Assembly (NCBI GenBank): GCA_959347315.1
Contig: OY365806.1
Span: 27,146,811-27,210,810 of the forward strand
DNA: 64,000 bases
Reading direction: 5' to 3'
Source of the DNA: Bimastos eiseni
Lineage: Eukaryota; Annelida; Clitellata; Crassiclitellata; Lumbricidae
Shown here: one piece after another, positions 1-64,000 of the stretch
Layout: each line of letters starts with the position of its first letter
Position numbering within the stretch: the stretch's first letter is position 1
Made by a program: the position numbers and the translations under genes
Notes under the pieces: model-generated
What the model saw: only the letters and a program-made list of their open reading frames with translations
Databases searched by the model: none
Told to the model about the DNA's origin: nothing

Positions 1-763
1 TTTTAGATTGATGTGCTGGACAATGGTAAGCTTCTGATTCAGGATCATTCCCGGGTCTCGGACCGAGGACCAGAAGGTCAGTCGTGGATACCTCATGGCG
101 AGTAATTTGAGATCTATCTCAGTGATATAATATATACATACACATAAATATTATTTGTTTGTGATCCCAATATCAATAAACGATGTATATATTTTGTATT
201 AATTGTTGCTTCGAAACCTCGTGAAATGCTTATTTTCCATATGCTATTTCGGCCCCCTGCAATATATCCTGCTGTAGAGTTATCAAGACGTCTTGTGTGA
301 GCAGAATACGAAAAATATTTAACCAACATAACGTATAAAACACGTCATGATTTCCCTGTGTTATACGTTTTTCATTGGGAATTTCTTTGTTTTTGTGGTT
401 ACTGACGCTAGATAACAAGAATTGTTTGCTACTACTGAAAGCTTAAACGGGTGTTTATTAGCAATATCAACTCATGCATTTACAAGAGCTTACTTCACAA
501 CTCTGGGCAGCTAAGCCATGTAATGAACTGAGCAGGAGCAAAGCTATCTATGGTATACATGTGAAGATTATTTACGTGGACCAAAAGACCAGTTTGCGAT
601 CGTTCCTCCCTGGTTGAAAAGTGTTGAAAAGCACTAAATCCGATCTCATAACCAACTTAGAATTAAAGCCAGCTACCTGTCTGCGAACATGTCTGGAAAG
701 TAGATAACGCAAGATGTATTGACAACTTATGATTGTCGCCCATAGAGCGCCTTGCACGACTTG
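1..763. other. Non-coding, nothing recognised
   Basis: AT-rich sequence with no ORF that resembles a known protein and no exon-like conserved block on either strand. It lies downstream of the last peptidase exon I could find. The missing terminal coding exon or the 3' UTR of that gene could lie here, but I could not identify it. Confidence 0.4.
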
Positions 764-1283
764 AGCGCGTGTTTCGTGCAGCTGCTACTGGCTTGTTCAT
801 GGCTTTTAAAAATGTCTCAGGTTATATATAGGCCTATGAGGCTATGACGTGCTCCACTGAATTTAGGAGCTCGGTCTGTATGGGTCTGACGATGCCAGTT
901 AGTCTAAAACCAGGCTACTTTCGAAAGTATGTCATAGCATGATGATGTCTACACGCCGTTCAAAACCATACAACGCAGAATAATACAGCACAGGCACAAG
1001 AAACAAAATCTCGAATCTTTTTAACACGACCAATAGACTAAAGTGACGAGAGGCCAAATTGCGATGACATGCATTTAAAGAATGTCCAACAAGGCTATGA
1101 AGATGTCCTTTTGTGCCATGTGATAAAATATTATGACAACAAAATGCCAAAATCAGTCAGTTTTTGCAGCATGTATTTCCTCTCAAACTCAATTAATAGT
1201 ACATTTTTACATTGTAACTTTTAGCGTTTAGAAGTTAGTTGACTGGTGTTAGGGAGAACAATTAACAACTCGATGACAATCAG
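764..1283. repeat. Dispersed repeat, copy A
   Basis: This block is repeated in the same orientation at 51972-52636. Shared landmarks, in order, are a TTCGTGC start, GGCTTGTTCATGGCTTTTAA, TATATAGGCCTATGA, TGACATGCTCCACTG-like text, GGGTCTGACG.TGCCAGTTAG, CTACTTTCGAAAGT and a final CGATGACAATCAG. The other copy carries about 110 bp extra in its middle. There is no coding capacity. Family unknown; probably a non-autonomous transposon or an ancient duplication. Confidence 0.7.
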
Positions 1284-3019
1284 GATAAAATAAATTAAAC
1301 AGCACGTCCATACATGAAACTAAAAAGGCATAAAGTTGTTAATCGAAGACTATGTAGGCCTAATAACAATTGCATAAATCGAAAACTATCGTCAGAGTTA
1401 CGATGAAAAACAATGCCTTTTGAAGATCACTGGATGAAACCTTTGACTTTGAAAAAGGCAGCAGGGTCAAGATCTCGGCCAAGAAAAGCTCGAATCATTT
1501 CAGCTGCGTCCTAAATGAAAGAAGCAGATACGAGACCAGTATAAATGAGTGATCGAATATACAGTGCAAAACGAGTCGTGAATTTGGCTTACCATTGTCT
1601 CTGTCTCGTTGCAATGCAACGTTATCTATGATTACAGTTGCAAGATGATGGCGGACACATTTGACACTTAACTTCTGAGTCGGAGTCGTTAATTTCTCTG
1701 ACTTGTGATTGAAATGCAACGCTCAGTTACAATAGCAATCTCCGACGTGATAGTTGTGCCGGGAGTTAACCATTTTCCCCCACCACACTGTGCTTTCATC
1801 AAGATCATTGAACCAAATGAATAATGAAATAAATGGAATCTATCTTAGCCAATTGATATAAATAAGTGTCACATGTCGACTGGCTGTGACAGACATTGAT
1901 GCGATGTAATGCTATTTATAGTGGGAAAAGTGGCGTCATAGTTTTACAGCTATTGTAACTAGGCCTACTCTGTTTAGCAGATAGACGAACTCAAGATCTG
2001 CGGATTCACTCCAGGAAAGCATGTTTTGATGTGGTGTTTATTCAGATTAAAGTATAGCTTTTTCGCATGCTTGCAAATTTTTAATTTGCAAATACCATGG
2101 TTGATTCTTCTTGCTATTCGTTCTCGAGTTCTTCTAAATCCATTCATATTTGTCTATGGGCAGACACGGAACAAACAAGCAGAATGTCCCTTAAAAGAAA
2201 TGTTTCTTAGAAGTAACACAAGCCCAAACAAACAATAATTGCGTTCTTACTTTAAGCAGGGTTCAAACACAAGATTTAACGTGATTATTATAAGATGTAT
2301 GTTTAGCTTAGGACTTTTACCTTAGGGGCCGTTCATATATTATATAACGCACAAATATATTGCACTACCAGGTATTCATCGATAGGTTCGCGGTACAACT
2401 CTACCTATTTAACAGCGCATGATGTATATATAGTGCATACTACAACTACAATTGGGTATTTAAGCAAACATATAAACTATTTACACATACTATAAAAAAT
2501 GAAATCAAACATCTTGATAATACCTACCAAAATAATTATTTCAAATGAATTAATTTTAATTTAAACCCGAATCAAAACAAAGCACGCAGAATTGAATTTA
2601 TGAGCGTTTAAAGCTATGGACAGCAAATTGTTAAAAATGTAAAAAGGAAATTGTTAAAAGTGGATTTAATATGTATGAGCGTCAAATCAATTCGCCAGGT
2701 GGTAGCTAATGGTGTTAGTTTTGGCTCACAACGTATTGTGAACTACGATTAAACAATGAACTTCCGTCGTACATAGAATTTCCAATTGGCAAGCATACAG
2801 GCAATATAGCATAAGCTGAAATTTATTTATAAAATGAAACCTTCAACCTACCCCCACCCTACACAATAATTATAACGCTAACAAAACAGGAACCAATCAC
2901 CTACCCCTTGAGCGTTATTTAATATGTGAAGGGCCCCTTAAATCTTCAATATACACGGCTGAAACTGAGAACAATCATATTCTAGAAAGTTGTTAACCGT
3001 TTTCGTCGGAATAGTTAAC
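1284..3019. other. Non-coding, nothing recognised
   Basis: AT-rich sequence with short chance ORFs only. By position it should hold the end of the peptidase gene (last coding exon, 3' UTR), but I could not find a convincing acceptor followed by the family's C-terminal residues on the minus strand. Confidence 0.35.
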
Positions 3020-3178
3020 CTGCTTGCTCAGCAACTTCAGATGATTCTATAAAATTGCACTTGCCATGGTGCCACCAGGTTTCAAAATCATTGACCTGTA
3101 ATCCATTCCCACTTTGGGATTTCGAAGACCATCCTTCTTGCATCGGAAAAACATGTCGGCGCTGTACAACTCGCTCCA
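3020..3178 (-). CDS. THOP1-like: Peptidase exon with in-frame TAG (last exon seen)
   Basis: Acceptor caaaatag at its 5' side and a GTTAAC-type donor at 3019. It encodes [10 protein letters not shown], then [15 protein letters not shown] and ASAIL, then TAG at 3047-3049, then NHLKLLSKQ. Family members continue through this point with a residue such as H or R where the TAG lies, followed by a similar FLKR..NQ stretch. Homology on both sides of the stop argues that the TAG is a substitution inside coding sequence. A GC-type donor (ATG|GCAAGT) just upstream could instead skip the stop. Confidence 0.8.
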
Positions 3179-6100
3179 CTATTTTGAAAGAGAATAAAAG
3201 TCTTAGGTGAATCACATTTTATCATATAAATCTTGCTAATCTTGCTAATATTTGCAAAACAATAATGCCAAAATTGAACATGGTCATGTTTAAAGAGAGA
3301 CGGGCACTTCTTTATACATGGAGATCAGGATTCTAAATATTACTTTGGCGCATGAAGGGAAATACTTGCAACAATTGTCATTAGTTCTTTAACGAAACTT
3401 GGCTCAAATTTTAGTCCTTTATTAGAACTCTTTATTGTAGAAAATATCAATAATCAATTGGCTGGAAATCACATATAAAACTCTACCAGTCTACACAAAT
3501 GCCTGCAGATCAGTCTCGGTCTTGTCTATAATAGTAGCGGCGAAAATCGGTTTGCGGCCAATTAAGTCTGAGAGACGCTGATTAATATTATTACAGCAGT
3601 TTTTAATAGCGCCCTTCAAGGTATTCTACTCAGAAGCGCTCCCAGCCCAACCACGTTCAAACAGGACAGTCATAAGGCCAGAGAAAATGAGAGCAGATTG
3701 GAAAAATGGTGTGAGGCGCAATGCTACTGGAAGGCCATTCCAGGTCACCGGACCAGTCAGTGAAAAAGCACGGCGCTGTCGGATAGCAGTCCTCGCACGG
3801 GGGACAAGCAACTCCGCTTGCGCAGCAGAACGCAACAAGCCACGGCGTCCAACAGTGGCAGTGGGGCAGCAAAGTTCAATCAGTTAGATAAGCCGTACCA
3901 GCGCTGAGACACGGTAGGCAATGCGCTGTGGGTAAGGGAGCTAGTGCAGGACATCACGTATGTATCCAGAGACTCAGTCAAACCTAGGGATGCGGCCCAC
4001 CAATCGGGCGGCCGAGCGCAAGACCCTGTCAAGGCATTTAAGCCGGCACACCGGGAGCCCATCATAAATGGCGCTGCAGTAATCCAGGCGGGAGACTACA
4101 AAGAAATGGACAAGCGTAGAAGCAGCGTCTTGGGAGATGGATACCACCCTAAGTTGCAGAAGCTGGTATTAACAGCGACGACAAAGTTCACTGATGCAGC
4201 AATCTTAAATATTTCTTCGAACATCTTTTGCTAGAAGTGCACACGCCTCGACGGCGCAGTTGCAGTTGTACTGCAGAGCAGTTGTGCCCGAAGGACTTGC
4301 TCAAATGCTCAAGGTCCGTACACATTGACTTCTCCGACGAGGGTTGAACCCGCTCACATAGCGCACAAACGGACAGACAGCCAAACAGATTGATAGATAA
4401 GTAGGACCTCAATCTAGTAGGACTAACTCACCAAATATGAATAGTACTGTGCGTCGAATCCGCATGCCATGTGGCTGAAAGATGCCGGTGTGTTTGTACC
4501 TTTGATCGGCGCAATACCGATTATTTTCTGTGACATCTCGGCAAACATTTCTTCTGTTTTTGACTAAGAAACAAAATGGTCAACGGTAATGAACAATAAT
4601 TGAGATTGCAGGATGGAATAAAATGCTCTAAAATGCAGCAGTAGTATCTATAACATATCACTTGGAATTCTTACCTAAGTTAACAACTTCTTTCTACGTC
4701 TTTTATTCCCCCGTCAGTTGATCCCCGTCAAGTGAACCCCCGTAAATTGGTCCCCTAGGTAATTAATCCCTTTCCTCAATTGATTCTCTGCCTATTGAAC
4801 CCAACCCAATTGAAACAACATTCATGTTCCACTTGCGACCTTCTTCTCCATTTATTAAAAGAACGATGTAAACGAGCACGAAATGTTAAATGATAAAGAA
4901 ATTTTAAAAAGCGTAATTGAGAGTCATTTTGTGATTAGTTTATCAGCATAAGGTACTAAGCATTAGCGTCTATGCATTAGATAAATGAGCCATTGCTCTG
5001 AGATATAAAAGAATCTCCGAACGGCCGTAAACGGTTGCACCGCGGTTGATACGAGTCGCAGGCGGGCGATAGTGTACCGTATATTGAATGTACATTGTAC
5101 TCTTTCTTTGCCGGATACTATATGCCGACAATAAGTATGTGGTTTCTGTCTCTGCGTGCCGCTCTTAAGTCCTAAAAAGTGCTCTGAGATATAAAAGCAT
5201 CTCCGAACGACCGTAAGCGGTTACAGCACCCAGTGACACGAAGACTGGGCATCAATTTGTTATTTTGCAATGTTTTGCAAATCTGTAAAACCAATCTCTT
5301 GTTCACTAACAGTATCAGCTAAAAGTCTGTGACGCGACGCATCCGAGAGAGATTTTAGGGGATCAATTGACGAGGGGCTCAATTGACTAGCGATCAATTG
5401 ACGTGGGATCAACTGACAGGGATCAACTGACGGGGAATCAGCTGACGGGGATCAATTGACGCGATACCAACAACTTCATACTTGGAAACATTAATGACAA
5501 AACATAATTTATTTAATGAGGCCTACACTCATACCATCCATCATTTTCTTATTCGTTAATGGGTTTATCAACCGTTGCTGTCAATCGTATTTAACACTGC
5601 TCTTATCCATTCATCTCGGTTGCAGGCATATAAATAAAATAATTATATAAATCCCTCAATTCGTTCTTATAAACCCATGTAGCTATTACAATATAACAAT
5701 ACTTCATGTTGACTTTGTTAACTATTCTATTGCAGAGAAGCCATTTGGCATGACTTAGCAAGAATTACATCTATAAACAGACATCATAATTATTATGATT
5801 GAATTTGATGACTTACAATTTCTACTTTATGGCTGGAATTATATTTTGACCATTAACATAATAATTGAAAGCGTAACCCAGCGAGCGAATTAAACAATTC
5901 GTCTGACAGGCGACCACAGCGTTACCTCTGCCTTGGTATGAATTGCTTGATCGAACTTGGCGAGAAGGATCTGCCACATGATGAGGATGCCACCGTTGGC
6001 CCGGCGCGAATTGATGAGGGCGGTCAGCAGTTCGTTCGGAATAGCACTTCCATCTTTGTAGTGTGCTGACATGCGAGTGAGTGAATCCCGTTCCCAGCAC

Positions 6101-6230
6101 CAGTTCTCCAGCATCTGCGACGGCGCCTCCACGAAATCCTTCTCAACGTTTGCTCCGCTTAAGGAACACAGAACACCAGAATATTTCACAACAATTAAAG
6201 ACACGAGTATATCGATTTCCGGTACAATTT

Positions 6231-6319
<89 letters not shown>

Positions 6320-9300
6320 TGTGTGTTGTGTGTGTGTATGTGCAGGAGTGTTTGTGTGTGTGTGCAGGAGTGTTTGTGTGTGGGCATAGTAGTGTGTAGG
6401 TATAGATTTGTGTGTTGGTGTGTGTGTTTGTGAATAATTTATTGTCAGAATCAACAGGGAGAGCCGCGAGGTCGTCTCAACTCGAACATAAGCCCCATAG
6501 CAGACAGAAGAGTCATCAGCCGGTTCGTCTTTCCTGGCTGCAACGAGGCATCGACCTCGTTGGATGACTGAAAATGCAATTCTCCGCTTCAACTCATCTT
6601 TATAATTCTTCTCACGACGGCTGTAGTCGCCCAACAGTTAGACCTCCTTTCTCGTATTTTCACTGTTTGTTATTATTTACTGAAAGATCGCCAGATGCAT
6701 TGGTACATCCAAGTCATTTGAAATTCACTAGACTAATGTACTGATATTGTTTTACGTAGCGCTAAAGAATTTATTATTTCAACAGAACATAAAATTACGC
6801 AAGACAAAAGCGTCTTGCAACTAAGGACCTTTTGTTTTGCAATCATTGTACTGCAACCGACCAAATTTGAATTCAAACACGCGGATTAGATTCTCCAGTT
6901 GAATCATTTAAGCAGCAATTGTTTACTAGTGCCATCACATGTGTCGTCATGAGAAGGACTTCCAGCTGCCGTTTGGGTATCTTTAGTAGGTTTCCAGAAA
7001 GCAGAGTTGGGCACAAGACCAAAACTTCGAGACCAAGACCGAGACCAAGACCAAGACCGAGAGGTCCAAAACCAAGACCGGGTGTTCTGAGACCAAAACA
7101 AAGACCGGTTGGTCCGAGACCAAGCGCAATTCAGAAGTCAAGCGTAGGACACCATAGAGCTTATTCACGAGTATTAAGGTAATTCAAACATATTATCATA
7201 ATCGGGCAGAGGTCTGAGGCCAATGATCATCAGAACAATGACACAAAATTAATTATTTGCATACGAAATACCTGAAAATAGCAAATTCCGTTTCTGCGCA
7301 GATCTGATGCATCACGTGACCAAACTCGTGGAAGAATGTTTCCACCTGTCAATCAGAATTGAACAACCCGCGATTAAACTTAAATAAGTGCATTTCATCT
7401 CTCCAAGTAGGCCTATGCAAGTAAGTTTGGAGACAATTTTAGGCTAATGATCATTATAGTTAGGTGCCGTTATCTGAGAGAAAGAAACAATGTTGGCTTA
7501 CATAAGCATATATACAGTACACTATAATAAGTACGCATTATGTGTATGTTTGTTAATTTTTTTATATGCAAACAACCAACCAGATGTACATGAAAATTAA
7601 CATGGCACCGTTTATAAACCTCTAATTCTTAATGAAACACCATTATCTAACAGTTCTGCAACAGTAAGACCTACTAAAATAGGCTACTCTAAAAATGTTT
7701 AACGAATTTTCTGTGGCGAATGAGTTAAAAAATTTCAATAATGGAAATTGAACAAAGCTAGAAATTGGTGACAAAAATTCAGACGACCTTTGTGGTTACC
7801 GTCATAAAACGTTCAATCTGCTGGAGAGGGTAGTTTTGGCAGTTACATTCCATCGCTGAAATTAGCTCCATCTTCCCTATATGACTATTCCAAATACAAT
7901 TCCATTGTTCAACTTATATATCGCTCAATATTTCGTGATTAGCTCCAATTACAGAAAAATAAGAAAATTGCTCTTATTTTGCCTGATTTGCTGCTTTTGA
8001 TGTCAAAGATTCTGATACACTAATTCACCGTCTTGAGCATTGGTCTGTCCTTCTACTCCTGTTCTCCGCCTTTTTGTATCTCCTCTTCATTCTCTTACTA
8101 ATTCAATCAATTTACTTCCGTGCAAATTATCTCTATATGTGGAGTTCCATAATGTTTCGTGCTGGGCCCGCTCCTATCTGAATATGTAAAGACTACTCCA
8201 ACCGGTTTTCGACCCACTAAGAACTCTCTTGACTGTCATTGGAATATTATTATTCGATGTCGATGTCTAGCTATTCTTCATAATTCGATCGCTGTTGTCA
8301 AAATCAGTATTATCAATTATATGCTTCTGTTTTCGACAAGGCTCAGTCATGGATGACCAACAACAAACCTGTCCTTTGAGTGTATCTTTTGTCCTTCTTC
8401 AACCATTATGAAACCTTAATCAAATCAGCTTACTCTCACACTGGAGATCATTATTCCTAGTGGCTGGACCGAATATTCGCTTCGTATTGGCTTCGGAGCC
8501 TAATAGTGGGCCAAATAGCCATTCGGCATTCGGCCGAATAGTAGCGGTCGGACCGAATACGAATTGTGATCACGTGCCATCTGTTTCTGCGCAAGCGGCG
8601 GCTGCTATATCGAGTGGACTGAAGTAACTCTCTGACCCTTGGACCACGGCATCGCAGTGTCAGCAGTCTCATTTTTGAGACTAGTTATACTACAAATGTA
8701 TTTCCATTCCAAGTTTTCACAGACTGGTACAAAGATGCAAAAATTACATATAGTAAACGGTTTACTCTTAGTTCATGTAATAAATTTTTTGAACTGAAAC
8801 TCTTCCTAACATTTGAAATTTAGACATTTGTCGGTAGACCTATTTTGTACACTATTCGTATTCGCTTACGACGGGGGTACATTTGACGGGCATTTTTTGC
8901 CGGGCGCTTATGACGGGGCGCATTGTGCTTGGCGCTAATGTCGGGGTGCCAGCTAGATATTATAGCGTGTTAGATAAAACAGAGACAAAGAAAAATATCG
9001 GTTTTTTATAGGGCTGTCGCTAACGAGTAGTTTTTGAGTCGAGTATCCGGTCGAATAGCCCAGCAAGTACCCGGTGTCACGGTTCTTCTCGATCCGTGAC
9101 GGTTCGTTTTCTCATCAACCAAACACAAACAACGACGCTTCTTTGATGTTTAAAGAATTATAATAATATCATACATGCAACTATCTACACGTAGCTTTTA
9201 GAAATTAACTAGATAGAGGTCGACTTGTCTCTCGAAGAACGTCCCGCTCTAAGCCCTGTTGTTGATGGTCGTCCGACGTCTTCCAAGTCCAGAACACTCT

Positions 9301-12300
9301 ATGCTGTAGCCCTAGTCGCTACAGCAGATAAACGCCGTCCTCCACCATCGATCATGTGATGCGAACTACGATCCTGCTGTCCCATTAATCCACCTAGACC
9401 CTCACTTACCCACTCCTCGATGCTGATTCGTCGGATGTCCCCTCTACTAACAAAGCCGAGTCACTTATAGTATACCGTTAATGGCGTTTTAGAGGTCCAT
9501 TGATATTAAAGAGTTATTAACGTCAAAGAAGTTCATAGGCCTCCGGGGATTACATCCCTGCTCAGCAATCGGTCCGTTAATATCGTAGCGTCTCATTTAC
9601 CCTTTGCTCTCGGTTCATTGGGCGTCGGAACCAGTTGAGACCGGTTGTTTTGGTCTCATATGCCCGATCGCTGCCCTGGCGGCTGGAGGACTCTCGTCGA
9701 TGAATTGGGCTAGAGTGACCGCTATCGCTGGACGAACAGCTAATTGATTAGATTCAGCCTCTGGCGTCGAATTTCGCCTTCGTGACGATTCGCATGGATA
9801 ACCTCGTCGACGCGGTGAATTAACTCCGGTCGCTCCTTAAGTGCATCTCAATAGTCTCTGAAGTCGTATAGGGTAGATGCCTCAGATATCCTCCCCCCAA
9901 TTCGTCGTTAATTGTCCTCCAAGTAGCCTCTGAGTTCCGATGCATTTCTTTAGCGCCTTAACTAAGGCTCTAGCGCACCAATAAAGTTAAATGTCCAATG
10001 TAACAACGAACAAGCTACTGAAAAGCCAAAGAAACAGACATTTTTGTTATTGTGTTGCACAATAAAATAAAATATAGGTTACAGAAAACCGTCTGGCAGC
10101 CAATAGACTGCCTAAGAACAAGACGATGAGGTGTCATCATGTCATGATGTCAGTAATTGGAAAACTGGAACCAGACATTGAAATTTTCCGACCGGAGTGG
10201 AGGCATGCGAGTACTCGAGTAAAAAAATTACTCGAGTAACTTTTGGAGTCGACTACTCCCAAGTACTCGGGTAACTGTGGCAACCCTAGTCTTGTATAAG
10301 TAGCTTCGAGCAAAAGGCCTACCTCGTCATGTTTAAGAAGAGTCGGCTCGTCAATAACTGGAGCTGTGAAGTTGGCTACCAAGGCGGCGATTCCAATTTG
10401 ACGACTCCCATTGGATAGATAACAAGCAGGCTTAAGAACAAACAACACTCGAACATGTCACATGAAACCTCTTCACAGCATATACCAATAACAAACTTCG
10501 TGTAATTTCACACTGACAACCACAGAATGCTTACAAGTACAGAATGAACAAATGCTGACAAGTTATTACCTTATTTGAATTTAACTGTCGGCAATGGTTC
10601 AAGGGCCATGAAGTTAAACATCTAATTTCATCTAGGCATCCGATTCGTCATCAAAGTCATTCGAATCCTCATTTCCACAACACTATCGCAGAAGTAATAA
10701 TTAATAATTTCTAGCAAACGATCCTTTCGATCATTTATGTAAAAAATAAACGCTCTAAGTTCTTTTATTAATCGTGAGCCTTCATATTGTATTTGGTCTT
10801 CGCCAATGGCATTTGTAATAATGTCTCTTTCGACAGATGGCGCTATGGGTTATTTTGATTAAACAGCGATAGTGTCCTTCAAAACTGATTTTTTGTGATT
10901 TCCCAAGCCATTAAAACTATTCATTTTGCACTCCGGTGGTTTTAGAAATGAATGTATTATGTTGTAAAATTGAATCTGCCGCCGTTATGACCATGCTCAT
11001 TGACCAGTATTAGCCATAATTATGACCCGGCTTAAGTCGCGATTTATTGTGACCTCCAAACAATAACAGTCGTGATAAAGTAGGCTGTATAGTGTATTCA
11101 TACTCACTTGCGGTTGGGGTAGATAGCTTCCGTAGAAAAAAGTAGTCCACGACATGAATAAGTAATGTCTATGCAATTTCAACAAGAATTTTAGCGATAA
11201 TAAAATTGACGCGCACATGACTGGGCCGAAATGGGATATAATTAAGACAACTGAGGTACAAAAGAAGTCAAATTAAAATATTTGTATCAGTTTGTTTGTC
11301 ATGTAACTCTGGGAGTTAGTAGTTGAAATATAAATTTTTAATAATATGCAAAAAAATGTTTTGACCGGTCTACGTATTCAAGACCTTTTAACTGGATTTC
11401 CGAATTTTCAGTCAGCGCGACTTTGTCCGGGTAATCCCATGCGCCGTTACATATCATATGACATCAATACTGAAGTTAGATTGTTCCGTTATATGTGTTG
11501 TATTTGTTGGCATATGTAGATACCAATTATAAAGATGAGTGGGTTCTAGTTCACATTTTCCCAACTTAGTGCTTCGCTACCTATTATTTAAATAGTCTAA
11601 TCACCCTTCTAATCAGCGTCATGGACCCATGCGCTCTGGAATCTCTGTCCAACGTTAAAACATAGCAGAGCATACTCTTTCTTGTTGCATCTAATATAGT
11701 GTGGCGGTTTCGCCAGTTTGTATTGAGAAGCATTCTGTGCTACACCTCTGTAGCAATGCTACGCCCTGTGGTAATCTTTGCTACAGGTGTAGCATTGCCA
11801 CGTGTGGCATTGCCACAAGTAGTATTGCTACCTGTAGCATTGCTACACCCTGCAGACAATATAAGGGAATACAGAGTTCAGTCGAGAGCCGTCGTTCAGT
11901 TCAGTGAGAGTCCAAGTCAGTCGTTGAGTCAGAGACGGCTTGGTAGTTATTAGAGTCGTTGGCTGTCTACTGTCGATTATTTGATTGTGACTATTATACG
12001 TTGGCTGTTCGCCGCTGCTGTGCATCGCAATAAAGAATCTTTGTTGAGCAACGTGTGTGAATTCATCGTTAGCGTATTGACTCTGATTCTACCTACGGGA
12101 CTGTCTTAAATCCTGCGACAGACCGGGTAGGTCTTACCCAGCGGACAATCAAGAAGAAGACGGGGAAAACCTTGGAGCTCGGCCTTCCGAGGGTACCAGA
12201 AGAAGACGGGAAGGAGTTCAAGGTTTTCCCAGGTCGTTCGCCCCAACTGCTGTCTGTAGATGGTTCGCCATGGACTGATATGCAGAAGTGAGGTGAATCG

Positions 12301-15300
12301 AGGTCTGCCACAATAGCAAAATAAAGGTAGATATATAAGTAGATGATATTATAATGCAAAGGGAGACACCCAAAGGGCCAAGAAGGCCACGCTAATAAGG
12401 GATACCCTGGCAAAGACATTGCCATGAGTTTTGACTCTGTTGTATGCTGATGTCTGCAACGGACTACAATGTGTTAACTTGCTACAACTTCACTTCAACT
12501 GTTTCATATAAACGTTTCGTTTATTGATAGCTCTTGGATCGCAATAACTGAGTTATAGAAGTAATCAGATTAAATTAGATTAGTAGTAAACTCACCTGCA
12601 GATTAAAGCTGGCAGCTTCTCCGTACTTTCCAGACCGAGGAACCAGATCCAAATAAAAATAGCCGATAAGTGAGTCAGATGCCCTGTCTTTAATACCATA
12701 CTGAAACACGTAATTCATTAAACGGCTAAATTAATCATGCAAGGATATTATAGTAGTCAAAGTTCCCGTGCCTTTCGCCGCATACCATTTCGCCACTTTC
12801 ATTTCGTCGCAATTCATTTCGTCGCATTAATAAAACGACGATAACCCGAACCTTTATAATAAACGACCCTCACGAAGAATAACCTGACCATAACCGACCC
12901 TCACGATACTTAACCTGACGAAATGAATGCGACAAAATGAATGTGATGAAAATGATCGGCGACAAAAAGAAATGAGACGAAATGATGTGCTTGTTTAGGT
13001 GAGCGGTTACCGTTAGTTGATGAGCTAACTATCTTTTTGTATTATATAGTTTTTGGGGTAATCTACAATAATTCAGCTGAGCGGGAGCTTGTCGACGTGC
13101 GTATATTATGCTCCATCCTTTCGTGATCGGTAACAACAGAGTTCAAACGCAAGTTTAAATTTCCTTGGATGGAACGATAGATCGATGGATGAATAAATGG
13201 ATGGATGAACAAATGCATGAATGGATGGATTCATATATTTATATAGATAGATGGATGGATGAATGGATGGAAGAATAAATTAGTTAATAAATGGATGGAT
13301 GGATGGATGAATGGATGAATGAATAAATGAATGAATGACGGATAAATGAATATATGGATGGAAGAACAAAAGGGTGAATGGATGAATAAATAAATGGCTG
13401 GCTGGCTAAATAGGTGGATGGATGAATGGATGGATGGATAAATAGATCGATGGAAGAATGGATGAATGGACGGCTGAATAACTGAGTGGATGAATAAATA
13501 GATAAATATATGGATGGATGAATAGATAAATACACGTTTAAAGGGAAAATAGATGGCTGAATGAATTAATGGATGGATGAATAAATGGATGAATTAATGG
13601 ATGGATGAATAAATGTTTGGATGAATCTATTGATAAATTGGTGGATGCATAAATAGATGAATGGTTGGATGAATGATGGATAAATGGAAAGACGAGTAAC
13701 TGGATAGTTGGATGGATGATTACATGGATAAATAAATAAATAATTAAATTTATGGATGGATGAATTGATGGATGGATGAATGGATGGATGAATAAATGGA
13801 TGGATGGATTGATGAATAGATGGATTAATAAACGGATGGTTGAATAAATGAATGGATGGATGAATTGATGAATGGATGGATGGATGGAGAGATAGATGGA
13901 TGAATGGACGGACTAATGGATGGATAGCGAGACAGTGAGAGATAGGGAAAACCGCGACTCCTCATAATTCATTGTATTCTTAAGTGATTCTGATAAAGTA
14001 TTTTACTTTGCACGATACTCTACTCACTACAGTCACAGTTGGATGCCAAACCGCACCATTTTCCAACAACTCAAACTGTAAGTTTAGAAACTCCTATAAC
14101 AGACAATTTTTTCCAAAGTAATCAGATTAAACAGCAAGACGTGGCATAAAATAAACATGAAAATACAACCAACTTTAAAAAAATTCTTTTGTTGATATAT
14201 TTTATTCAAATTCTGCATCGCATCGGTAAATGCTTGCTTTGGGATATCATCAAGTTGAAACCCGACCAATTCGTTCTAAAAGTGCACACGTGTGATATGT
14301 CAATGTTATTGAAACACTAGGCCGAAATAAATTAACATTAGCCGATCCCTTACCTGATAAATTTCAAGTAACCCATGGGTGACTACGTGCAGTGGGAAAT
14401 ACTCTCGAATAGAATTTTGGTCAACAGCGTATTTTCTTTCTTCCACGCGCGTCATGTAATATCGTGTGTCCCACAGATTGATCTTACCGTCAAATGGAGT
14501 TTTGCTTGCTTCACACTGAAATGCAATAAAAAATTCTACGTAGAAGTAGATTATATGATGGAATGGCTCAGCCGCGGAGTTGAGAGAAATGAAGGCCAAT
14601 TCAGTCAGCACTCGTAAATGTTTGGCTTCCATGACAGTAGTGTGTTTAGTGCTTTGTCAACAAACCTGGGTATGGAGAAGGGTCCTATGCACATGCCTCC
14701 ATTTCTCCTCTCACCTAGGACTCACCCGCCAATCATTAGGTATGTGTAGCTTAATTAGATTTCCAGTACGGTGATTGGTTGAGCCGATACGGCTCATAGC
14801 AACAGCAAACTGGCATTGGACGAGCCTATCCCTAGCAGAGCTTGACTGTCTGGGCCGTTGGTTCTTCTTACGATATTAATTACGCTCGCCCTAGAGCGGC
14901 TCCTGAGTTGCAGGACTTTTCGCATCAGGAACATAAGCACCGTCTCCAAAATGTCTGCATGTACAGTTGTACACGTAAGTGTATATCCCTGTACGTATAG
15001 ACACACGTGTTTGTGCTTGACAGACTTGAATCAGCCATTCTTCCATCCGTTCTTCCATCCGCTCATCATTGCAACCATCCCTCCGTTATTTTATCCAACT
15101 ATCCTTTTATTCTTCCATTCACGATACTTCGCGTTGAAAATATTATCATTTTATTACATCAAGCGTCCTTTCAGTTTCGGTATCAATCGTTAAAATATCT
15201 TTCGGAAATTGCGTTCCTTTCATCGAAAATCGGCTCTCTACCAACCTTCCGTTTGTTCATTATTCCACAATTTCATCATTCCATGCGCGCTACTTCGCTT

Positions 15301-18300
15301 TTAAAATAATTAGATAAATAATCTAACATAATCTTTTGAAATCAAATCTTTAAAATATAGAACGGCAATTGTGTGCGTTTCATTCATCAATCCATCAGCG
15401 TTTCATTCGTTCATCCATCCTTCCATCCGCTCTTAGATCTTTCCATTCTTCTATCATTACATTAGCTTATCATTGAAGTCATCTATCCATCCATTCATCC
15501 AACCATTCGTCTATTCTTTTATCCAAAAATTATATATCCAACTATTATCCCCTTAAGATTTTATAAATTTTGAAATCATCTGTTGGAACGTTATTAAAGG
15601 AATCAGATTTGATCTTAGCGAACAACATAGCTGCAATAACTGTCTGTGAACAACCGCCCAGATCAATAGTTTGCAGAGCAGAATCACGACATGGCGCAAT
15701 AACAGTAATTATGGAAAGTGCAAAGCTCCACCGCCCAATATCTGCCGTAGATGAGGCCATGACTCAGGCCATGACTCAGACCCGACAACGAAAATTAGTC
15801 AGATCTTTGCCGACGATCCTTTCATGTAGGCCTATTGCGCTTGTATGATTCGCCAGATGTCCCAAATCGCTGTCAAGTTTGTTTCATTACTTTGGTCTGT
15901 ACATTCGGTTTGTTCAGGCAGTGTACAATCCAAACGTAAAAATCGGGCAGAACTGTCAAGTTTTTATGCCCTGGTCGCTTTTATTAGAAAATGAAGCCCA
16001 TCAGAAATAAAGTGCCAGCTTATACAAGGTGAAGAACCGAAACATATTTGCAAGATCCCTACGAATTTTGTAGAATGACATATAATTATGGCTATCAAAC
16101 TTACACATTGTCATGACGTGTAGGCCTACCTGCATAAATACGCAATTTTTCTCTAGTAACAACGAAATGAGTTTTTCAATTTCAACATCGGTGAACCAAT
16201 CCGAACTCACATCCGCTTTTTTGTATTCAAGAAACAAACGCATGTCGTCTTCCATCATCGGCTGTAACTTCTTCTGCAACTTGTTCAGGAAGGCATCCAC
16301 TCGCTCTGGGGTCTTAGCCATTCGCATATCAAGAATATAGGCGGCGTGACTTGGATATGACAAAAGCTTGGCTTTCTATAAAACAAGCAGAAATAACGTT
16401 TTTACATTATTTAGCCCGCAAATAATATTCGCCCATTAAAAAATTCTCAGCTAAAATCATAAGTATGACGTAGGGATAATACCCCTGGAGATTGAATAGC
16501 GCAACGCACCCGTTAAAAGATGTTACATAAGTGAAAAGCTCACAATGTAGCTGATAGAGAAAGATCAGCGATGGAATGAATGATGAGCGAGGACAGATCG
16601 ACTGAATTGATATATCGAATTGGAAAATAGGTCTTCCTTTCGCAGCGAAGAGACAACGTTACCTGAAACAGCTTTTAAAGCTGGAAACTCTACGGATTTA
16701 GAAGGCCTGTAACTTTATCGCAATGTAATGTAATGTATCTAAGCGCCCACAAAAGCCTAGTCAGGGAGGGAGACCAGCTTATACACCGGCGCTTTACCAA
16801 ATCAAGTCCGCAATAGCCAATTCTCTCGTTTCTTTGTGGTCCAAGTCGAAATCCAGAGGTCAAGTAGAGGAGACAGCATGATGCTAGCAGGAGTAGAAAC
16901 GGGATATGATGGCTTGAAGGAATAAATTGTCAAATAAATAACTGATTGGCTGATAAACAGCTCTCGAATGGATCAGGTGTGTCTTTATATTCCATTGCAT
17001 TCATTAATGAGATCAGATTGAAGGACAACATTCAGACTGTGATTTATGGCAGACAAATAGTAGACGTATACCTGATCACGCAAGCTGACCAGCTTCTCCA
17101 ATATGATGGTGTTCTCCCTCATACACCTTTGCGCAGACAAAAACGATTTCTTAGCTGCTGATAATGAATCGTTTCGAAAGCCTTAGTTTTAAAATGTATG
17201 AGTCGTGTGTGTATATATGCTGTACAGATAAAGCAAACAGTTTGGAGTATTATAGGCCTACCAGATGTACACCATTACTAACCAATGAGCTCATCAAAGG
17301 GTAGCAATTAACGTCAGCATCCTGCAACTTGTAAGGGGCAAGAGAATAAATTCAAGAACGACTTGCCTACAGCCTATCACTGTACACTTATGATGAATAT
17401 CTTGACTTGATATTTGAAGATGCATACATTATCCTACACTTTAATATTACAACTCTTTCTTGATGTCTGAAAAACCTCCTTTCTAGGAAACGAGATCGTC
17501 CTCTGCGCACAGTCATTTTCAAATAAATTCATGAATGACTATGCAGGTTTTCTAAAGTATAACGACACCTTGACTTTGGCGTCTTTAAACATTTTAACGT
17601 ATTTTTATGGTTTTCAGTTCATTTTCCAGTAATTTTCATACGTAGTTTCTTTCGATTTTCTCGTCGTTGATGTCGTGTCTAACAGATTGTTTGAAACACC
17701 GGTGTATATTTTTGCAGGTCAGAGGCGTAGCTTGCGTATTTTGCGCCTGAGGAAAACTACAGAAATGGCGCCCCTTTCGCGGCCATCCACAAATGACGTC
17801 ACGCGCCCAGAGGAGGGTCACACATTTGTGAAGATGTGTTATGAGAAGAAGTAAATGCCGAGACTGTAGATTGGATAGACGAAGACGAGCTGGATATGAA
17901 TGTTTTCCTGTTCAATGGGTATCCAATGGATACCCATTGAATGGGTATCCAATGGATACCCATTGAACAGGATGGTGAAGTTCAAGCTCTTACTGTCATT
18001 CCACGAAGGAAAACTTTACTTCTCCGTGGGAGAGTGAAGAAACAAAAATGTTATCAAACATTTTCTCAAATGTAATGATTCTATCAAAGCTGTGGAATGT
18101 ATAACGAATGTGATAATTCTACATTATCCATTTGCCATAGTTCTTCTATATAGTTTTAAGTATTTCTTTTGTTATAATTACTTTATTTGATAAGGATAAG
18201 ATATGTGCATATGACATTCTTTACATCTGCTTTTTCGAAGGTATGCAGAGCGTTGTGTCATCATATATCAATGGCTATGACTTGTCACGACGTGGGACGA

Positions 18301-21300
18301 TGGCGAAGGGAGTCAAAATTCGTCGATATTTGTGTGACGTCATTTATGGACTTTCTAATCTATTTCGCATATCTCAAATAAATATTATCTTATGCATGAC
18401 TGTCAGAGAAAGTCTACAACAAATTAATTTTTTGACTTAACTGTCGCAAATTGGTCAAAAGCATTATAAAAAGTTGGTTTTCAATGTTTCTCGTTCAATT
18501 CTAAGAAGAGCATGATCGCCGAAACGATCTTGTCCCATTGAAGACCGCAAATACAATAAAATTAGCTTCAATTTGGTAAGGGGCCGCTTACGTCTCGCAA
18601 AATTTTGAAACAGAATTGTTATAAGAATTTGCAGTGAAATACGTAGATTTCGAAATTTGTCATGATTATTATGATACAATATCTTTCCGAAGAACAGCCA
18701 TCTCAAATGGCTGGACTACTCACCACACACCCATTTACAGACAACTGAATACTTGGTAAATGTGATTAATAAATGCGTCAAATTATGAGACTGAGCGAAG
18801 ACGCAATTTTGAAGCGTCTGATACATTCGCTTTAGCTTTGATCAACTATAGCGAACAGAAGAGATGGAGATATCAAACTGGCTCAAATTATTTTACTCGG
18901 TGTGCTTCGATCTATTATTTCGCTTCATTCAGCAACGCTGGTGAAAGTGCGAATGAGGCAAACCTTGAGTTGAAAGCCGTTTCTAGCCTCATTCTTATAT
19001 CCGGGCTCTTCACATACTTCATGCACCGTAGGTAAGCCGTACTGGAGAGTGGAATTTTACAACGCCCATCCGAAGTCTAAAATTTTATAAGAAATTTATT
19101 TCATTCACTCATCCAATTTCATCTGTAGCTTCCAAAAGCATCGCTATATAAGTCTTACATAAAATAGAAGCAGTCAAGTTATTGAGATATGATCTGTGCA
19201 TCCAGAGATATTTTATGTTTTAAAACCACACTTAAGCTTGATCAAAGTCGCCCTTTAACCAGAGTTGTATGGTCTCGAGACAGTGTCACGGTTTCGAGAC
19301 GTCTCGAGACAGTGTTTTCTAGTGTCTCGGTCTTGATCTCGGAAGTCTGTTGTCTCGGTCTCCAGGTAATGTATCGAATTTTTAGGAACTGTCTTGAAGT
19401 GAAGGTCTTTTTTTGTCTCGAAAAAGCAGTCTCGATCAGTTTCGCATTAACCGCCTTTAACATTTTCCGCAATTTGAAGTTAGGCCTATTTAAAAACAAT
19501 AGCTATTGGCTATTAGTTTGTAATTGATGGAAAATCTTCATAACCGAAACGATCGAATCAACTTCGAGTTCGCAGGATTTGCGCAAATTTATAATTTTGT
19601 TTGGTATTTTGTATCAAATTTGCTTATTTAAAATCATCTAGAAGATTTCAGACGTGCATTCTTTATACTATTCAGAAGATAGGCCGAAAAAGAAATATCG
19701 TAAAAGATAAAACTGGGCAATATAAAAACTGTTCTTGGAAATTGAAATAATATACATTAAAATTAAGTTTCAAATTGAAAATACAAATGAACCTTATTCC
19801 AGAAAACTGATGCATTAGTATTTTACAGCCTTTTATACAGGATAACTTGTCTTTTACTGTCTCGAACTGTCTTGAACCTAGTGTCTCGGTCTCGGTACCT
19901 CACTGTCTCGGTCTCGGTCTCGGTACCTCACTGTCTCGGTCTCGTCTTGGTCTTGAAGTTTAAGGTCCTGCATACAACACTGCCTTTAACTGACCATACA
20001 GGTCCATACTGCCGTGCAACCTAAGCCTCTGTCTCTGCTTCACTTCCTCCGACTTTTATTTTCTACCACTTCATTGTCGCCTTTTGTCGTCTAACTCGAA
20101 TTTTAACGCAAATAATTATTTTGATGATTTGTTGCAGGTAATTATACAAATGAGGAAATAGACAGAATCGTAAAGAAACCAACAAAGACGAATGGCGATA
20201 ACTGGTCTTGTTTTATATGACTCCTATAAAACTCTGCAGCGCAATGCACGCTCGGGTTGTGTGGTGGCTGTGAGCCTTATTTGGCTGTTTGCAATCGTCT
20301 GTATAGCGCCTGTACTCAAAATGGTAAATGATATGCTACTTAAATACTAGGTAATCTCAACCAATTATGACTCATCAAATGCAAGCTCTATGTATATGTA
20401 CAGATATGTGATATGACAAGAACCGAACATTGCTTAATTATTCTTTACTGAAGTGAAATGCTAAATGCTCGAGACTATCTATTTGCCTATTGCTTATGAC
20501 GAAATATACTAGCATTGTTAGAAAATAATTCTTATCAGAGCAGGGTTGCAGATAAGTCAAACGACGCAACAAGGAATGCAGTCAGAGCTTAACTAACCCG
20601 CGTGATTGTATTCATGTCGTCTGGTGGAAGTCCCTCTGAAAATATGACTTGCAAGTTACAAAATATAATAGTGTCTCGTTATTCATTATATGCTAATGTT
20701 GGAAGACCAAGAATGAATTGTCTTGACCACCCTACATCAGGGATGACGTGATATACATAGAGTTGGATCAGCAAGTAATAGCTATAGTATCAATGAACAG
20801 CGCCGAGTGGGCAACTGTGTTGCCCAACGCGCTCACCTGCTCAAAGATGACACGAGGATCTAAGCACGTGGTTAATATAGTACACGGATCTTTGAAAATA
20901 GGAATGTACTCTATGTGGAATTATTTACTCATTTTATGAACGTTGCGATTTTGTGAAATGTTCAAATCAAATCATAAATAATAACCTAGTATTTGCTTTC
21001 CCTGCAGCTGTCTTCATGCGTTAACTCATGACTCGTGTTAATCTTATAAACCATTATTTTAGAAACATAACATTTGCTTTGCATTTCTTACCAAGTTCTG
21101 AAGGTTGGAACTTAAGAGTCGTGTTATCGTCGGCCAGATTCTGAACGAAGTCAATGCTTAGACCGTTCATCGACTTCATGAGATCTGATATCTTCACCTG
21201 AATATTCTTTGACAAGTGCAGTCCTAAAATGGCAGTTTACAGAACGCAACGTCACACGACAAAATAAGTAATGGCTCTTGCATGTAAGAGGAATAAGCAT

Positions 21301-24300
21301 CCTCCCGCCTAAGCCGAGCGCGTATACACATCGGCGCAATCGCTCACAAGTGACACCCGTCCACAGTTATATATTATTAATATTTAATATTAATATTTGG
21401 GCGTGATGCTCACCAGTTAGAATATAAAACTATCATGCTATACTGTTATCACACAGCCATCGCCTACCACGAACAGTCAACTACAAATAATAAATTCTTT
21501 TGATTGCCTTCGTTTCCTCATCGGTCGGTAAAAAAATTCGCTCGCAACCTTCACATAAGAGAATCATGCATGCATTTTTGGCCAAAATGGCAATTATATA
21601 TAATTAATTGATGCTGTTCTCTGCGCGTTTTAAACCCCGAAATCAACTCCTCCATGTATAAGCCTACTTTGAATTTATTGCAATCAATCGGACATTAACA
21701 TTTTTATTACTCAGAGAGATGCACGTCGAATTAGTCAGCCGGTGTTATCATATGATTAAATTAAGTCTTCTGTTTCAAGGGTTTCTCCTTTATAGTGAAT
21801 GAACCAGTTTCCTATAATGTACGTGGCCAATTAAAATAGTCACAAGTTCACAACTGTCACAAAGTCAAAGAATTTACCAGTTGCTCTTATGGACGCCAAA
21901 GTTGATGAAATTCGATAATCTGCTGAACAGGAAGCATTTTAATTTGAGAAAACTAAAATAATATCAAAGCCAAAATGGCATGTTTCTTGAAAACTCTTAC
22001 GAAGCTATGCATACCATTGCGCTTTCCATATGTGATATTTCGTTCGAGGAAACGTTTTGCCTCCGGTTTCAGATTACTGCCGAACTTCCTCTGTGCTTCC
22101 AGCAAGACATTAAACACGTCTTCTCTCATACTGTACAAGTAAAGAAGCACCTATGACTGTACATACCATCATACCATCACACCATCACTAGTAATATATT
22201 CATCTGAGGATGATGGATCAAGGACAATGTATGTATGTATGTACGTATACATGCATGGGTGCATGCATGCATGGATGCATGCATGCACGCACGTATGTAT
22301 GTGTTGTTGTTACATGCTAGGTATGATTTTAAGGCCCTCTAGATTTTACAATAGCAAAGATGTATTATGAAAGTAATATATATTAAACACCCAAGGTGAC
22401 GAATGAATGCAACCTGAAACGTCTCACATTCACTTTAGTCCTGACACTACGAGCAACTCAGTTAGTTAAACAAACGTGGAACTCAGAGCAAAGTACAGAC
22501 AAGCTATATTTAACTCAAATACAGACTTACATAATACGACGAACTGGAGAATCTCTGAAACATTGGACACAACTATAGTGCAAAAAGCGATCTCAAATAC
22601 AGGTATATACTCAATACCCATTCAACAGTTCCAGTCATCGATTAGCTCTGACCTTAGCAACAACCGCAGGCTAGGGATTCCTATGTGAATGGATGATGTC
22701 ACTAGGTAGGCAGAGCCTAGCACGATGAGGGATGTACTGGTGGTTGCGAACCCTACAGTGGTGCCCCACTTTGCATACGCATACCGCAGTAGACTGTTTC
22801 CTTGGTCTGCGCACAACGGGTGTCCAGCCTCGATATAAATCAACATACTTACTATCATACCTAACCCGCACTATACCCTCGCAATTATAATGAACTCGGC
22901 CATAAGGCGGACCACAAATAAAGGAACCGTAAGAGCTCATAATTCACCGCGGCCTCGTTGTAACCCGTATTTCCACAAATCTCAGCGACCCAACCAGCGT
23001 CAGAAGAAATAAAGGGCGCTGTACACGAGGAAAAAATGTCAGTTACAGTCGTATGATTGTTGTCATCTACTCAACCAATCCATGAGACGCGTCAAGCGGC
23101 GCTACAGAACATTGTAGTTGTAGCATTTGGCTACCTAAAGAAGGTCATATTTACTCAAATTTGTTTACCTAAAGAAAGTCATACTTTCTCTCATTCCATT
23201 TGTCTACCTAAATAGGTGGTAGTTACTACCATATGGCTACCTAAAGAATGTCGTAATTATTCCCAGTTGGTTATATGAAGAGGGATGGGTCAAGCGGCGC
23301 TAGAGGAGATCATAGGTGTAACGAGAACTTCCACACACGTGCAGGGCATGCATCGCTATTTTGAAGACCCACAACGCTCTTAAAACTCAGTCTAATATCA
23401 AAAACTGCTGCGGTGCAATAGCATATTCGTTAAAGCGCTCAGCCCATAACGTGAAACGGAAGAGTTCAAAGCTCCTCTCGAATCGTTATTCTCAAATTCA
23501 ATGGGCGCTCTACAGTATTGTACGCAACTAGACTTAACACTGGGAAGGCCTGTAATGTTTCGTACAATTTCAACCTACACGCACCCAACATGGTAGCACA
23601 CATCTACCCAAACACACGCAAACGCACAGATGCAAGCCCAACAATTCGTATAAACATGACTCAAATCGTCACCGCTTGGTACACACAGATATAGACACGG
23701 GCACCGACACGGAAAATGAACGAACAGGCAAACGCGTAAACAGAGAGACAGAGAGGCTCACAGGCGTGTCAAGAACGTCAATTAAGCGCCCCATCAAACG
23801 ATGCATCGTACAGATTTAGACGAGATCCAACGAGTATATGTTGATACAATGATTGGCCAATAAATGAATCTAATTAAAAAGCTTCAATCAGACACTAGTA
23901 GATGAACAAACATAGACAAGCAGACAGAGAGTCTCACAGGGGTGTCAACAAAGCAGCAATTAGCGCCCGACCAAGCGATAAATCGTACAGCCTTAGACGA
24001 GATCCAACGTATATGAGTATACGCATACAAAGAATGGTCAATAAACTCTTGTAATTATGAAGCATCGATCAGACGTAGGCAGATGAACAAGTAAACAAGC
24101 CCGCAGCCAGGCAAACAGGGAGAGGGAGAGAGAGACAGACAGACAGACAGACAGAGACTCACGCGTGTGTCAAGGACAGTAATTAGCACCAGACTAAGAC
24201 TTGCTAATACTCAGCTAAACAAAATACATAATTAGAGAGTGTATTGCTTAATATTTCACGTGATTTTGATGAAACTTTACAATTAATATACATTTATATA

Positions 24301-27300
24301 CATTAACAAAGGCCCTACTATGCGGAATTTATTAAGAAAGCTGGTAAATTAACGCACGCGGCATAAGTATAACTTCTATAGCACCAATATATAATGTCCA
24401 AAACTTCAAACCGCAGCACATAGCGCCCAGGTCAAACATACAATTAACTCATCAAACGCCATAAATCCACTTCTCAAGCTTAGTCTACTCGACAAACACG
24501 CAACAGGTGATCCAGAGAAGTCGAGAGACAGACGGCGATTGGCGACAATGGGACAGAGAGCGAAATATCGAACGATCCTGATACCCAGTCGTCCCAATTG
24601 AAAGCGACATATTGTAAAACATGCAGGTTTCTGGTTGAACAAATAGCTTGCTTACTAAAGCTATCAATAAGAAATGTCACCCCGACACACACACACACAC
24701 ATCCGCGTGCACGCACACACACTCGCTCAAAGCAGCCATGAACGAACTCATTGGAACAACTCATATCTCAAACATTCTCCCGCGCTCTCGATTAGCGTGT
24801 CAGAGGGAGAGAGACAGACAGAGATAGAAAGAGCGAGAGGGATAGAAATATGTACCCTTGACCAAAACCACGAATACGAACAATCACACACACACAATTG
24901 TAGCGTATCCAACATGCAATTAATCCGCTAATCCTCGCATACACACGCCAAGAATACACGCACAATGTTCGACCAAGCATGACTGACCGTTTAGTACTTC
25001 CGTGTACCCATGTATTTAGGCCATCAGTCTGAGAAATACATTAATATGAGATTACAGATTAGCCGTTGAAGAGAACGGTCGTGTCCATGCGAGAGTTGAT
25101 CTCAAGCATAAGCGACGTGTATTGGATTTCTTTAATTTGGTGGATTGAGGTTATCTTACGATTCTTTACGTGCGTATTTAATATTGCATTTTTACATTCT
25201 GTCTACGAAATTGTAGATAATGGAGAACGGGGCTGTTCTGGCCAAAAAGATCCGCCGCGTCAGCGAATCGCGGAAACAAAGACAAGATGGTGGACAAAGC
25301 AGTCTCGTCACACGCAGTGCGATCGTTGAGCAATTCCTCCGACGAAGAGATAAAGACACCGTTGAAAAGAATGCGGATCGCAGACAGCGGCACAAGCGAA
25401 GATAGTGAGACCGATATGGAGGTTCAATCGGCCGAGGTAGGAAAGGAAACCTATTCTACCATTGTCAAGAAACGAGATAAGAAGGCGATATCAGATGACA
25501 TTGCAGAAACCTGCAACGCCAAGTATGCCATGCATGAAGATAGATCTGGGTCAGAAATCACGTGCTGTGCCTCGACCTGAAGAACCAAAGACAACGACAT
25601 CAATTCCAACGGAATTACTACCGTAATCCAATGTCAGCAGCAAGGAGAACAGAATTGGAAGGTCTGTGCCAACGCTCAATTTACGGTAAGAGCGAAGGAA
25701 ATTTTCTGCCGTTACTGTTTAAATCGCGGCCAATAACCTTGAAAATGGAAATCTTAACCGCTAGCCATTGTGTTCCTGAGGCTATCCAGATATCGGGAGA
25801 TAGTCTCAGAATTATTTGTAAGATTGCAGGTGACAAAGAAAAGATCAAGGGCATCACCCAGATCGACAGAAAGATGATCGAGTGGAGCGAACAACGTGTC
25901 CTCACGCGTCCGACGAGTCCGGAAGTCACCGAACAGAAAGCCGATGCAAGCTACGGTGTGAAGGGAGTAATCTTCGGAATCGACGAGGACACGCTGAAGG
26001 AGATCGCTAAAGAAATCGGCGCCAAATACATAAGGAGAATCGGGAAACCAGAGAGCACAGCCAAGGTCGTGGAGTATGAGAAGGGGACCACGCTGCCGGA
26101 AACCATTGAGATCGACGGCTTCCGGTACAAAGTAAGAATATTTACTTTCTCCAATGAGGTGCAACAAGTGCCCACGATATGGGCAGGTTCAAGCTGTTTG
26201 TAGAAATCAAATGAAGTGTTGTAGATGTGGACAGTCGAACTGAATGTGAGAACTTCGAGACGTCCAAGTGTGTGAAATGCTCGGGGTCACACAGTGCAGC
26301 CTACAGGCAGTGTTTAAAATACCTGGAGACAAAATAAACACTGAAGATCAGGGTCGTGGAGAAGGTTCCACTCAATGAAGCCATCCTGAAGGTGAAACAG
26401 GACCAGAAAACAAAGAAAGAAGAAGGAAAGGCCAACAAACCAGACAAGCCGACGAAGATCAGCTGATCATACTGTTATCAGATCGCAGACGTATTGTGGT
26501 CGGAGACTTCAATGCCCACAGTAAAGAATGGAAATGTACCAACAACAACAGACGGGGGACCGATCAGGAGGAGGCTATCAAGGAAAAGGACCTTGTTGTC
26601 CTAACACAGAACAACCCACTCACAATTCCAGGGTAGGATCGGTAAACAACTCTGTCATTGATCTTGCCATTACAACTAAAGATGTTGCTTTAAAATGCAC
26701 CCACAGCGTCCTGAGCACTAGCTTCGGATCCGATCACAAGGTCACGCTCACCAGAGTTGACGAAGTGGCGGACGTCGAGGAGAACGCAGGACAGGACCGT
26801 TGGGCTCGCAAAAGAGCCGATTGGAAGGTATTTTGACAGTCCAGCAGGATTCGAATTCATGACGGCATAATATCAGACGACTTCGATGCAACTTCCATGT
26901 CTTCATGGAAGAATTGTACGGAACCGCTTCCTCTGCTATGCCGGAGAGAAAGGTAAACTCAAAAGTTAGACAGCATAAACCATTATTATTTTTGGAATGA
27001 TAAATGTTCACAGGCCATCTACGAAAAGAACAGAATGCAGGACCAAGACAACAAAGTCGAAGAATCTGGACGACCTGATCGAATCCCAACAACAACAAGC
27101 GAAGACCAGGCGAACCATCACGGACACGGCTCGACAGAATTGGGAGGACTTCTGTTCCACCTTAGACAGTCAATCTAAGCCAGGACCGGTGGGGGAATGG
27201 CGAGGAGGATGAACGGTGTAACAGCACACAGAAGCATCCCATCCTTCACATCGGAAGGAAGAGACGCCAGCTCAAACATCGACAAGGCGAACCTCCTCGC

Positions 27301-30300
27301 CGAGACGTACGCGAAGACGAGCATCAGCGACAACTTCAGCGAAGTGTTCAAATGGTATGAGTCAGCCAGTGAGCGAGACTCTTTGCAGGTTCCGCCTCCT
27401 ACCGTCATCATTTATTCAGACGTCGAGGCCCTAAATGACTCCTTCCGTCTCCGTGAACTGAAGAAGGCCATTAGAGAGGCCAAGGAGAACCGGAGCCCTG
27501 GAGAGGACAAGATCCCGTACGAGATGATCCAGAATCTACACAAGTCACTGATGGTTCTCTTGAAGATTGACAACCGCGTCTGGAACAACGGCAGCCTGCC
27601 ACGAGACTGGAAACATTCGATCATTCTTCCGGTCCTCAAACCATTCAAAGACCCAACGAAGCCGGAATCGTATCGTCCGATCTCTCTCACATCCTGCCTG
27701 TGCAAGATCATGGAGAGGATGATCACAAATCGGCAACAGTGGTTCGTGGAGCGGAAGCACCTGCTGACGAAGGAACAGGCAGGCTTTCAGAAGCACAGAA
27801 GCACCATCGACGAAGTTATCCGCCTTCAGGACAAGATCAGCAAAATCCTGAAGAACAAACGTCACGTTCTCGGAACCTTCATCGGCTTTGAAAAGGCCTA
27901 TGACATGCTCTACGTTCCTACTCTCATGAATAGGGTTCAAGATCTGGCAGTCATTAGTAAGATGTATAACTGGATCAAGGACTTCTGAGTGAGAGAACCT
28001 TCCAGGTAAAGATAGGCGCAGCATTGTCTTTACATTGCTTGCAGGAAAACGGAACACCGCGGGGATCTGTCATCTCTCCGCTTCTGTTCCTCATCATGAT
28101 CAACGACATTCCACGAGGAGACGGAACAGAGATTTCGCTGTTTGTCGACGACAGCGCTCTATTTGCCAAAAGAGTAAACCTGAAGACACTGCAGGTCCAA
28201 GCGCAGAGATCGTTGAATCAAATCCAGCGCTGGTGCGATGAGAACGGATTCAAGATCTCAACCGCGAAGACGACTGAGTGGTCTTCAGCAACAGCAGACA
28301 GAGAGCAGGAGAGGTGGAGCTGAAGATACAAGGTAAAAAGATGGTGGTGAACACTACTGCCAAATTTCTGTGTGTCATCTTTGATTGTAGATTGACGTTG
28401 GCACCGCATATTGAGTATGTGATTACAAAATGCAATAAAAGACTCGGTCTCCTGCGTTCTGTGTCCGGAAACAAGCGGGTAGCAAACGAGAAAGACCTCC
28501 TAATGCTCTACTGAGCCCAGATCCGACCCATCCTCGACTACGGGGCATTTGCGTTCTGCACGGCCAGCGACTCTCAGCTAAATAGGATGGAGTCCGTCCA
28601 AGCACAGGCACTCAGGATCGGCGGCGGAGCTGCTCACGGAATGGCTACAACAGCTGTCCAGAACGAGTGCGGGTAGATGCCACTACATCCACGATGGCTC
28701 AGAGACAGTGTGAAGGAGGGTATCAAGATCGTCACCAGCAAAGATCACGCGGCAGAGAAGGTGATGAAGGACCACTGGACCCTACACAGAACCAAGTTCC
28801 AAGATGGTAAGCAACCCTTGTTTCAGCACACGAAGGAGTTCTTAGATACTATGTTTCAGGAGTGCAAATGCCCGGTGTAACAGAACTCGCCTCCTTGGAA
28901 GAACGGACACATCCAGGTGGACTCGAGACCGACACTGATGACGGACGTTCTCGAAAACATCAACAGTCTTGGCACGAGCGACGTCACGGTCGCCTGGATC
29001 CCGAGCCACGTGGGTATCCTTGGCAACGAAGAGGCAGAAGCAGCGGCCAAAGAAGGACTCCATCTACCGGCGGTCAACTCCACTACGTACATCGAGAGAC
29101 AGGAGATGATCGCCAAGATCAACCGGTACGTATTGGAAAAGTGGCAGAAGGAATACACCGACAACCCGAAAGGAGCCTTCTACAAGCAGATCGAGCTGCT
29201 CGTGTCAATCAGAATCAAGTACATGGATATTCCGCGTAGGGCGGAATATGCAAGAGGTCCAGATGACTGATGTCGAGACTACGTATGGGTTGAGTGCTGC
29301 TGAACCAGTGGCTCCCACGATGAATCTACACCCCGATGGAAACTGTGAGGAGTGCAACGTTCCGGACACCATTGATCATCTCCTCCTGGAATGTTCAGCC
29401 GATCCAGCCGCAACAAGTGCCAAGAACCCGGAATCCACTGCACCACAAGAAACATCCTCCAAATCACAGGTGTGCAGAAGGAGGTGGTAAGAATCATTGA
29501 TGAGATTACCAATGGTCAGATTCTATAGAATACATCAATCGCCTCCTACTCAACCAAAACAGTATGTTTATTGAATCTACATTTAATATTACCCATTTCA
29601 TAAATATACAAATATAAATATGCACATATAGAAATGCTTCCAAACTCGATATTGCATAACAATGTGTAATTATATTGCGTATATAACTATTTACATGTGT
29701 AGTCTAAACAAAAATCACCAAAATACTAAAAAAACAAAAAAATATTTTAGACAAAACAACCCATATTAATGTAAATATGTCTAGTAGTGCTGTAGATGAC
29801 GAGGAATAAAGAAACCCGCAGGACCAAGGAGCTCTATGTCTGATCGTGAAAATGAAACCAACTCGAAAGACCCTTGCCAGATTAACGAAACCATAGAGAC
29901 AGAAAAAATGTATCAAACACAAAAGTCAAGAACATGGTAAGAAGTCAAAAACCTTTGCTGTCAAAAGACGTCCCTAAATATTCTTTTCCCTCTCTAATAC
30001 ATTAATGTATTAAATCCAAACCACTTTTCAAACTCTTCGAGTTGCCACTTCAAGTATTAAATGAAACCTAGCCAAACGTTCATAATCGAAATAGATCAAC
30101 CGACTTCTATACATAGGACCATATAAACATACTCTTTAGATTTCTAGCCTTGATAATCATATTCGAGTCGTCCAATTACAACAAGCATTCATTTTCGCAT
30201 ACAATATAAACGAACAATACCTACTATATGACTCATGTAAATTCTACCACAAATATTTTAATATAGTTACAAATAATCATATCATGTAGGCCTACATTAT

Positions 30301-33300
30301 TTTAAATGCGTTCCCTATAGCGCATTATTCATCAAACTCATCTGTGAAATCTATCCGATACAGTTTCTACTAACGAGCACAAGCAGCAATTTAATCATAA
30401 CGATGCCATATGAATTCGAGTAAGGACTTCATAAAACTTGAAATTGTTGCATAGCATCTAAGATCAAAGATTCTATAGTGCACAATGTAAGTATCACTTT
30501 TGCGGATGCTGCAATTATTTAACCATAACCTATAAACTAAATGCGCCACGTATTGCTAGTAAATTTAAATAAAACCCATAAATACCCAGTAAACCAGTAC
30601 TCGTCGGACTGAGTCGAATTGACGTCTTCTTCGTCGGCAACTCGTCGTTATCGTTACGCGGCATCTCGTAGGGTGCTCGTAGGTTTAAATTTCAATCCGA
30701 CGAGAAGGACTGCATGAAAATTCCCGCTCCATTGGCGGTACGGGAGGCATCGGCTTGGTTGAGTTGGATTACGTGGCCGAGCGATAGCGAATCATCTGCG
30801 GGACGGTCATTCTAAATTGATGCCACGTGTGATCGTTCTTTTGTGAAGTAACGCTGAATGAGGTATGCACATCGCTGTCTTATATTTATCACGAAAACGT
30901 TATAACTGTAAATAGCAGCGTTACGTTGGGCCTAATTAAACGTTATTTTGATTGTATATCCTTAATCCTTTGCGTAATATTCATAGGCGTAATATTCATT
31001 ACCAATCACATCAGGCAATCTTCGCAAACATTATCCGGGGTAAGGCGTCATATTCATTAGCAATCACATCAGGCAATCTTCGCAAATCTTATCTGGGCTA
31101 GCACTAAACACTGAAAAGACACCAAAAGGCCAAAAGATACCGAAAAGCACAAAGAACTTACTTCTGTAGCCTTGTATCTAGAAACTATACGGCCACGTCC
31201 TTTTCGGTGCTTTTCGGTAACTTTGGTGTTTAGTGCTACCGATTATGGGTGATATAATAGTGCATAATATTAGCTTATAGTCAAACAGGTTGTCACACCT
31301 GCCGGTGTGGCTGCCTGCTAGGTGTCTATCACTGTAGTTAGATCGGGTAAAGTCCCTCGGTTATTAGCAGCCACCATATCTGCGCTTTTGACATTTGCTT
31401 TAAGATTGTAAAATGCTCGAAGATTGGCGCGTTCAAGGGTTGCCGATTATTCAAAGTTACACATTAAAAGTTTAGTGCCCGATACTGCAGTCACGATAGT
31501 CACAGCAACAGATGTTGTGCAACTGACCAGGAGAAGCACTTGGAAATTTTTGCTGTTCGTTTTTGGTTGTTTGCAATATTGCGGCTTTCAAGTAGGGGTG
31601 TTGGTAAAATGCGAACCATAGACGCGAACGGATCAGGTTAAGGCATCGTGAGTGTCGGTTAGGGTCAAGGTGGGCATCGTGAGGGTCTGTTAGGATTAGG
31701 GTTAGTGTAGTTGATATATAGCGTTCAGGGTCATGGCTAGTATCGTTTATAGATATTTGCCGAGAACCTTTGGCCGCATGAATAAAAATATAAATGCAAC
31801 TATAGGCGCGAACTAGTCACGTGAATTTCAGAATCTCAGATTTCAATTAATTTAATTTAACTTTAAGTATTATATATTAATTTATATATATATATATTTA
31901 CAATACAACTCAGCATTTATAACTCGCTTTATCACAAGTCGTGGTCAAAAGCGCGTACACGTCTCGATGACGCAAATGCAGTTGTAATGCAGAGCATAGT
32001 GTGCGAAGGACTTGCTCAAGGTCCTTACACAGTGGCACCCTGGACGAGGGTCGAAGCCGCTCGCTCAGCGCACACTGAGCGTTACGGGCTGACCGCTCTA
32101 ACCGCTCGGCCACCATGCGACATTTTTTTGGCATTAATATTCGGGTTTCCCAATTGATATCTCAGCTTTCAACTAATTTAATTTAACTTTCATTCTAAAG
32201 ATAGAAATTTTCAGATCCATCTGGGGCAATCTCCACAAAACGCCTGGCATCAGGAACATGATGATCTGATACAATTTTACAATATGATGTGTGTGATATT
32301 GTTACTTTAGTTACTTTGCCTATTCACTAACTTTTGCATTTATTATGTTGTACACAGATATGGTAAACTGACTGACTCGCAGTGAAGTGAATACGGATAT
32401 CATCACTATGGAATGGCTGTGTGGGGCCTAAGGGCAGGAATTGTTGAATTTCAGCAGCATAGAAGAGGGTAATAATTCTGATATATAAAGCGTACACGTA
32501 CTATTAATGACAAAAATGTGTTCACTTTTGCTCCAATAAAATTAAGATCTCAATCAATCAATGTGAACTTAATAAAGCACCCCTTCAAAATATCTACTCG
32601 CAGGCGCTCCTATGGAGTAACAACGGCTGAAAATACAGATTTAAACGTAGAGCAAAATGTAGGCGAGGCATTTCTAGGCAGGAGGCATAGCTCTTGGTGA
32701 AGCCCATTCCAGATGGTCGGGCCCAACGCTGGGAAAAGCCCGATATTGCATCGTAGTGGAATGCCTTTTGATGTTACTGGCTAGCATTTTTATTTGTATC
32801 CCTGTTCTCTTAGTAAGCACTAAGACCAGCAGATCATCACCACCTAGCTATTGTAGTATTGTATGGTATATTTTTTCATTGATTAGCGCTAGTTGTCATG
32901 ATGTCACTAATTCACGAGTCTGAATAGTTAACCATATCTGTGAATTAGTTACAAATTATCCGAGGAGCCCAAGCATGGAATAGGTTAAGTAAAGGCATAC
33001 CACCAATGGGATTCTCTTGGTGAAGAAACACAGAACCATGTGCTGCCATATGACTACGTAACAGGTCACATGCTCCTACGCACGATTCAGGACCTCACAA
33101 ATATGTCCTGTGCCGTGGTCCCCACAACGAGGTTGGCTATGGATTAGCATTTATGATTCGTGAATTTGTGCTGCCTTCTACATGCTGTTTTCTTTTTTTT
33201 ATTTTGTCTGTAGGCCTATAGCTAAGTATTTGCAGAGCATGGCTTGCAAAGAGTCACAAATTAAGCAATAAACTGTTCCGAATGCCCACGGACCTGTTCT

Positions 33301-36300
33301 TTGCAACAAACAAGGGAAACACGCGGCTGCAAACGCACACAAGTCTCTAATGTATCCAAGGGAAAGGATAGGAACCAGAACGAAAATGGCATCTTCGACC
33401 TCCAAGCATCCGTAATCAACACTGTATGACGGGCCTGCCTTTCCATCAGCAGTCAATCAATCAATCAACATTTATTTGGCAATCCAATAAATTGAACAGA
33501 AATTTATGACAATTATTACAAATTTTACAGTTATTATCGGATCACCAAGGAGACCCAATTAGGGATCGGAAGATCCCGCTAGTTAGGGCCAACTGGGGAG
33601 GTTCGAAGTAAAAAATAAACGATTACACCAAATTTTAGAACTGTAAGATATTGTAAGTATTGTAAGATTGCACAAAAACAGTTCTTTATAAAATATTAAC
33701 TGAAAGCTTAACTAGACTTAATTAATAACATAGCCATCCAAGTCACAGTTGTTGATTCAAAGCATAATAGTTGGCCCTTTATTAGCACATTGCAAGAACG
33801 CCAGCCTTAGGACTACAGAGCAGGGTAACCCTAACCAAGGTCTCTCCTACGATAGTTGGCGCATTATTAGCACATCGCAACAACGCCAGCCTTAGGACTA
33901 TAAAGCAGAGTAATTTTAACTAAAGTCACTGTATCTCTCAACCATGTTCATTCAGTATAGCCTCCCTCCACTCAGTTCTGAACTGGTACAGATTTGGAAT
34001 AAGGCGCAATGGAAGTGGGATGTCATTCCAAATCTTCGGTCCTGTGCGTTTTAAAGATGCGAGCCTAAAGTTCGTCCTCGCATAAGGGATGTAGAAAGTG
34101 GGGTTTCCTCTTGATAAATGATAATGGGTACCTTGGTGAAGAGGAAAATAATCTAGGAATTGGCTGGGTAATAAGTTGCGGGAGTATTGGTACATGAAGA
34201 TTCCAATTTGTCCGAATTTGTTCAATTTTTAGTATCTTTCTGTTTTTGAATTCGAATCTCGTGTGCGCACCATATGGTATGTTTGCTACAAATCTGATTG
34301 CTTTTTTCTGTAAAATACTCAATTTCTGTAAATTTGATTTGTAAGCAGAGGCCCAAACTATATTGCCATATGCTAAATATGGGCAAATGAGAGTGTGATA
34401 TAGGGTTGAGCGGGCCTTAGCTGGAAGTACCTTAGATATTCTAGAGACTATTTCAATACTTTTAGCAACTTTAAGTGATATTGCAGATATGTGATCAATC
34501 CACGATAAGTGCTGATCTACAATAATTTCCAAAAATTTAGTGGAAGAAACTTGGGTGATTGGTGTTTCCAGAATTCTAATAGTTGGTGAATGCTCAGGTG
34601 GAGGCTTTATGTATGATCTGAACAATATAAAGTTGGTTTTAATGATGTTAAGGGTTAGTCTATTAGCTACGAACCATTCTGCCATCTTATCTAGTTCAAT
34701 GTTTGTCTGGCTAATCAGCGTTTCAAGGCAGGAATGGGAATGAAATATTTTAGTGTCATCAGCAAAAAGTATAACAAATAAAGCCGGAGCTACATTTGGA
34801 AGGTCATTAATATAGAGAATGAATAATAATGGTCCCAGGATAGACCCTTGGGTGACCCCATATTTTATGGTTAATAGACCAGAAGAGGTGTTATTACGGC
34901 GCACTAACTGTTGCCTATCAAACAGGTAGCTTCTGAACCAATTTAGTTGCGTGCTTCGTATCCCGTGTATGGATAGTTTCTTAAGAAGAATATCATGGTT
35001 TATGGTGTTGAAGGCTTTAGCCAAATCCAGGAAAATTCCAATAGAATATTCGTTATTGTCTACGGCAGCTGATATTTTATCCTGCATGTTGAGTAAAGGC
35101 ATGAAAGTTGAGTGATCAGTGCTAAACCCATACTGAGCAACATATAGAAGATCCGTTTTTGCAATAAAATTATTAAGGCGTTCATGCATTGCTTTTCGTA
35201 TAATTTCGAGAATATAGGCAAAACTGCGACTGGTCTATAATTAGAGGCACTATCTCTTAGGCCTTTCTTAAAAATTGGGACAACTTTCGCAATTTTTAAG
35301 GCTTTTGGAAAAATGCCCGATTTAAATGAACAATTTATTAGTTCTGCCAAAATGGGAGCTATGACCGATAGGCTTGTAATAGCAACAGAGGGATCAATGT
35401 CATCCACTCCTCTAGATTTGGAAAGTTTGAGACTCTTTCCGACCCCTATCAATTCATTCGAGGATATTTCGGTTAGTCCGAATGATTAATTTCTGAAGGG
35501 AGCCATATATTTTTCTATGGGTGAGGTAGATTCGGGGATTAGTGAAGCCAGTGAGTGCGCTATATTGGCAAAATAGCTATTAAATTCTGTAGCAATTTGC
35601 GTCGGATCGTTAGTTGATACACCGTCTATTTTTAGCGACTTAAACATTGTTGTTTCAACTCCGTTGTTCAGCAGAGATCTGAGAATTTTTCATGTCTTTT
35701 TTAAGTCGTGTCTATGCTTACAAAATTCGGTGTTCAGAAAATTCCTTTCCGTTAAAAGCCTAATTTTCTTGAAGTTATTTCTATATCTATTATATTTAAT
35801 CTTATTTGCCTCTGTTGGATGTTTAACACATCTCAATTGCAATTTCGATTTGGTAGCACAAGACTTTAAAAGACCTGGTGTCATCCAGGTTTTTTTGACA
35901 ATGCTCGCTTGTTTTGGTTAATCCTTTTGAGAGGAAATGCCCTATTATATTCTCTGGGGTAGTTATCCATGAATAAATTATATGCCTTAAATCTAAATCT
36001 TTGCAAGCAGATAAGGTCTGTGCCCAGTCTTGTTGAGATAGAGAAGTAAGAAATAAATCAGTGGCCGCTGATGTAAAGCTTCTTCGAGTTTGACTGATTG
36101 AATAAGGCGGGGTCACAAGGCTATAGCCAAACGTCGCTAATATAGGAAGATGGTCCGAAATGTCTGAAATTATTATTGACGATCCTATTATTTTATTCCA
36201 CATGTTAGTGAAAATATTGTCTATAAGCGTGGCGGTTGATTCTGTTACATGGGTGGGTTTCATAATCACAGGGAGGAGGTGGTGAGACAGTAGGCAGTTG

Positions 36301-39300
36301 AAGAATTCTTCTGTTGGTTTATGCGAGCTACTTTTTAGAAGATCTAGGTTAAAATCTCCAATTAATAGGTGCTCCTTAGATTTACCTTTTATTTTATTTA
36401 GAAGTAAATCTAGTTCGTTAGAAAAGTCTTGGACTTGCTGGCCGGGCGGTCTGTATATTACTGCTATTATGGTTGATCCAGTTTTGTGGGGCAGGCGCAA
36501 GGTTAAACCCTCAAAGTTAGTGAATGGCAACTCACTCATTGTGTAATCCACAATTTCGTAAGAAATTTCCTGTCTAATCAAGAAGCCCACACCCCGCCTC
36601 TCCCCTGTGATCGTGATTTATGCAGCAGTTGATATCCAGGAATTTTTACTACGTCTGCTTGGCCCTCCTCCAACCAAGTCTCCGTTAAGGCCAGGACTGA
36701 GACCGGAACAAGCCGCAGGAGGTCTGTGATTTTGTTTATTTTGTTTAACTATACTGCGACAATTTAGATGCATGATAGAAAACTGCTCAGACATTTGATG
36801 AAACTCCTGGGTTAGGGATTTGGGTATACAATAGTTAGGGGTGCAAGGCAGATCTTTGAAAAAGTTGCAGTCATGGTCTCGATCAGTGTTGTTTGCCAGA
36901 CAATGGGTCTCGGACTCTTCATTAAAGAGAGACTGATTTAAATCATTGGAATGGTGTAGTAGTGTATCTGCCAGTACATTTAAGCCGGTGCTTGGGGACC
37001 GAAGTTCATAGTCTATATGCGGGTTATTGGGGAAGGTCTTGATTGAGTGGTCCGGTGTTCTATCGTTGGAGCCTAGGATACACGTATTAGTAGCACAAAG
37101 CTGTTGTTGCATTTCTGGGAGAGCTTACATCATACGCGTGTGACGGGCCTGCCTTTCCATCAGCAGTGTTCAGCACTGCGGTCAAAAGCTCCAGTAACTC
37201 CTCGAATTAAGAACTGGAGTCGCTTGTGAGAGCCGACTTCAGGAGTCATATTGAGACGCTTCTCATCAAAGTGCCCCTCCTCAGAATTTCTACAGGGAAG
37301 AGTTCATGCTCATCGAACAAGATTGAGAACGCTTTGAACTCATAATATCTATATAAAGATAAAGACATAATGAACTGCCACATTGCCCTAGGTAGCTGTC
37401 CCAGAGTGCCCTTGTGAGTTAATTGCTGCGATATACATGTATGCATACTTTGTAAGTTAAAGCACAGCCTTTATTTTAATGCCCGCACTAGGCTTATCAT
37501 CCTGCAGAACAAATATCTATAAATTGAATTTGTGCAAGCGCGTGTATTTATGTACAATACGATAAGAATCTCCTCCCATGTCATGCTAAATTGGGACTGT
37601 CCATACTGGGCTCCTATTGCTTCCAATGTGTTATTTTATTGATGCCTGTTTAATATGATTATTTCCTGTTATATCTGAAGATTGGACTACTACTCAAACA
37701 ATAAAATGTAATTGAAACCGAGTCGTATATAAAGTTAAAATGACTGTATTATAGAGTTCTATGTTCTACTTCAACATTTCAAACTATCATTGTGTGCATA
37801 AAGATGATGAACATTAGATTGTGACTAGGCCTACTATAAACAACACATACCTGCCCCCACAGCTGTGGCCAAGATATGATTAGAATAGACGCAAATCTGC
37901 TTAGAGCGCAAAGCATTGGAGAAGTCCTTTACCTCTAGTTTCCTGTTTGGGGTTTTCTGGTTAGGTTGCGGCCCATCTTGCACCCCATAAATTGCATATT
38001 ATGTATTCAAACATTTATTAAACTGATGTTGAATAAAGACTGAGTGAGAGTTAAATCTACCTTTTCACAAAAGATTTCATCTTAGCTTAAACACTATAAC
38101 GATATTGTCTATAATCACTGTAGGCCACTTCATTTGTAACATTGGAAAATTTGACTGATAAAGCAATCGGGTACCATGCAATGGGCACGGTAACTTACTG
38201 TGTCTTGATATTTGAACTGATGTCGAACCGACGGGAATTAGATGCGTCGGGTTGACGTCGGAAAATGCCGTCGGGACGCGAATTAGAGACGTCGGATTGA
38301 CGTCGGAAAACGCCGTCGGGCGGACGTGAATTAGAGACCTCGGATTGACGTCGGAAACCGACGTCTACACGTTACCGTGTCAGTTACCGTGTCAAGATTG
38401 GCCGATACAGTGCAACGCGTAGAGCGTTTTTGAAATCTATTCTCAAGTAACAACAATGGGGGGTGCAACTTTTACATGTTTAGATCACACCTGGTTACCG
38501 AGTCTGAAAAACTCGCCTGATATCGGAGCACCCGTTGAGCGGCAGGACGACGGTCAGACATCGGATACTGATGAGTTTGTGGACGTATTACCGACGTCGG
38601 TCGGCCGTGGGTGGTTATCTGAGTAACTACTGTTCAGGTCAAAACAATCGAATAATAGATTCTACGCTACCCAAATAATCATTGCTCAATCCAGACATGC
38701 AAATTTTCTCTTTTATATCGCGCATTGTGCCAAATAAGATTGTGAATTCACCCTAGTTGATTCCCATCTTCTCTAACCGTCCAAATGATGCGACGTTTTC
38801 ATAGCAAATTAATTTTAGAAGCATAATCGAGAGGATTTTGCATAGCTTAATTGGCTGAAACCGATGTTTTCCGACTTTTATGCATTACAATCGAGCTCAA
38901 CTGATGCAAGAAATTCTGCACAAAACGCTAGATTTCAATAGATTTCAACAACGCTCTTCGCGTTTTACTGTTTTGGTATTAATCACTCGAATATTGAAGA
39001 AACGCCACACCAATTGGTAGCTTTCTCGGCTGTCAAGATTCATGAATAGATAATTGGCGATAAGAATTCACTTTTCACAATTAGGTCGCTTATTTCCTTG
39101 AAATTAGGCCTATCATGGACGGATAATGTCGCTGCGTATCATTTCTTAAACGCTAACAGCCCGTTGTTTACATATATTCCTAGAATAGTCTTAGCGTTTT
39201 GTGCAGAATTTCTTGCATCAGTTGAGCTCGATTGTAATGCATAAAACTTGGAAACATCGGTTTCAGCCAATTAGGCTATGCAAAATCCTCTCGGTTCTGC

Positions 39301-42300
39301 TTCTAAAATTATTTGCTATGAAAATGTCGCATCATTTGGACGGTTACAGAAGATGGGAATTCAACTATCGTGAATTCGCAACCTTATTTGGCACAATGCG
39401 CGATGTAGAGGAGAGAATTTGCATGTCTAGATTGAGCAATGATTATTTGGGTAACATAGAATCTAATATTCAATGGCTTTGACCTGAACAGTAGTTATTT
39501 ATGGGTTTCATTTAAATTTCCTAGCAAATGGCGCATTTTAGTTTATAGGTATGGTTAAATAACTGCAGCATCCACAAAAGTGATACTTACATTGTGCACT
39601 ATAGAATCTTTGATTTTAGATGCTATGCAACAATTTCTCATACAAATGGCCTGAATACATGGGTACATGGAAGTACGAAATGTTATGCTAGGTCAAACAT
39701 TGTGCGTGTATGCTTCGCGTGTATATGCGAGAATTAGCGGATTAATTGCATGTTCGACACGCTATAATTTGTTTTTCGCTTGAAAGGAAGTCATTGTGGC
39801 AAGCGAAGACAATGAACCTATGTACCTGTATATTTGTTTGTAGATGTCGGCGTGGTAGTGACATATTGAGGGCATGTGTATATTTTTTATCCACCTACCT
39901 GCATGTGCGAGTTTATTCGTATGTTTCCGTAGATATTATTGGCCAATGGGTTAGTTTAGCTTAACATATGAATGTGCTCGTATAGTAATCGAGCCTGTTT
40001 AGGCGTAATGATGTTGTGAAAAAAATGTCGCCACTTGACACTTTCCTACGTCGTCCTAGCCTCGAATTCGTGTGTGTGTGTGTGTATGTGTGTGTGTGGT
40101 GTGTGTGTCAGGGTGACATTTCTTATTGCCAGCTTTAGTAATCAAGCAATTTGTTCAACCAGAAACCTGTGTGTTTTGCAATATGTCTCTCTCAATTCGG
40201 ACGACTTGGTACCAGAATCGTTCATATCTCGCTCCCATTGTCGCTAATCGCTGTCTGTCTCTCCCTCTCCTTCGCAACATGGCGTTGTGTGTTTGTCGTG
40301 TAGACTAAGCTTGAGAAGTGGATTTATGGCGTTTGATGAATTAATTGTATGTTTGACCTAGGCGCTGTGTGCTGCGGTTTGAAGTTTTGGACATTATGTA
40401 TTGGTGCTATTGAAGTTATAATTATGCCCGCGTGCGTTAATTTACCCGCTTCCTTAATCGCTTCCGCGTAGTAGGGTCTATGTTAATGTATATAAATTGT
40501 CAAGTTTCATGCCCTGCACGTGTGTGGAAGTTCTCGTTACACCTATGATTTCCTCTAGCGCCGCTTGTCCCATCCTTCTTCAGGTAACCAACTGGGAGCA
40601 ATACGACATTCTATAGGTAGCCAAATGGTAGTAACTACCACCTTATTTAGGTAGATAAATGGAATGGGAGAAAGTATGACTTATATCGAAGCTGGGCACC
40701 CGCTGTGCGTAGAACAGAGAAACTGCGGTATGCGCATGCAAAGTGGGGTACCAGCGTAGGGTTCCCAACCTCTTTTACATCCCTCATCGTGTTAGGCTCC
40801 GCCTACATAGTGACATCATCCATTCCCATATTAATCCCTGGCTTCTGATTGACTGAGAGGGCTCTATTTTCTATGAACCTGCGCTATCTACACTACTTGC
40901 ATGAGTGTTTTATGTATGGGTCCTTGTATGTATTTGTAAATGAACAGATAAAACCGCAGAATTGTGGATCAGGTCATTTTTTTTAAATGTGCTACATTTT
41001 TCATTAGGCCTGCCAACACAACTGATTTTTAAGATTGCCAGAAAGTACTATGGATTCCACTCAAAAGTGCATCCGCTGACCTGATTTCGTCATCAAAGCT
41101 CGACAGTTTCCTTTCAGCCTCATAGCTGGCCTCCCTTACTTCTTTACTGTAAGAGACGTGCTGCATGAAGTGCAGAGGAAGGCGAGCTGTGTAGAAGGTC
41201 GCTGTGTCTTCAGACAAAGCCTGAAATGAAGCACAGTAATATCAAAAGAGCATAATCGCTACGATACGTTTCCTTCACATAAGACTTATGCATGTATCTT
41301 CATAAAAAATCAAATGATAAACTCACGGCCTTTTAAAATTTAAGGCGCTTGGGTCCACAAACCCTAACCTTAAGCTGAGTCCCATTCCCGCCTCAATCTC
41401 ACATTCTCAGATTATAGAGTATCGCACTGCTTGTGAGTATGTGTCATTTTGTCAAATTTATAATATAATACTAAACTGCTTACATAGCGTATACACTATT
41501 CAGTCATTAAGTGTAAGCTACTACAAGTGTTAACGTTTAGTCTTAACGCTTAAATTTTCGATTTCTTTTTTATTTTAAAAGGAGTTTGTAATGAGTAAAG
41601 TTTTGCTATACATTGTATATATGAATAGTAGTCAATAGATGTGTTCTCAACCAGAGGAGTTGCCACGCCTTCTTTGGCTTAATTGCTATTCTCGCTCGCT
41701 GATTGGTCGCCCAGAATTAATATTCATGAGCCACACCCCTTCGGCCTGTCAATCATTTTAATTTCTTTTCTCGCCCTCTCATTGGCTAGACTCACTGCAC
41801 GGCGGCTGGCCTGGCTCCCAGGTCTATCATTTTAATGGTTTTTCTCTCTCTCCCATTGGATGGACTCCCGCCACGGCTGCGCCGCTGAGCTCCCTACCCT
41901 GACCTGAATGTCAGTCATTTCAATAACCTAGTTGGATCTCTCATGACTGAACTCCCTGCACGACCACTGGGCTCACCGGCCTGTCATTTTAATCGCTTTT
42001 CTCAATCTCCCAACACAACGACTAGGCCCCAGCGACGGTTGGCCGTTGGCGCTCGAACGTCAGAACGGACAATCAATTCCAATTACGATGCATCCGTCGG
42101 CTGAGACCCGCCCACGTACTGCTATGAAAAGTGAAACAGTCGTTAAATCATAGCACCGAGCTAGCAAACGCGTATAATTTAAGCGGATCAAACTTCTGCG
42201 GGGATTCCAGTTCAACTATTAAATAACAGAAATCCATGAATTCAATGGCTAGCCCTAGAATTCTCATGGAACACAGCGCGGCACGCTCATCAAAGGAACG

Positions 42301-42947
42301 GCCGTAGGTCATAAAATTGGCGAAATGTATACGATAAAGGCATTCGACAGACATCTGGCATGAGTCTGGACACTGGATGTTTACATCGGCGACTGCCAAC
42401 AAAAGATAGTCCGTACATGTTTATGCCCTCCTGGGAATAGACATCTGCGATTAAGTCGACGTCGTACATCGATAAGTGGCTGTCCATTAAAATGTAACAT
42501 ATGGTCTCAACTGAAATTGGACGTCGACCGATCGTGTGTTTACATCGACGGCGTCCATCAAACTATCGCCCGTACGACCCTCCTGGGAATAGCCATCCAC
42601 GGCTAAATCGTCACTCCGACCCATCAAAGGCATTGTAGACGCATTGCTATTAGATGGTAGGGGCATGAGAATTCGGGAAGTCAGCCCTTTACGAAGGTTA
42701 GGACTTTAACCCTAACATCATTCCTATTGGACAACGGTACCATGGAAGCCAGTGCATACTCTGGGACTCTAACTCTAGCGACTAGACTCTACAGACATCC
42801 CGATTGGCCAATGGTAACATGGAATCCAATGTATTGTAAGAGCATTGATATTGTTCTAAATGTGTATATTATCAAGGAATACCCATCACAACCGTAATTC
42901 TCTTAATGAAATATAAAATTAAGACTTTTGGAACTTTATTTAGTAAT

Positions 42948-42996
<49 letters not shown>

Positions 42997-43829
42997 TCAA
43001 TAATAATAATAATAATAATTATAATAATTATAATTATAATAATAATAATTATTATTATTATAAAAACAATAATAATAATAATAATAATAATAATAGCAAT
43101 AATAATATTATTAATAATAATAATAATGATGATTGTTATGATACTATCTCTTTCTATCCATTGAATATCAATGAGCAAAGCATGCAAATCGATTGAAACT
43201 GTATTCAGGCAATAGATAGGTAGAACCAGCTCAAAGTGTTGATATGTGAGGACGTCAAGATCAAGAATTGAACTGAGATACGAAGGCGCTTTAGAAGTTC
43301 AGAGACTTAAGTATTTGGGCTCCAGAGGCTTTCACCTCCGGACGTTTCAACTCCGGACGTTTCACCTCTTGGAGACGCTGTAAAAATGTGCACTGTAGTT
43401 GAAAAATTATGATTTGATGTATTGAAGAAGTTTGAGAAGTCAGAGACTTATGATATTGAATCAATGTTGTGCGTTTGAAGTTGTAGAAAACTGAAGATAG
43501 ATACATTGTTGAAGTTGTATATTGGAGTTTGATGGTGGATTTTGAGAATTTGTTGCACTGAAGTGAATGTAAAAAGTACAGAATAGGTGTAGGAAATGGA
43601 AGGTTGACACAATGAAGATGTTGTATATTAGCGTTTGATGTTGGAGTTTAAGAATTTGTTGGATTGAATAGTCTGTAAAAAGTGCGTGTGGAGGTAGCAA
43701 ACTGTAGTTTGATGCACTGAATGTGTTGTATATTGAAGTTTAATAGCCGTGTATATTATCAAGGAATACCCATCACAACCGTAATTCTCCTAATGAAATA
43801 TAAAATTAAAACTTTTGAAACTTTATATC

Positions 43830-43864
<35 letters not shown>

Positions 43865-46800
43865 CATAATAATAAAAATAATAATTATGAACACTTTTAA
43901 ATTGTAAGTGAATTTATGGAGATATGAGAGAAAGAGTGAGATTGGGAGCGAGGAAGATAGAAATGGAGACAGAGAGTTATGAAGAAGGTATTCTTGTAAG
44001 ATAACCTCAAAGTTACTTGCAATTTGCAAGGAACTTATACATTTAAGCAGTTAAAGACAATAAAGTGATGCATTGAGAGAGTTTTGACACAGGATGAAGA
44101 AATTTTGCACACCCAGTACATTAGAATCTGAGAAAATATTGTGAATATGAACATGCAACTTGTTAGAGAAGTAAAAAATTAGTTGGAGGGTGGAGAAAGA
44201 AGAGGAGGGATGGATGGAGGGTAAATGAAAGAAAACTCAATGAGCGAATAGAAGGATTGAGAGGTGTATACTTGGATAGATGTAGAAATACACAACAATT
44301 GAAAAGAAATTGGTTGAAAAGCATTGAAAATACGAAGACAAATGTTTGTAGTGAGAGAAATGTAGCAGATAGTTGGTGGGTGTGAGATGATGGTTGGAAA
44401 TGTAGAAGAGAAGAGCATGGAGGTTGAAGAAAGATATATGACTGGAAGAAGTTTCAAAGTCTTCATTGCCGGTGGTTTACTAGATTCAATGTTTTCATTA
44501 CCATGGATTTGCAAGAGTTGACTTTCAAAATTTTCACAGCTGTTGATTTGTGTCAGTTGACTGACAAAATAGTCAATATCATCGGGTTGCAAGAGTTGAG
44601 TTCAAACGTTTTCATTGCCGATGTTTTACAAGAGTTCAGATACAAACTTTTCAATGCCGATGGTTTGCAATAGTTAAGTTCCAAAGATTCCCATGGCGAC
44701 AATTTACAAGAGTTGTGATGCGAAGGTTTCAATGCCGATGAATTACAAGAATTGTAATGCATCGTTTTCAATGTCGGTGGTTTACAAGAATGGAGATGCG
44801 AAGATATCAATGATGAAGATTTACAAAAGGCGAGATTCAAAATTTTCATTGTCGATGTTTTGCAAGAGTTGAGTTTAATCGACAGTGGTGAAGTTTCAAA
44901 ACAGATGGTCTTCAGCAGACCTGTTTGAAAGTCTTCAAGACCGACGGCTTACAAGAGATATATTTCATAGAAGAATTTTTGGAGAATGAGTTTAGGGTTG
45001 CAAGATCAAACAGAGGCTAAAATTCAGTGGGTTCATTTGCCTATTCTTTTATACCTAGTTTCCTTGCTAAAAGCGCCTCTGAATAGTTATTCTGTGAGAG
45101 GTGATGTATTTGGAGTGACCTACAGGGTAGGCCATTAAAAAATAAATCCTCAGATGTTTTGCTAATATTTTGGCCAAAAGTAGTGACTATTAAATTAAAT
45201 TTCACAGTCACAAAACCAATTCATATCTCCATATAAGTGACCAAATTTCAATGAAATATTTAAAAAAACAAAAGTTATAACACTTTTAATGAGTTCAGCC
45301 ACGGTTTATGACGGTCAAAAACATTCAACGTGGGATAAAGTTACAAAAACAATTTTACAAAGTCACTTCAATTATCTCACCCTTTTTGGCTTTTATCGCA
45401 TAATGTGGTATTTCTCGAGCATAGCTTTGCACACGTGATAATCCATGAGGCTCAAGTCCAGTGAGCTTGAGGCCATTGGTCCTTCTCAATGAAACCTGGG
45501 TAATTGAGCTTGGACCAATCTTGTGTGAGGCGAGCAGTAAGCGCTGGTGCCTCGTCTTGCTGAAAGAAGAATCCAGCTGGCAGCGTATACTTGCAATCGG
45601 ATATTAATTGTGAAAGCGGCTACCAACGTAATATACAACATCCCTTTTGCCTTTCTCATCAACAAAATGAAATCAATTTTTGCAAACAAGACAAACACCA
45701 GCCGATACCATAACATGTGGAGCGAACTTCTTTCATTCAACAATCAGTCGACCAGGTTTGGCATTGGATTTCTTGCCGATTACCATGATTGCTGGATTGA
45801 GGTATAAGTTCTTCTCATCCGTGAGGAACACACGCTTCGTCTCGCGAACATTCAGTCGCCATGGCAATGCTGAGGAGCATTCTCGGTGATGATAATCTGC
45901 CCAGCGACATGACGAAAAGCGATGTTTATTTACCAATGGATCGACTGCTCGCTAAATGACGTCCAAGTGATGTCCATATACGTTGGTTCTTCGTTTCTAT
46001 TCTCAATAATAATGATAATTCTTAAGTTTGCTTCACAATTGCTACAACAATAACTTGAGAAGTGACTTTATGAAATCGTTTTTGTCACTTTTTCCTGCGT
46101 TGAATATTTTTCAGCCATCAAAAACAACGGTAAGCCTCATCAAAAGTGATGAGGCTTACCATAACCTTTGTTCTGTGTAAACTGTTTCATTCATATTTTG
46201 CCAGTGTATACAGATATGAATTATTTTTGCGCCTGTAAAACTTCATTTACTAATCTCTACTTTTAGCTGAAACATTAGCAAAACACCTGATCGGTTTTCT
46301 TTTTAATGGCCCACCCTGTATACACCAGCCAATCGCTTATGGCTTTACAGAATCCATGTATCAACTGGTCGTCATTGAATATATGTTCTGCGCGGTCTCA
46401 TCAGCGGCTCGAGGAAGACGCGCATCTGCCAGCTATGATAAAGCGCAGAGCCATTGCATCGTCTTGATTCGCGGACGCTCCCACCGGTTGTGATTATTCA
46501 ACTTCATCGATTAACTTGATGCAGGATATCTGAATAATGATGTAAACTGAACTCGACTCTGTTTGTTTAGATCCTCTTCGCCTGTGTACAACCCACCAGT
46601 GTTGACCCTTGACGATAACTGGGCAGTGTTTGCTTACTTAGAAACGTTTTCTTCTAAATACCATTGAACATTTGGGCGAACATACACGTAGGCGGCTCAA
46701 AAAGGTGCTAAATGAAGCGGATAACTAAGAACTGACTAACCTTGATGACATTATCGTAGTTGATTTCGTCTGGCTTCAGAGCACCGACGGTGTTATAAAG

Positions 46801-46977
46801 AGCCCTTGACTTGGCCATAATAAGATCAGCCGTCGAGAGGATTTCAATTGCTGTAAGATCCCATCGTAAGGTATTGTTAGGGATAGGCTTGAACGGTTTG
46901 AACTGTGGATGTGCAGCCGATTGCACCGAAACTACAGACAACGCTGCTGCCGATTTCGCCGACAGTTGCAAAGCCAT
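3020..46977 (-). CDS. THOP1-like: Thimet oligopeptidase/neurolysin-like metallopeptidase (M3), split gene
   Basis: Zinc metallopeptidase of family M3, which in animals cleaves short peptides in cytosol or mitochondria. Minus-strand exons joined in frame: 46741-46977, 41081-41220, 22015-22130, 21092-21223, 20598-20635, (gap), 17072-17160, 16211-16375, 14354-14515, (14275 weak), 14028-14075, 12596-12700, 10323-10430, 7272-7345, 5926-6157, 4432-4553, 3020-3178. Lengths and phases agree at almost every junction. The family's diagnostic blocks appear in order: LRWDL near the N-terminus, EFDxE-like [92 protein letters not shown] and [20 protein letters not shown] gives the two zinc histidines and the catalytic Glu; the third ligand is in the VEAPSQ block. 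The start is serine/alanine-rich without acidic residues, like a mitochondrial leader. Odd: one exon not found, a phase break before 4553, and a TAG at 3047-3049. The copy may be intact with an unusual end, or inactive. Confidence 0.9.
3281..3585 (+). repeat. Dispersed repeat, inverted partner at 54.1-54.4 kb
   Basis: The reverse complement of this stretch recurs at 54126-54410 over about 300 bp with scattered substitutions. Shared landmarks are GACAATTGTTGCAAGTA, CAGCCAATTGATTA, TCTGCAGGCATTTGT and AGCGTCTCTCAGACTTAATT. It sits in the peptidase gene between the exons at 3.2 and 4.4 kb. No coding capacity. Confidence 0.75.
3615..4210 (-). pseudogene. LINE reverse-transcriptase 3' remnant
   Basis: On the minus strand, shifting between frames, the translation resembles the C-terminal end of a non-LTR reverse transcriptase ORF: an [19 protein letters not shown] stretch, DVLHWLP, then LLVPRARTA and [13 protein letters not shown]. 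The LPxxxRIxY and GPxxWNxLP patterns are typical of the tail of CR1/Jockey-like ORF2 proteins. No catalytic motif remains. A similar GPTIWNGL fragment lies at about 32.7 kb. Confidence 0.7.
4211..4395 (-). mobile_element. tRNA-derived SINE, copy 1 (decayed head)
   Basis: Shares its body with the copies at 31.95, 53.65 and 59.82 kb: on the minus strand AGGTCCTTGAGCAAGTCC-like text, CTGCAGTACAACTGCAACTG, GTCGAGGCGTGTG and a tail near GCACTTCT. A degraded GGGTTCAACCC B-box-like motif is present, while the tRNA-like head is badly eroded. Confidence 0.75.
4432..4553 (-). CDS. THOP1-like: Peptidase exon: GTN...[10 protein letters not shown] block
   Basis: Encodes [13 protein letters not shown], then [20 protein letters not shown] and SYL, matching the loop near the active site of M3 peptidases (family consensus [20 protein letters not shown]). 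Three loop positions differ from that consensus: G to C, Y to F and G to S. The donor TTG|GTGAGT joins the next exon in phase. At the 5' end the exon needs one preceding base, but the upstream exon ends in phase 0, so a microexon of 3n+1 bases or a frameshift is implied. Confidence 0.8.
4706..5462. mobile_element. Foldback element with GACGGGGATCAA repeats at both ends
   Basis: The left end (4706-4800) has CCCCGTCAGTTGATCCCCGT and further degenerate CCCCGT..A.TTG units. The right end (5350-5462) has at least six units of GATCAA.TGACGGG in inverted orientation. The middle holds two direct copies of a roughly 46-bp stretch, CTCTGAGATATAAAAG.ATCTCC (about 4996-5041 and 5181-5226). Such inverted arrays of short tandem units are typical of foldback or MITE-like DNA transposons. 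No transposase. Confidence 0.65.
5926..6157 (-). CDS. THOP1-like: Peptidase exon: third zinc ligand block
   Basis: Encodes [20 protein letters not shown], then [13 protein letters not shown], then [15 protein letters not shown]. The Glu of VEAPSQ aligns with the third zinc ligand of the family. Acceptor ttaag joins the previous exon's AG to give the Ser codon; donor GAG|GTAACG. 232 bp, phase 2 in and phase 0 out. Confidence 0.88.
6235..6430. repeat. (TA)n(TG)n microsatellite
   Basis: About 56 bp of pure TA repeats followed by about 140 bp of interrupted TG/TGTGTGTT repeats. It lies in the intron just upstream of the exon at 5926-6157. Apparent ORFs across it are repeat translation only. Confidence 0.97.
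7004..7130. repeat. GACC-AGACC short-period repeat, probable transposon end
   Basis: Begins CAGAGTTGGGCACAAGACC and continues as irregular GACCAAGACCGAGACC units. The unit is nearly the reverse complement of the GGTCTCGGTCTCG repeats in the element at 19261-19981, which starts with a similar CAGAGTTG. Only one end was seen here, so it may be a truncated copy of a related element. Confidence 0.5.
7272..7345 (-). CDS. THOP1-like: Peptidase exon carrying HEFGH zinc motif
   Basis: Encodes [14 protein letters not shown], then [15 protein letters not shown] is the HExxH zinc-binding and catalytic motif and is intact. Acceptor attgacag, donor TTTCAG|GTATTT. 74 bp, phase 0 in, phase 2 out. Confidence 0.92.
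7346..9006. other. Intron with probable decayed transposon ends
   Basis: Intron between exons at 10.4 and 7.3 kb. At 8460-8560 there are several TTCGGCCGAATA/CGAATATTCG palindromic motifs, with a related CGAATACGAATAG in reverse sense near 8860. At 8870-8945 there is a run of degenerate GACGGGG units. These look like ends of small DNA transposons, but I could not fix boundaries. Confidence 0.35.
9007..10292. mobile_element. Probable hAT-like non-autonomous element with nested insertion
   Basis: The left end starts TAGGGCTGTCGCTAACGAGT; the right end, read in reverse, starts TAGGGTTGCCACAGTTACC. Both are followed by GAGTA/ACTCG-rich subterminal sequence. The LTR-like repeat (from 9075) lies inside. 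The pairing of ends is an inference from these short similarities; no transposase is present. Confidence 0.4.
9075..9745 (+). repeat. LTR-like repeat, copy 1 (TGTCACG...)
   Basis: Aligns in the same orientation with 52637-53307. Shared text includes CAACGACGCTTCTTTGATGT, TTAATGGCGTTTTAGAGGTC, GTTCATAGGCCTCCGGGGAT and TTGGGCGTCGGAACCAGTTG. It begins TGTCACGG with a short GTCACGG/CCGTGAC hairpin, as many Ty3/gypsy LTRs begin with TG. Sequence unique to this copy continues to about 9995 and includes AATAAA. No internal retroelement genes are nearby, so a solo LTR is the likeliest reading. Confidence 0.55.
10323..10430 (-). CDS. THOP1-like: Peptidase exon: [14 protein letters not shown] block
   Basis: Encodes [20 protein letters not shown], then [16 protein letters not shown], matching the family block just before the zinc motif. 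Acceptor ttcttaag, donor GACGAG|GTAGGC. 108 bp, phase 0 at both ends, joining directly to [10 protein letters not shown] in the next exon. Confidence 0.9.
11690..12115 (+). repeat. LTR- or promoter-like segment with short palindromic repeats
   Basis: At 11745-11855 four to five copies of a roughly 18-bp palindromic unit, TGTAGCATTGCTACA and variants, follow one another. A TATA-like AATATAAGG follows at about 11860 and an AATAAA at about 12031. The order of TATA box and polyadenylation signal about 170 bp apart resembles an LTR with a short R region. No matching second copy was seen. Confidence 0.35.
12596..12700 (-). CDS. THOP1-like: Peptidase exon: [13 protein letters not shown] block
   Basis: Encodes [20 protein letters not shown], then [15 protein letters not shown], the family's FYLDLYPREGKYxHAA region. 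Acceptor tgtttcag, donor CTGCAG|GTGAG. 105 bp, phase 0 at both ends. Confidence 0.92.
12758..13015. mobile_element. TTCGTCGCA foldback element, copy 1
   Basis: The left arm has CATTTCGCC and two ATTCATTTCGTCGCA units. The right arm has CGAAATGAATGCGACAAAAT and further ATGAGACGAAATGA units in inverted sense. The centre has CCGACCCTCACGA and TTAACCTGACG. The right outer end reads, reversed, GGTAACCGCTCACC, like GGTGACCGCTCAC at the 63.3-kb copy. Copies at 61001-61207 and 63302-63467 share ends and core. Confidence 0.75.
13160..13925. repeat. (ATGGATGA)n degenerate satellite-like array
   Basis: About 770 bp of ATGGATGGATGAATGAATAA-type 4-bp units with frequent substitutions, in the intron between peptidase exons at 12.7 and 14.0 kb. 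Long apparent ORFs here only translate the repeat. Confidence 0.95.
14028..14075 (-). CDS. THOP1-like: Peptidase short exon ([10 protein letters not shown])
   Basis: Acceptor aacttacag, donor GTA|GTGAGT. Encodes [23 protein letters not shown] followed by YGIKD of the next exon aligns with the family's WHPDVKLYEVQD-type stretch. 48 bp, phase 0 both ends. Confidence 0.82.
14172..14275 (-). CDS. THOP1-like: Possible peptidase exon, 3' edge uncertain
   Basis: After acceptor acttttag, [11 protein letters not shown] follows and resembles the family's ELLGLxF that comes straight after EIYQ. No good donor exists near the end of the similarity. The only in-phase GT choices are a 9-bp exon (TTG|GTCGGG) or a long read to AAA|GTTGGT that would add about 30 unrelated residues. 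The exon may be degenerate or skipped. Confidence 0.4.
14354..14515 (-). CDS. THOP1-like: Peptidase exon: [12 protein letters not shown] block
   Basis: Encodes [20 protein letters not shown], then [20 protein letters not shown] and [14 protein letters not shown], one of the best conserved parts of thimet oligopeptidase and neurolysin. Acceptor catttcag, donor TATCAG|GTAAGG. 162 bp, phase 0 both ends. Confidence 0.95.
15030..15540. repeat. Degenerate (TTCCATCC)n tract
   Basis: Scattered TTCCATCCGTTC, CATTCATCCAACC and ATCTATCCATCC units separated by AT-rich sequence. The base unit is the reverse complement of the array at 13160-13925, so the two tracts face each other around the exons at 14.0-14.5 kb. 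Confidence 0.7.
16211..16375 (-). CDS. THOP1-like: Peptidase exon: [16 protein letters not shown] block
   Basis: Encodes [20 protein letters not shown], then [20 protein letters not shown] and [15 protein letters not shown], matching the G(Y/F)xTHADxVLExxMAK helix region of the family. Acceptor gttttatag; donor GCGGAT|GTGAGT is chosen because the next exon resumes the homology directly. Open reading continues past the donor only by chance. 165 bp, phase 0 both ends. Confidence 0.92.
17072..17160 (-). CDS. THOP1-like: Peptidase exon: [19 protein letters not shown]
   Basis: Encodes [15 protein letters not shown], then [13 protein letters not shown], aligning with the family's AFNSRCKEENxxILxxLVxLR. 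Donor GATCAG|GTATAC joins the next exon in phase. The acceptor is either TATCAG or TATCAGCAG, which shifts the start by 3 bases. Its entry phase implies a preceding exon ending in phase 1, which I did not find. Confidence 0.82.
17720..18050. mobile_element. Possible MITE (CAGAGGCGTAGC end)
   Basis: CAGAGGCGTAGC at 17720-17731, followed by TTGCGCCTGAGG and GGCGCCCCTTTCGC, matches the general look of the ends of hAT-like non-autonomous elements seen in many animal genomes. The other end was not located, so the limits are approximate. The nested palindrome lies inside. Confidence 0.35.
17907..17971. repeat. Nested perfect palindromes (cruciform-prone)
   Basis: 65 bp built from two tandem copies of a self-complementary unit. 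Outer arms of 19 bp (17907-17925 and 17953-17971) are perfect inverted repeats. Inner arms of 12 bp (17927-17938 and 17940-17951) are also perfect, with a 1-base loop. Confidence 0.97.
19261..19981. mobile_element. Non-autonomous DNA element with TCTCGGTCTCGG ends
   Basis: The left end AGAGTTGTATGGTCTCGAGAC is mirrored at the right by GTCCTGCATACAACACT, giving inverted AGTGTTGTATG-like ends. Subterminal arrays of GTCTCGGTCTCGG occupy about 19270-19370 and 19855-19960 in inverted relation. The middle is AT-rich and non-coding. About 720 bp; hAT-like by general pattern. Confidence 0.6.
20598..20635 (-). CDS. THOP1-like: Peptidase short exon ([12 protein letters not shown])
   Basis: Acceptor atattttcag; encodes [13 protein letters not shown] when joined to the last G of the previous exon, aligning with the family's ELGGLPEDFLNSLEK. 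Donor CGCGG|GTTAGT. 38 bp. The next exon in the family (KVTLKYPHYFP region) was not found between here and 17160. Confidence 0.75.
21092..21223 (-). CDS. THOP1-like: Peptidase exon: GLHLSKN...SIDFVQNL
   Basis: Encodes [20 protein letters not shown], then [20 protein letters not shown] and PSEL, matching the family's GLHLP...LCIDFNKNLNEDTT. Acceptor cattttag, donor ACTTG|GTAAGA. 132 bp, phase 1 in and out. Confidence 0.92.
22015..22130 (-). CDS. THOP1-like: Peptidase exon: [13 protein letters not shown]...GKRNG
   Basis: Encodes [20 protein letters not shown], then [18 protein letters not shown], matching family MREDVYQxIVxLQ...EAxRYLERLIKxGRRNG. Acceptor cttgtacag, donor AATG|GTATGC. The split Ser codon joins perfectly to the exon 19 kb upstream, so the transposon-filled intron is crossed in frame. 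Confidence 0.93.
22227..22300. repeat. (GTAT)n/(GCAT)n microsatellite
   Basis: Tandem ATGTATGTATGT units turning into GCATGCATGCATGG and back to GTATGTATGTG. Intronic. Confidence 0.95.
23745..24215. repeat. Tandem repeat of about 190 bp, 2.5 units
   Basis: Units start near GAGGCTCACAGGCGTGTCAA (about 23753), GAGTCTCACAGGGGTGTCAA (about 23928) and GAGACTCACGCGTGTGTCAA (about 24152). The first two continue with CAATTA.GCGCCC, ATCGTACAG, TTAGACGAGATCCAACG and GCATC..TCAGAC. A (GACA)n stretch lies at 24134-24155. The block is inside the part of the left arm absent from the right arm. Confidence 0.75.
25220..26335 (+). pseudogene. LINE ORF1 (gag-like, zinc knuckle), frameshifted
   Basis: Nucleic-acid-binding ORF1 protein of the element. 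Readable pieces are 25287-25580 (acidic, [14 protein letters not shown]) and 25562-26203 ([20 protein letters not shown], then IGAKYIRR...VRIF), the pattern that precedes zinc knuckles in I/Jockey ORF1s. At 26205-26335 a broken frame shows CCRCGQ then [19 protein letters not shown], that is two zinc-knuckle-like motifs. A stop after GQSN and frame changes show that it is dead. Confidence 0.75.
26480..29530 (+). pseudogene. LINE ORF2: endonuclease remnant, RT, RNase H
   Basis: Endonuclease remnant: [12 protein letters not shown] near 26500, then NSVIDLAIT near 26650 and SDHKVTL near 26735. Its N-terminal part (first catalytic residues) is missing. RT: 27197-27988 ([52 protein letters not shown], where a D is usual before the kinase-like KAYD) and 28024-28320 ([20 protein letters not shown]; box with FVDD in place of the usual YADD or FADD). 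RNase H: about 28915-29060, [20 protein letters not shown]-terminal CxxC...HxxxxC at about 29346-29396 ([17 protein letters not shown]). At least four frame breaks. Confidence 0.8.
30584..30980. other. Between the inverted arms, nothing recognised
   Basis: Sequence just inside the left arm, rich in GTCG/CGTCG motifs (30600-30700), without coding potential. No counterpart was seen beside the right arm. Confidence 0.4.
30984..31092. repeat. Tandem duplication, about 61-bp unit
   Basis: The unit GGCGTAATATTCATTACCAA...CAATCTTCGCAAACATTATC occurs twice in succession, with the second copy starting at about 31045. A few substitutions separate the copies. Confidence 0.85.
31099..31238. mobile_element. 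Short MITE with TAGCACTAAACAC ends
   Basis: Perfect 13-bp inverted ends (31099-31111 and 31226-31238) followed by imperfect pairing of CCAAAAGG and ACCGAAAAGCAC with CCTTTTCGGTGC and TTTTCGGT. 140 bp, no ORF. It can fold almost along its whole length. Confidence 0.75.
31590..31790. repeat. TTAGGGT-rich core related to the TTCGTCGCA foldback family
   Basis: Contains GGTTAAGGCATCGTGAG, TCGGTTAGGGTCAAGG and GGATTAGGGTTAGTGT, nearly the same core as in the 63.3-kb foldback copy (AGGTTAGGCATCATGAGG, GGTTAGGGTCAGAGTTAGGG). The TTCGTCGCA arms are missing; flanks have GCGAAC motifs instead. It may be a divergent subfamily. Confidence 0.5.
31950..32121 (-). mobile_element. tRNA-derived SINE, copy 2
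   Basis: Minus strand: head GTGGCCGAGCGGTTAGAGCG, B-box-like GGCTTCGACCC, then body AGGACCTTGAGCAAGTCCTT, TGCATTACAACTGCATTTG and GACGTGTACGCG. The head keeps pol III A/B-box-like motifs. The tail merges into an AT-rich stretch (31860-31950). Confidence 0.85.
32560..32770 (-). pseudogene. LINE ORF2 C-terminal remnant
   Basis: The minus-strand translation reads [18 protein letters not shown], then [19 protein letters not shown], matching the GPxxWNxLPxxLR....FKxxLK pattern at the end of CR1/Jockey-like ORF2 proteins. Similar to the remnant at 3615-3840. No catalytic part remains. Confidence 0.6.
33427..33452 (+). repeat. Target-site duplication, left copy (26 bp)
   Basis: Identical over 26 bases to 37141-37166. 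Core words are GGGCCTGCC and CCATCAGCAG. It directly abuts the LINE tail. Confidence 0.97.
33938..35452 (-). pseudogene. LINE reverse transcriptase, frameshifted
   Basis: Upstream piece 35060-35452: [50 protein letters not shown] (the fingers region). Main piece 34065-35189: [69 protein letters not shown]. Motifs A and C keep their catalytic aspartates. The two pieces overlap in different frames, so one frameshift lies near 35190. C-terminal text around 34000 ([15 protein letters not shown]) is in a third frame. Confidence 0.88.
35823..37112 (-). pseudogene. LINE endonuclease (APE-type), frameshifted
   Basis: 36618-37112 begins with a leader and HLNCRSI, the first motif of an APE endonuclease, then loses frame near 36720. 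35823-36590 continues with [38 protein letters not shown] and [11 protein letters not shown], that is the catalytic GDFN and SDHxP blocks. The Glu-containing TETW-like motif falls in the frame-broken part. Confidence 0.85.
37141..37166 (+). repeat. Target-site duplication, right copy (26 bp)
   Basis: Same 26 bases as 33427-33452, directly after the 5' end of the minus-strand LINE. Confidence 0.97.
37167..38220. other. Non-coding between LINE and minisatellite
   Basis: AT-rich sequence with short chance ORFs. Nothing recognised on either strand. Confidence 0.4.
38235..38370. repeat. GC-rich minisatellite, about 45-48-bp unit, three copies
   Basis: Units start GAATTAGA at 38235, 38280 and 38328. 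Each contains GTCGG.TTGACGTCGGAAA and ends in CCGTCGGG or a variant. The array is flanked by CACGGTAACTTAC on the left and GTTACCGTGTCAGTTACCGTG on the right, an inverted pair. Confidence 0.9.
38620..39502. repeat. Foldback repeat with about 305-bp arms
   Basis: The left arm (about 38620-38930) and right arm (about 39196-39502) are inverted copies: AACTACTGTTCAGGTCAAA, CATTGCTCAAT..AGACATGCAAAT, AACCGTCCAAATGATGCGAC, TGCATTACAATCGAGCTCAA, GCAAGAAATTCTGCACAAAACG. Loop of about 265 bp. It directly abuts the inner end of the right large arm (39499). Confidence 0.92.
39499..40841 (-). repeat. Right arm of large inverted repeat
   Basis: Reverse complement of the left arm blocks between 22671 and 30583. 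It is continuous where the left arm is split, so it shows the unoccupied site for the LINE at 25038-30439. The outer end near AATCCCTGG (40833-40841) pairs with CTAGGGATT (22671-22679). A (GT)n tract at 40069-40110 pairs with the (CA)n at 24680-24722. Confidence 0.88.
41081..41220 (-). CDS. THOP1-like: Peptidase exon 2: [16 protein letters not shown]
   Basis: Encodes [20 protein letters not shown], then [20 protein letters not shown] and SFDDEI, matching family FPQHVSPSKDIRxASTEADKKLSEFDVE. Acceptor catttcag, donor ATCAG|GTCAGC. 140 bp, phase 0 in, phase 2 out. Confidence 0.93.
41750..42000. repeat. Degenerate tandem repeat, about 75-bp period, four units
   Basis: Each unit carries TGTCA.TCATTTTAAT, TTTTCTC..TCTC.CATTGG and a GACTC.CTGCACG stretch, with CATTTTAAT-like anchors near 41754, 41828, 41914 and 41983. 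Located in the first intron of the peptidase gene. The repeated CATTGG is an inverted CCAAT motif. Confidence 0.75.
42377..42625. repeat. Degenerate direct duplication, about 160-bp spacing
   Basis: TGTTTACATCGGCG...GTCCGTACATG...CCTCCTGGGAATAGACATC and TGTTTACATCGACG...GCCCGTACGA.CCTCCTGGGAATAGCCATC follow each other with the same order of motifs. Non-coding. Confidence 0.65.
42863..43135. repeat. Duplicated leader plus (AAT)n, copy 1
   Basis: A leader of about 85 bp, GTGTATATTATCAAGGAATA through ATATAAAATTAAGACTTTTG, is followed by about 190 bp of AAT/AAC repeats (42945-43135). The same leader plus AAT repeat recurs at 43748-43880. Confidence 0.9.
43480..43745. repeat. Degenerate tandem repeat, about 120-bp period
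   Basis: GTTGTATATT.GAGTTTGATG, GAGTTTGAGAATTTGTTG and TGTAAAAAGT recur in the same order with drift, about two units. Non-coding. Confidence 0.55.
43748..43890. repeat. Duplicated leader plus (AAT)n, copy 2
   Basis: The leader matches 42863-42950 with few differences (for example TCTCCTAATG against TCTCTTAATG) and is again followed by AAT repeats. The spacing of about 885 bp and near identity indicate a recent local duplication. Confidence 0.9.
44470..44880 (-). repeat. Minisatellite with 57-60-bp unit, 19-codon reading on minus strand
   Basis: Seven or so units contain TTTCAATGCCGATGGTTT and ACAAGAGTTGAGTTC with drift. In the minus-strand frame 44553-44849, the units read as ...[13 protein letters not shown]...-like 19-residue repeats with few stops. 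No start context, splice signal or similarity supports a real protein; the frame retention may be chance because the unit length is divisible by three. Confidence 0.75.
45123..46318 (-). mobile_element. Tc1/mariner-type transposon, inactive
   Basis: Terminal inverted repeats of about 53 bp, starting CAGGGTAGGCCATTAAAAA on the left and CAGGGTGGGCCATTAAAAA (reversed) on the right, each flanked by the TA target duplication (45121-45122 and 46319-46320). About 1.2 kb, the usual mariner size. Transposase pieces on the minus strand: [14 protein letters not shown] near 45815 (first catalytic Asp), [11 protein letters not shown] near 45550 (second Asp) and [11 protein letters not shown] near 45440. 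The expected PDL before MDY has become a stop, so the third Asp region is lost. Confidence 0.9.
46741..46977 (-). CDS. THOP1-like: Peptidase exon 1 with start codon
   Basis: The first ATG (46975-46977) opens [20 protein letters not shown], then [17 protein letters not shown] and [14 protein letters not shown] followed by a helix and VG.....YDNVIK match the family N-terminus. The leader is serine/alanine-rich with one lysine and no acidic residues, as in mitochondrial targeting signals such as neurolysin's. An upstream in-frame GTG at 46999-47001 is not taken as the start. Donor ATCAAG|GTTAGT. 79 codons. Confidence 0.9.
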
Positions 46978-47017
46978 GTTTCGAAGAGATGCTGTTCTCA
47001 CCCCTCAACAGACGTCA

Positions 47018-47053
47018 AAGATGGCTGCTGTGACGTCATTAACTGTGACGTCA
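47018..47053 (-). promoter_or_regulatory. Probable peptidase promoter: two CREs and a YY1-type site
   Basis: Upstream of the start codon: GCCATCTT (47018-47025, minus strand; YY1-like) and two perfect TGACGTCA palindromes (47031-47038 and 47046-47053) 15 bp apart, plus a half site GACGTC at 47011. CRE and YY1 motifs close to the start are typical of TATA-less housekeeping promoters. No TATA box seen. Confidence 0.6.
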
Positions 47054-48380
47054 TACATATAGTAGTCATTACGCGCGCATAAATTATACAATAATTTGTG
47101 TTATCATTCGCTGTTATCATAATTACACAGTCGTAATTCTTTTCGTTATATTTACAGAGATTTATATAGCGCTCCTTGACGACTCTCTACTCGGGAGCGT
47201 TCCCGTGCTAACCGCTACTTAATTCGGTACTTGACAGGCAGATTGTGGTTTGGTTATGGTGCAAATCGCCAAACGCTCCTGAGAAAGTTGAAAAACTATT
47301 TCAATGCAACACTCTTATGAGTCTATTCACGAGTCTAACCAATGTTTCTGTATCAGCCATCGAACATCAGTGTTTAATCAGATTAGACAGCAAACAATTC
47401 AAAACAGAAGTTGGTGAGTTCTTTTTTACTACCGTGATTTAGGTATGGTAATATGCTCTTACCGTTAAACACGGATCAGATCAAATGCTTAGGGCAGTGG
47501 TGCTGCCCCAGTACTCGGCATATTAACTCTTTATGAAAGGAAATCTTTGCAACACGATAGCCGACGTCTAACATACGCGTCATCTAAGTAATGCTATTCT
47601 GTTTGAAGCTGTCATCAACTCTGTTTCTTTACATTAACATTGGATGCACAACTTTAATGAAGCATCATAGTCGTAATTTAATAACAGGATTTGATCCGCT
47701 TGAATTTACACTACTTGCATATTTAGCACCAAACGAGAACACTGTTCGGTTGCACAATTAAACGGCAACGAGTACGAGCAAGAGTTGCAAAAGCTTACCG
47801 TTAATGTTTAGATTTGTTTCCAACTGTCACAAGATTTGTCGCCAAAATGGACGTGGCTGGGAATGACATGTTGCATAACGTGGCAATACTAAAAAACCGG
47901 ATATATGCCGTTTATGGATCATATCGCTGTAAACTTCTTGTCTTTGAGAATCAGACACTGTTTCAGTTTCTTATGGAACTGAAATGTAATCTTGCTGAGT
48001 ACATATAGTTTAATAGACAATCGAATAGTTTTAAGATCGTTTTTATAACGTGAGAATGCTTATAAGTATTGGTATTTTTATATTGCTTGTTATACGTGCA
48101 TTTCCGCCTTTGGCCACTTGACATATGAAACCTAGGAGAATAAAGTTCGATTTATTTAAGGATTCAAATGAAATAATTAATTTTATGTGACAGGTCGTGG
48201 TCGTATTATATCCATGGATTTTCGCCAGTATATATATATATACAATGCCGAAACAATCATAGTCTGGGCATCATATATATAATGTACTTCCACAACTGTT
48301 ATTTGATATCGCCCGTCTTACACTTAAGTTGAAAATTGCACACACGCAATCGCAACTGCGCAATTGCAGTTGTATGTGTA
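47054..48380. other. Intergenic, nothing recognised
   Basis: AT-rich sequence upstream of the peptidase gene. Short chance ORFs only. Confidence 0.4.
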
Positions 48381-48447
48381 ATATATACATATGTATATAT
48401 ATATTTATATATGAATATTTATTTATATTATATATATATATATATAT

Positions 48448-50093
48448 TGTTAGATAGTGAGCCCTTATGAGCGACGGTAGATAAAACTATCTAACACTTA
48501 CCGTTGACCTTAGGGGATGGTCTAGTTGAGTGCCTGTGACCCTGTCTCTGCATGCTTGCCTTTGTCTGTGTTTGTGGGATAGGCTGATCTAGTCTTGCAT
48601 GCTTTGGTTGATCCCTGCCTTGGTGTTCGGGTACGGTATTGGTAGGCGTTGCTGTGGGAGGATATAAGGAAGTGACTTGAGTTTGCTGGAGTTGGTTTAG
48701 TGTGTGGTTTAGCCACGTTTTTGGTAACAGGCTAGTTGCCTTCTCTTTGCGTATTTTCCAGCAACTCTCGTGTATTAGTTAAAAGTAGTTAAAGGGGAAG
48801 TTTTCTGGGCGGGCAGTTGTGCGACAAACTGTTTGTCAATCAAACCTGAACTCATTGAGTGGGGCTACAGTTAAGAAGTGCCATATTCAAGTCCACTGCC
48901 AGTAAATTCCTTTCAATTGAAATGCCTGCATGCCTCTGGGCCTGTCTGTGTCTCTCTACATACATCTACTTAAAATATATTTGTGTATATATATATACAT
49001 ATATACATATATATATATGTATATATAAAGCCATGAGCCAAAGCGCAATAGGACGCATACAGGATATCAGCCCATGGACCATTATTGGTGTATAAATACG
49101 GCGGTTGCCCAAGATCACTCGGCTCGTGGAGCAATCTTGGCGGCTGCCTGTGGTCACTGTTGTTTGCGTTTGTTTCTCTGTGAGCTGGTCCGGCTGAGCT
49201 GTAAGCCTACTATACAAGACCACTGTCCAATGAGATATCAAAAGGAATTGTACCTTGAAAATACGTTTCATATAAGTCATCAACCCTATTACGTCAGAAG
49301 CTCTTAATTGGATTTGAGTATAAACTTCTGACCTTTGGCAGGACGCATTATTTCTCGTCTGTGATGCACTTCCTGTGCTTGACTTAGTTTCCTTGCCAAA
49401 GGTAGAGCACTGGTCCACCGAAATTACAAAGAAAATTCAAGTATTTTTCATGCAGAACTCGGAATAAAACTGTGAGAAGGGTGCGCTACTTGTCCTCTGC
49501 CAATCCATTCCACAGATGAAGTTGTGGCGGAGGGTCGCGGACAAAAACACCCCCTGACAAACCCCTGGAACATAAACACCCCAGGACGAACACACACACA
49601 CCATATGAGTGGCATATCAAGTACAGGTGTGTAGATGCATATAATTATAAGAACTATGAAGCACGATCATTGTTTCAATTGTTTTTTCCAGTGAATTTCC
49701 TTCAGCTGTCTACTTGGCCCATTGAGCCTATTCAGATAGACTGACCACACCGGTCCATTTGTTTAAGATTGTACCCCAGGCGGATGAGATGCTTTGGAGA
49801 GATCTGATTGGTAGCTAGCAGGTGGCAGGTATTCATTAGACCACGCCTTAAAAACTTGGGCTTTAAGGCTTCCGTTCCTTCTGGCTTTCGTTTGACAACG
49901 GGCGTTCTCCAGGTCGAGACGTGCGTTTGTCTTTTAGTTTGTTGTACCTTCCGACGGTGACTCTTCTGTGGAAGAGACGTTCTACGCAGCTCGTGGAGGT
50001 TTTCTTTTGTGAGTGTTTCTTAGTTGTTTGTTTTACAATATAATGTAAAAACAACCCTATACGTTTTTTGTTAGAGCCTTCTAAGGAACACCT

Positions 50094-50097
<4 letters not shown>
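48448..50097. mobile_element. 1.65-kb TGTTAG...CTAACA element inside an (AT)n tract
   Basis: Starts TGTTAGATAG directly after an (AT)n run and ends CACCTAACA directly before another (TA)n run (50098-50137), so an insertion split a dinucleotide tract. Ends are 6-bp inverted repeats with TG...CA. Near the start, TGTTAGATAGT and ACTATCTAACA form a hairpin (48448-48497). A TATA-like GGATATAAGG lies near 48660 and GGAATAAAAC near 49463. No coding region and no internal long repeat. It could be a solo LTR or a non-autonomous element. Confidence 0.6.
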
Positions 50098-50139
<42 letters not shown>

Positions 50140-50140
<1 letters not shown>

Positions 50141-51970
50141 GCGTTGAATAAATTGTAATTGCCATCTAGTCCATAACATTTAAGTACCATTTCACCGTTT
50201 ATGAATAAACATAAAATGTGTTTGTTAAAATGACCATTCTCTTCTTCATAGAGTTACTTGTCTAGCCATAAATCATGCTTTCAATTATATTTCTATGCAT
50301 AGTTATTTTACCCTTGATTTATTGTATATCTTTTATTAAACTAATTAAGTTTCTTATACGCTGTCTTGCGCACATTTGCATTTCTGACGAACAGCGGTGC
50401 TCCTATTTTTGTAGAGAAAACATTTCGCAAAGCATGATGGTAATAAGTTTGTAGTGCCCTTTTGTTAAAAGATTTCTATAATAATAGTTCTCGCTGAATA
50501 GGTTTCAAGCCTTGCATCGTTACACACGGCAGTAGGAAATTTTGTAACACACTAGACATATTGTATTTGAAATAAGTATATTATGACAATGTAATTCAAA
50601 GTTAAATCAACATCTTATTTACCCATACGGCACACTTAATAAATATCTAATCTTATCTGACAAAGGTATCTTCGATTCTTCTTGAGTAGATCTTTGAATT
50701 TGCAGGACTATTCCAGGACAATGTCAACAGTTGTCGAACCACGAGGACTGGACATACTATATTCCAATCGTTCGTAAATGTTAAGCAAAAGCCGTTAATT
50801 CCTGATACGAGAACATGGTGCCGACAATACCCAGTCAACGTAATCCAAAGTAGACGTTAAATATCCAGTTCGCAACGAAATTCTAATACTTCGCAATCGC
50901 AAAATATTATTTAAAATCGCAGTCCGTTTACTGACTTTCAACGCTTGACGACGACAACGACGACGCCTCACTGTTCACCAACGACTTATGGTCAATCGTT
51001 ACGCAGATATCTCCAGGAAGTTATGGCAACCTTCTACACACATCGCGAAGAACACTACGATAATCATGGCAATTCATCTAGCCTCTTTTCTATCGCAATT
51101 TGAGTTAGCATCTCGAGATATACGGGAGCCGCAGTCTTCCGCTTTAAAATATCTCGCTCAACAAACTGTCAACAACTTCAAAGTTCGATTGCATGAATGC
51201 ATAATTCAACGTCGTATCATGACATCATCACGTTGAATATCTAGTTCAATTTATAATGGCGCGCTTCTATTGGTTGATTCGATCGTTCATACGTGAATCC
51301 TTCATGTAGCACGCTATGATTTGCTGGACTTTGTCTAGCAATTAATTATATTAAATTAAAACGTCGTTCTGAATTAACTAATTAGACCTGTGCCGTAATT
51401 AAATTAAACTTGCTTATTCTATGCTTACCTATATTAAATAATTCATTTGCATAAGAAGACCAACGCTACGAAGTTATTAAAATGCATGTACATGAATTCA
51501 TTAAGTTATTGAACTCAGTTATCTGCTCAAGTTAAAGTCTTTAAGGACATCAGTTGGTAAGGCCTAATGAAGAGTATTTTAAGCACATAACGAATAGCAC
51601 AAAGGGCTCTAAGTCGAAGGACGTTGAGTCTTATGGGTCTGGAGTGATAGTAAAATACAAAGACCATAAATGTACGTTAGAAAAGGGTGAACGAGAGAAT
51701 GTAGGCCTAAAGGTTGATGCCGAGAATTGAAAGCAAGATATAAGCAATATAAGATAAAACGCCTATGATTTGCTATTTTCTCTGCAATGTCATCAATGTT
51801 AATTTTATATGTGAGACACCGCAATAATATTCAAGTTCCCGTTTTACCTGAACTGTTTATCATATTTTAAAATTTATCTATCTGGACAACCGTGTCCGAC
51901 ATTCAAAATTCCACATACTATTTCAGCTCTCTGCCACATATTCCGTTGTAGACCTACTCAGAAGTCTTGT
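50140..51970. other. Intergenic, nothing recognised
   Basis: AT-rich sequence. A plus-strand ORF at 50988-51236 has no recognisable similarity, no supporting context and lies in compositionally ordinary DNA; I do not call it a gene. Confidence 0.4.
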
Positions 51971-51971
51971 G

Positions 51972-52636
51972 TGCGCGTGCTTCGTGCGGCTGCTGCTGGC
52001 TTGTTCATGGCTTTTAAAATGTGAGCATGTTTCGTATTATATATAGGCCTATGACATGCTCCACTGTTTTTAGGAGTTCTGTCTGCATGGGTCTGACGGT
52101 GCCAGTTAGTTTAACACCAGTCTACTTTCGAAAGTTCTCCTGCCAAATTAGGATTATGCTGAGCCAGAGTAGGGGGGTCGAGGGATTTGCCTAATTTCAA
52201 GGTCAGTCATGATAGGTGTGGTCAGTAATGCTTATAACAGAGTGTCATAGCATGACGATGTCTCTCCAAAACCTTACAACGCCAAAGTAGACTGGAAAAA
52301 TAACTTCGCAACGCCTGAACGAGCAGAGCGCTAACTAAATGTGGCAGACAAATATAGCGCAGGCACAAGCCAAAATCTCATATCTTTTTAACACGATCAC
52401 TAGAGTATAGTGATAAATGACATGCGTTTAAACAATGTCCAGCTCAGCTCTGAAGATGTCCTTTGTGCTGTGTGATAAAATTTCATGACAACAAAATGCC
52501 AATAACATTCATATTTCAGATTTCACAGCATGTATTTCCTCTCAAATAATGGCACATTTCTACATTGTATCTTTTAGCGTTTAGAAGTTAGTTTAATGGT
52601 GGTAGGGAGGACATTAAACAAATCGATGACAATCAG
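51972..52636. repeat. Dispersed repeat, copy B
   Basis: Same orientation as 764-1283. It ends in CGATGACAATCAG exactly where the TGTCACG repeat begins (52637), whereas copy A continues past CAATCAG with unrelated sequence. An internal stretch at about 52138-52245 is absent from copy A. Confidence 0.75.
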
Positions 52637-53307
52637 TGTCACGATCCTTCTGATCCGTGACAGTTCGTTTCTCATCCACCAAACACGAACAACGACGCTT
52701 CTTTGATGTTTAAAGAATATATTAATATCTTACATTCAACTACCCACGTGTAGCATTAGATTTTTTCAAGACAGAGGTCGACTTGGTTTTCGAAGATCGT
52801 CACGTCCTATGCCCTGTTGTTGCTGGCCTCCGACTTCCTTCCAAGTCCAGACACTCTATGCTGTAGCCCCTCTTTGCTACAGCAGATAAACCATGTCCTC
52901 CGCCATCGCTCATGCGATGCGGACCTACGAACCTGCTGTCCTATTTGTCCACCTAATCTCTCACTTGCCCACCCCTGGACGCCGATTGGATGCCCCTCTG
53001 CACTAAAGTTCGCGTCACCTTTAGTATATCGTTAATGGCGTTTTAGAGGTCTGTGGAGATTAAAGGGTTATGAACGTCCAAGGAGTTCATAGGCCTCCGG
53101 GGATTAAATCCCTGCTCAGCCGTCGGTCCGTTAATATCGTAGCGTCTCTTTTACCTCTGTCCTCGGTTCATTGGGCGTCGGAACCAGTTGAGACCGGTTG
53201 CTTCGGTCTCATATTACCGATCGCGGCTCTGGCGGCTGGGGATTCTCGTCGTCGCTGAAGTGACCGCTACTCCTGAACGTACAGCTAAGGGATTAGCTTC
53301 AGCCTCT
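52637..53307 (+). repeat. LTR-like repeat, copy 2 (TGTCACG...)
   Basis: Aligns with 9075-9745. The junction with copy B of the dispersed repeat defines TGTCACG as its exact left end. The right side stops at a SINE tail. No internal genes nearby. Confidence 0.6.
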
Positions 53308-53370
53308 GTGTGCACTTCTGAGCAAACAATGTTGGAAGTAGGGTTATATCAAATGTCGGAATTTTAGAAT
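53308..53370 (+). mobile_element. SINE 3' tail fragment
   Basis: GTGTGCACTTCTGAGCAAAC, AATGTTGGAAG, AGGG and ATCAAAT follow in the order seen (reversed) at the tail of the 59.8-kb SINE. Opposite orientation to the four other copies. Only the tail remains. Confidence 0.6.
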
Positions 53371-53650
53371 AAATATAATTAGCTAACTTATGAATATATA
53401 TATATGTATATGTATATATATCTGCGGCCGAAATCAATACACTGCACAACTGGCCTACTATATAATTTATGAGCTTAATATATACCTGCGTTCCATAATT
53501 ATTATAAAAAATTACGATCGTCAATCAAAAATATTTATGTACTCATGTGAATAAATATATTCATTACAAAGAAATGCCAACGCTATCTGAAAACATGTTC
53601 ATTTATTTCTTCCGGTTTTATTTATACTTATTTATTTATTACCGAAACAT

Positions 53651-53842
53651 TTTTTGCTCAGAAGTGCAGACACACGCCTCGACGGCGCAATTGCAGCTGT
53701 ACTGCAGAGCAATTGTGCGCAGAGGACTTGCTATAGGTCCCTATACACAGTCATTCCTAGGACGAGGGTCGAACCCGCTAGCTCAGCGCACACTGAACGT
53801 TACAGGCTGACCGCTCTAACTGATCGGCTACTGTGCCACACG
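53651..53842 (-). mobile_element. tRNA-derived SINE, copy 3
   Basis: Minus strand: head GTGGCACAGTAGCCGATCAG, TTAGAGCGGTCAG, B-box GCGGGTTCGACCC, body with GCAAGTCCTCTGCGCACAAT, TGCAGTACAGCTGCAATTG and GTCGAGGCGTGTG, tail TCTGCACTTCTGAGCAAAA. A/B-box-like motifs are well kept. Confidence 0.88.
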
Positions 53843-54125
53843 GTTGTATATTACACATACTTTAAAGGATCACTTGCCCCTTGCTTTGTAGTCGGATTTG
53901 TGTCTTTCTACTTCTAATGCGCTGTAACTAAAAGCCCGAGACCTCAATCTGTGCTTGCTTCGGTTGGGACCGCTATAAAAATCACAACATACCCAGCTGA
54001 GAAGACTGCTTGTAATGAGAATAATTCTGTTTTCCAGCTATCTCCTTGTATTTAAAAAAACCACAATAGTCAGGTTACCGCTCTCAGTGTTTGGGTAAAG
54101 ACGTGTACTAAATATTTATGATTGC

Positions 54126-54410
54126 TGCATCAGCGTCTCTCAGACTTAATTGGCCATTGACCGACTTTCGCAGCTAGTATTATAGACAAGACTGAGACTG
54201 ATCTGCAGGCATTTGTTGAGACCGGTTGAGTTTTGTATGTGATTTCCAGCCAATTGATTAATAAAGGACTGAAATTTGAGCCAAGTTTCATTAAGGAACT
54301 AATGACAATTGTTGCAAGTAGTTCCCTTCATGTTCCAAACTAATATTTAGAATCCTGATCTCTATGTATAAAAAAGTGCCCTTCTCTCTTTAGGCATGAC
54401 CAATGTCTCC
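54126..54410 (-). repeat. Dispersed repeat, inverted partner of 3281-3585
   Basis: Reverse complement of the stretch at 3.3-3.6 kb over about 290 bp. It ends about 170 bp before a cluster of small plus-strand ORFs. Confidence 0.75.
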
Positions 54411-54581
54411 TATTTTAAAGTTGGGGATTGAATAGTATAAGAACGAAAGATGGTTGGCTGACATTATAATATTCGAGGTTATCTCAGACAAAACTGGGAA
54501 ATAAATATGCATAAATATGACCTCGATGATACTATTGGGCTGACCAACTAGGGGTATGATATCCCACAACCCACCGCAGAT

Positions 54582-54776
54582 ATGTTGGCTGCAGTTCCTC
54601 AGGAACATATCGAATTTGTGTCAAAGGACTACATTACTCGTGACATTTATACATCTAGCGGTTTATTGACATTGAATGCGTGGCAACATGTTTCACTAAC
54701 AGCAGTTAGATATCCCTGTATAACCTTACAGAACGACCCAGATATGATATCTATAGATTTTGGATTCTGGAAATAA
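54582..54776 (+). CDS. Small ORF 1 of compact cluster, unknown
   Basis: 64 codons: contains EHIEFVSKDYITRDIY and VRYPCITLQNDPDMISIDFG. The mix of aromatic, beta-like residues and balanced charge looks more like a real protein fragment than chance translation of AT-rich DNA, but I recognise no family. No poly(A) signal or splice site was assigned. It may be the end of a longer decayed gene, since the first residues are not a clear start. Confidence 0.4.
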   Translation: MLAAVPQEHIEFVSKDYITRDIYTSSGLLTLNAWQHVSLTAVRYPCITLQNDPDMISIDFGFWK

Positions 54777-54818
54777 ACACTTCTCGGCGCGAGTTCGGGT
54801 GAAGCATCGATTCGCATC

Positions 54819-55001
54819 ATGGATTGGATAGTGGACGTCCCTAGTTTGCAATTTCATGCAACACGGGTGATATTTATTCTCTGGCAGACAGGTTTTCGTA
54901 TTGAGATTAAGAAAAGAGGAGCTGTAAACACTCAGGATGCTTTATTAGCCATTAAAATTACTGTTAGAAGAACTATGAAATGTTTTTATATCCAAATCTA
55001 G
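54819..55001 (+). CDS. Small ORF 2 of compact cluster, unknown
   Basis: 60 codons: MDWIVDVPSLQFHATRVIFI, then KKRGAVNTQDALLAIKITVR. It begins 43 bp after ORF 1 and overlaps ORF 3 by 22 bp in another frame. Not recognised. The tight packing with its neighbours suggests a compact element and not host exons. Confidence 0.35.
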   Translation: MDWIVDVPSLQFHATRVIFILWQTGFRIEIKKRGAVNTQDALLAIKITVRRTMKCFYIQI

Positions 55002-55237
55002 CAGCCTCAAAAGCCTCAGATGAAGCGTCAGCACCAACAAGAGACTCTTCTGGGACAGCGCCGCAGGCTTTCCGTCTGCAGAAGATTGGGAAGCTGGAGA
55101 CGTTCCTGAGGTCGGAGGTTGTAAAAAAGTATAACAGAGCTGTTAATTTCGTTAACGGCGCGTCGGCAACTTTTACACTTCTTGGCCTTGGAACAGTTAT
55201 GGAGGCACTGCATTATTGGCAACAGGGGTCGGACTAG
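54980..55237 (+). pseudogene. Small ORF 3: N-terminal part of hydrophobic-helix protein
   Basis: 85 codons: FRLQKIGKLETFLRSEVVKK, YNRAVNFVNGASATFTLLG. An amphipathic helix is followed by the start of a hydrophobic GASATFTLLGLG segment. The frame is lost near 55220, where the hydrophobic character continues in the frame of ORF 4. A single frameshift between the two is the simplest explanation. Confidence 0.5.
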
Positions 55238-55599
55238 TTCCAGGAATAGCTCTCGAGGTCGTTGCGGGCGTTGTGAGTCTGCTCGATAATGCCTGTGTTT
55301 CCATCAGTAGAAGAAGCTCGGCCAAGGTTGGAAAACACGAGGCTATACGAATTCTAGCCAGCAGTAAATTGAACACCATCTACAGTCATGTTTTGAAAGT
55401 TTTAGAGGATAATGAGATCGGTGAGGATGATATTAAGCCTATTCTTGAGGAAGTAGACGAGTATCGTGATATGAAAGACCAGATTCGACTAAAATCAGTT
55501 GGTGGATCCATAGGCGAAGAGATAAAAAGGGATTTATTCAAACAGGGTCACGATGCAGCCGGTGAAGAATTTTTAAAGCAACTTTCAAAATCAGTTTAG
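55216..55599 (+). pseudogene. Small ORF 4: hydrophobic helix plus charged helical tail
   Basis: 127 codons: ATGVGLVPGIALEVVAGVVS (hydrophobic helix), a basic ISRRSSAKVGKHEAIRILAS turn, then SKLNTIYSHVLKVLEDNEIG and an acidic/basic helical tail (EEVDEYRDMKDQIR). It overlaps ORF 3 and seems to be its continuation. The layout (two hydrophobic helices, then a K/E-rich helical tail) reminds me of uncharacterised proteins common in aquatic invertebrate sequence sets, possibly of mobile or viral origin. That is recollection, not a search result. It could also be an intact shorter protein. Confidence 0.5.
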
Positions 55600-56550
55600 A
55601 AGTAAACTGTAAATGCTGGCCTGATTCTACAGGGAAGATATACTTCTCTTTCCGTGATCCTCTGACCCCGACATCACCACCAGACTATTTAGAGACCTTG
55701 CAGAGACACAATAATTCACAATAGGCCTATGTCCAAATCATATTGGCATGTATTTCGCAAATCGTATGGTTTCCCAAGATCGTATGAAAGCCAGTCTATT
55801 TCTATCGATGATAACCTTTTCCACTCTCTGATGATTCCTCTGTTTGGATCTCTATAGCACAGCTTCATAGCCTCATCCGTTCAGCCCCATCTCCATGCAC
55901 CAATAGTTGACTTAAACCATGTCCATGCAGAGAGATAGGGCTCGCATATTCGTCAGTGTTTTTAATTCAGTAGGGGCGAGGCCAAAGCCCCATTACAGCA
56001 CTACTGCGTTCTGCTTCCGAACAAAACGCTCTTAGTATTATATTTTGTTGGTGTATCAATGTTTGTCTGCAAAGATGCGGTTAACACATTCAAAATGTCC
56101 AAACCGTTTTAATAACGAATTAAGAAGGTATTAAGTAAATTAATTCTATACATCTTACATGTAGCCCATCGCATCTAAACTATTGCATGGGGTAATAGCC
56201 TACTGACGAGTGTTGGCAGTTGAAATAAACTTTATACTGTAGACATGAACAAGCACACAAGATTAACCTAACATTGACCTAACAAATAGACATTTTAATA
56301 AAAATGTTTTGCTCATACAACACCTTTTGGGTGTCTCTCGATATGTTAAATTCATCGGAGAGTTATGAAGGAAAGCCTCACATAAAATTGTGAAAACCTA
56401 ATTCTACTTCCCTATATTATTTCTATGTCTAATTAAAATTCTATTTCTATTACAATTCTCAAATACTGAAAGCCCCCACTTCTTATCATCCCAACACTTA
56501 AATGTGAGTCACCGCTGAGACTGCATTGCAATGCTCGAGCTTGGATTTGC
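55600..56550. other. Intergenic / formin 3' UTR
   Basis: No coding signal. The part next to 56552 should hold the 3' UTR of the minus-strand formin gene; I saw no clear minus-strand AATAAA close to the stop. Confidence 0.4.
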
Positions 56551-56551
56551 C

Positions 56552-59500
56552 TCATCGCCTGACGGGATGTGACTTAGCTGAGGATTTTCGCGGTAGTCCA
56601 CTTGTTGAATTGTTGCTTATCTTCAGAGGAGCAACCTTTGCAGTTGGTTTGCTGATGGTCGGGCATTCAGTGCTAGGGGGGTTAAGGTCCTTGTAGGCAT
56701 CCGGTTTCCGTCCATGAACTGTTCGTGGTTGTTCTCGAGATGGCTGATATTGTAGCTTACTATCCATCTTTTCAGAATGAGTCGAAAGACCTTGCTGCTG
56801 ATATTTTGAAGCGTATGATTGTGATTCTAAATTGATTCTAAGTTGGTGCTGGGCTCTGACGATTCTAGATTGCTTCTCTTCATTGCAGTTTGACTGTGAC
56901 AATCCCTCCTGGGCTTGAACTGTTGATCTATGCTCTTCAGAGAGTTTTGAGTGCGTCATACGCTGCTGGAGGCCAAATTTGCTTGTCATTTCCTTGGTAT
57001 CCTTACCATCCCTAGACTGGATCTTGCGGTTGATGGTCTTAGATACCAAAGTGCGCATCAGATCGTTTGAGGAGTTGGAATCCACAGACTTTCGTCGCAA
57101 CATCAGCTGTTTACTGCCAGCAGATATCACGGTCTTTGGTGGCATCACAGACGACAGCGCCTCATCTGCAGGTTTTGAATCCAACACATTTAGGTTTGAT
57201 GCCTTGTTTGCTGACGGTACTCTTGTCTGTTGACGATTCACAACAAAGCAAGGCTGTTCTGAGGTTTTTCCAACACATGAAATCGCGCTTCCCGGAGGAG
57301 AGGGTCGCATGTATAATGTTTTGTATTCTTCAACTTTCAAGCTTTTAGAGGACGATGGAGTTCTTATATAGAGCTGTAAGGAGCTGCGTTCACCTACACC
57401 ACCGAGCAACGGACTTCTGTTGATTGAAGTTTTTGGAGCAGCCAGTCGGGTAAAGACCGATGTCTGCCCTGGTTTTCCAATCTCTTTTCGTTCGATCAAA
57501 GGGGAGGCGACCGATATAACTCTTCTAGTTGTCCCTCCCAAGCTCGGGTCTTTTGATTCTGAAGATAATCGCTGGAGATTTTTCTTTTGCTCCGCTTTGG
57601 CCTTTGTTGATGTCAATTCGGTCGCTTTGTTTTGTTGGGTTCGAGGCATGACTGGTTTAGCAACACGTTTCGTCGATGTTGACGACGACGACACTTGTGC
57701 TGAAACAGAAGTATTCCGTCGGGATGAAGTAGAGGAGGAAGAAATGCGAGGTTGCGTAGGTCGAGCTTCAGCAGCTGAAGCCAAAGAAGGATGCGACTTT
57801 CTAGATGATGCCTTACTAGGCATCTGTGTGTCCCTTTTGACCTGGCCATCTTCTTGAAACGTTTGGGAACCACTGTTATCGGATGAACGCAGGAACTCTG
57901 AGAGTTTAGCCATATCACAGATGAGTGTTCCCTTAAGTGAACCTTTCCGAATGCCATCAATGGGCTCAGGTTTCTTTACAGAACTTGAATACCAATCCTC
58001 ACTATCGCTTTCAGAATACATAAGCGAGAGTTCTTGTAAGCGATTCTTCATTGCGGCTGATAATTTTGGCTTAAAATCAACAGATCTCTTATCTGCAGCT
58101 GTTTGCTCAGAAACAAAATTATTTGCGTCAGTTATGAAGTGTCTCTCTCGATCGTGTCTTGCATCGTCTTGCTGCTGTATACCACGTAACAAATCGAACG
58201 TTTTTTTGGTTAACTGACGAGATGGCATCGAATCCGAATGCTTGGTTCCGTAATAATCAGCTTTGATTTCTTCACATTCCATCGCCCTAACATCTCGTGA
58301 TTTCTCAACGAAACCACTGTCGTTCGGAATTTTGATGTTATTAATGAGCACCTGATCAATTGGATGCTTAATGGTCCCAGGCTGCACATCAATCTGTGCA
58401 TTGTCTGAAAGACTACAAGTGATATACTTTGGGATCATATTGTCCTCAGTTATACCTTCTGTATCTACGTCAGTTTCTTTCAATCTAATTTCGTTTCTAT
58501 ACGACTTCGATTCTTTGTCACTCTCAACGATGACGCTCCTCTTTACAGGGTTGCAAACTACACGATCCCGCTTCAGTAGCTCCTTTTCCTGCGGTGACTG
58601 CTCTGTGTTTCGATGCTGACCTCTAATCTGTGATACAGATCCACTTTTCGGCAGTGAATCCTTCTCAATGCCTTTTCTTTGCTGACTTTCACTGATTTCT
58701 CTAGAATTTCCAAAGATGTCCATCTCCGATTTATGTTCCCAGTCGCGTCTTAAAAATTGATGACCGTCACTCGCTTCATCGTTCTTCTCTTCGCCTGATT
58801 TACTCACGGAGACGGTAAACATTGCGTCAGTCACACCAAACGGTACTTTTGCCCCAACTGGACTCGACAACTCCAGTCCTATGCGGACTCCGATTCGTTC
58901 AAGACAGACCTTCTGTCCACAATTATAAAAGCTGTCGAGTATAGATTTGCTTTTTCGTGCACCACTGTCTCCAATCTGCGGTGGTTCCCCCTCGTCATTT
59001 TTCTCAGTGTCAGAGGGAGTTGTTTTTATACAGTTTGAGCCATCAATGGAATTGGCTTTCAAGTATATTCGCCTTCCAGTCATATCCTCTTTCGGGGCTT
59101 CCAAGTTCTCCTGATGAATGTTTCGTTGTCCGAAGTCGCGTTCACCTGCAGTGTATATTCGCTCTCTTCCATCTTCAAAGGAAGCCGCAAAACGTCGAAG
59201 ACGCATCTTGGAATTCCTTTTTCCAGAGACTTTATTTACAGCAAAGCCGCCGGATATGTCAGCGGATGGACCCAAGATTTGATCACTTCGGTTTGGTCCA
59301 CAACATCCGATGTCCACAACAGAAGACGTTTCTATTCCATCACTCACTGGTTCCACTCCGTCGACTGGCGGTCTCTTCAAAGGCTCCTCAACTGTTACGC
59401 TGGATTCAAGACATGACGACGGTTCCTTTGTATTTATCCTCATTGTTCGACTTCTGCATTGTCTCGCAATTAGTCTGTGGTCGTTGGAACAGTTGCATTC

Positions 59501-59703
59501 ATCGCCTACATCGATGCAACTGTCGCAGATGCGACCAAAATCTGAAACTGACTGACTGCGAGATCTCGATCTTCGACTCAGGTGACTGCGATTGGATGAA
59601 TCCGACAGAAGAGTTCCAACAAAGACATCAACTTCCTCAGCCGCATCCGAAGTCAGACGCAACTGACGACGTATGTGCGATGCTAAGTTAGACGAAAAAC
59701 AGA
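56552..59703 (-). CDS. FHDC1-like: Formin terminal exon, about 1,050-residue disordered tail
   Basis: The acceptor gaatgtcag places the exon start at 59703 in the phase demanded by the previous exon; the ATG at 59710 is intronic and not the start. It encodes one uninterrupted frame rich in S, K, R, E and T, with few hydrophobic stretches. Serine/basic patches such as SRRSRSRSQSVSD (near the start) and SSSSTSTKR (middle) and a basic end KSSAKSHPVRR stand out. No folded domain was recognised. By analogy, FHDC1 has a long tail that binds microtubules; that function is inferred only. The stop is at 56552-56554. Confidence 0.88.
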
Positions 59704-60225
59704 CTGACATTCAAAAATAACAGGATACAACAGTTTATATAAGCATGTATGGATGAATGTATGTATATTTATTTGAACGCACGAAGGTAAAATGATTTCA
59801 TTTTATTTATTTATTTCCAGAAATTTGATACCGCCCTTCTTCCAACATCTTTTTTGTTCAGAAGTGCATACACACGCCTCGACGGCGCAATTGCAGTTGT
59901 ACTGCAGAGCAATGGTGCGCGAAGGACTTGCTCAAGGTCCCTACCCAGTGACGCCCCGGACGAGGCTCGAACCCGCGCGCTCAGCACACACTGAACGTTA
60001 CGGGCTGACCGCTCTAACCGATCAGCCACTGTGCCACACCAAATGATGATGCTGATGATGACGCTGATGATGATGGTGGTGGTGGTTGTGGTGATAATAA
60101 TGACAACGACGCTTACGCTGACGACGATGCTGCTGCTGATGATGATGATGACGATGCTGAAGATGATGATGATAAAAATGATGATAAAAATTACAATAAC
60201 AGTATAACAATAATGGTGATGATAA

Positions 60226-60276
<51 letters not shown>

Positions 60277-60493
60277 AGTAATAATTTATGTTTGTGATTA
60301 TGCAATTAACAACCTGGACTTTATTATTATTATTATCTATTATAACTCTTGTAATATTTGTCTTTATTAAGGATAAATATCAATACTGCTGATCTATGTG
60401 CGTGATGAATGATAGTAATAACAATAATAATAACAATGATACTACTAATAATAATGATTATCGTCAACGTCATTAATAATGATATATTATTAA

Positions 60494-60538
<45 letters not shown>

Positions 60539-63170
60539 AACAGCCTGTTGGTAATGATAATACAAATTGAGAGGTGTAGACAGCCATACTCGTCTCGAAT
60601 AAAAGATTTCTTTGAAATAGGTCTACAGATATTTTGAAAAGAAAGCTTCGTGTAGTGACATGTGAAGCTTGATATAAGCTACAGTGGATCGAAAATTTTA
60701 TTTTGTACAATATTGTACAGAGTACAATTGTCCATTGTAGTTATATATAAATATATATATATATAGAATATTGTAATAAAAAAATTTAAACGGCTATGGC
60801 CGGTCAATACAGTACTCACTTTCTGAATGACGCATAATGTGATAAAGACGTCACCGCAGCAACAATTGCTCAAATTCAACAATAAAATGCGCTTCCAAAG
60901 ATACGCTTCAGCGATATCAACTAATGAGGCGTGATATGGATACGGATGTAATACGAGACTCCATCACAGAACTATTATTAGTAAGACGTATTGAAATTCG
61001 GTTCCCGTTCATTTCGTCGCAGTTCAATTCGTCGCAGTTCATTTCAAAACCGACACTAACCCAAACCCTGACCCTAAACGGCCCTCAAGACGTATGACCT
61101 GACACTAACCGAAACTCAGGATGCTTTACCTGACGACATGAATGTGACGAAATGAAAGCGACGAAATGATTGAGACGAAATGATCTATGACGAAAGGAGC
61201 AGTCACCTTGAAATTCCTTAAAAAAGTATGATTGGAATGACTAGCCCTGAAAGTAACTGGATCGGACAATATTGGACTAAACTAGAGAAGCGATAAAATT
61301 GTCGTGTTGGGCAGTACACTTACGTCACGTCATATGCAGCCGAGTTGAATGAGTTTAACTTGGACTGATTATGGTAATGATATTTGCATATTCAAATAGC
61401 GCCGCTCTAAGTGAGTCTCGACAATGGCGCTTCTGACCCAAAACAATGAAATAGTGATCTGACACAAAGGCTTTCAAGCGTTTGCGGAAAGAAGGAAAGA
61501 GAGACTGGGAAGTTCTTTTTATATGGATTTATATCATACTAAATTGGTTTTCTCCAGGATTAACGAACGTAATTTGGATCCGGATCTGAAATCAAGACGA
61601 AGGTAAACTACTACAGACCTTCAACAGACTTTCTTCGCTTCTCAGAGGATTTTTCTTCAATGTTTCTTTCCTTGTTTTCCTAAAATAGAACGACAACAAA
61701 AACAACAAACAATAGAAGACTATCCATTGCGTTATTTTAACTCTTCAGAGGTTCTAGTCAGTCACTTTATTAACAATGGGTCTCTAAACCGTCTCTTTCC
61801 TCTCGTGACTATTCTCTTTGAACAACTTCTCTAACTCAACGCAGCATGCGCGAATAAGTTGACCTCTGAATGAGAAATAAACCGATGAGAAGTCAACTAA
61901 TGAGAATACTTAATGAGCAATTGAGCAATAAACAAAGTGAGTGAACAAGAGAAAAAACATGAAAACGAGCGAACGACTATATGGATCATTGAATGACGTA
62001 ATTATTCAGATATGGTTATGGTTATATTCTACCATGACTGCTCGGTTGAATTTCTCGCAGAACGACTGGAAGACCTTGATACATTCGTCCAACTTAAACG
62101 TAGCCTCTTCCTCGCATAAATAGGCGGCCAACTCAAGACGCATCGATTCTAGTTCGGCCATATCCTTTTCCAGATCGACTAGCTGTTCCATGGCATACTA
62201 AACAAATTAGTTAAACACATGGCCCTCTGTTCAGTTCAACCAATAGCATCCATTGCAACCGGTTAGGTAAAATTGCCTCACGTTATGTTTGGTGGGCCAG
62301 AAGTAGGCCATGTCGGGTAGGACAAGCAAGATGGAACGAGTGGGTTAACGTTTCATAATCGTAAACTCCAATTTATAACATGCAACTCTAAACTATGCGC
62401 ATGGCATTAGCTTCTTCACGAGGGCCGCATCAAGTCAATGGTGTCGTCCAGAGATGGCAGAGGGAAGAAGCATTCACTGACTTATTGCAGGCATCAAACA
62501 TTAACGCAGTGCACTGAAATTGCTAATAAAGAAACTTAGAAATAGACGAATTTGAAGGCAAACTGATCATGATTTAGAATTAAAGTCAGACTTGGTCACG
62601 TTTTCCCAGTTTATCTCTGAGTTTGGCCATGTAAATTAACTCTCCTCGTCACTTATTGATAGACCGACATTTGGGCTTCAGTATAGAAAGAAACTATGTA
62701 TATAGGCTTACCCATTTTGCTACAAAAATACCTTGATGAAGGGCTCCATCGTTTGCTGGAATTCTATTTCCGTCTGTTTAATTTTTTCCGAGACAGATCT
62801 GATGGTCTCTTCCAGCGAGTGTGCTTCAGCTATCAACGACTCCAAGGAATGTCTAAAAGGTTACCTAATATCATTAGAGATGTTAGTTAAGCTATATTAG
62901 TCATACACTAGTTCTAAGTGTCTTCATGTTTAAAAATAACAAACATAAAAAATAGCATTCTACAAGATTTAGAGCTTAAGAAACAGTGTTTAGAAGAGTG
63001 CTTACAACAACACAATAGAAAAGGTTGTACACGCATCAAAACAAAAACTAAGTGACCAATCAATCAATGGATAACTAATTCTTAAATGAGCAAACTTACT
63101 CCGAACATTCTTTAAGATGACTGAGTTGTTCTGGAAAATTCAGCAATTGAGGTTTCTTTTTCTCTGCTTC
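56552..63170 (-). CDS. FHDC1-like: Formin (FH2 C-terminal part and long tail), 5' partial
   Basis: Actin-nucleating formin, 3' portion only. Exons: 63100-63170, 62732-62852, 62033-62197, 61619-61679, 56552-59703; all phases agree. The first four encode the distal FH2 domain: EAEKKKPQLLNFPEQLSHLK, then SLESLIAEAHSLEETIRSVS, MEQLVDLEKDMAELESMRLE, CEEEATFKLDECIKVFQSFC and ENKERNIEEKSSEKRRKS. The FK(L)xECxxxFQxFCxKF helix and the ENKER end are diagnostic of FH2. The long tail after FH2, with no DAD motif noticed, fits FHDC1 or INF2 more than diaphanous formins. FH1 and most of FH2 lie beyond 64000. Confidence 0.9.
59822..60040 (-). mobile_element. tRNA-derived SINE, copy 4
   Basis: Minus strand: GTGTGGCACAGTGGCTGATC, GGTTAGAGCGG, B-box GCGGGTTCGAGCC, body AGGGACCTTGAGCAAGTCCT, TGCAGTACAACTGCAATTG, GTCGAGGCGTGTG, tail GCACTTCTGAACAAAA, GATGTTGGAAGAAGGGC and a (AAATAAAT)n-like end. 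The most complete copy. It lies just upstream of the formin terminal exon, in its last intron. Confidence 0.9.
60041..60300. repeat. (GAT)n/(AAT)n trinucleotide tract
   Basis: Interrupted GATGATGACGCTGATGAT, then pure AATAATAATAAT (about 60225-60270). Apparent histidine- or leucine-rich ORFs on the minus strand are repeat translation. Confidence 0.95.
60408..60541. repeat. (AAT)n/(ATT)n tract, palindromic order
   Basis: AATAATAATAACAATGATAC then TATTATTATTATTATT up to 60536. With the preceding tract (60225-60270) this gives inverted AAT and ATT runs that could pair. Confidence 0.9.
61001..61207. mobile_element. TTCGTCGCA foldback element, copy 2
   Basis: Begins GGTTCCCGTTCATTTCGTCG with three TTCATTTCGTCGCAG units and ends, reversed, GGTGACTGCTCCTTTCGTC with units CGAAATGAAAGCGACGAAAT in between. 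The core has CTAACCCAAACCCTGACCCT and GCCCTCAAGACG. About 207 bp, in the intron between formin exons at 61.6 and 59.7 kb. Confidence 0.8.
61619..61679 (-). CDS. FHDC1-like: Formin exon: ENKERNIEEKSSEKRRKS
   Basis: Acceptor ctattttag, donor GAAG|GTCTGT. 61 bp encoding the charged helix that closes FH2 and starts the tail. Phase 0 in, phase 1 out, exactly as the terminal exon requires. Confidence 0.8.
62033..62197 (-). CDS. FHDC1-like: Formin exon: FH2 ECIKVFQSFCEKF helix
   Basis: Acceptor ttgtttag, donor GTCATG|GTAGAA. 55 codons with CEEEATFKLDECIKVFQSFC, the most diagnostic part of the FH2 C-terminus. Confidence 0.92.
62732..62852 (-). CDS. FHDC1-like: Formin exon: FH2 coiled helix
   Basis: Acceptor ccttttag, donor ATCAAG|GTATTT. 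Encodes HSLESLIAEAHSLEETIRSV, then SEKIKQTEIEFQQTMEPFIK, the long helical part of FH2. Phase 2 in, phase 0 out. Confidence 0.9.
63100..63170 (-). CDS. FHDC1-like: Formin exon: LLNFPEQLSHLKECSE
   Basis: Acceptor atttacag, donor TCGGA|GTAAGT. Encodes EAEKKKPQLLNFPEQLSHLK, then ECS, matching the FH2 stretch AEKKxxxLLNFPxxLxHVxxA. First exon visible in the window. Confidence 0.9.
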
Positions 63171-63301
63171 CTGTAAATGCACAATATGCAATATACCATC
63201 ACTGTATGATGGGTGCGAATACACGGAGCCTTGTTAATTCTTTATGCATAAATCATTTCCTTTGCTTGAGGCTGTTTGATTTTAGATGACCGACCAGTTG
63301 G

Positions 63302-63467
63302 GTGACCGCTCACTTCGTCGCATTCATTTCGTCGCATTCATTTCGTCAGGTTAGGCATCATGAGGGTCGGTTAGGGTCAGAGTTAGGGTTAGTGTTATTT
63401 TACTAATGCACCCAAATGAACTGCGACGAAACGAACTGCGATGAAATGAACTGGAACCGACCAGTTG
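63302..63467. mobile_element. TTCGTCGCA foldback element, copy 3
   Basis: Begins GGTGACCGCTCACTTCGTCG with three CATTCATTTCGTC units; ends with GAACTGCGACGAAACGAAC and TGAAATGAACTGGAACCGACC. The core has GGTTAGGCATCATGAGG and a telomere-like GGTTAGGGTCAGAGTTAGGG. 166 bp. Confidence 0.8.
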
Positions 63468-64000
63468 AGATTCCTTAAACGCAAATACTAATAATAGTGA
63501 TGTAATATGATACAATACACTGAGAGAACAACTGCAGTTGGAGAGACTGGTTTAGCGCACACAAGGCAAAGTGTCCTCTAAAAAAATATTTATTGTTGCT
63601 TTAAAATGCATTTAAATAGCACATGTAGTCAAATACCAAATAAATGGCACTGCATTTGGAACTTCTCATTATGGCTACAATCCATATTTCCAATTTGTCA
63701 CTGATTCATAACTTTGTCAGAGGAAACCCAATGCAAGAGCGTCCTTCCTACGCTGGCTCAGTTTAGACTAATCTAGAATCGATCAACGGTAGTAGGCAAG
63801 GAATGTGGGCAACCGGGCCAAGAGAAACTGTCATGGCTAAATTTCATATCCGACATTACGACCACATGGTAGTGACGACACCACGCTGGACCCTCGAACT
63901 GTCTTGAATGCGCGGGCAGACAAACTGATCACCGTTGATGACGTAACGAGTTTAGTCGAACTCCCAATAGTGCGTGACCTTATCTCTCGTCTTTGTCACC
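63468..64000. other. Formin intron, nothing recognised
   Basis: No exon with FH2 similarity was found here; the next upstream formin exon must lie beyond the window end. Confidence 0.45.

Follow-up and report, generated by a model that had tools for sequence, protein, structure and literature searches.

Inverted arms in a peptidase intron of Bimastos eiseni are two ends of one inserted element, probably of the Polinton/Maverick type

A neurolysin/thimet-oligopeptidase-like gene on the minus strand of Bimastos eiseni carries two long arms of inverted sequence, and these raise the question of whether the arms terminate a single, very large TIR transposon with a LINE-filled core or represent a 1.3-kb repeat present twice, in inverted orientation. 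The original prediction, made for the 64-kb stretch of DNA analysed here (the window), offered both readings, and genome comparison settles the matter. On sequence comparison, the arms are the two ends of one inserted element, which is probably a Polinton/Maverick-type TIR element, or a non-autonomous derivative, that was inserted once in the intron and then decayed. As predicted, both arms lie within one intron of the gene; the flanking exons join in frame across them, and the peptide that they encode together has a match to neurolysin (E 1.2e-18). The features of the locus are as follows.

22015..22130, minus strand: peptidase exon downstream of the intron (in-frame join; 95.7% to the paralogue)
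22668..40897, no strand: whole inserted element, 18,230 bp (comparison with paralogue L036, whose intron has 418 bp there)
22668..25037, plus strand: left arm, outer part (blastn; also matches L030, L031, L032 and L033)
25038..30439, plus strand: 5.4-kb insert in the left arm with a decayed LINE (Pfam RVT_1, E 7.6e-13)
30440..30616 (perhaps to 30626), plus strand: left arm, inner part (blastn, anchored extension test)
30627..38591, no strand: core (parts are repeats present elsewhere in the host)
31942..32122, minus strand: SINE-like repeat within the core (recurs in the window and in the host DNA sampled)
33427..37167, minus strand: second LINE, in the core (RVT_1, E 3.2e-25)
38592..38623 (perhaps from 38582), minus strand: right arm, innermost stretch on the far side of the TA-flanked insert (blastn, anchored test)
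38626..39495, no strand: 870-bp element with inverted repeats of about 350 bp, in the right arm (flanked by a TA duplication, 38624-38625/39496-39497)
39498..40897, minus strand: right arm, outer part (blastn; ends in the tip ACTACT)
41081..41220, minus strand: peptidase exon upstream of the intron (in-frame join; 91.4% to the paralogue)

The predicted 18-kb inverted arrangement with arms at its ends proved to be real. A blastn comparison of the right arm with the window gave inverted, collinear blocks of 80-93% identity (best E 2e-142), in which left-arm segments 22670-22861, 23176-23350, 24292-24725, 24896-25037 and 30440-30584 pair with 40842..39496; the order and orientation are those foreseen, although the blocks number five rather than four. 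The right arm had been described as one continuous stretch from 39499 to 40841. It is in fact interrupted towards its inner end by the 870-bp element, which sits at the supposed inner limit and beyond which the blastn alignment resumes, to 38592, and it lacks stretches that the left arm has. This inward extension was significant in an anchored test (p 0.003 and 0.008, the right-hand sequence being one base short), and an unanchored search for arm homology still further inward gave nothing above shuffles. The outer ends, placed earlier at 22671 and 40841, are corrected to 22668, where the tip is lost, and 40897, where it is kept as ACTACT at 40892-40897, that is, AGTAGT read inward.

Most of 22862-23113 as well as 23351-24116 are absent from the right arm and recur in other family copies; hence, they were probably lost there by deletion. 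Right-arm positions 39770-39972 are missing from the left arm and recur in the relative L032. By these alignments, the right arm is itself incomplete; the original arm measured about 2.5 kb. The arms differ by 4-16% depending on the block (K2P 0.04-0.18), so the inversion was not made by an assembler copying one arm. The outermost block has an identity of 84.2% and a K2P of 0.178, with a heterogeneity p of 0.002. ARAGORN and Rfam searches of the window gave nothing.

A paralogue of the peptidase gene (L036), at a distance of about 105 kb, shares both exons but separates them by an intron of 1.1 kb as against 19 kb, and neither the arms nor the core were found in that intron. The alignment covers window 21068-22667 (L036 2987-4533) on the left and window 40898-41353 (L036 4952-5407) on the right, so that homology resumes at 40898, one base past the predicted right tip. 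On the left, the outermost 50 or so bases of the terminal repeat would have been lost along with the 418 bp of host DNA. The left flank had been considered as a match to the family tip (p 0.21) and was rejected; the stretch is host DNA that is also present in the paralogue. The paralogous flanks have K2P values of 0.064 and 0.094, of the same order as those of the arms.

A search of the host genome, as the original prediction had proposed, was run with the outer end of the arm and gave at least 16 matches (16 of 16 candidates scored; the counts are lower bounds). Ten of these form five outward-facing inverted pairs, namely the window copy, C2, C5, C8 and C12, and six are single; the pairing speaks for a single transposon. 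A core shared by the paired copies had also been expected, and this was not borne out: what the four fetched copies have in common with the window is arm sequence alone. These four pairs reach 41-57 bases further outward, to tips of which all eight start with AGT and five with AGTAGT. The 6-mers flanking them are CACTCT/CACTCT (pair bounds 2454 bp), AGCGGG/AGCGGG (876 bp), GAGGCT/GAGGCG (5903 bp) and TATATG/TATGAC (3511 bp), i.e. an exact 6-bp target duplication in two of four, five of six bases in one, and three of six bases, without a 6-bp duplication, in the last. The self-inverted ends of the four relatives measure 228-531 bp, and in L032 and L033 long arm sequence lies towards one end only. 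Two of the three single tips fetched (L028 and L029) do not start with AGT. Host DNA sampled blindly (210 kb, of which 204.8 kb is free of N) contained no arm copy but one 28-base match, and viral contigs scanned with arm patterns gave 0 matches.

Since all four fetched copies end on both sides in the same tip, and three of them have complete or nearly complete 6-bp duplications, an arm is to be regarded as one end of an element. Some observations would also fit a short 1.3-kb repeat that was inserted twice, independently and in opposite directions, the space between being host intron sequence that LINEs later entered: other repeat families are present in the window in at least two copies and both orientations, one of which is interrupted by 7.8 kb as the left arm is, and no whole-element target duplication is readable at the predicted ends. 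The lack of a clear duplication had been noted before, and a scan at those coordinates indeed gave nothing above a random-position null, because the outer limits were wrong and the left tip is missing; with that tip gone, the window copy's own duplication is unreadable. Against two insertions stand the tips of the relatives and the paralogue, where arms and core are both absent. A search for a target duplication around each arm by itself gave none, and the three of six single tips that were fetched showed no 1.3-kb copy standing alone with constant ends and a duplication of its own. The inner ends are unlike the outer ends, as stated earlier; a terminal inverted repeat inside each single arm was tested for, and the likeness was not above chance. 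Two insertions are thus extremely improbable, whereas the single large transposon draws on the genome search, the relatives' duplications and the empty paralogous site.

With regard to the type of element, vertebrate Mavericks are described as having (AGT)2//(ACT)2 ends and 6-bp target duplications, the intact ones being 12.7-24.6 kb long with TIRs of 46-1,447 bp (PMC8097293). The element and its family share the AGT-type tips; exact 6-bp duplications occur in two of the four fetched relatives, and one relative (L033) has a protease-like relic. The overall 18.2 kb falls within the published range, though about 10 kb of it are later inserts (the LINE-bearing 5.4 kb, the second LINE and the 870-bp element). 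It differs in its arms, which at about 2.5 kb before losses exceed the TIRs reported for intact vertebrate Mavericks (PMC8097293), in the size of the fetched relatives (just 0.9-5.9 kb) and in its genes. The window copy yielded no PolB, integrase or other Polinton gene; the 40 core frames of at least 45 aa did not reach the Pfam cut-off, below which four names of chance level appeared. Nor was PolB or integrase seen between tips of this arm family in the copies examined, and of the four fetched relatives one showed a gene relic, two of the four having been scanned for genes beyond sequence comparison.

The host genome does contain protein-primed PolB, with at least 33 matches (91 of 457 candidates scored). 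A Polinton at C1:27048955-27060885 has PolB at C1:27057242, AGTAGT tips, GATATG on both sides and frames for an rve+chromo integrase and a protease-like protein; the window is its empty site, with one GATATG near 20330. Tips, 6-bp duplication and protease-like frame are common to this element and members of the arm family, whereas its 218-bp TIR could not be aligned with the arms by blastn, and it is 11.9 kb long and has retained its genes. The protease-like frame of L033 adjoins the tip and resembles that of the nearby Polinton (blastp E 5e-6 in a two-sequence comparison, 67 aa, 27%; tblastn against a 10-kb stretch, E 3.2e-4). It has no Pfam or PHROG match, and one solved viral protease gave E 0.41. 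Beside it, L033:697-1029 matches 12 of 13 candidate database proteins; by eye it was presumed to be capsid-like, which was not supported by Pfam, PHROGs or PDB. The L033 frames had no relative in the viral contigs scanned, and neither the protease-like frame nor its neighbour was found in the window by tblastn.

The absence of integrase, PolB and other core genes between these tips, the small relatives and the weak protease link could point to a TIR transposon of another superfamily with target duplications of about 6 bp. This is unlikely, as (AGT)2 tips with 6-bp duplications are given as Maverick hallmarks (PMC8097293) and are common to the gene-bearing Polinton of the same genome. Within the Polinton/Maverick reading, rather than as its alternative, stands a foldback-like origin of the arms, whereby a Polinton-type element that started with TIRs of 0.2-0.5 kb acquired its arms of about 2.5 kb when one end was duplicated at the other. 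The short self-inverted ends of the relatives and the one-sided arm sequence in L032 and L033 suggest it, but the relatives may instead have deleted one long arm; we regard this origin as possible, somewhat short of even. The foldback-type element Tetris likewise has long terminal repeats, internal tandem subrepeats and a variable non-coding middle, its target duplications being 8-10 bp as against 6 bp in the relatives here (PMC4079207). Internal tandem subrepeats were found here too, as were long TIRs and a variable non-coding middle, which define a structural class, not common descent. Galileo and the sea-urchin TU are other elements of that class. Also possible, though less likely than not, is that the family as a whole (0.9-18 kb) is a non-autonomous, largely non-coding 'MITE/foldback' branch of Polintons, mobilized in trans by Polinton integrase and given foldback-like arms of about 2.5 kb by end-copying; the terms 'nonautonomous' or 'non-autonomous' Polinton/Maverick were absent from the literature searched, repeat libraries such as Repbase aside. 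If the small relatives truly move by this integrase, they would offer a handle on the end sequences it needs, which to our knowledge are poorly known.

The arms were also said to be able to form a giant hairpin in the pre-mRNA. Computed duplexes of -192 to -620 kcal/mol per block make this physically possible. A role in the host as a long hairpin, either as editing target or through splicing, would be favored by the position of both arms inside a transcribed intron. It is nevertheless very improbable: terminal repeats pair as a side effect of what they are, and the arms are 8-18 kb apart, whereas editing of inverted Alus is reported to peak at 300-400 nt separation and then to fall with distance (PMC526178).

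For the Polinton/Maverick-type element, the following history is proposed. A TIR element with arms of about 2.5 kb and AGTAGT tips would have entered the intron, probably after duplication of the peptidase gene, an integrase from related elements presumably recognizing the tips and staggering the target by 6 bp. Both arms may then have lost pieces, the left tip going with the 418 bp of host DNA, while two LINEs, a SINE and a TA-inserting element would have landed inside the decaying element. A virus-like type of transposon could in this way leave long gene-free inverted ends in host introns. The left arm has an uninterrupted TA site matching the insertion point of the 870-bp element, whose inverted repeats share 88.6% identity in blastn (92% when only ungapped positions are counted). 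The 5.4-kb insert may be bordered by a 5-bp duplication, GAAAT, and the RNase_H frame of its LINE is weak (E 6.7e-4, below the Pfam cut-off). Apart from the second LINE, which is flanked by an exact 27-bp duplication (33427-33453/37141-37167), the core did not match the fetched family copies, the flanks of the nearby Polinton or the paralogous intron. Copies of the SINE-like repeat and other pieces of the core occur in the blind sample; the repeat has what we take, by eye, to be a tRNA-like head, its assignment to the minus strand being by eye as well.

The host gene is neurolysin/thimet-oligopeptidase-like: exon 41081-41220 is in frame with exon 22015-22130, 86 residues from the joined exons match neurolysin (E 1.2e-18), and open frame 16001-16375 gives a Peptidase_M3 match (E 1.7e-9). 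The intron holding the 18-kb inverted-arm element measures 18,950 bp (22131-41080). A 1052-aa open frame, 56552-59710 (-), has no Pfam match; among 7,986 scored candidates it has three relatives of 58-64% identity, all from a single source.

A paralogue of this gene region lies in tandem about 105 kb off, at lower coordinates, in L036 (C1:27058700-27068699). There, 2186-9961 (C1:27060885-27068660) matches window 20329-48236 in six collinear blocks of 82-92% identity. The flanks of the element match at 88.1% (20329-22667) and 90.4% (40898-41353), the exons at 95.7% (22015-22130) and 91.4% (41081-41220). The paralogous intron is only 1,121 bp long (L036 4015-5135), and L036 lacks arms and core alike. 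On the right, homology restarts at 40898, the first base past a tip whose position had been set from the family alignment before this comparison. On the left it ends at 22667, within the expected outer ~50 bases of the terminal repeat, and the window has no counterpart to 418 bp of L036, so the left tip and neighbouring host DNA were probably deleted.

The original prediction left open whether the arms were the ends of one large transposon or two inverted copies of a 1.3-kb repeat. Had two repeats inserted separately into host DNA, the paralogue would still hold core sequence, and its absence from L036 counts against the two-repeat reading. Arms and core could in principle have been lost from the paralogue rather than gained in the window, but such a loss would have to end exactly at the transposon tip, which is unlikely. 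K2P divergences are of the same order for the arms (0.04-0.18) and the paralogous flanks (0.064 and 0.094), and this rough dating is consistent with insertion of the single element not long after the gene duplication.

Blastn and a repeat search agreed on the collinear inverted arrangement that had been predicted, with five blocks rather than four (80-93% identity, best E 2e-142). Identity at ungapped positions is, from outer to inner block, 84, 94, 90, 88 and 96%, more uneven than expected by chance (chi-square 16.7, 4 d.f., p 0.002). Since the arms differ by 4-16% by block, they were not produced by an assembler copying one arm; the inverted arms are real. The right arm had been described as continuous from 39499 to 40841; the family tip sits 56 bases beyond that end, and the arm is interrupted by a further element:

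38626-39495, TA-flanked element, 870 bp, with ~350-bp inverted repeats, inside the right arm

With this element set aside, the alignment resumes and reaches 38592, and anchored extension takes it perhaps to 38582 (p 0.003 with 120 bases, 0.008 with 60); farther inward, no arm homology rose above shuffles. The matching TA site in the left arm is uninterrupted. With left-arm parts 22668-25037 and 30440-30616 added, the original arm would have been about 2.5 kb long.

The genome (660 Mb, 118 contigs; window at C1:27146811-27210810) was searched with the arm, as the prediction had proposed, and with the tip. The arm gave at least 81 matches (40 of 133 candidates scored), many within its microsatellite. 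The tip gave 16 (all 16 candidates scored), comprising five outward-facing inverted pairs, the window included, and six single tips. All four non-window pairs and three single tips (L028, L029, L034) were examined.

Non-window inverted tip pairs: length and 6-bp target duplication
L030: 2454 bp, exact
L031: 876 bp, exact
L032: 3511 bp, 3/6 bases
L033: 5903 bp, 5/6 bases

For a given pair, chance would yield an exact 6-mer once in 4096 and at least 5/6 bases about once in 216. AGT starts all eight of these tips, extended to AGTAGT at both L033 tips and, in L030, L031 and L032, at one of the two; single tip L034 also starts AGTAGT, and the AGT start is absent from L028 and L029. The latter two (C5:4.186 and 4.256 Mb) share one orientation, are separated by 70 kb and are 99.4% identical over the 3.15 kb compared, which suggests a recent segmental duplication. 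Left-arm stretches missing from the window right arm recur in the pairs (~22670-23002 in L030, L031 and L032; 23125-24116 in L032; 23360-24045 in L033), as does right-arm 39633-39972 in L032; from this recurrence, each window arm appears to have suffered separate losses.

Vertebrate Mavericks are described in PMC8097293 with (AGT)2//(ACT)2 ends and 6-bp duplications. The genome holds at least 33 protein-primed PolB matches (91 of 457 candidates scored). One, at C1:27057242, sits in an 11,931-bp Polinton (C1:27048955-27060885) with AGTAGT tips, GATATG on either side, an rve+chromo integrase frame and a protease-like frame weakly resembling African swine fever virus protease (E 0.034). This Polinton occupies the paralogue, and the window at ~20330 is the undisturbed site with a single GATATG; each insertion has its empty site in the other paralogue. 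A protease-like frame in L033 and that of the Polinton align with 27% identity across 67 residues (E 5e-6 by blastp of the two sequences, E 3.2e-4 by tblastn). Tips, 6-bp duplications, the resident Polinton and this match together make Polinton ancestry of the element likely, though not proven. No PolB or integrase was seen in any examined copy with these arms, and a Pfam scan of 40 core frames from the window returned no match above cut-off. A separate 111-aa frame adjoining a family tip, L033 697-1029 (-), matches 12 database proteins at up to 72% identity and no Pfam, PHROG or PDB family; its capsid-like look is by eye only.

There is no sign of a host function. Arm pairing in pre-mRNA, the giant hairpin originally envisaged, can be computed, but an arm separation of 8-18 kb is unfavourable if Alu editing (PMC526178) is taken as a guide.

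Within the core, a 27-bp duplication flanks the second LINE. A SINE-like repeat has four window copies (4204-4367, 31942-32122, 53627-53841, 59837-60039) and, of 21 stretches sampled from host DNA, three also carry it (L003, L010, L019). An inverted pair, 45121-45369 and 46059-46320 (74% identity, 690 bases apart), is possibly another small hairpin element. A second ~1.3-kb repeat family, in direct orientation, pairs 762-1283 plus 9074-9763, a copy interrupted by a 7.8-kb gap, with 51970-53308; pieces of it also occur in sampled host DNA (L011).
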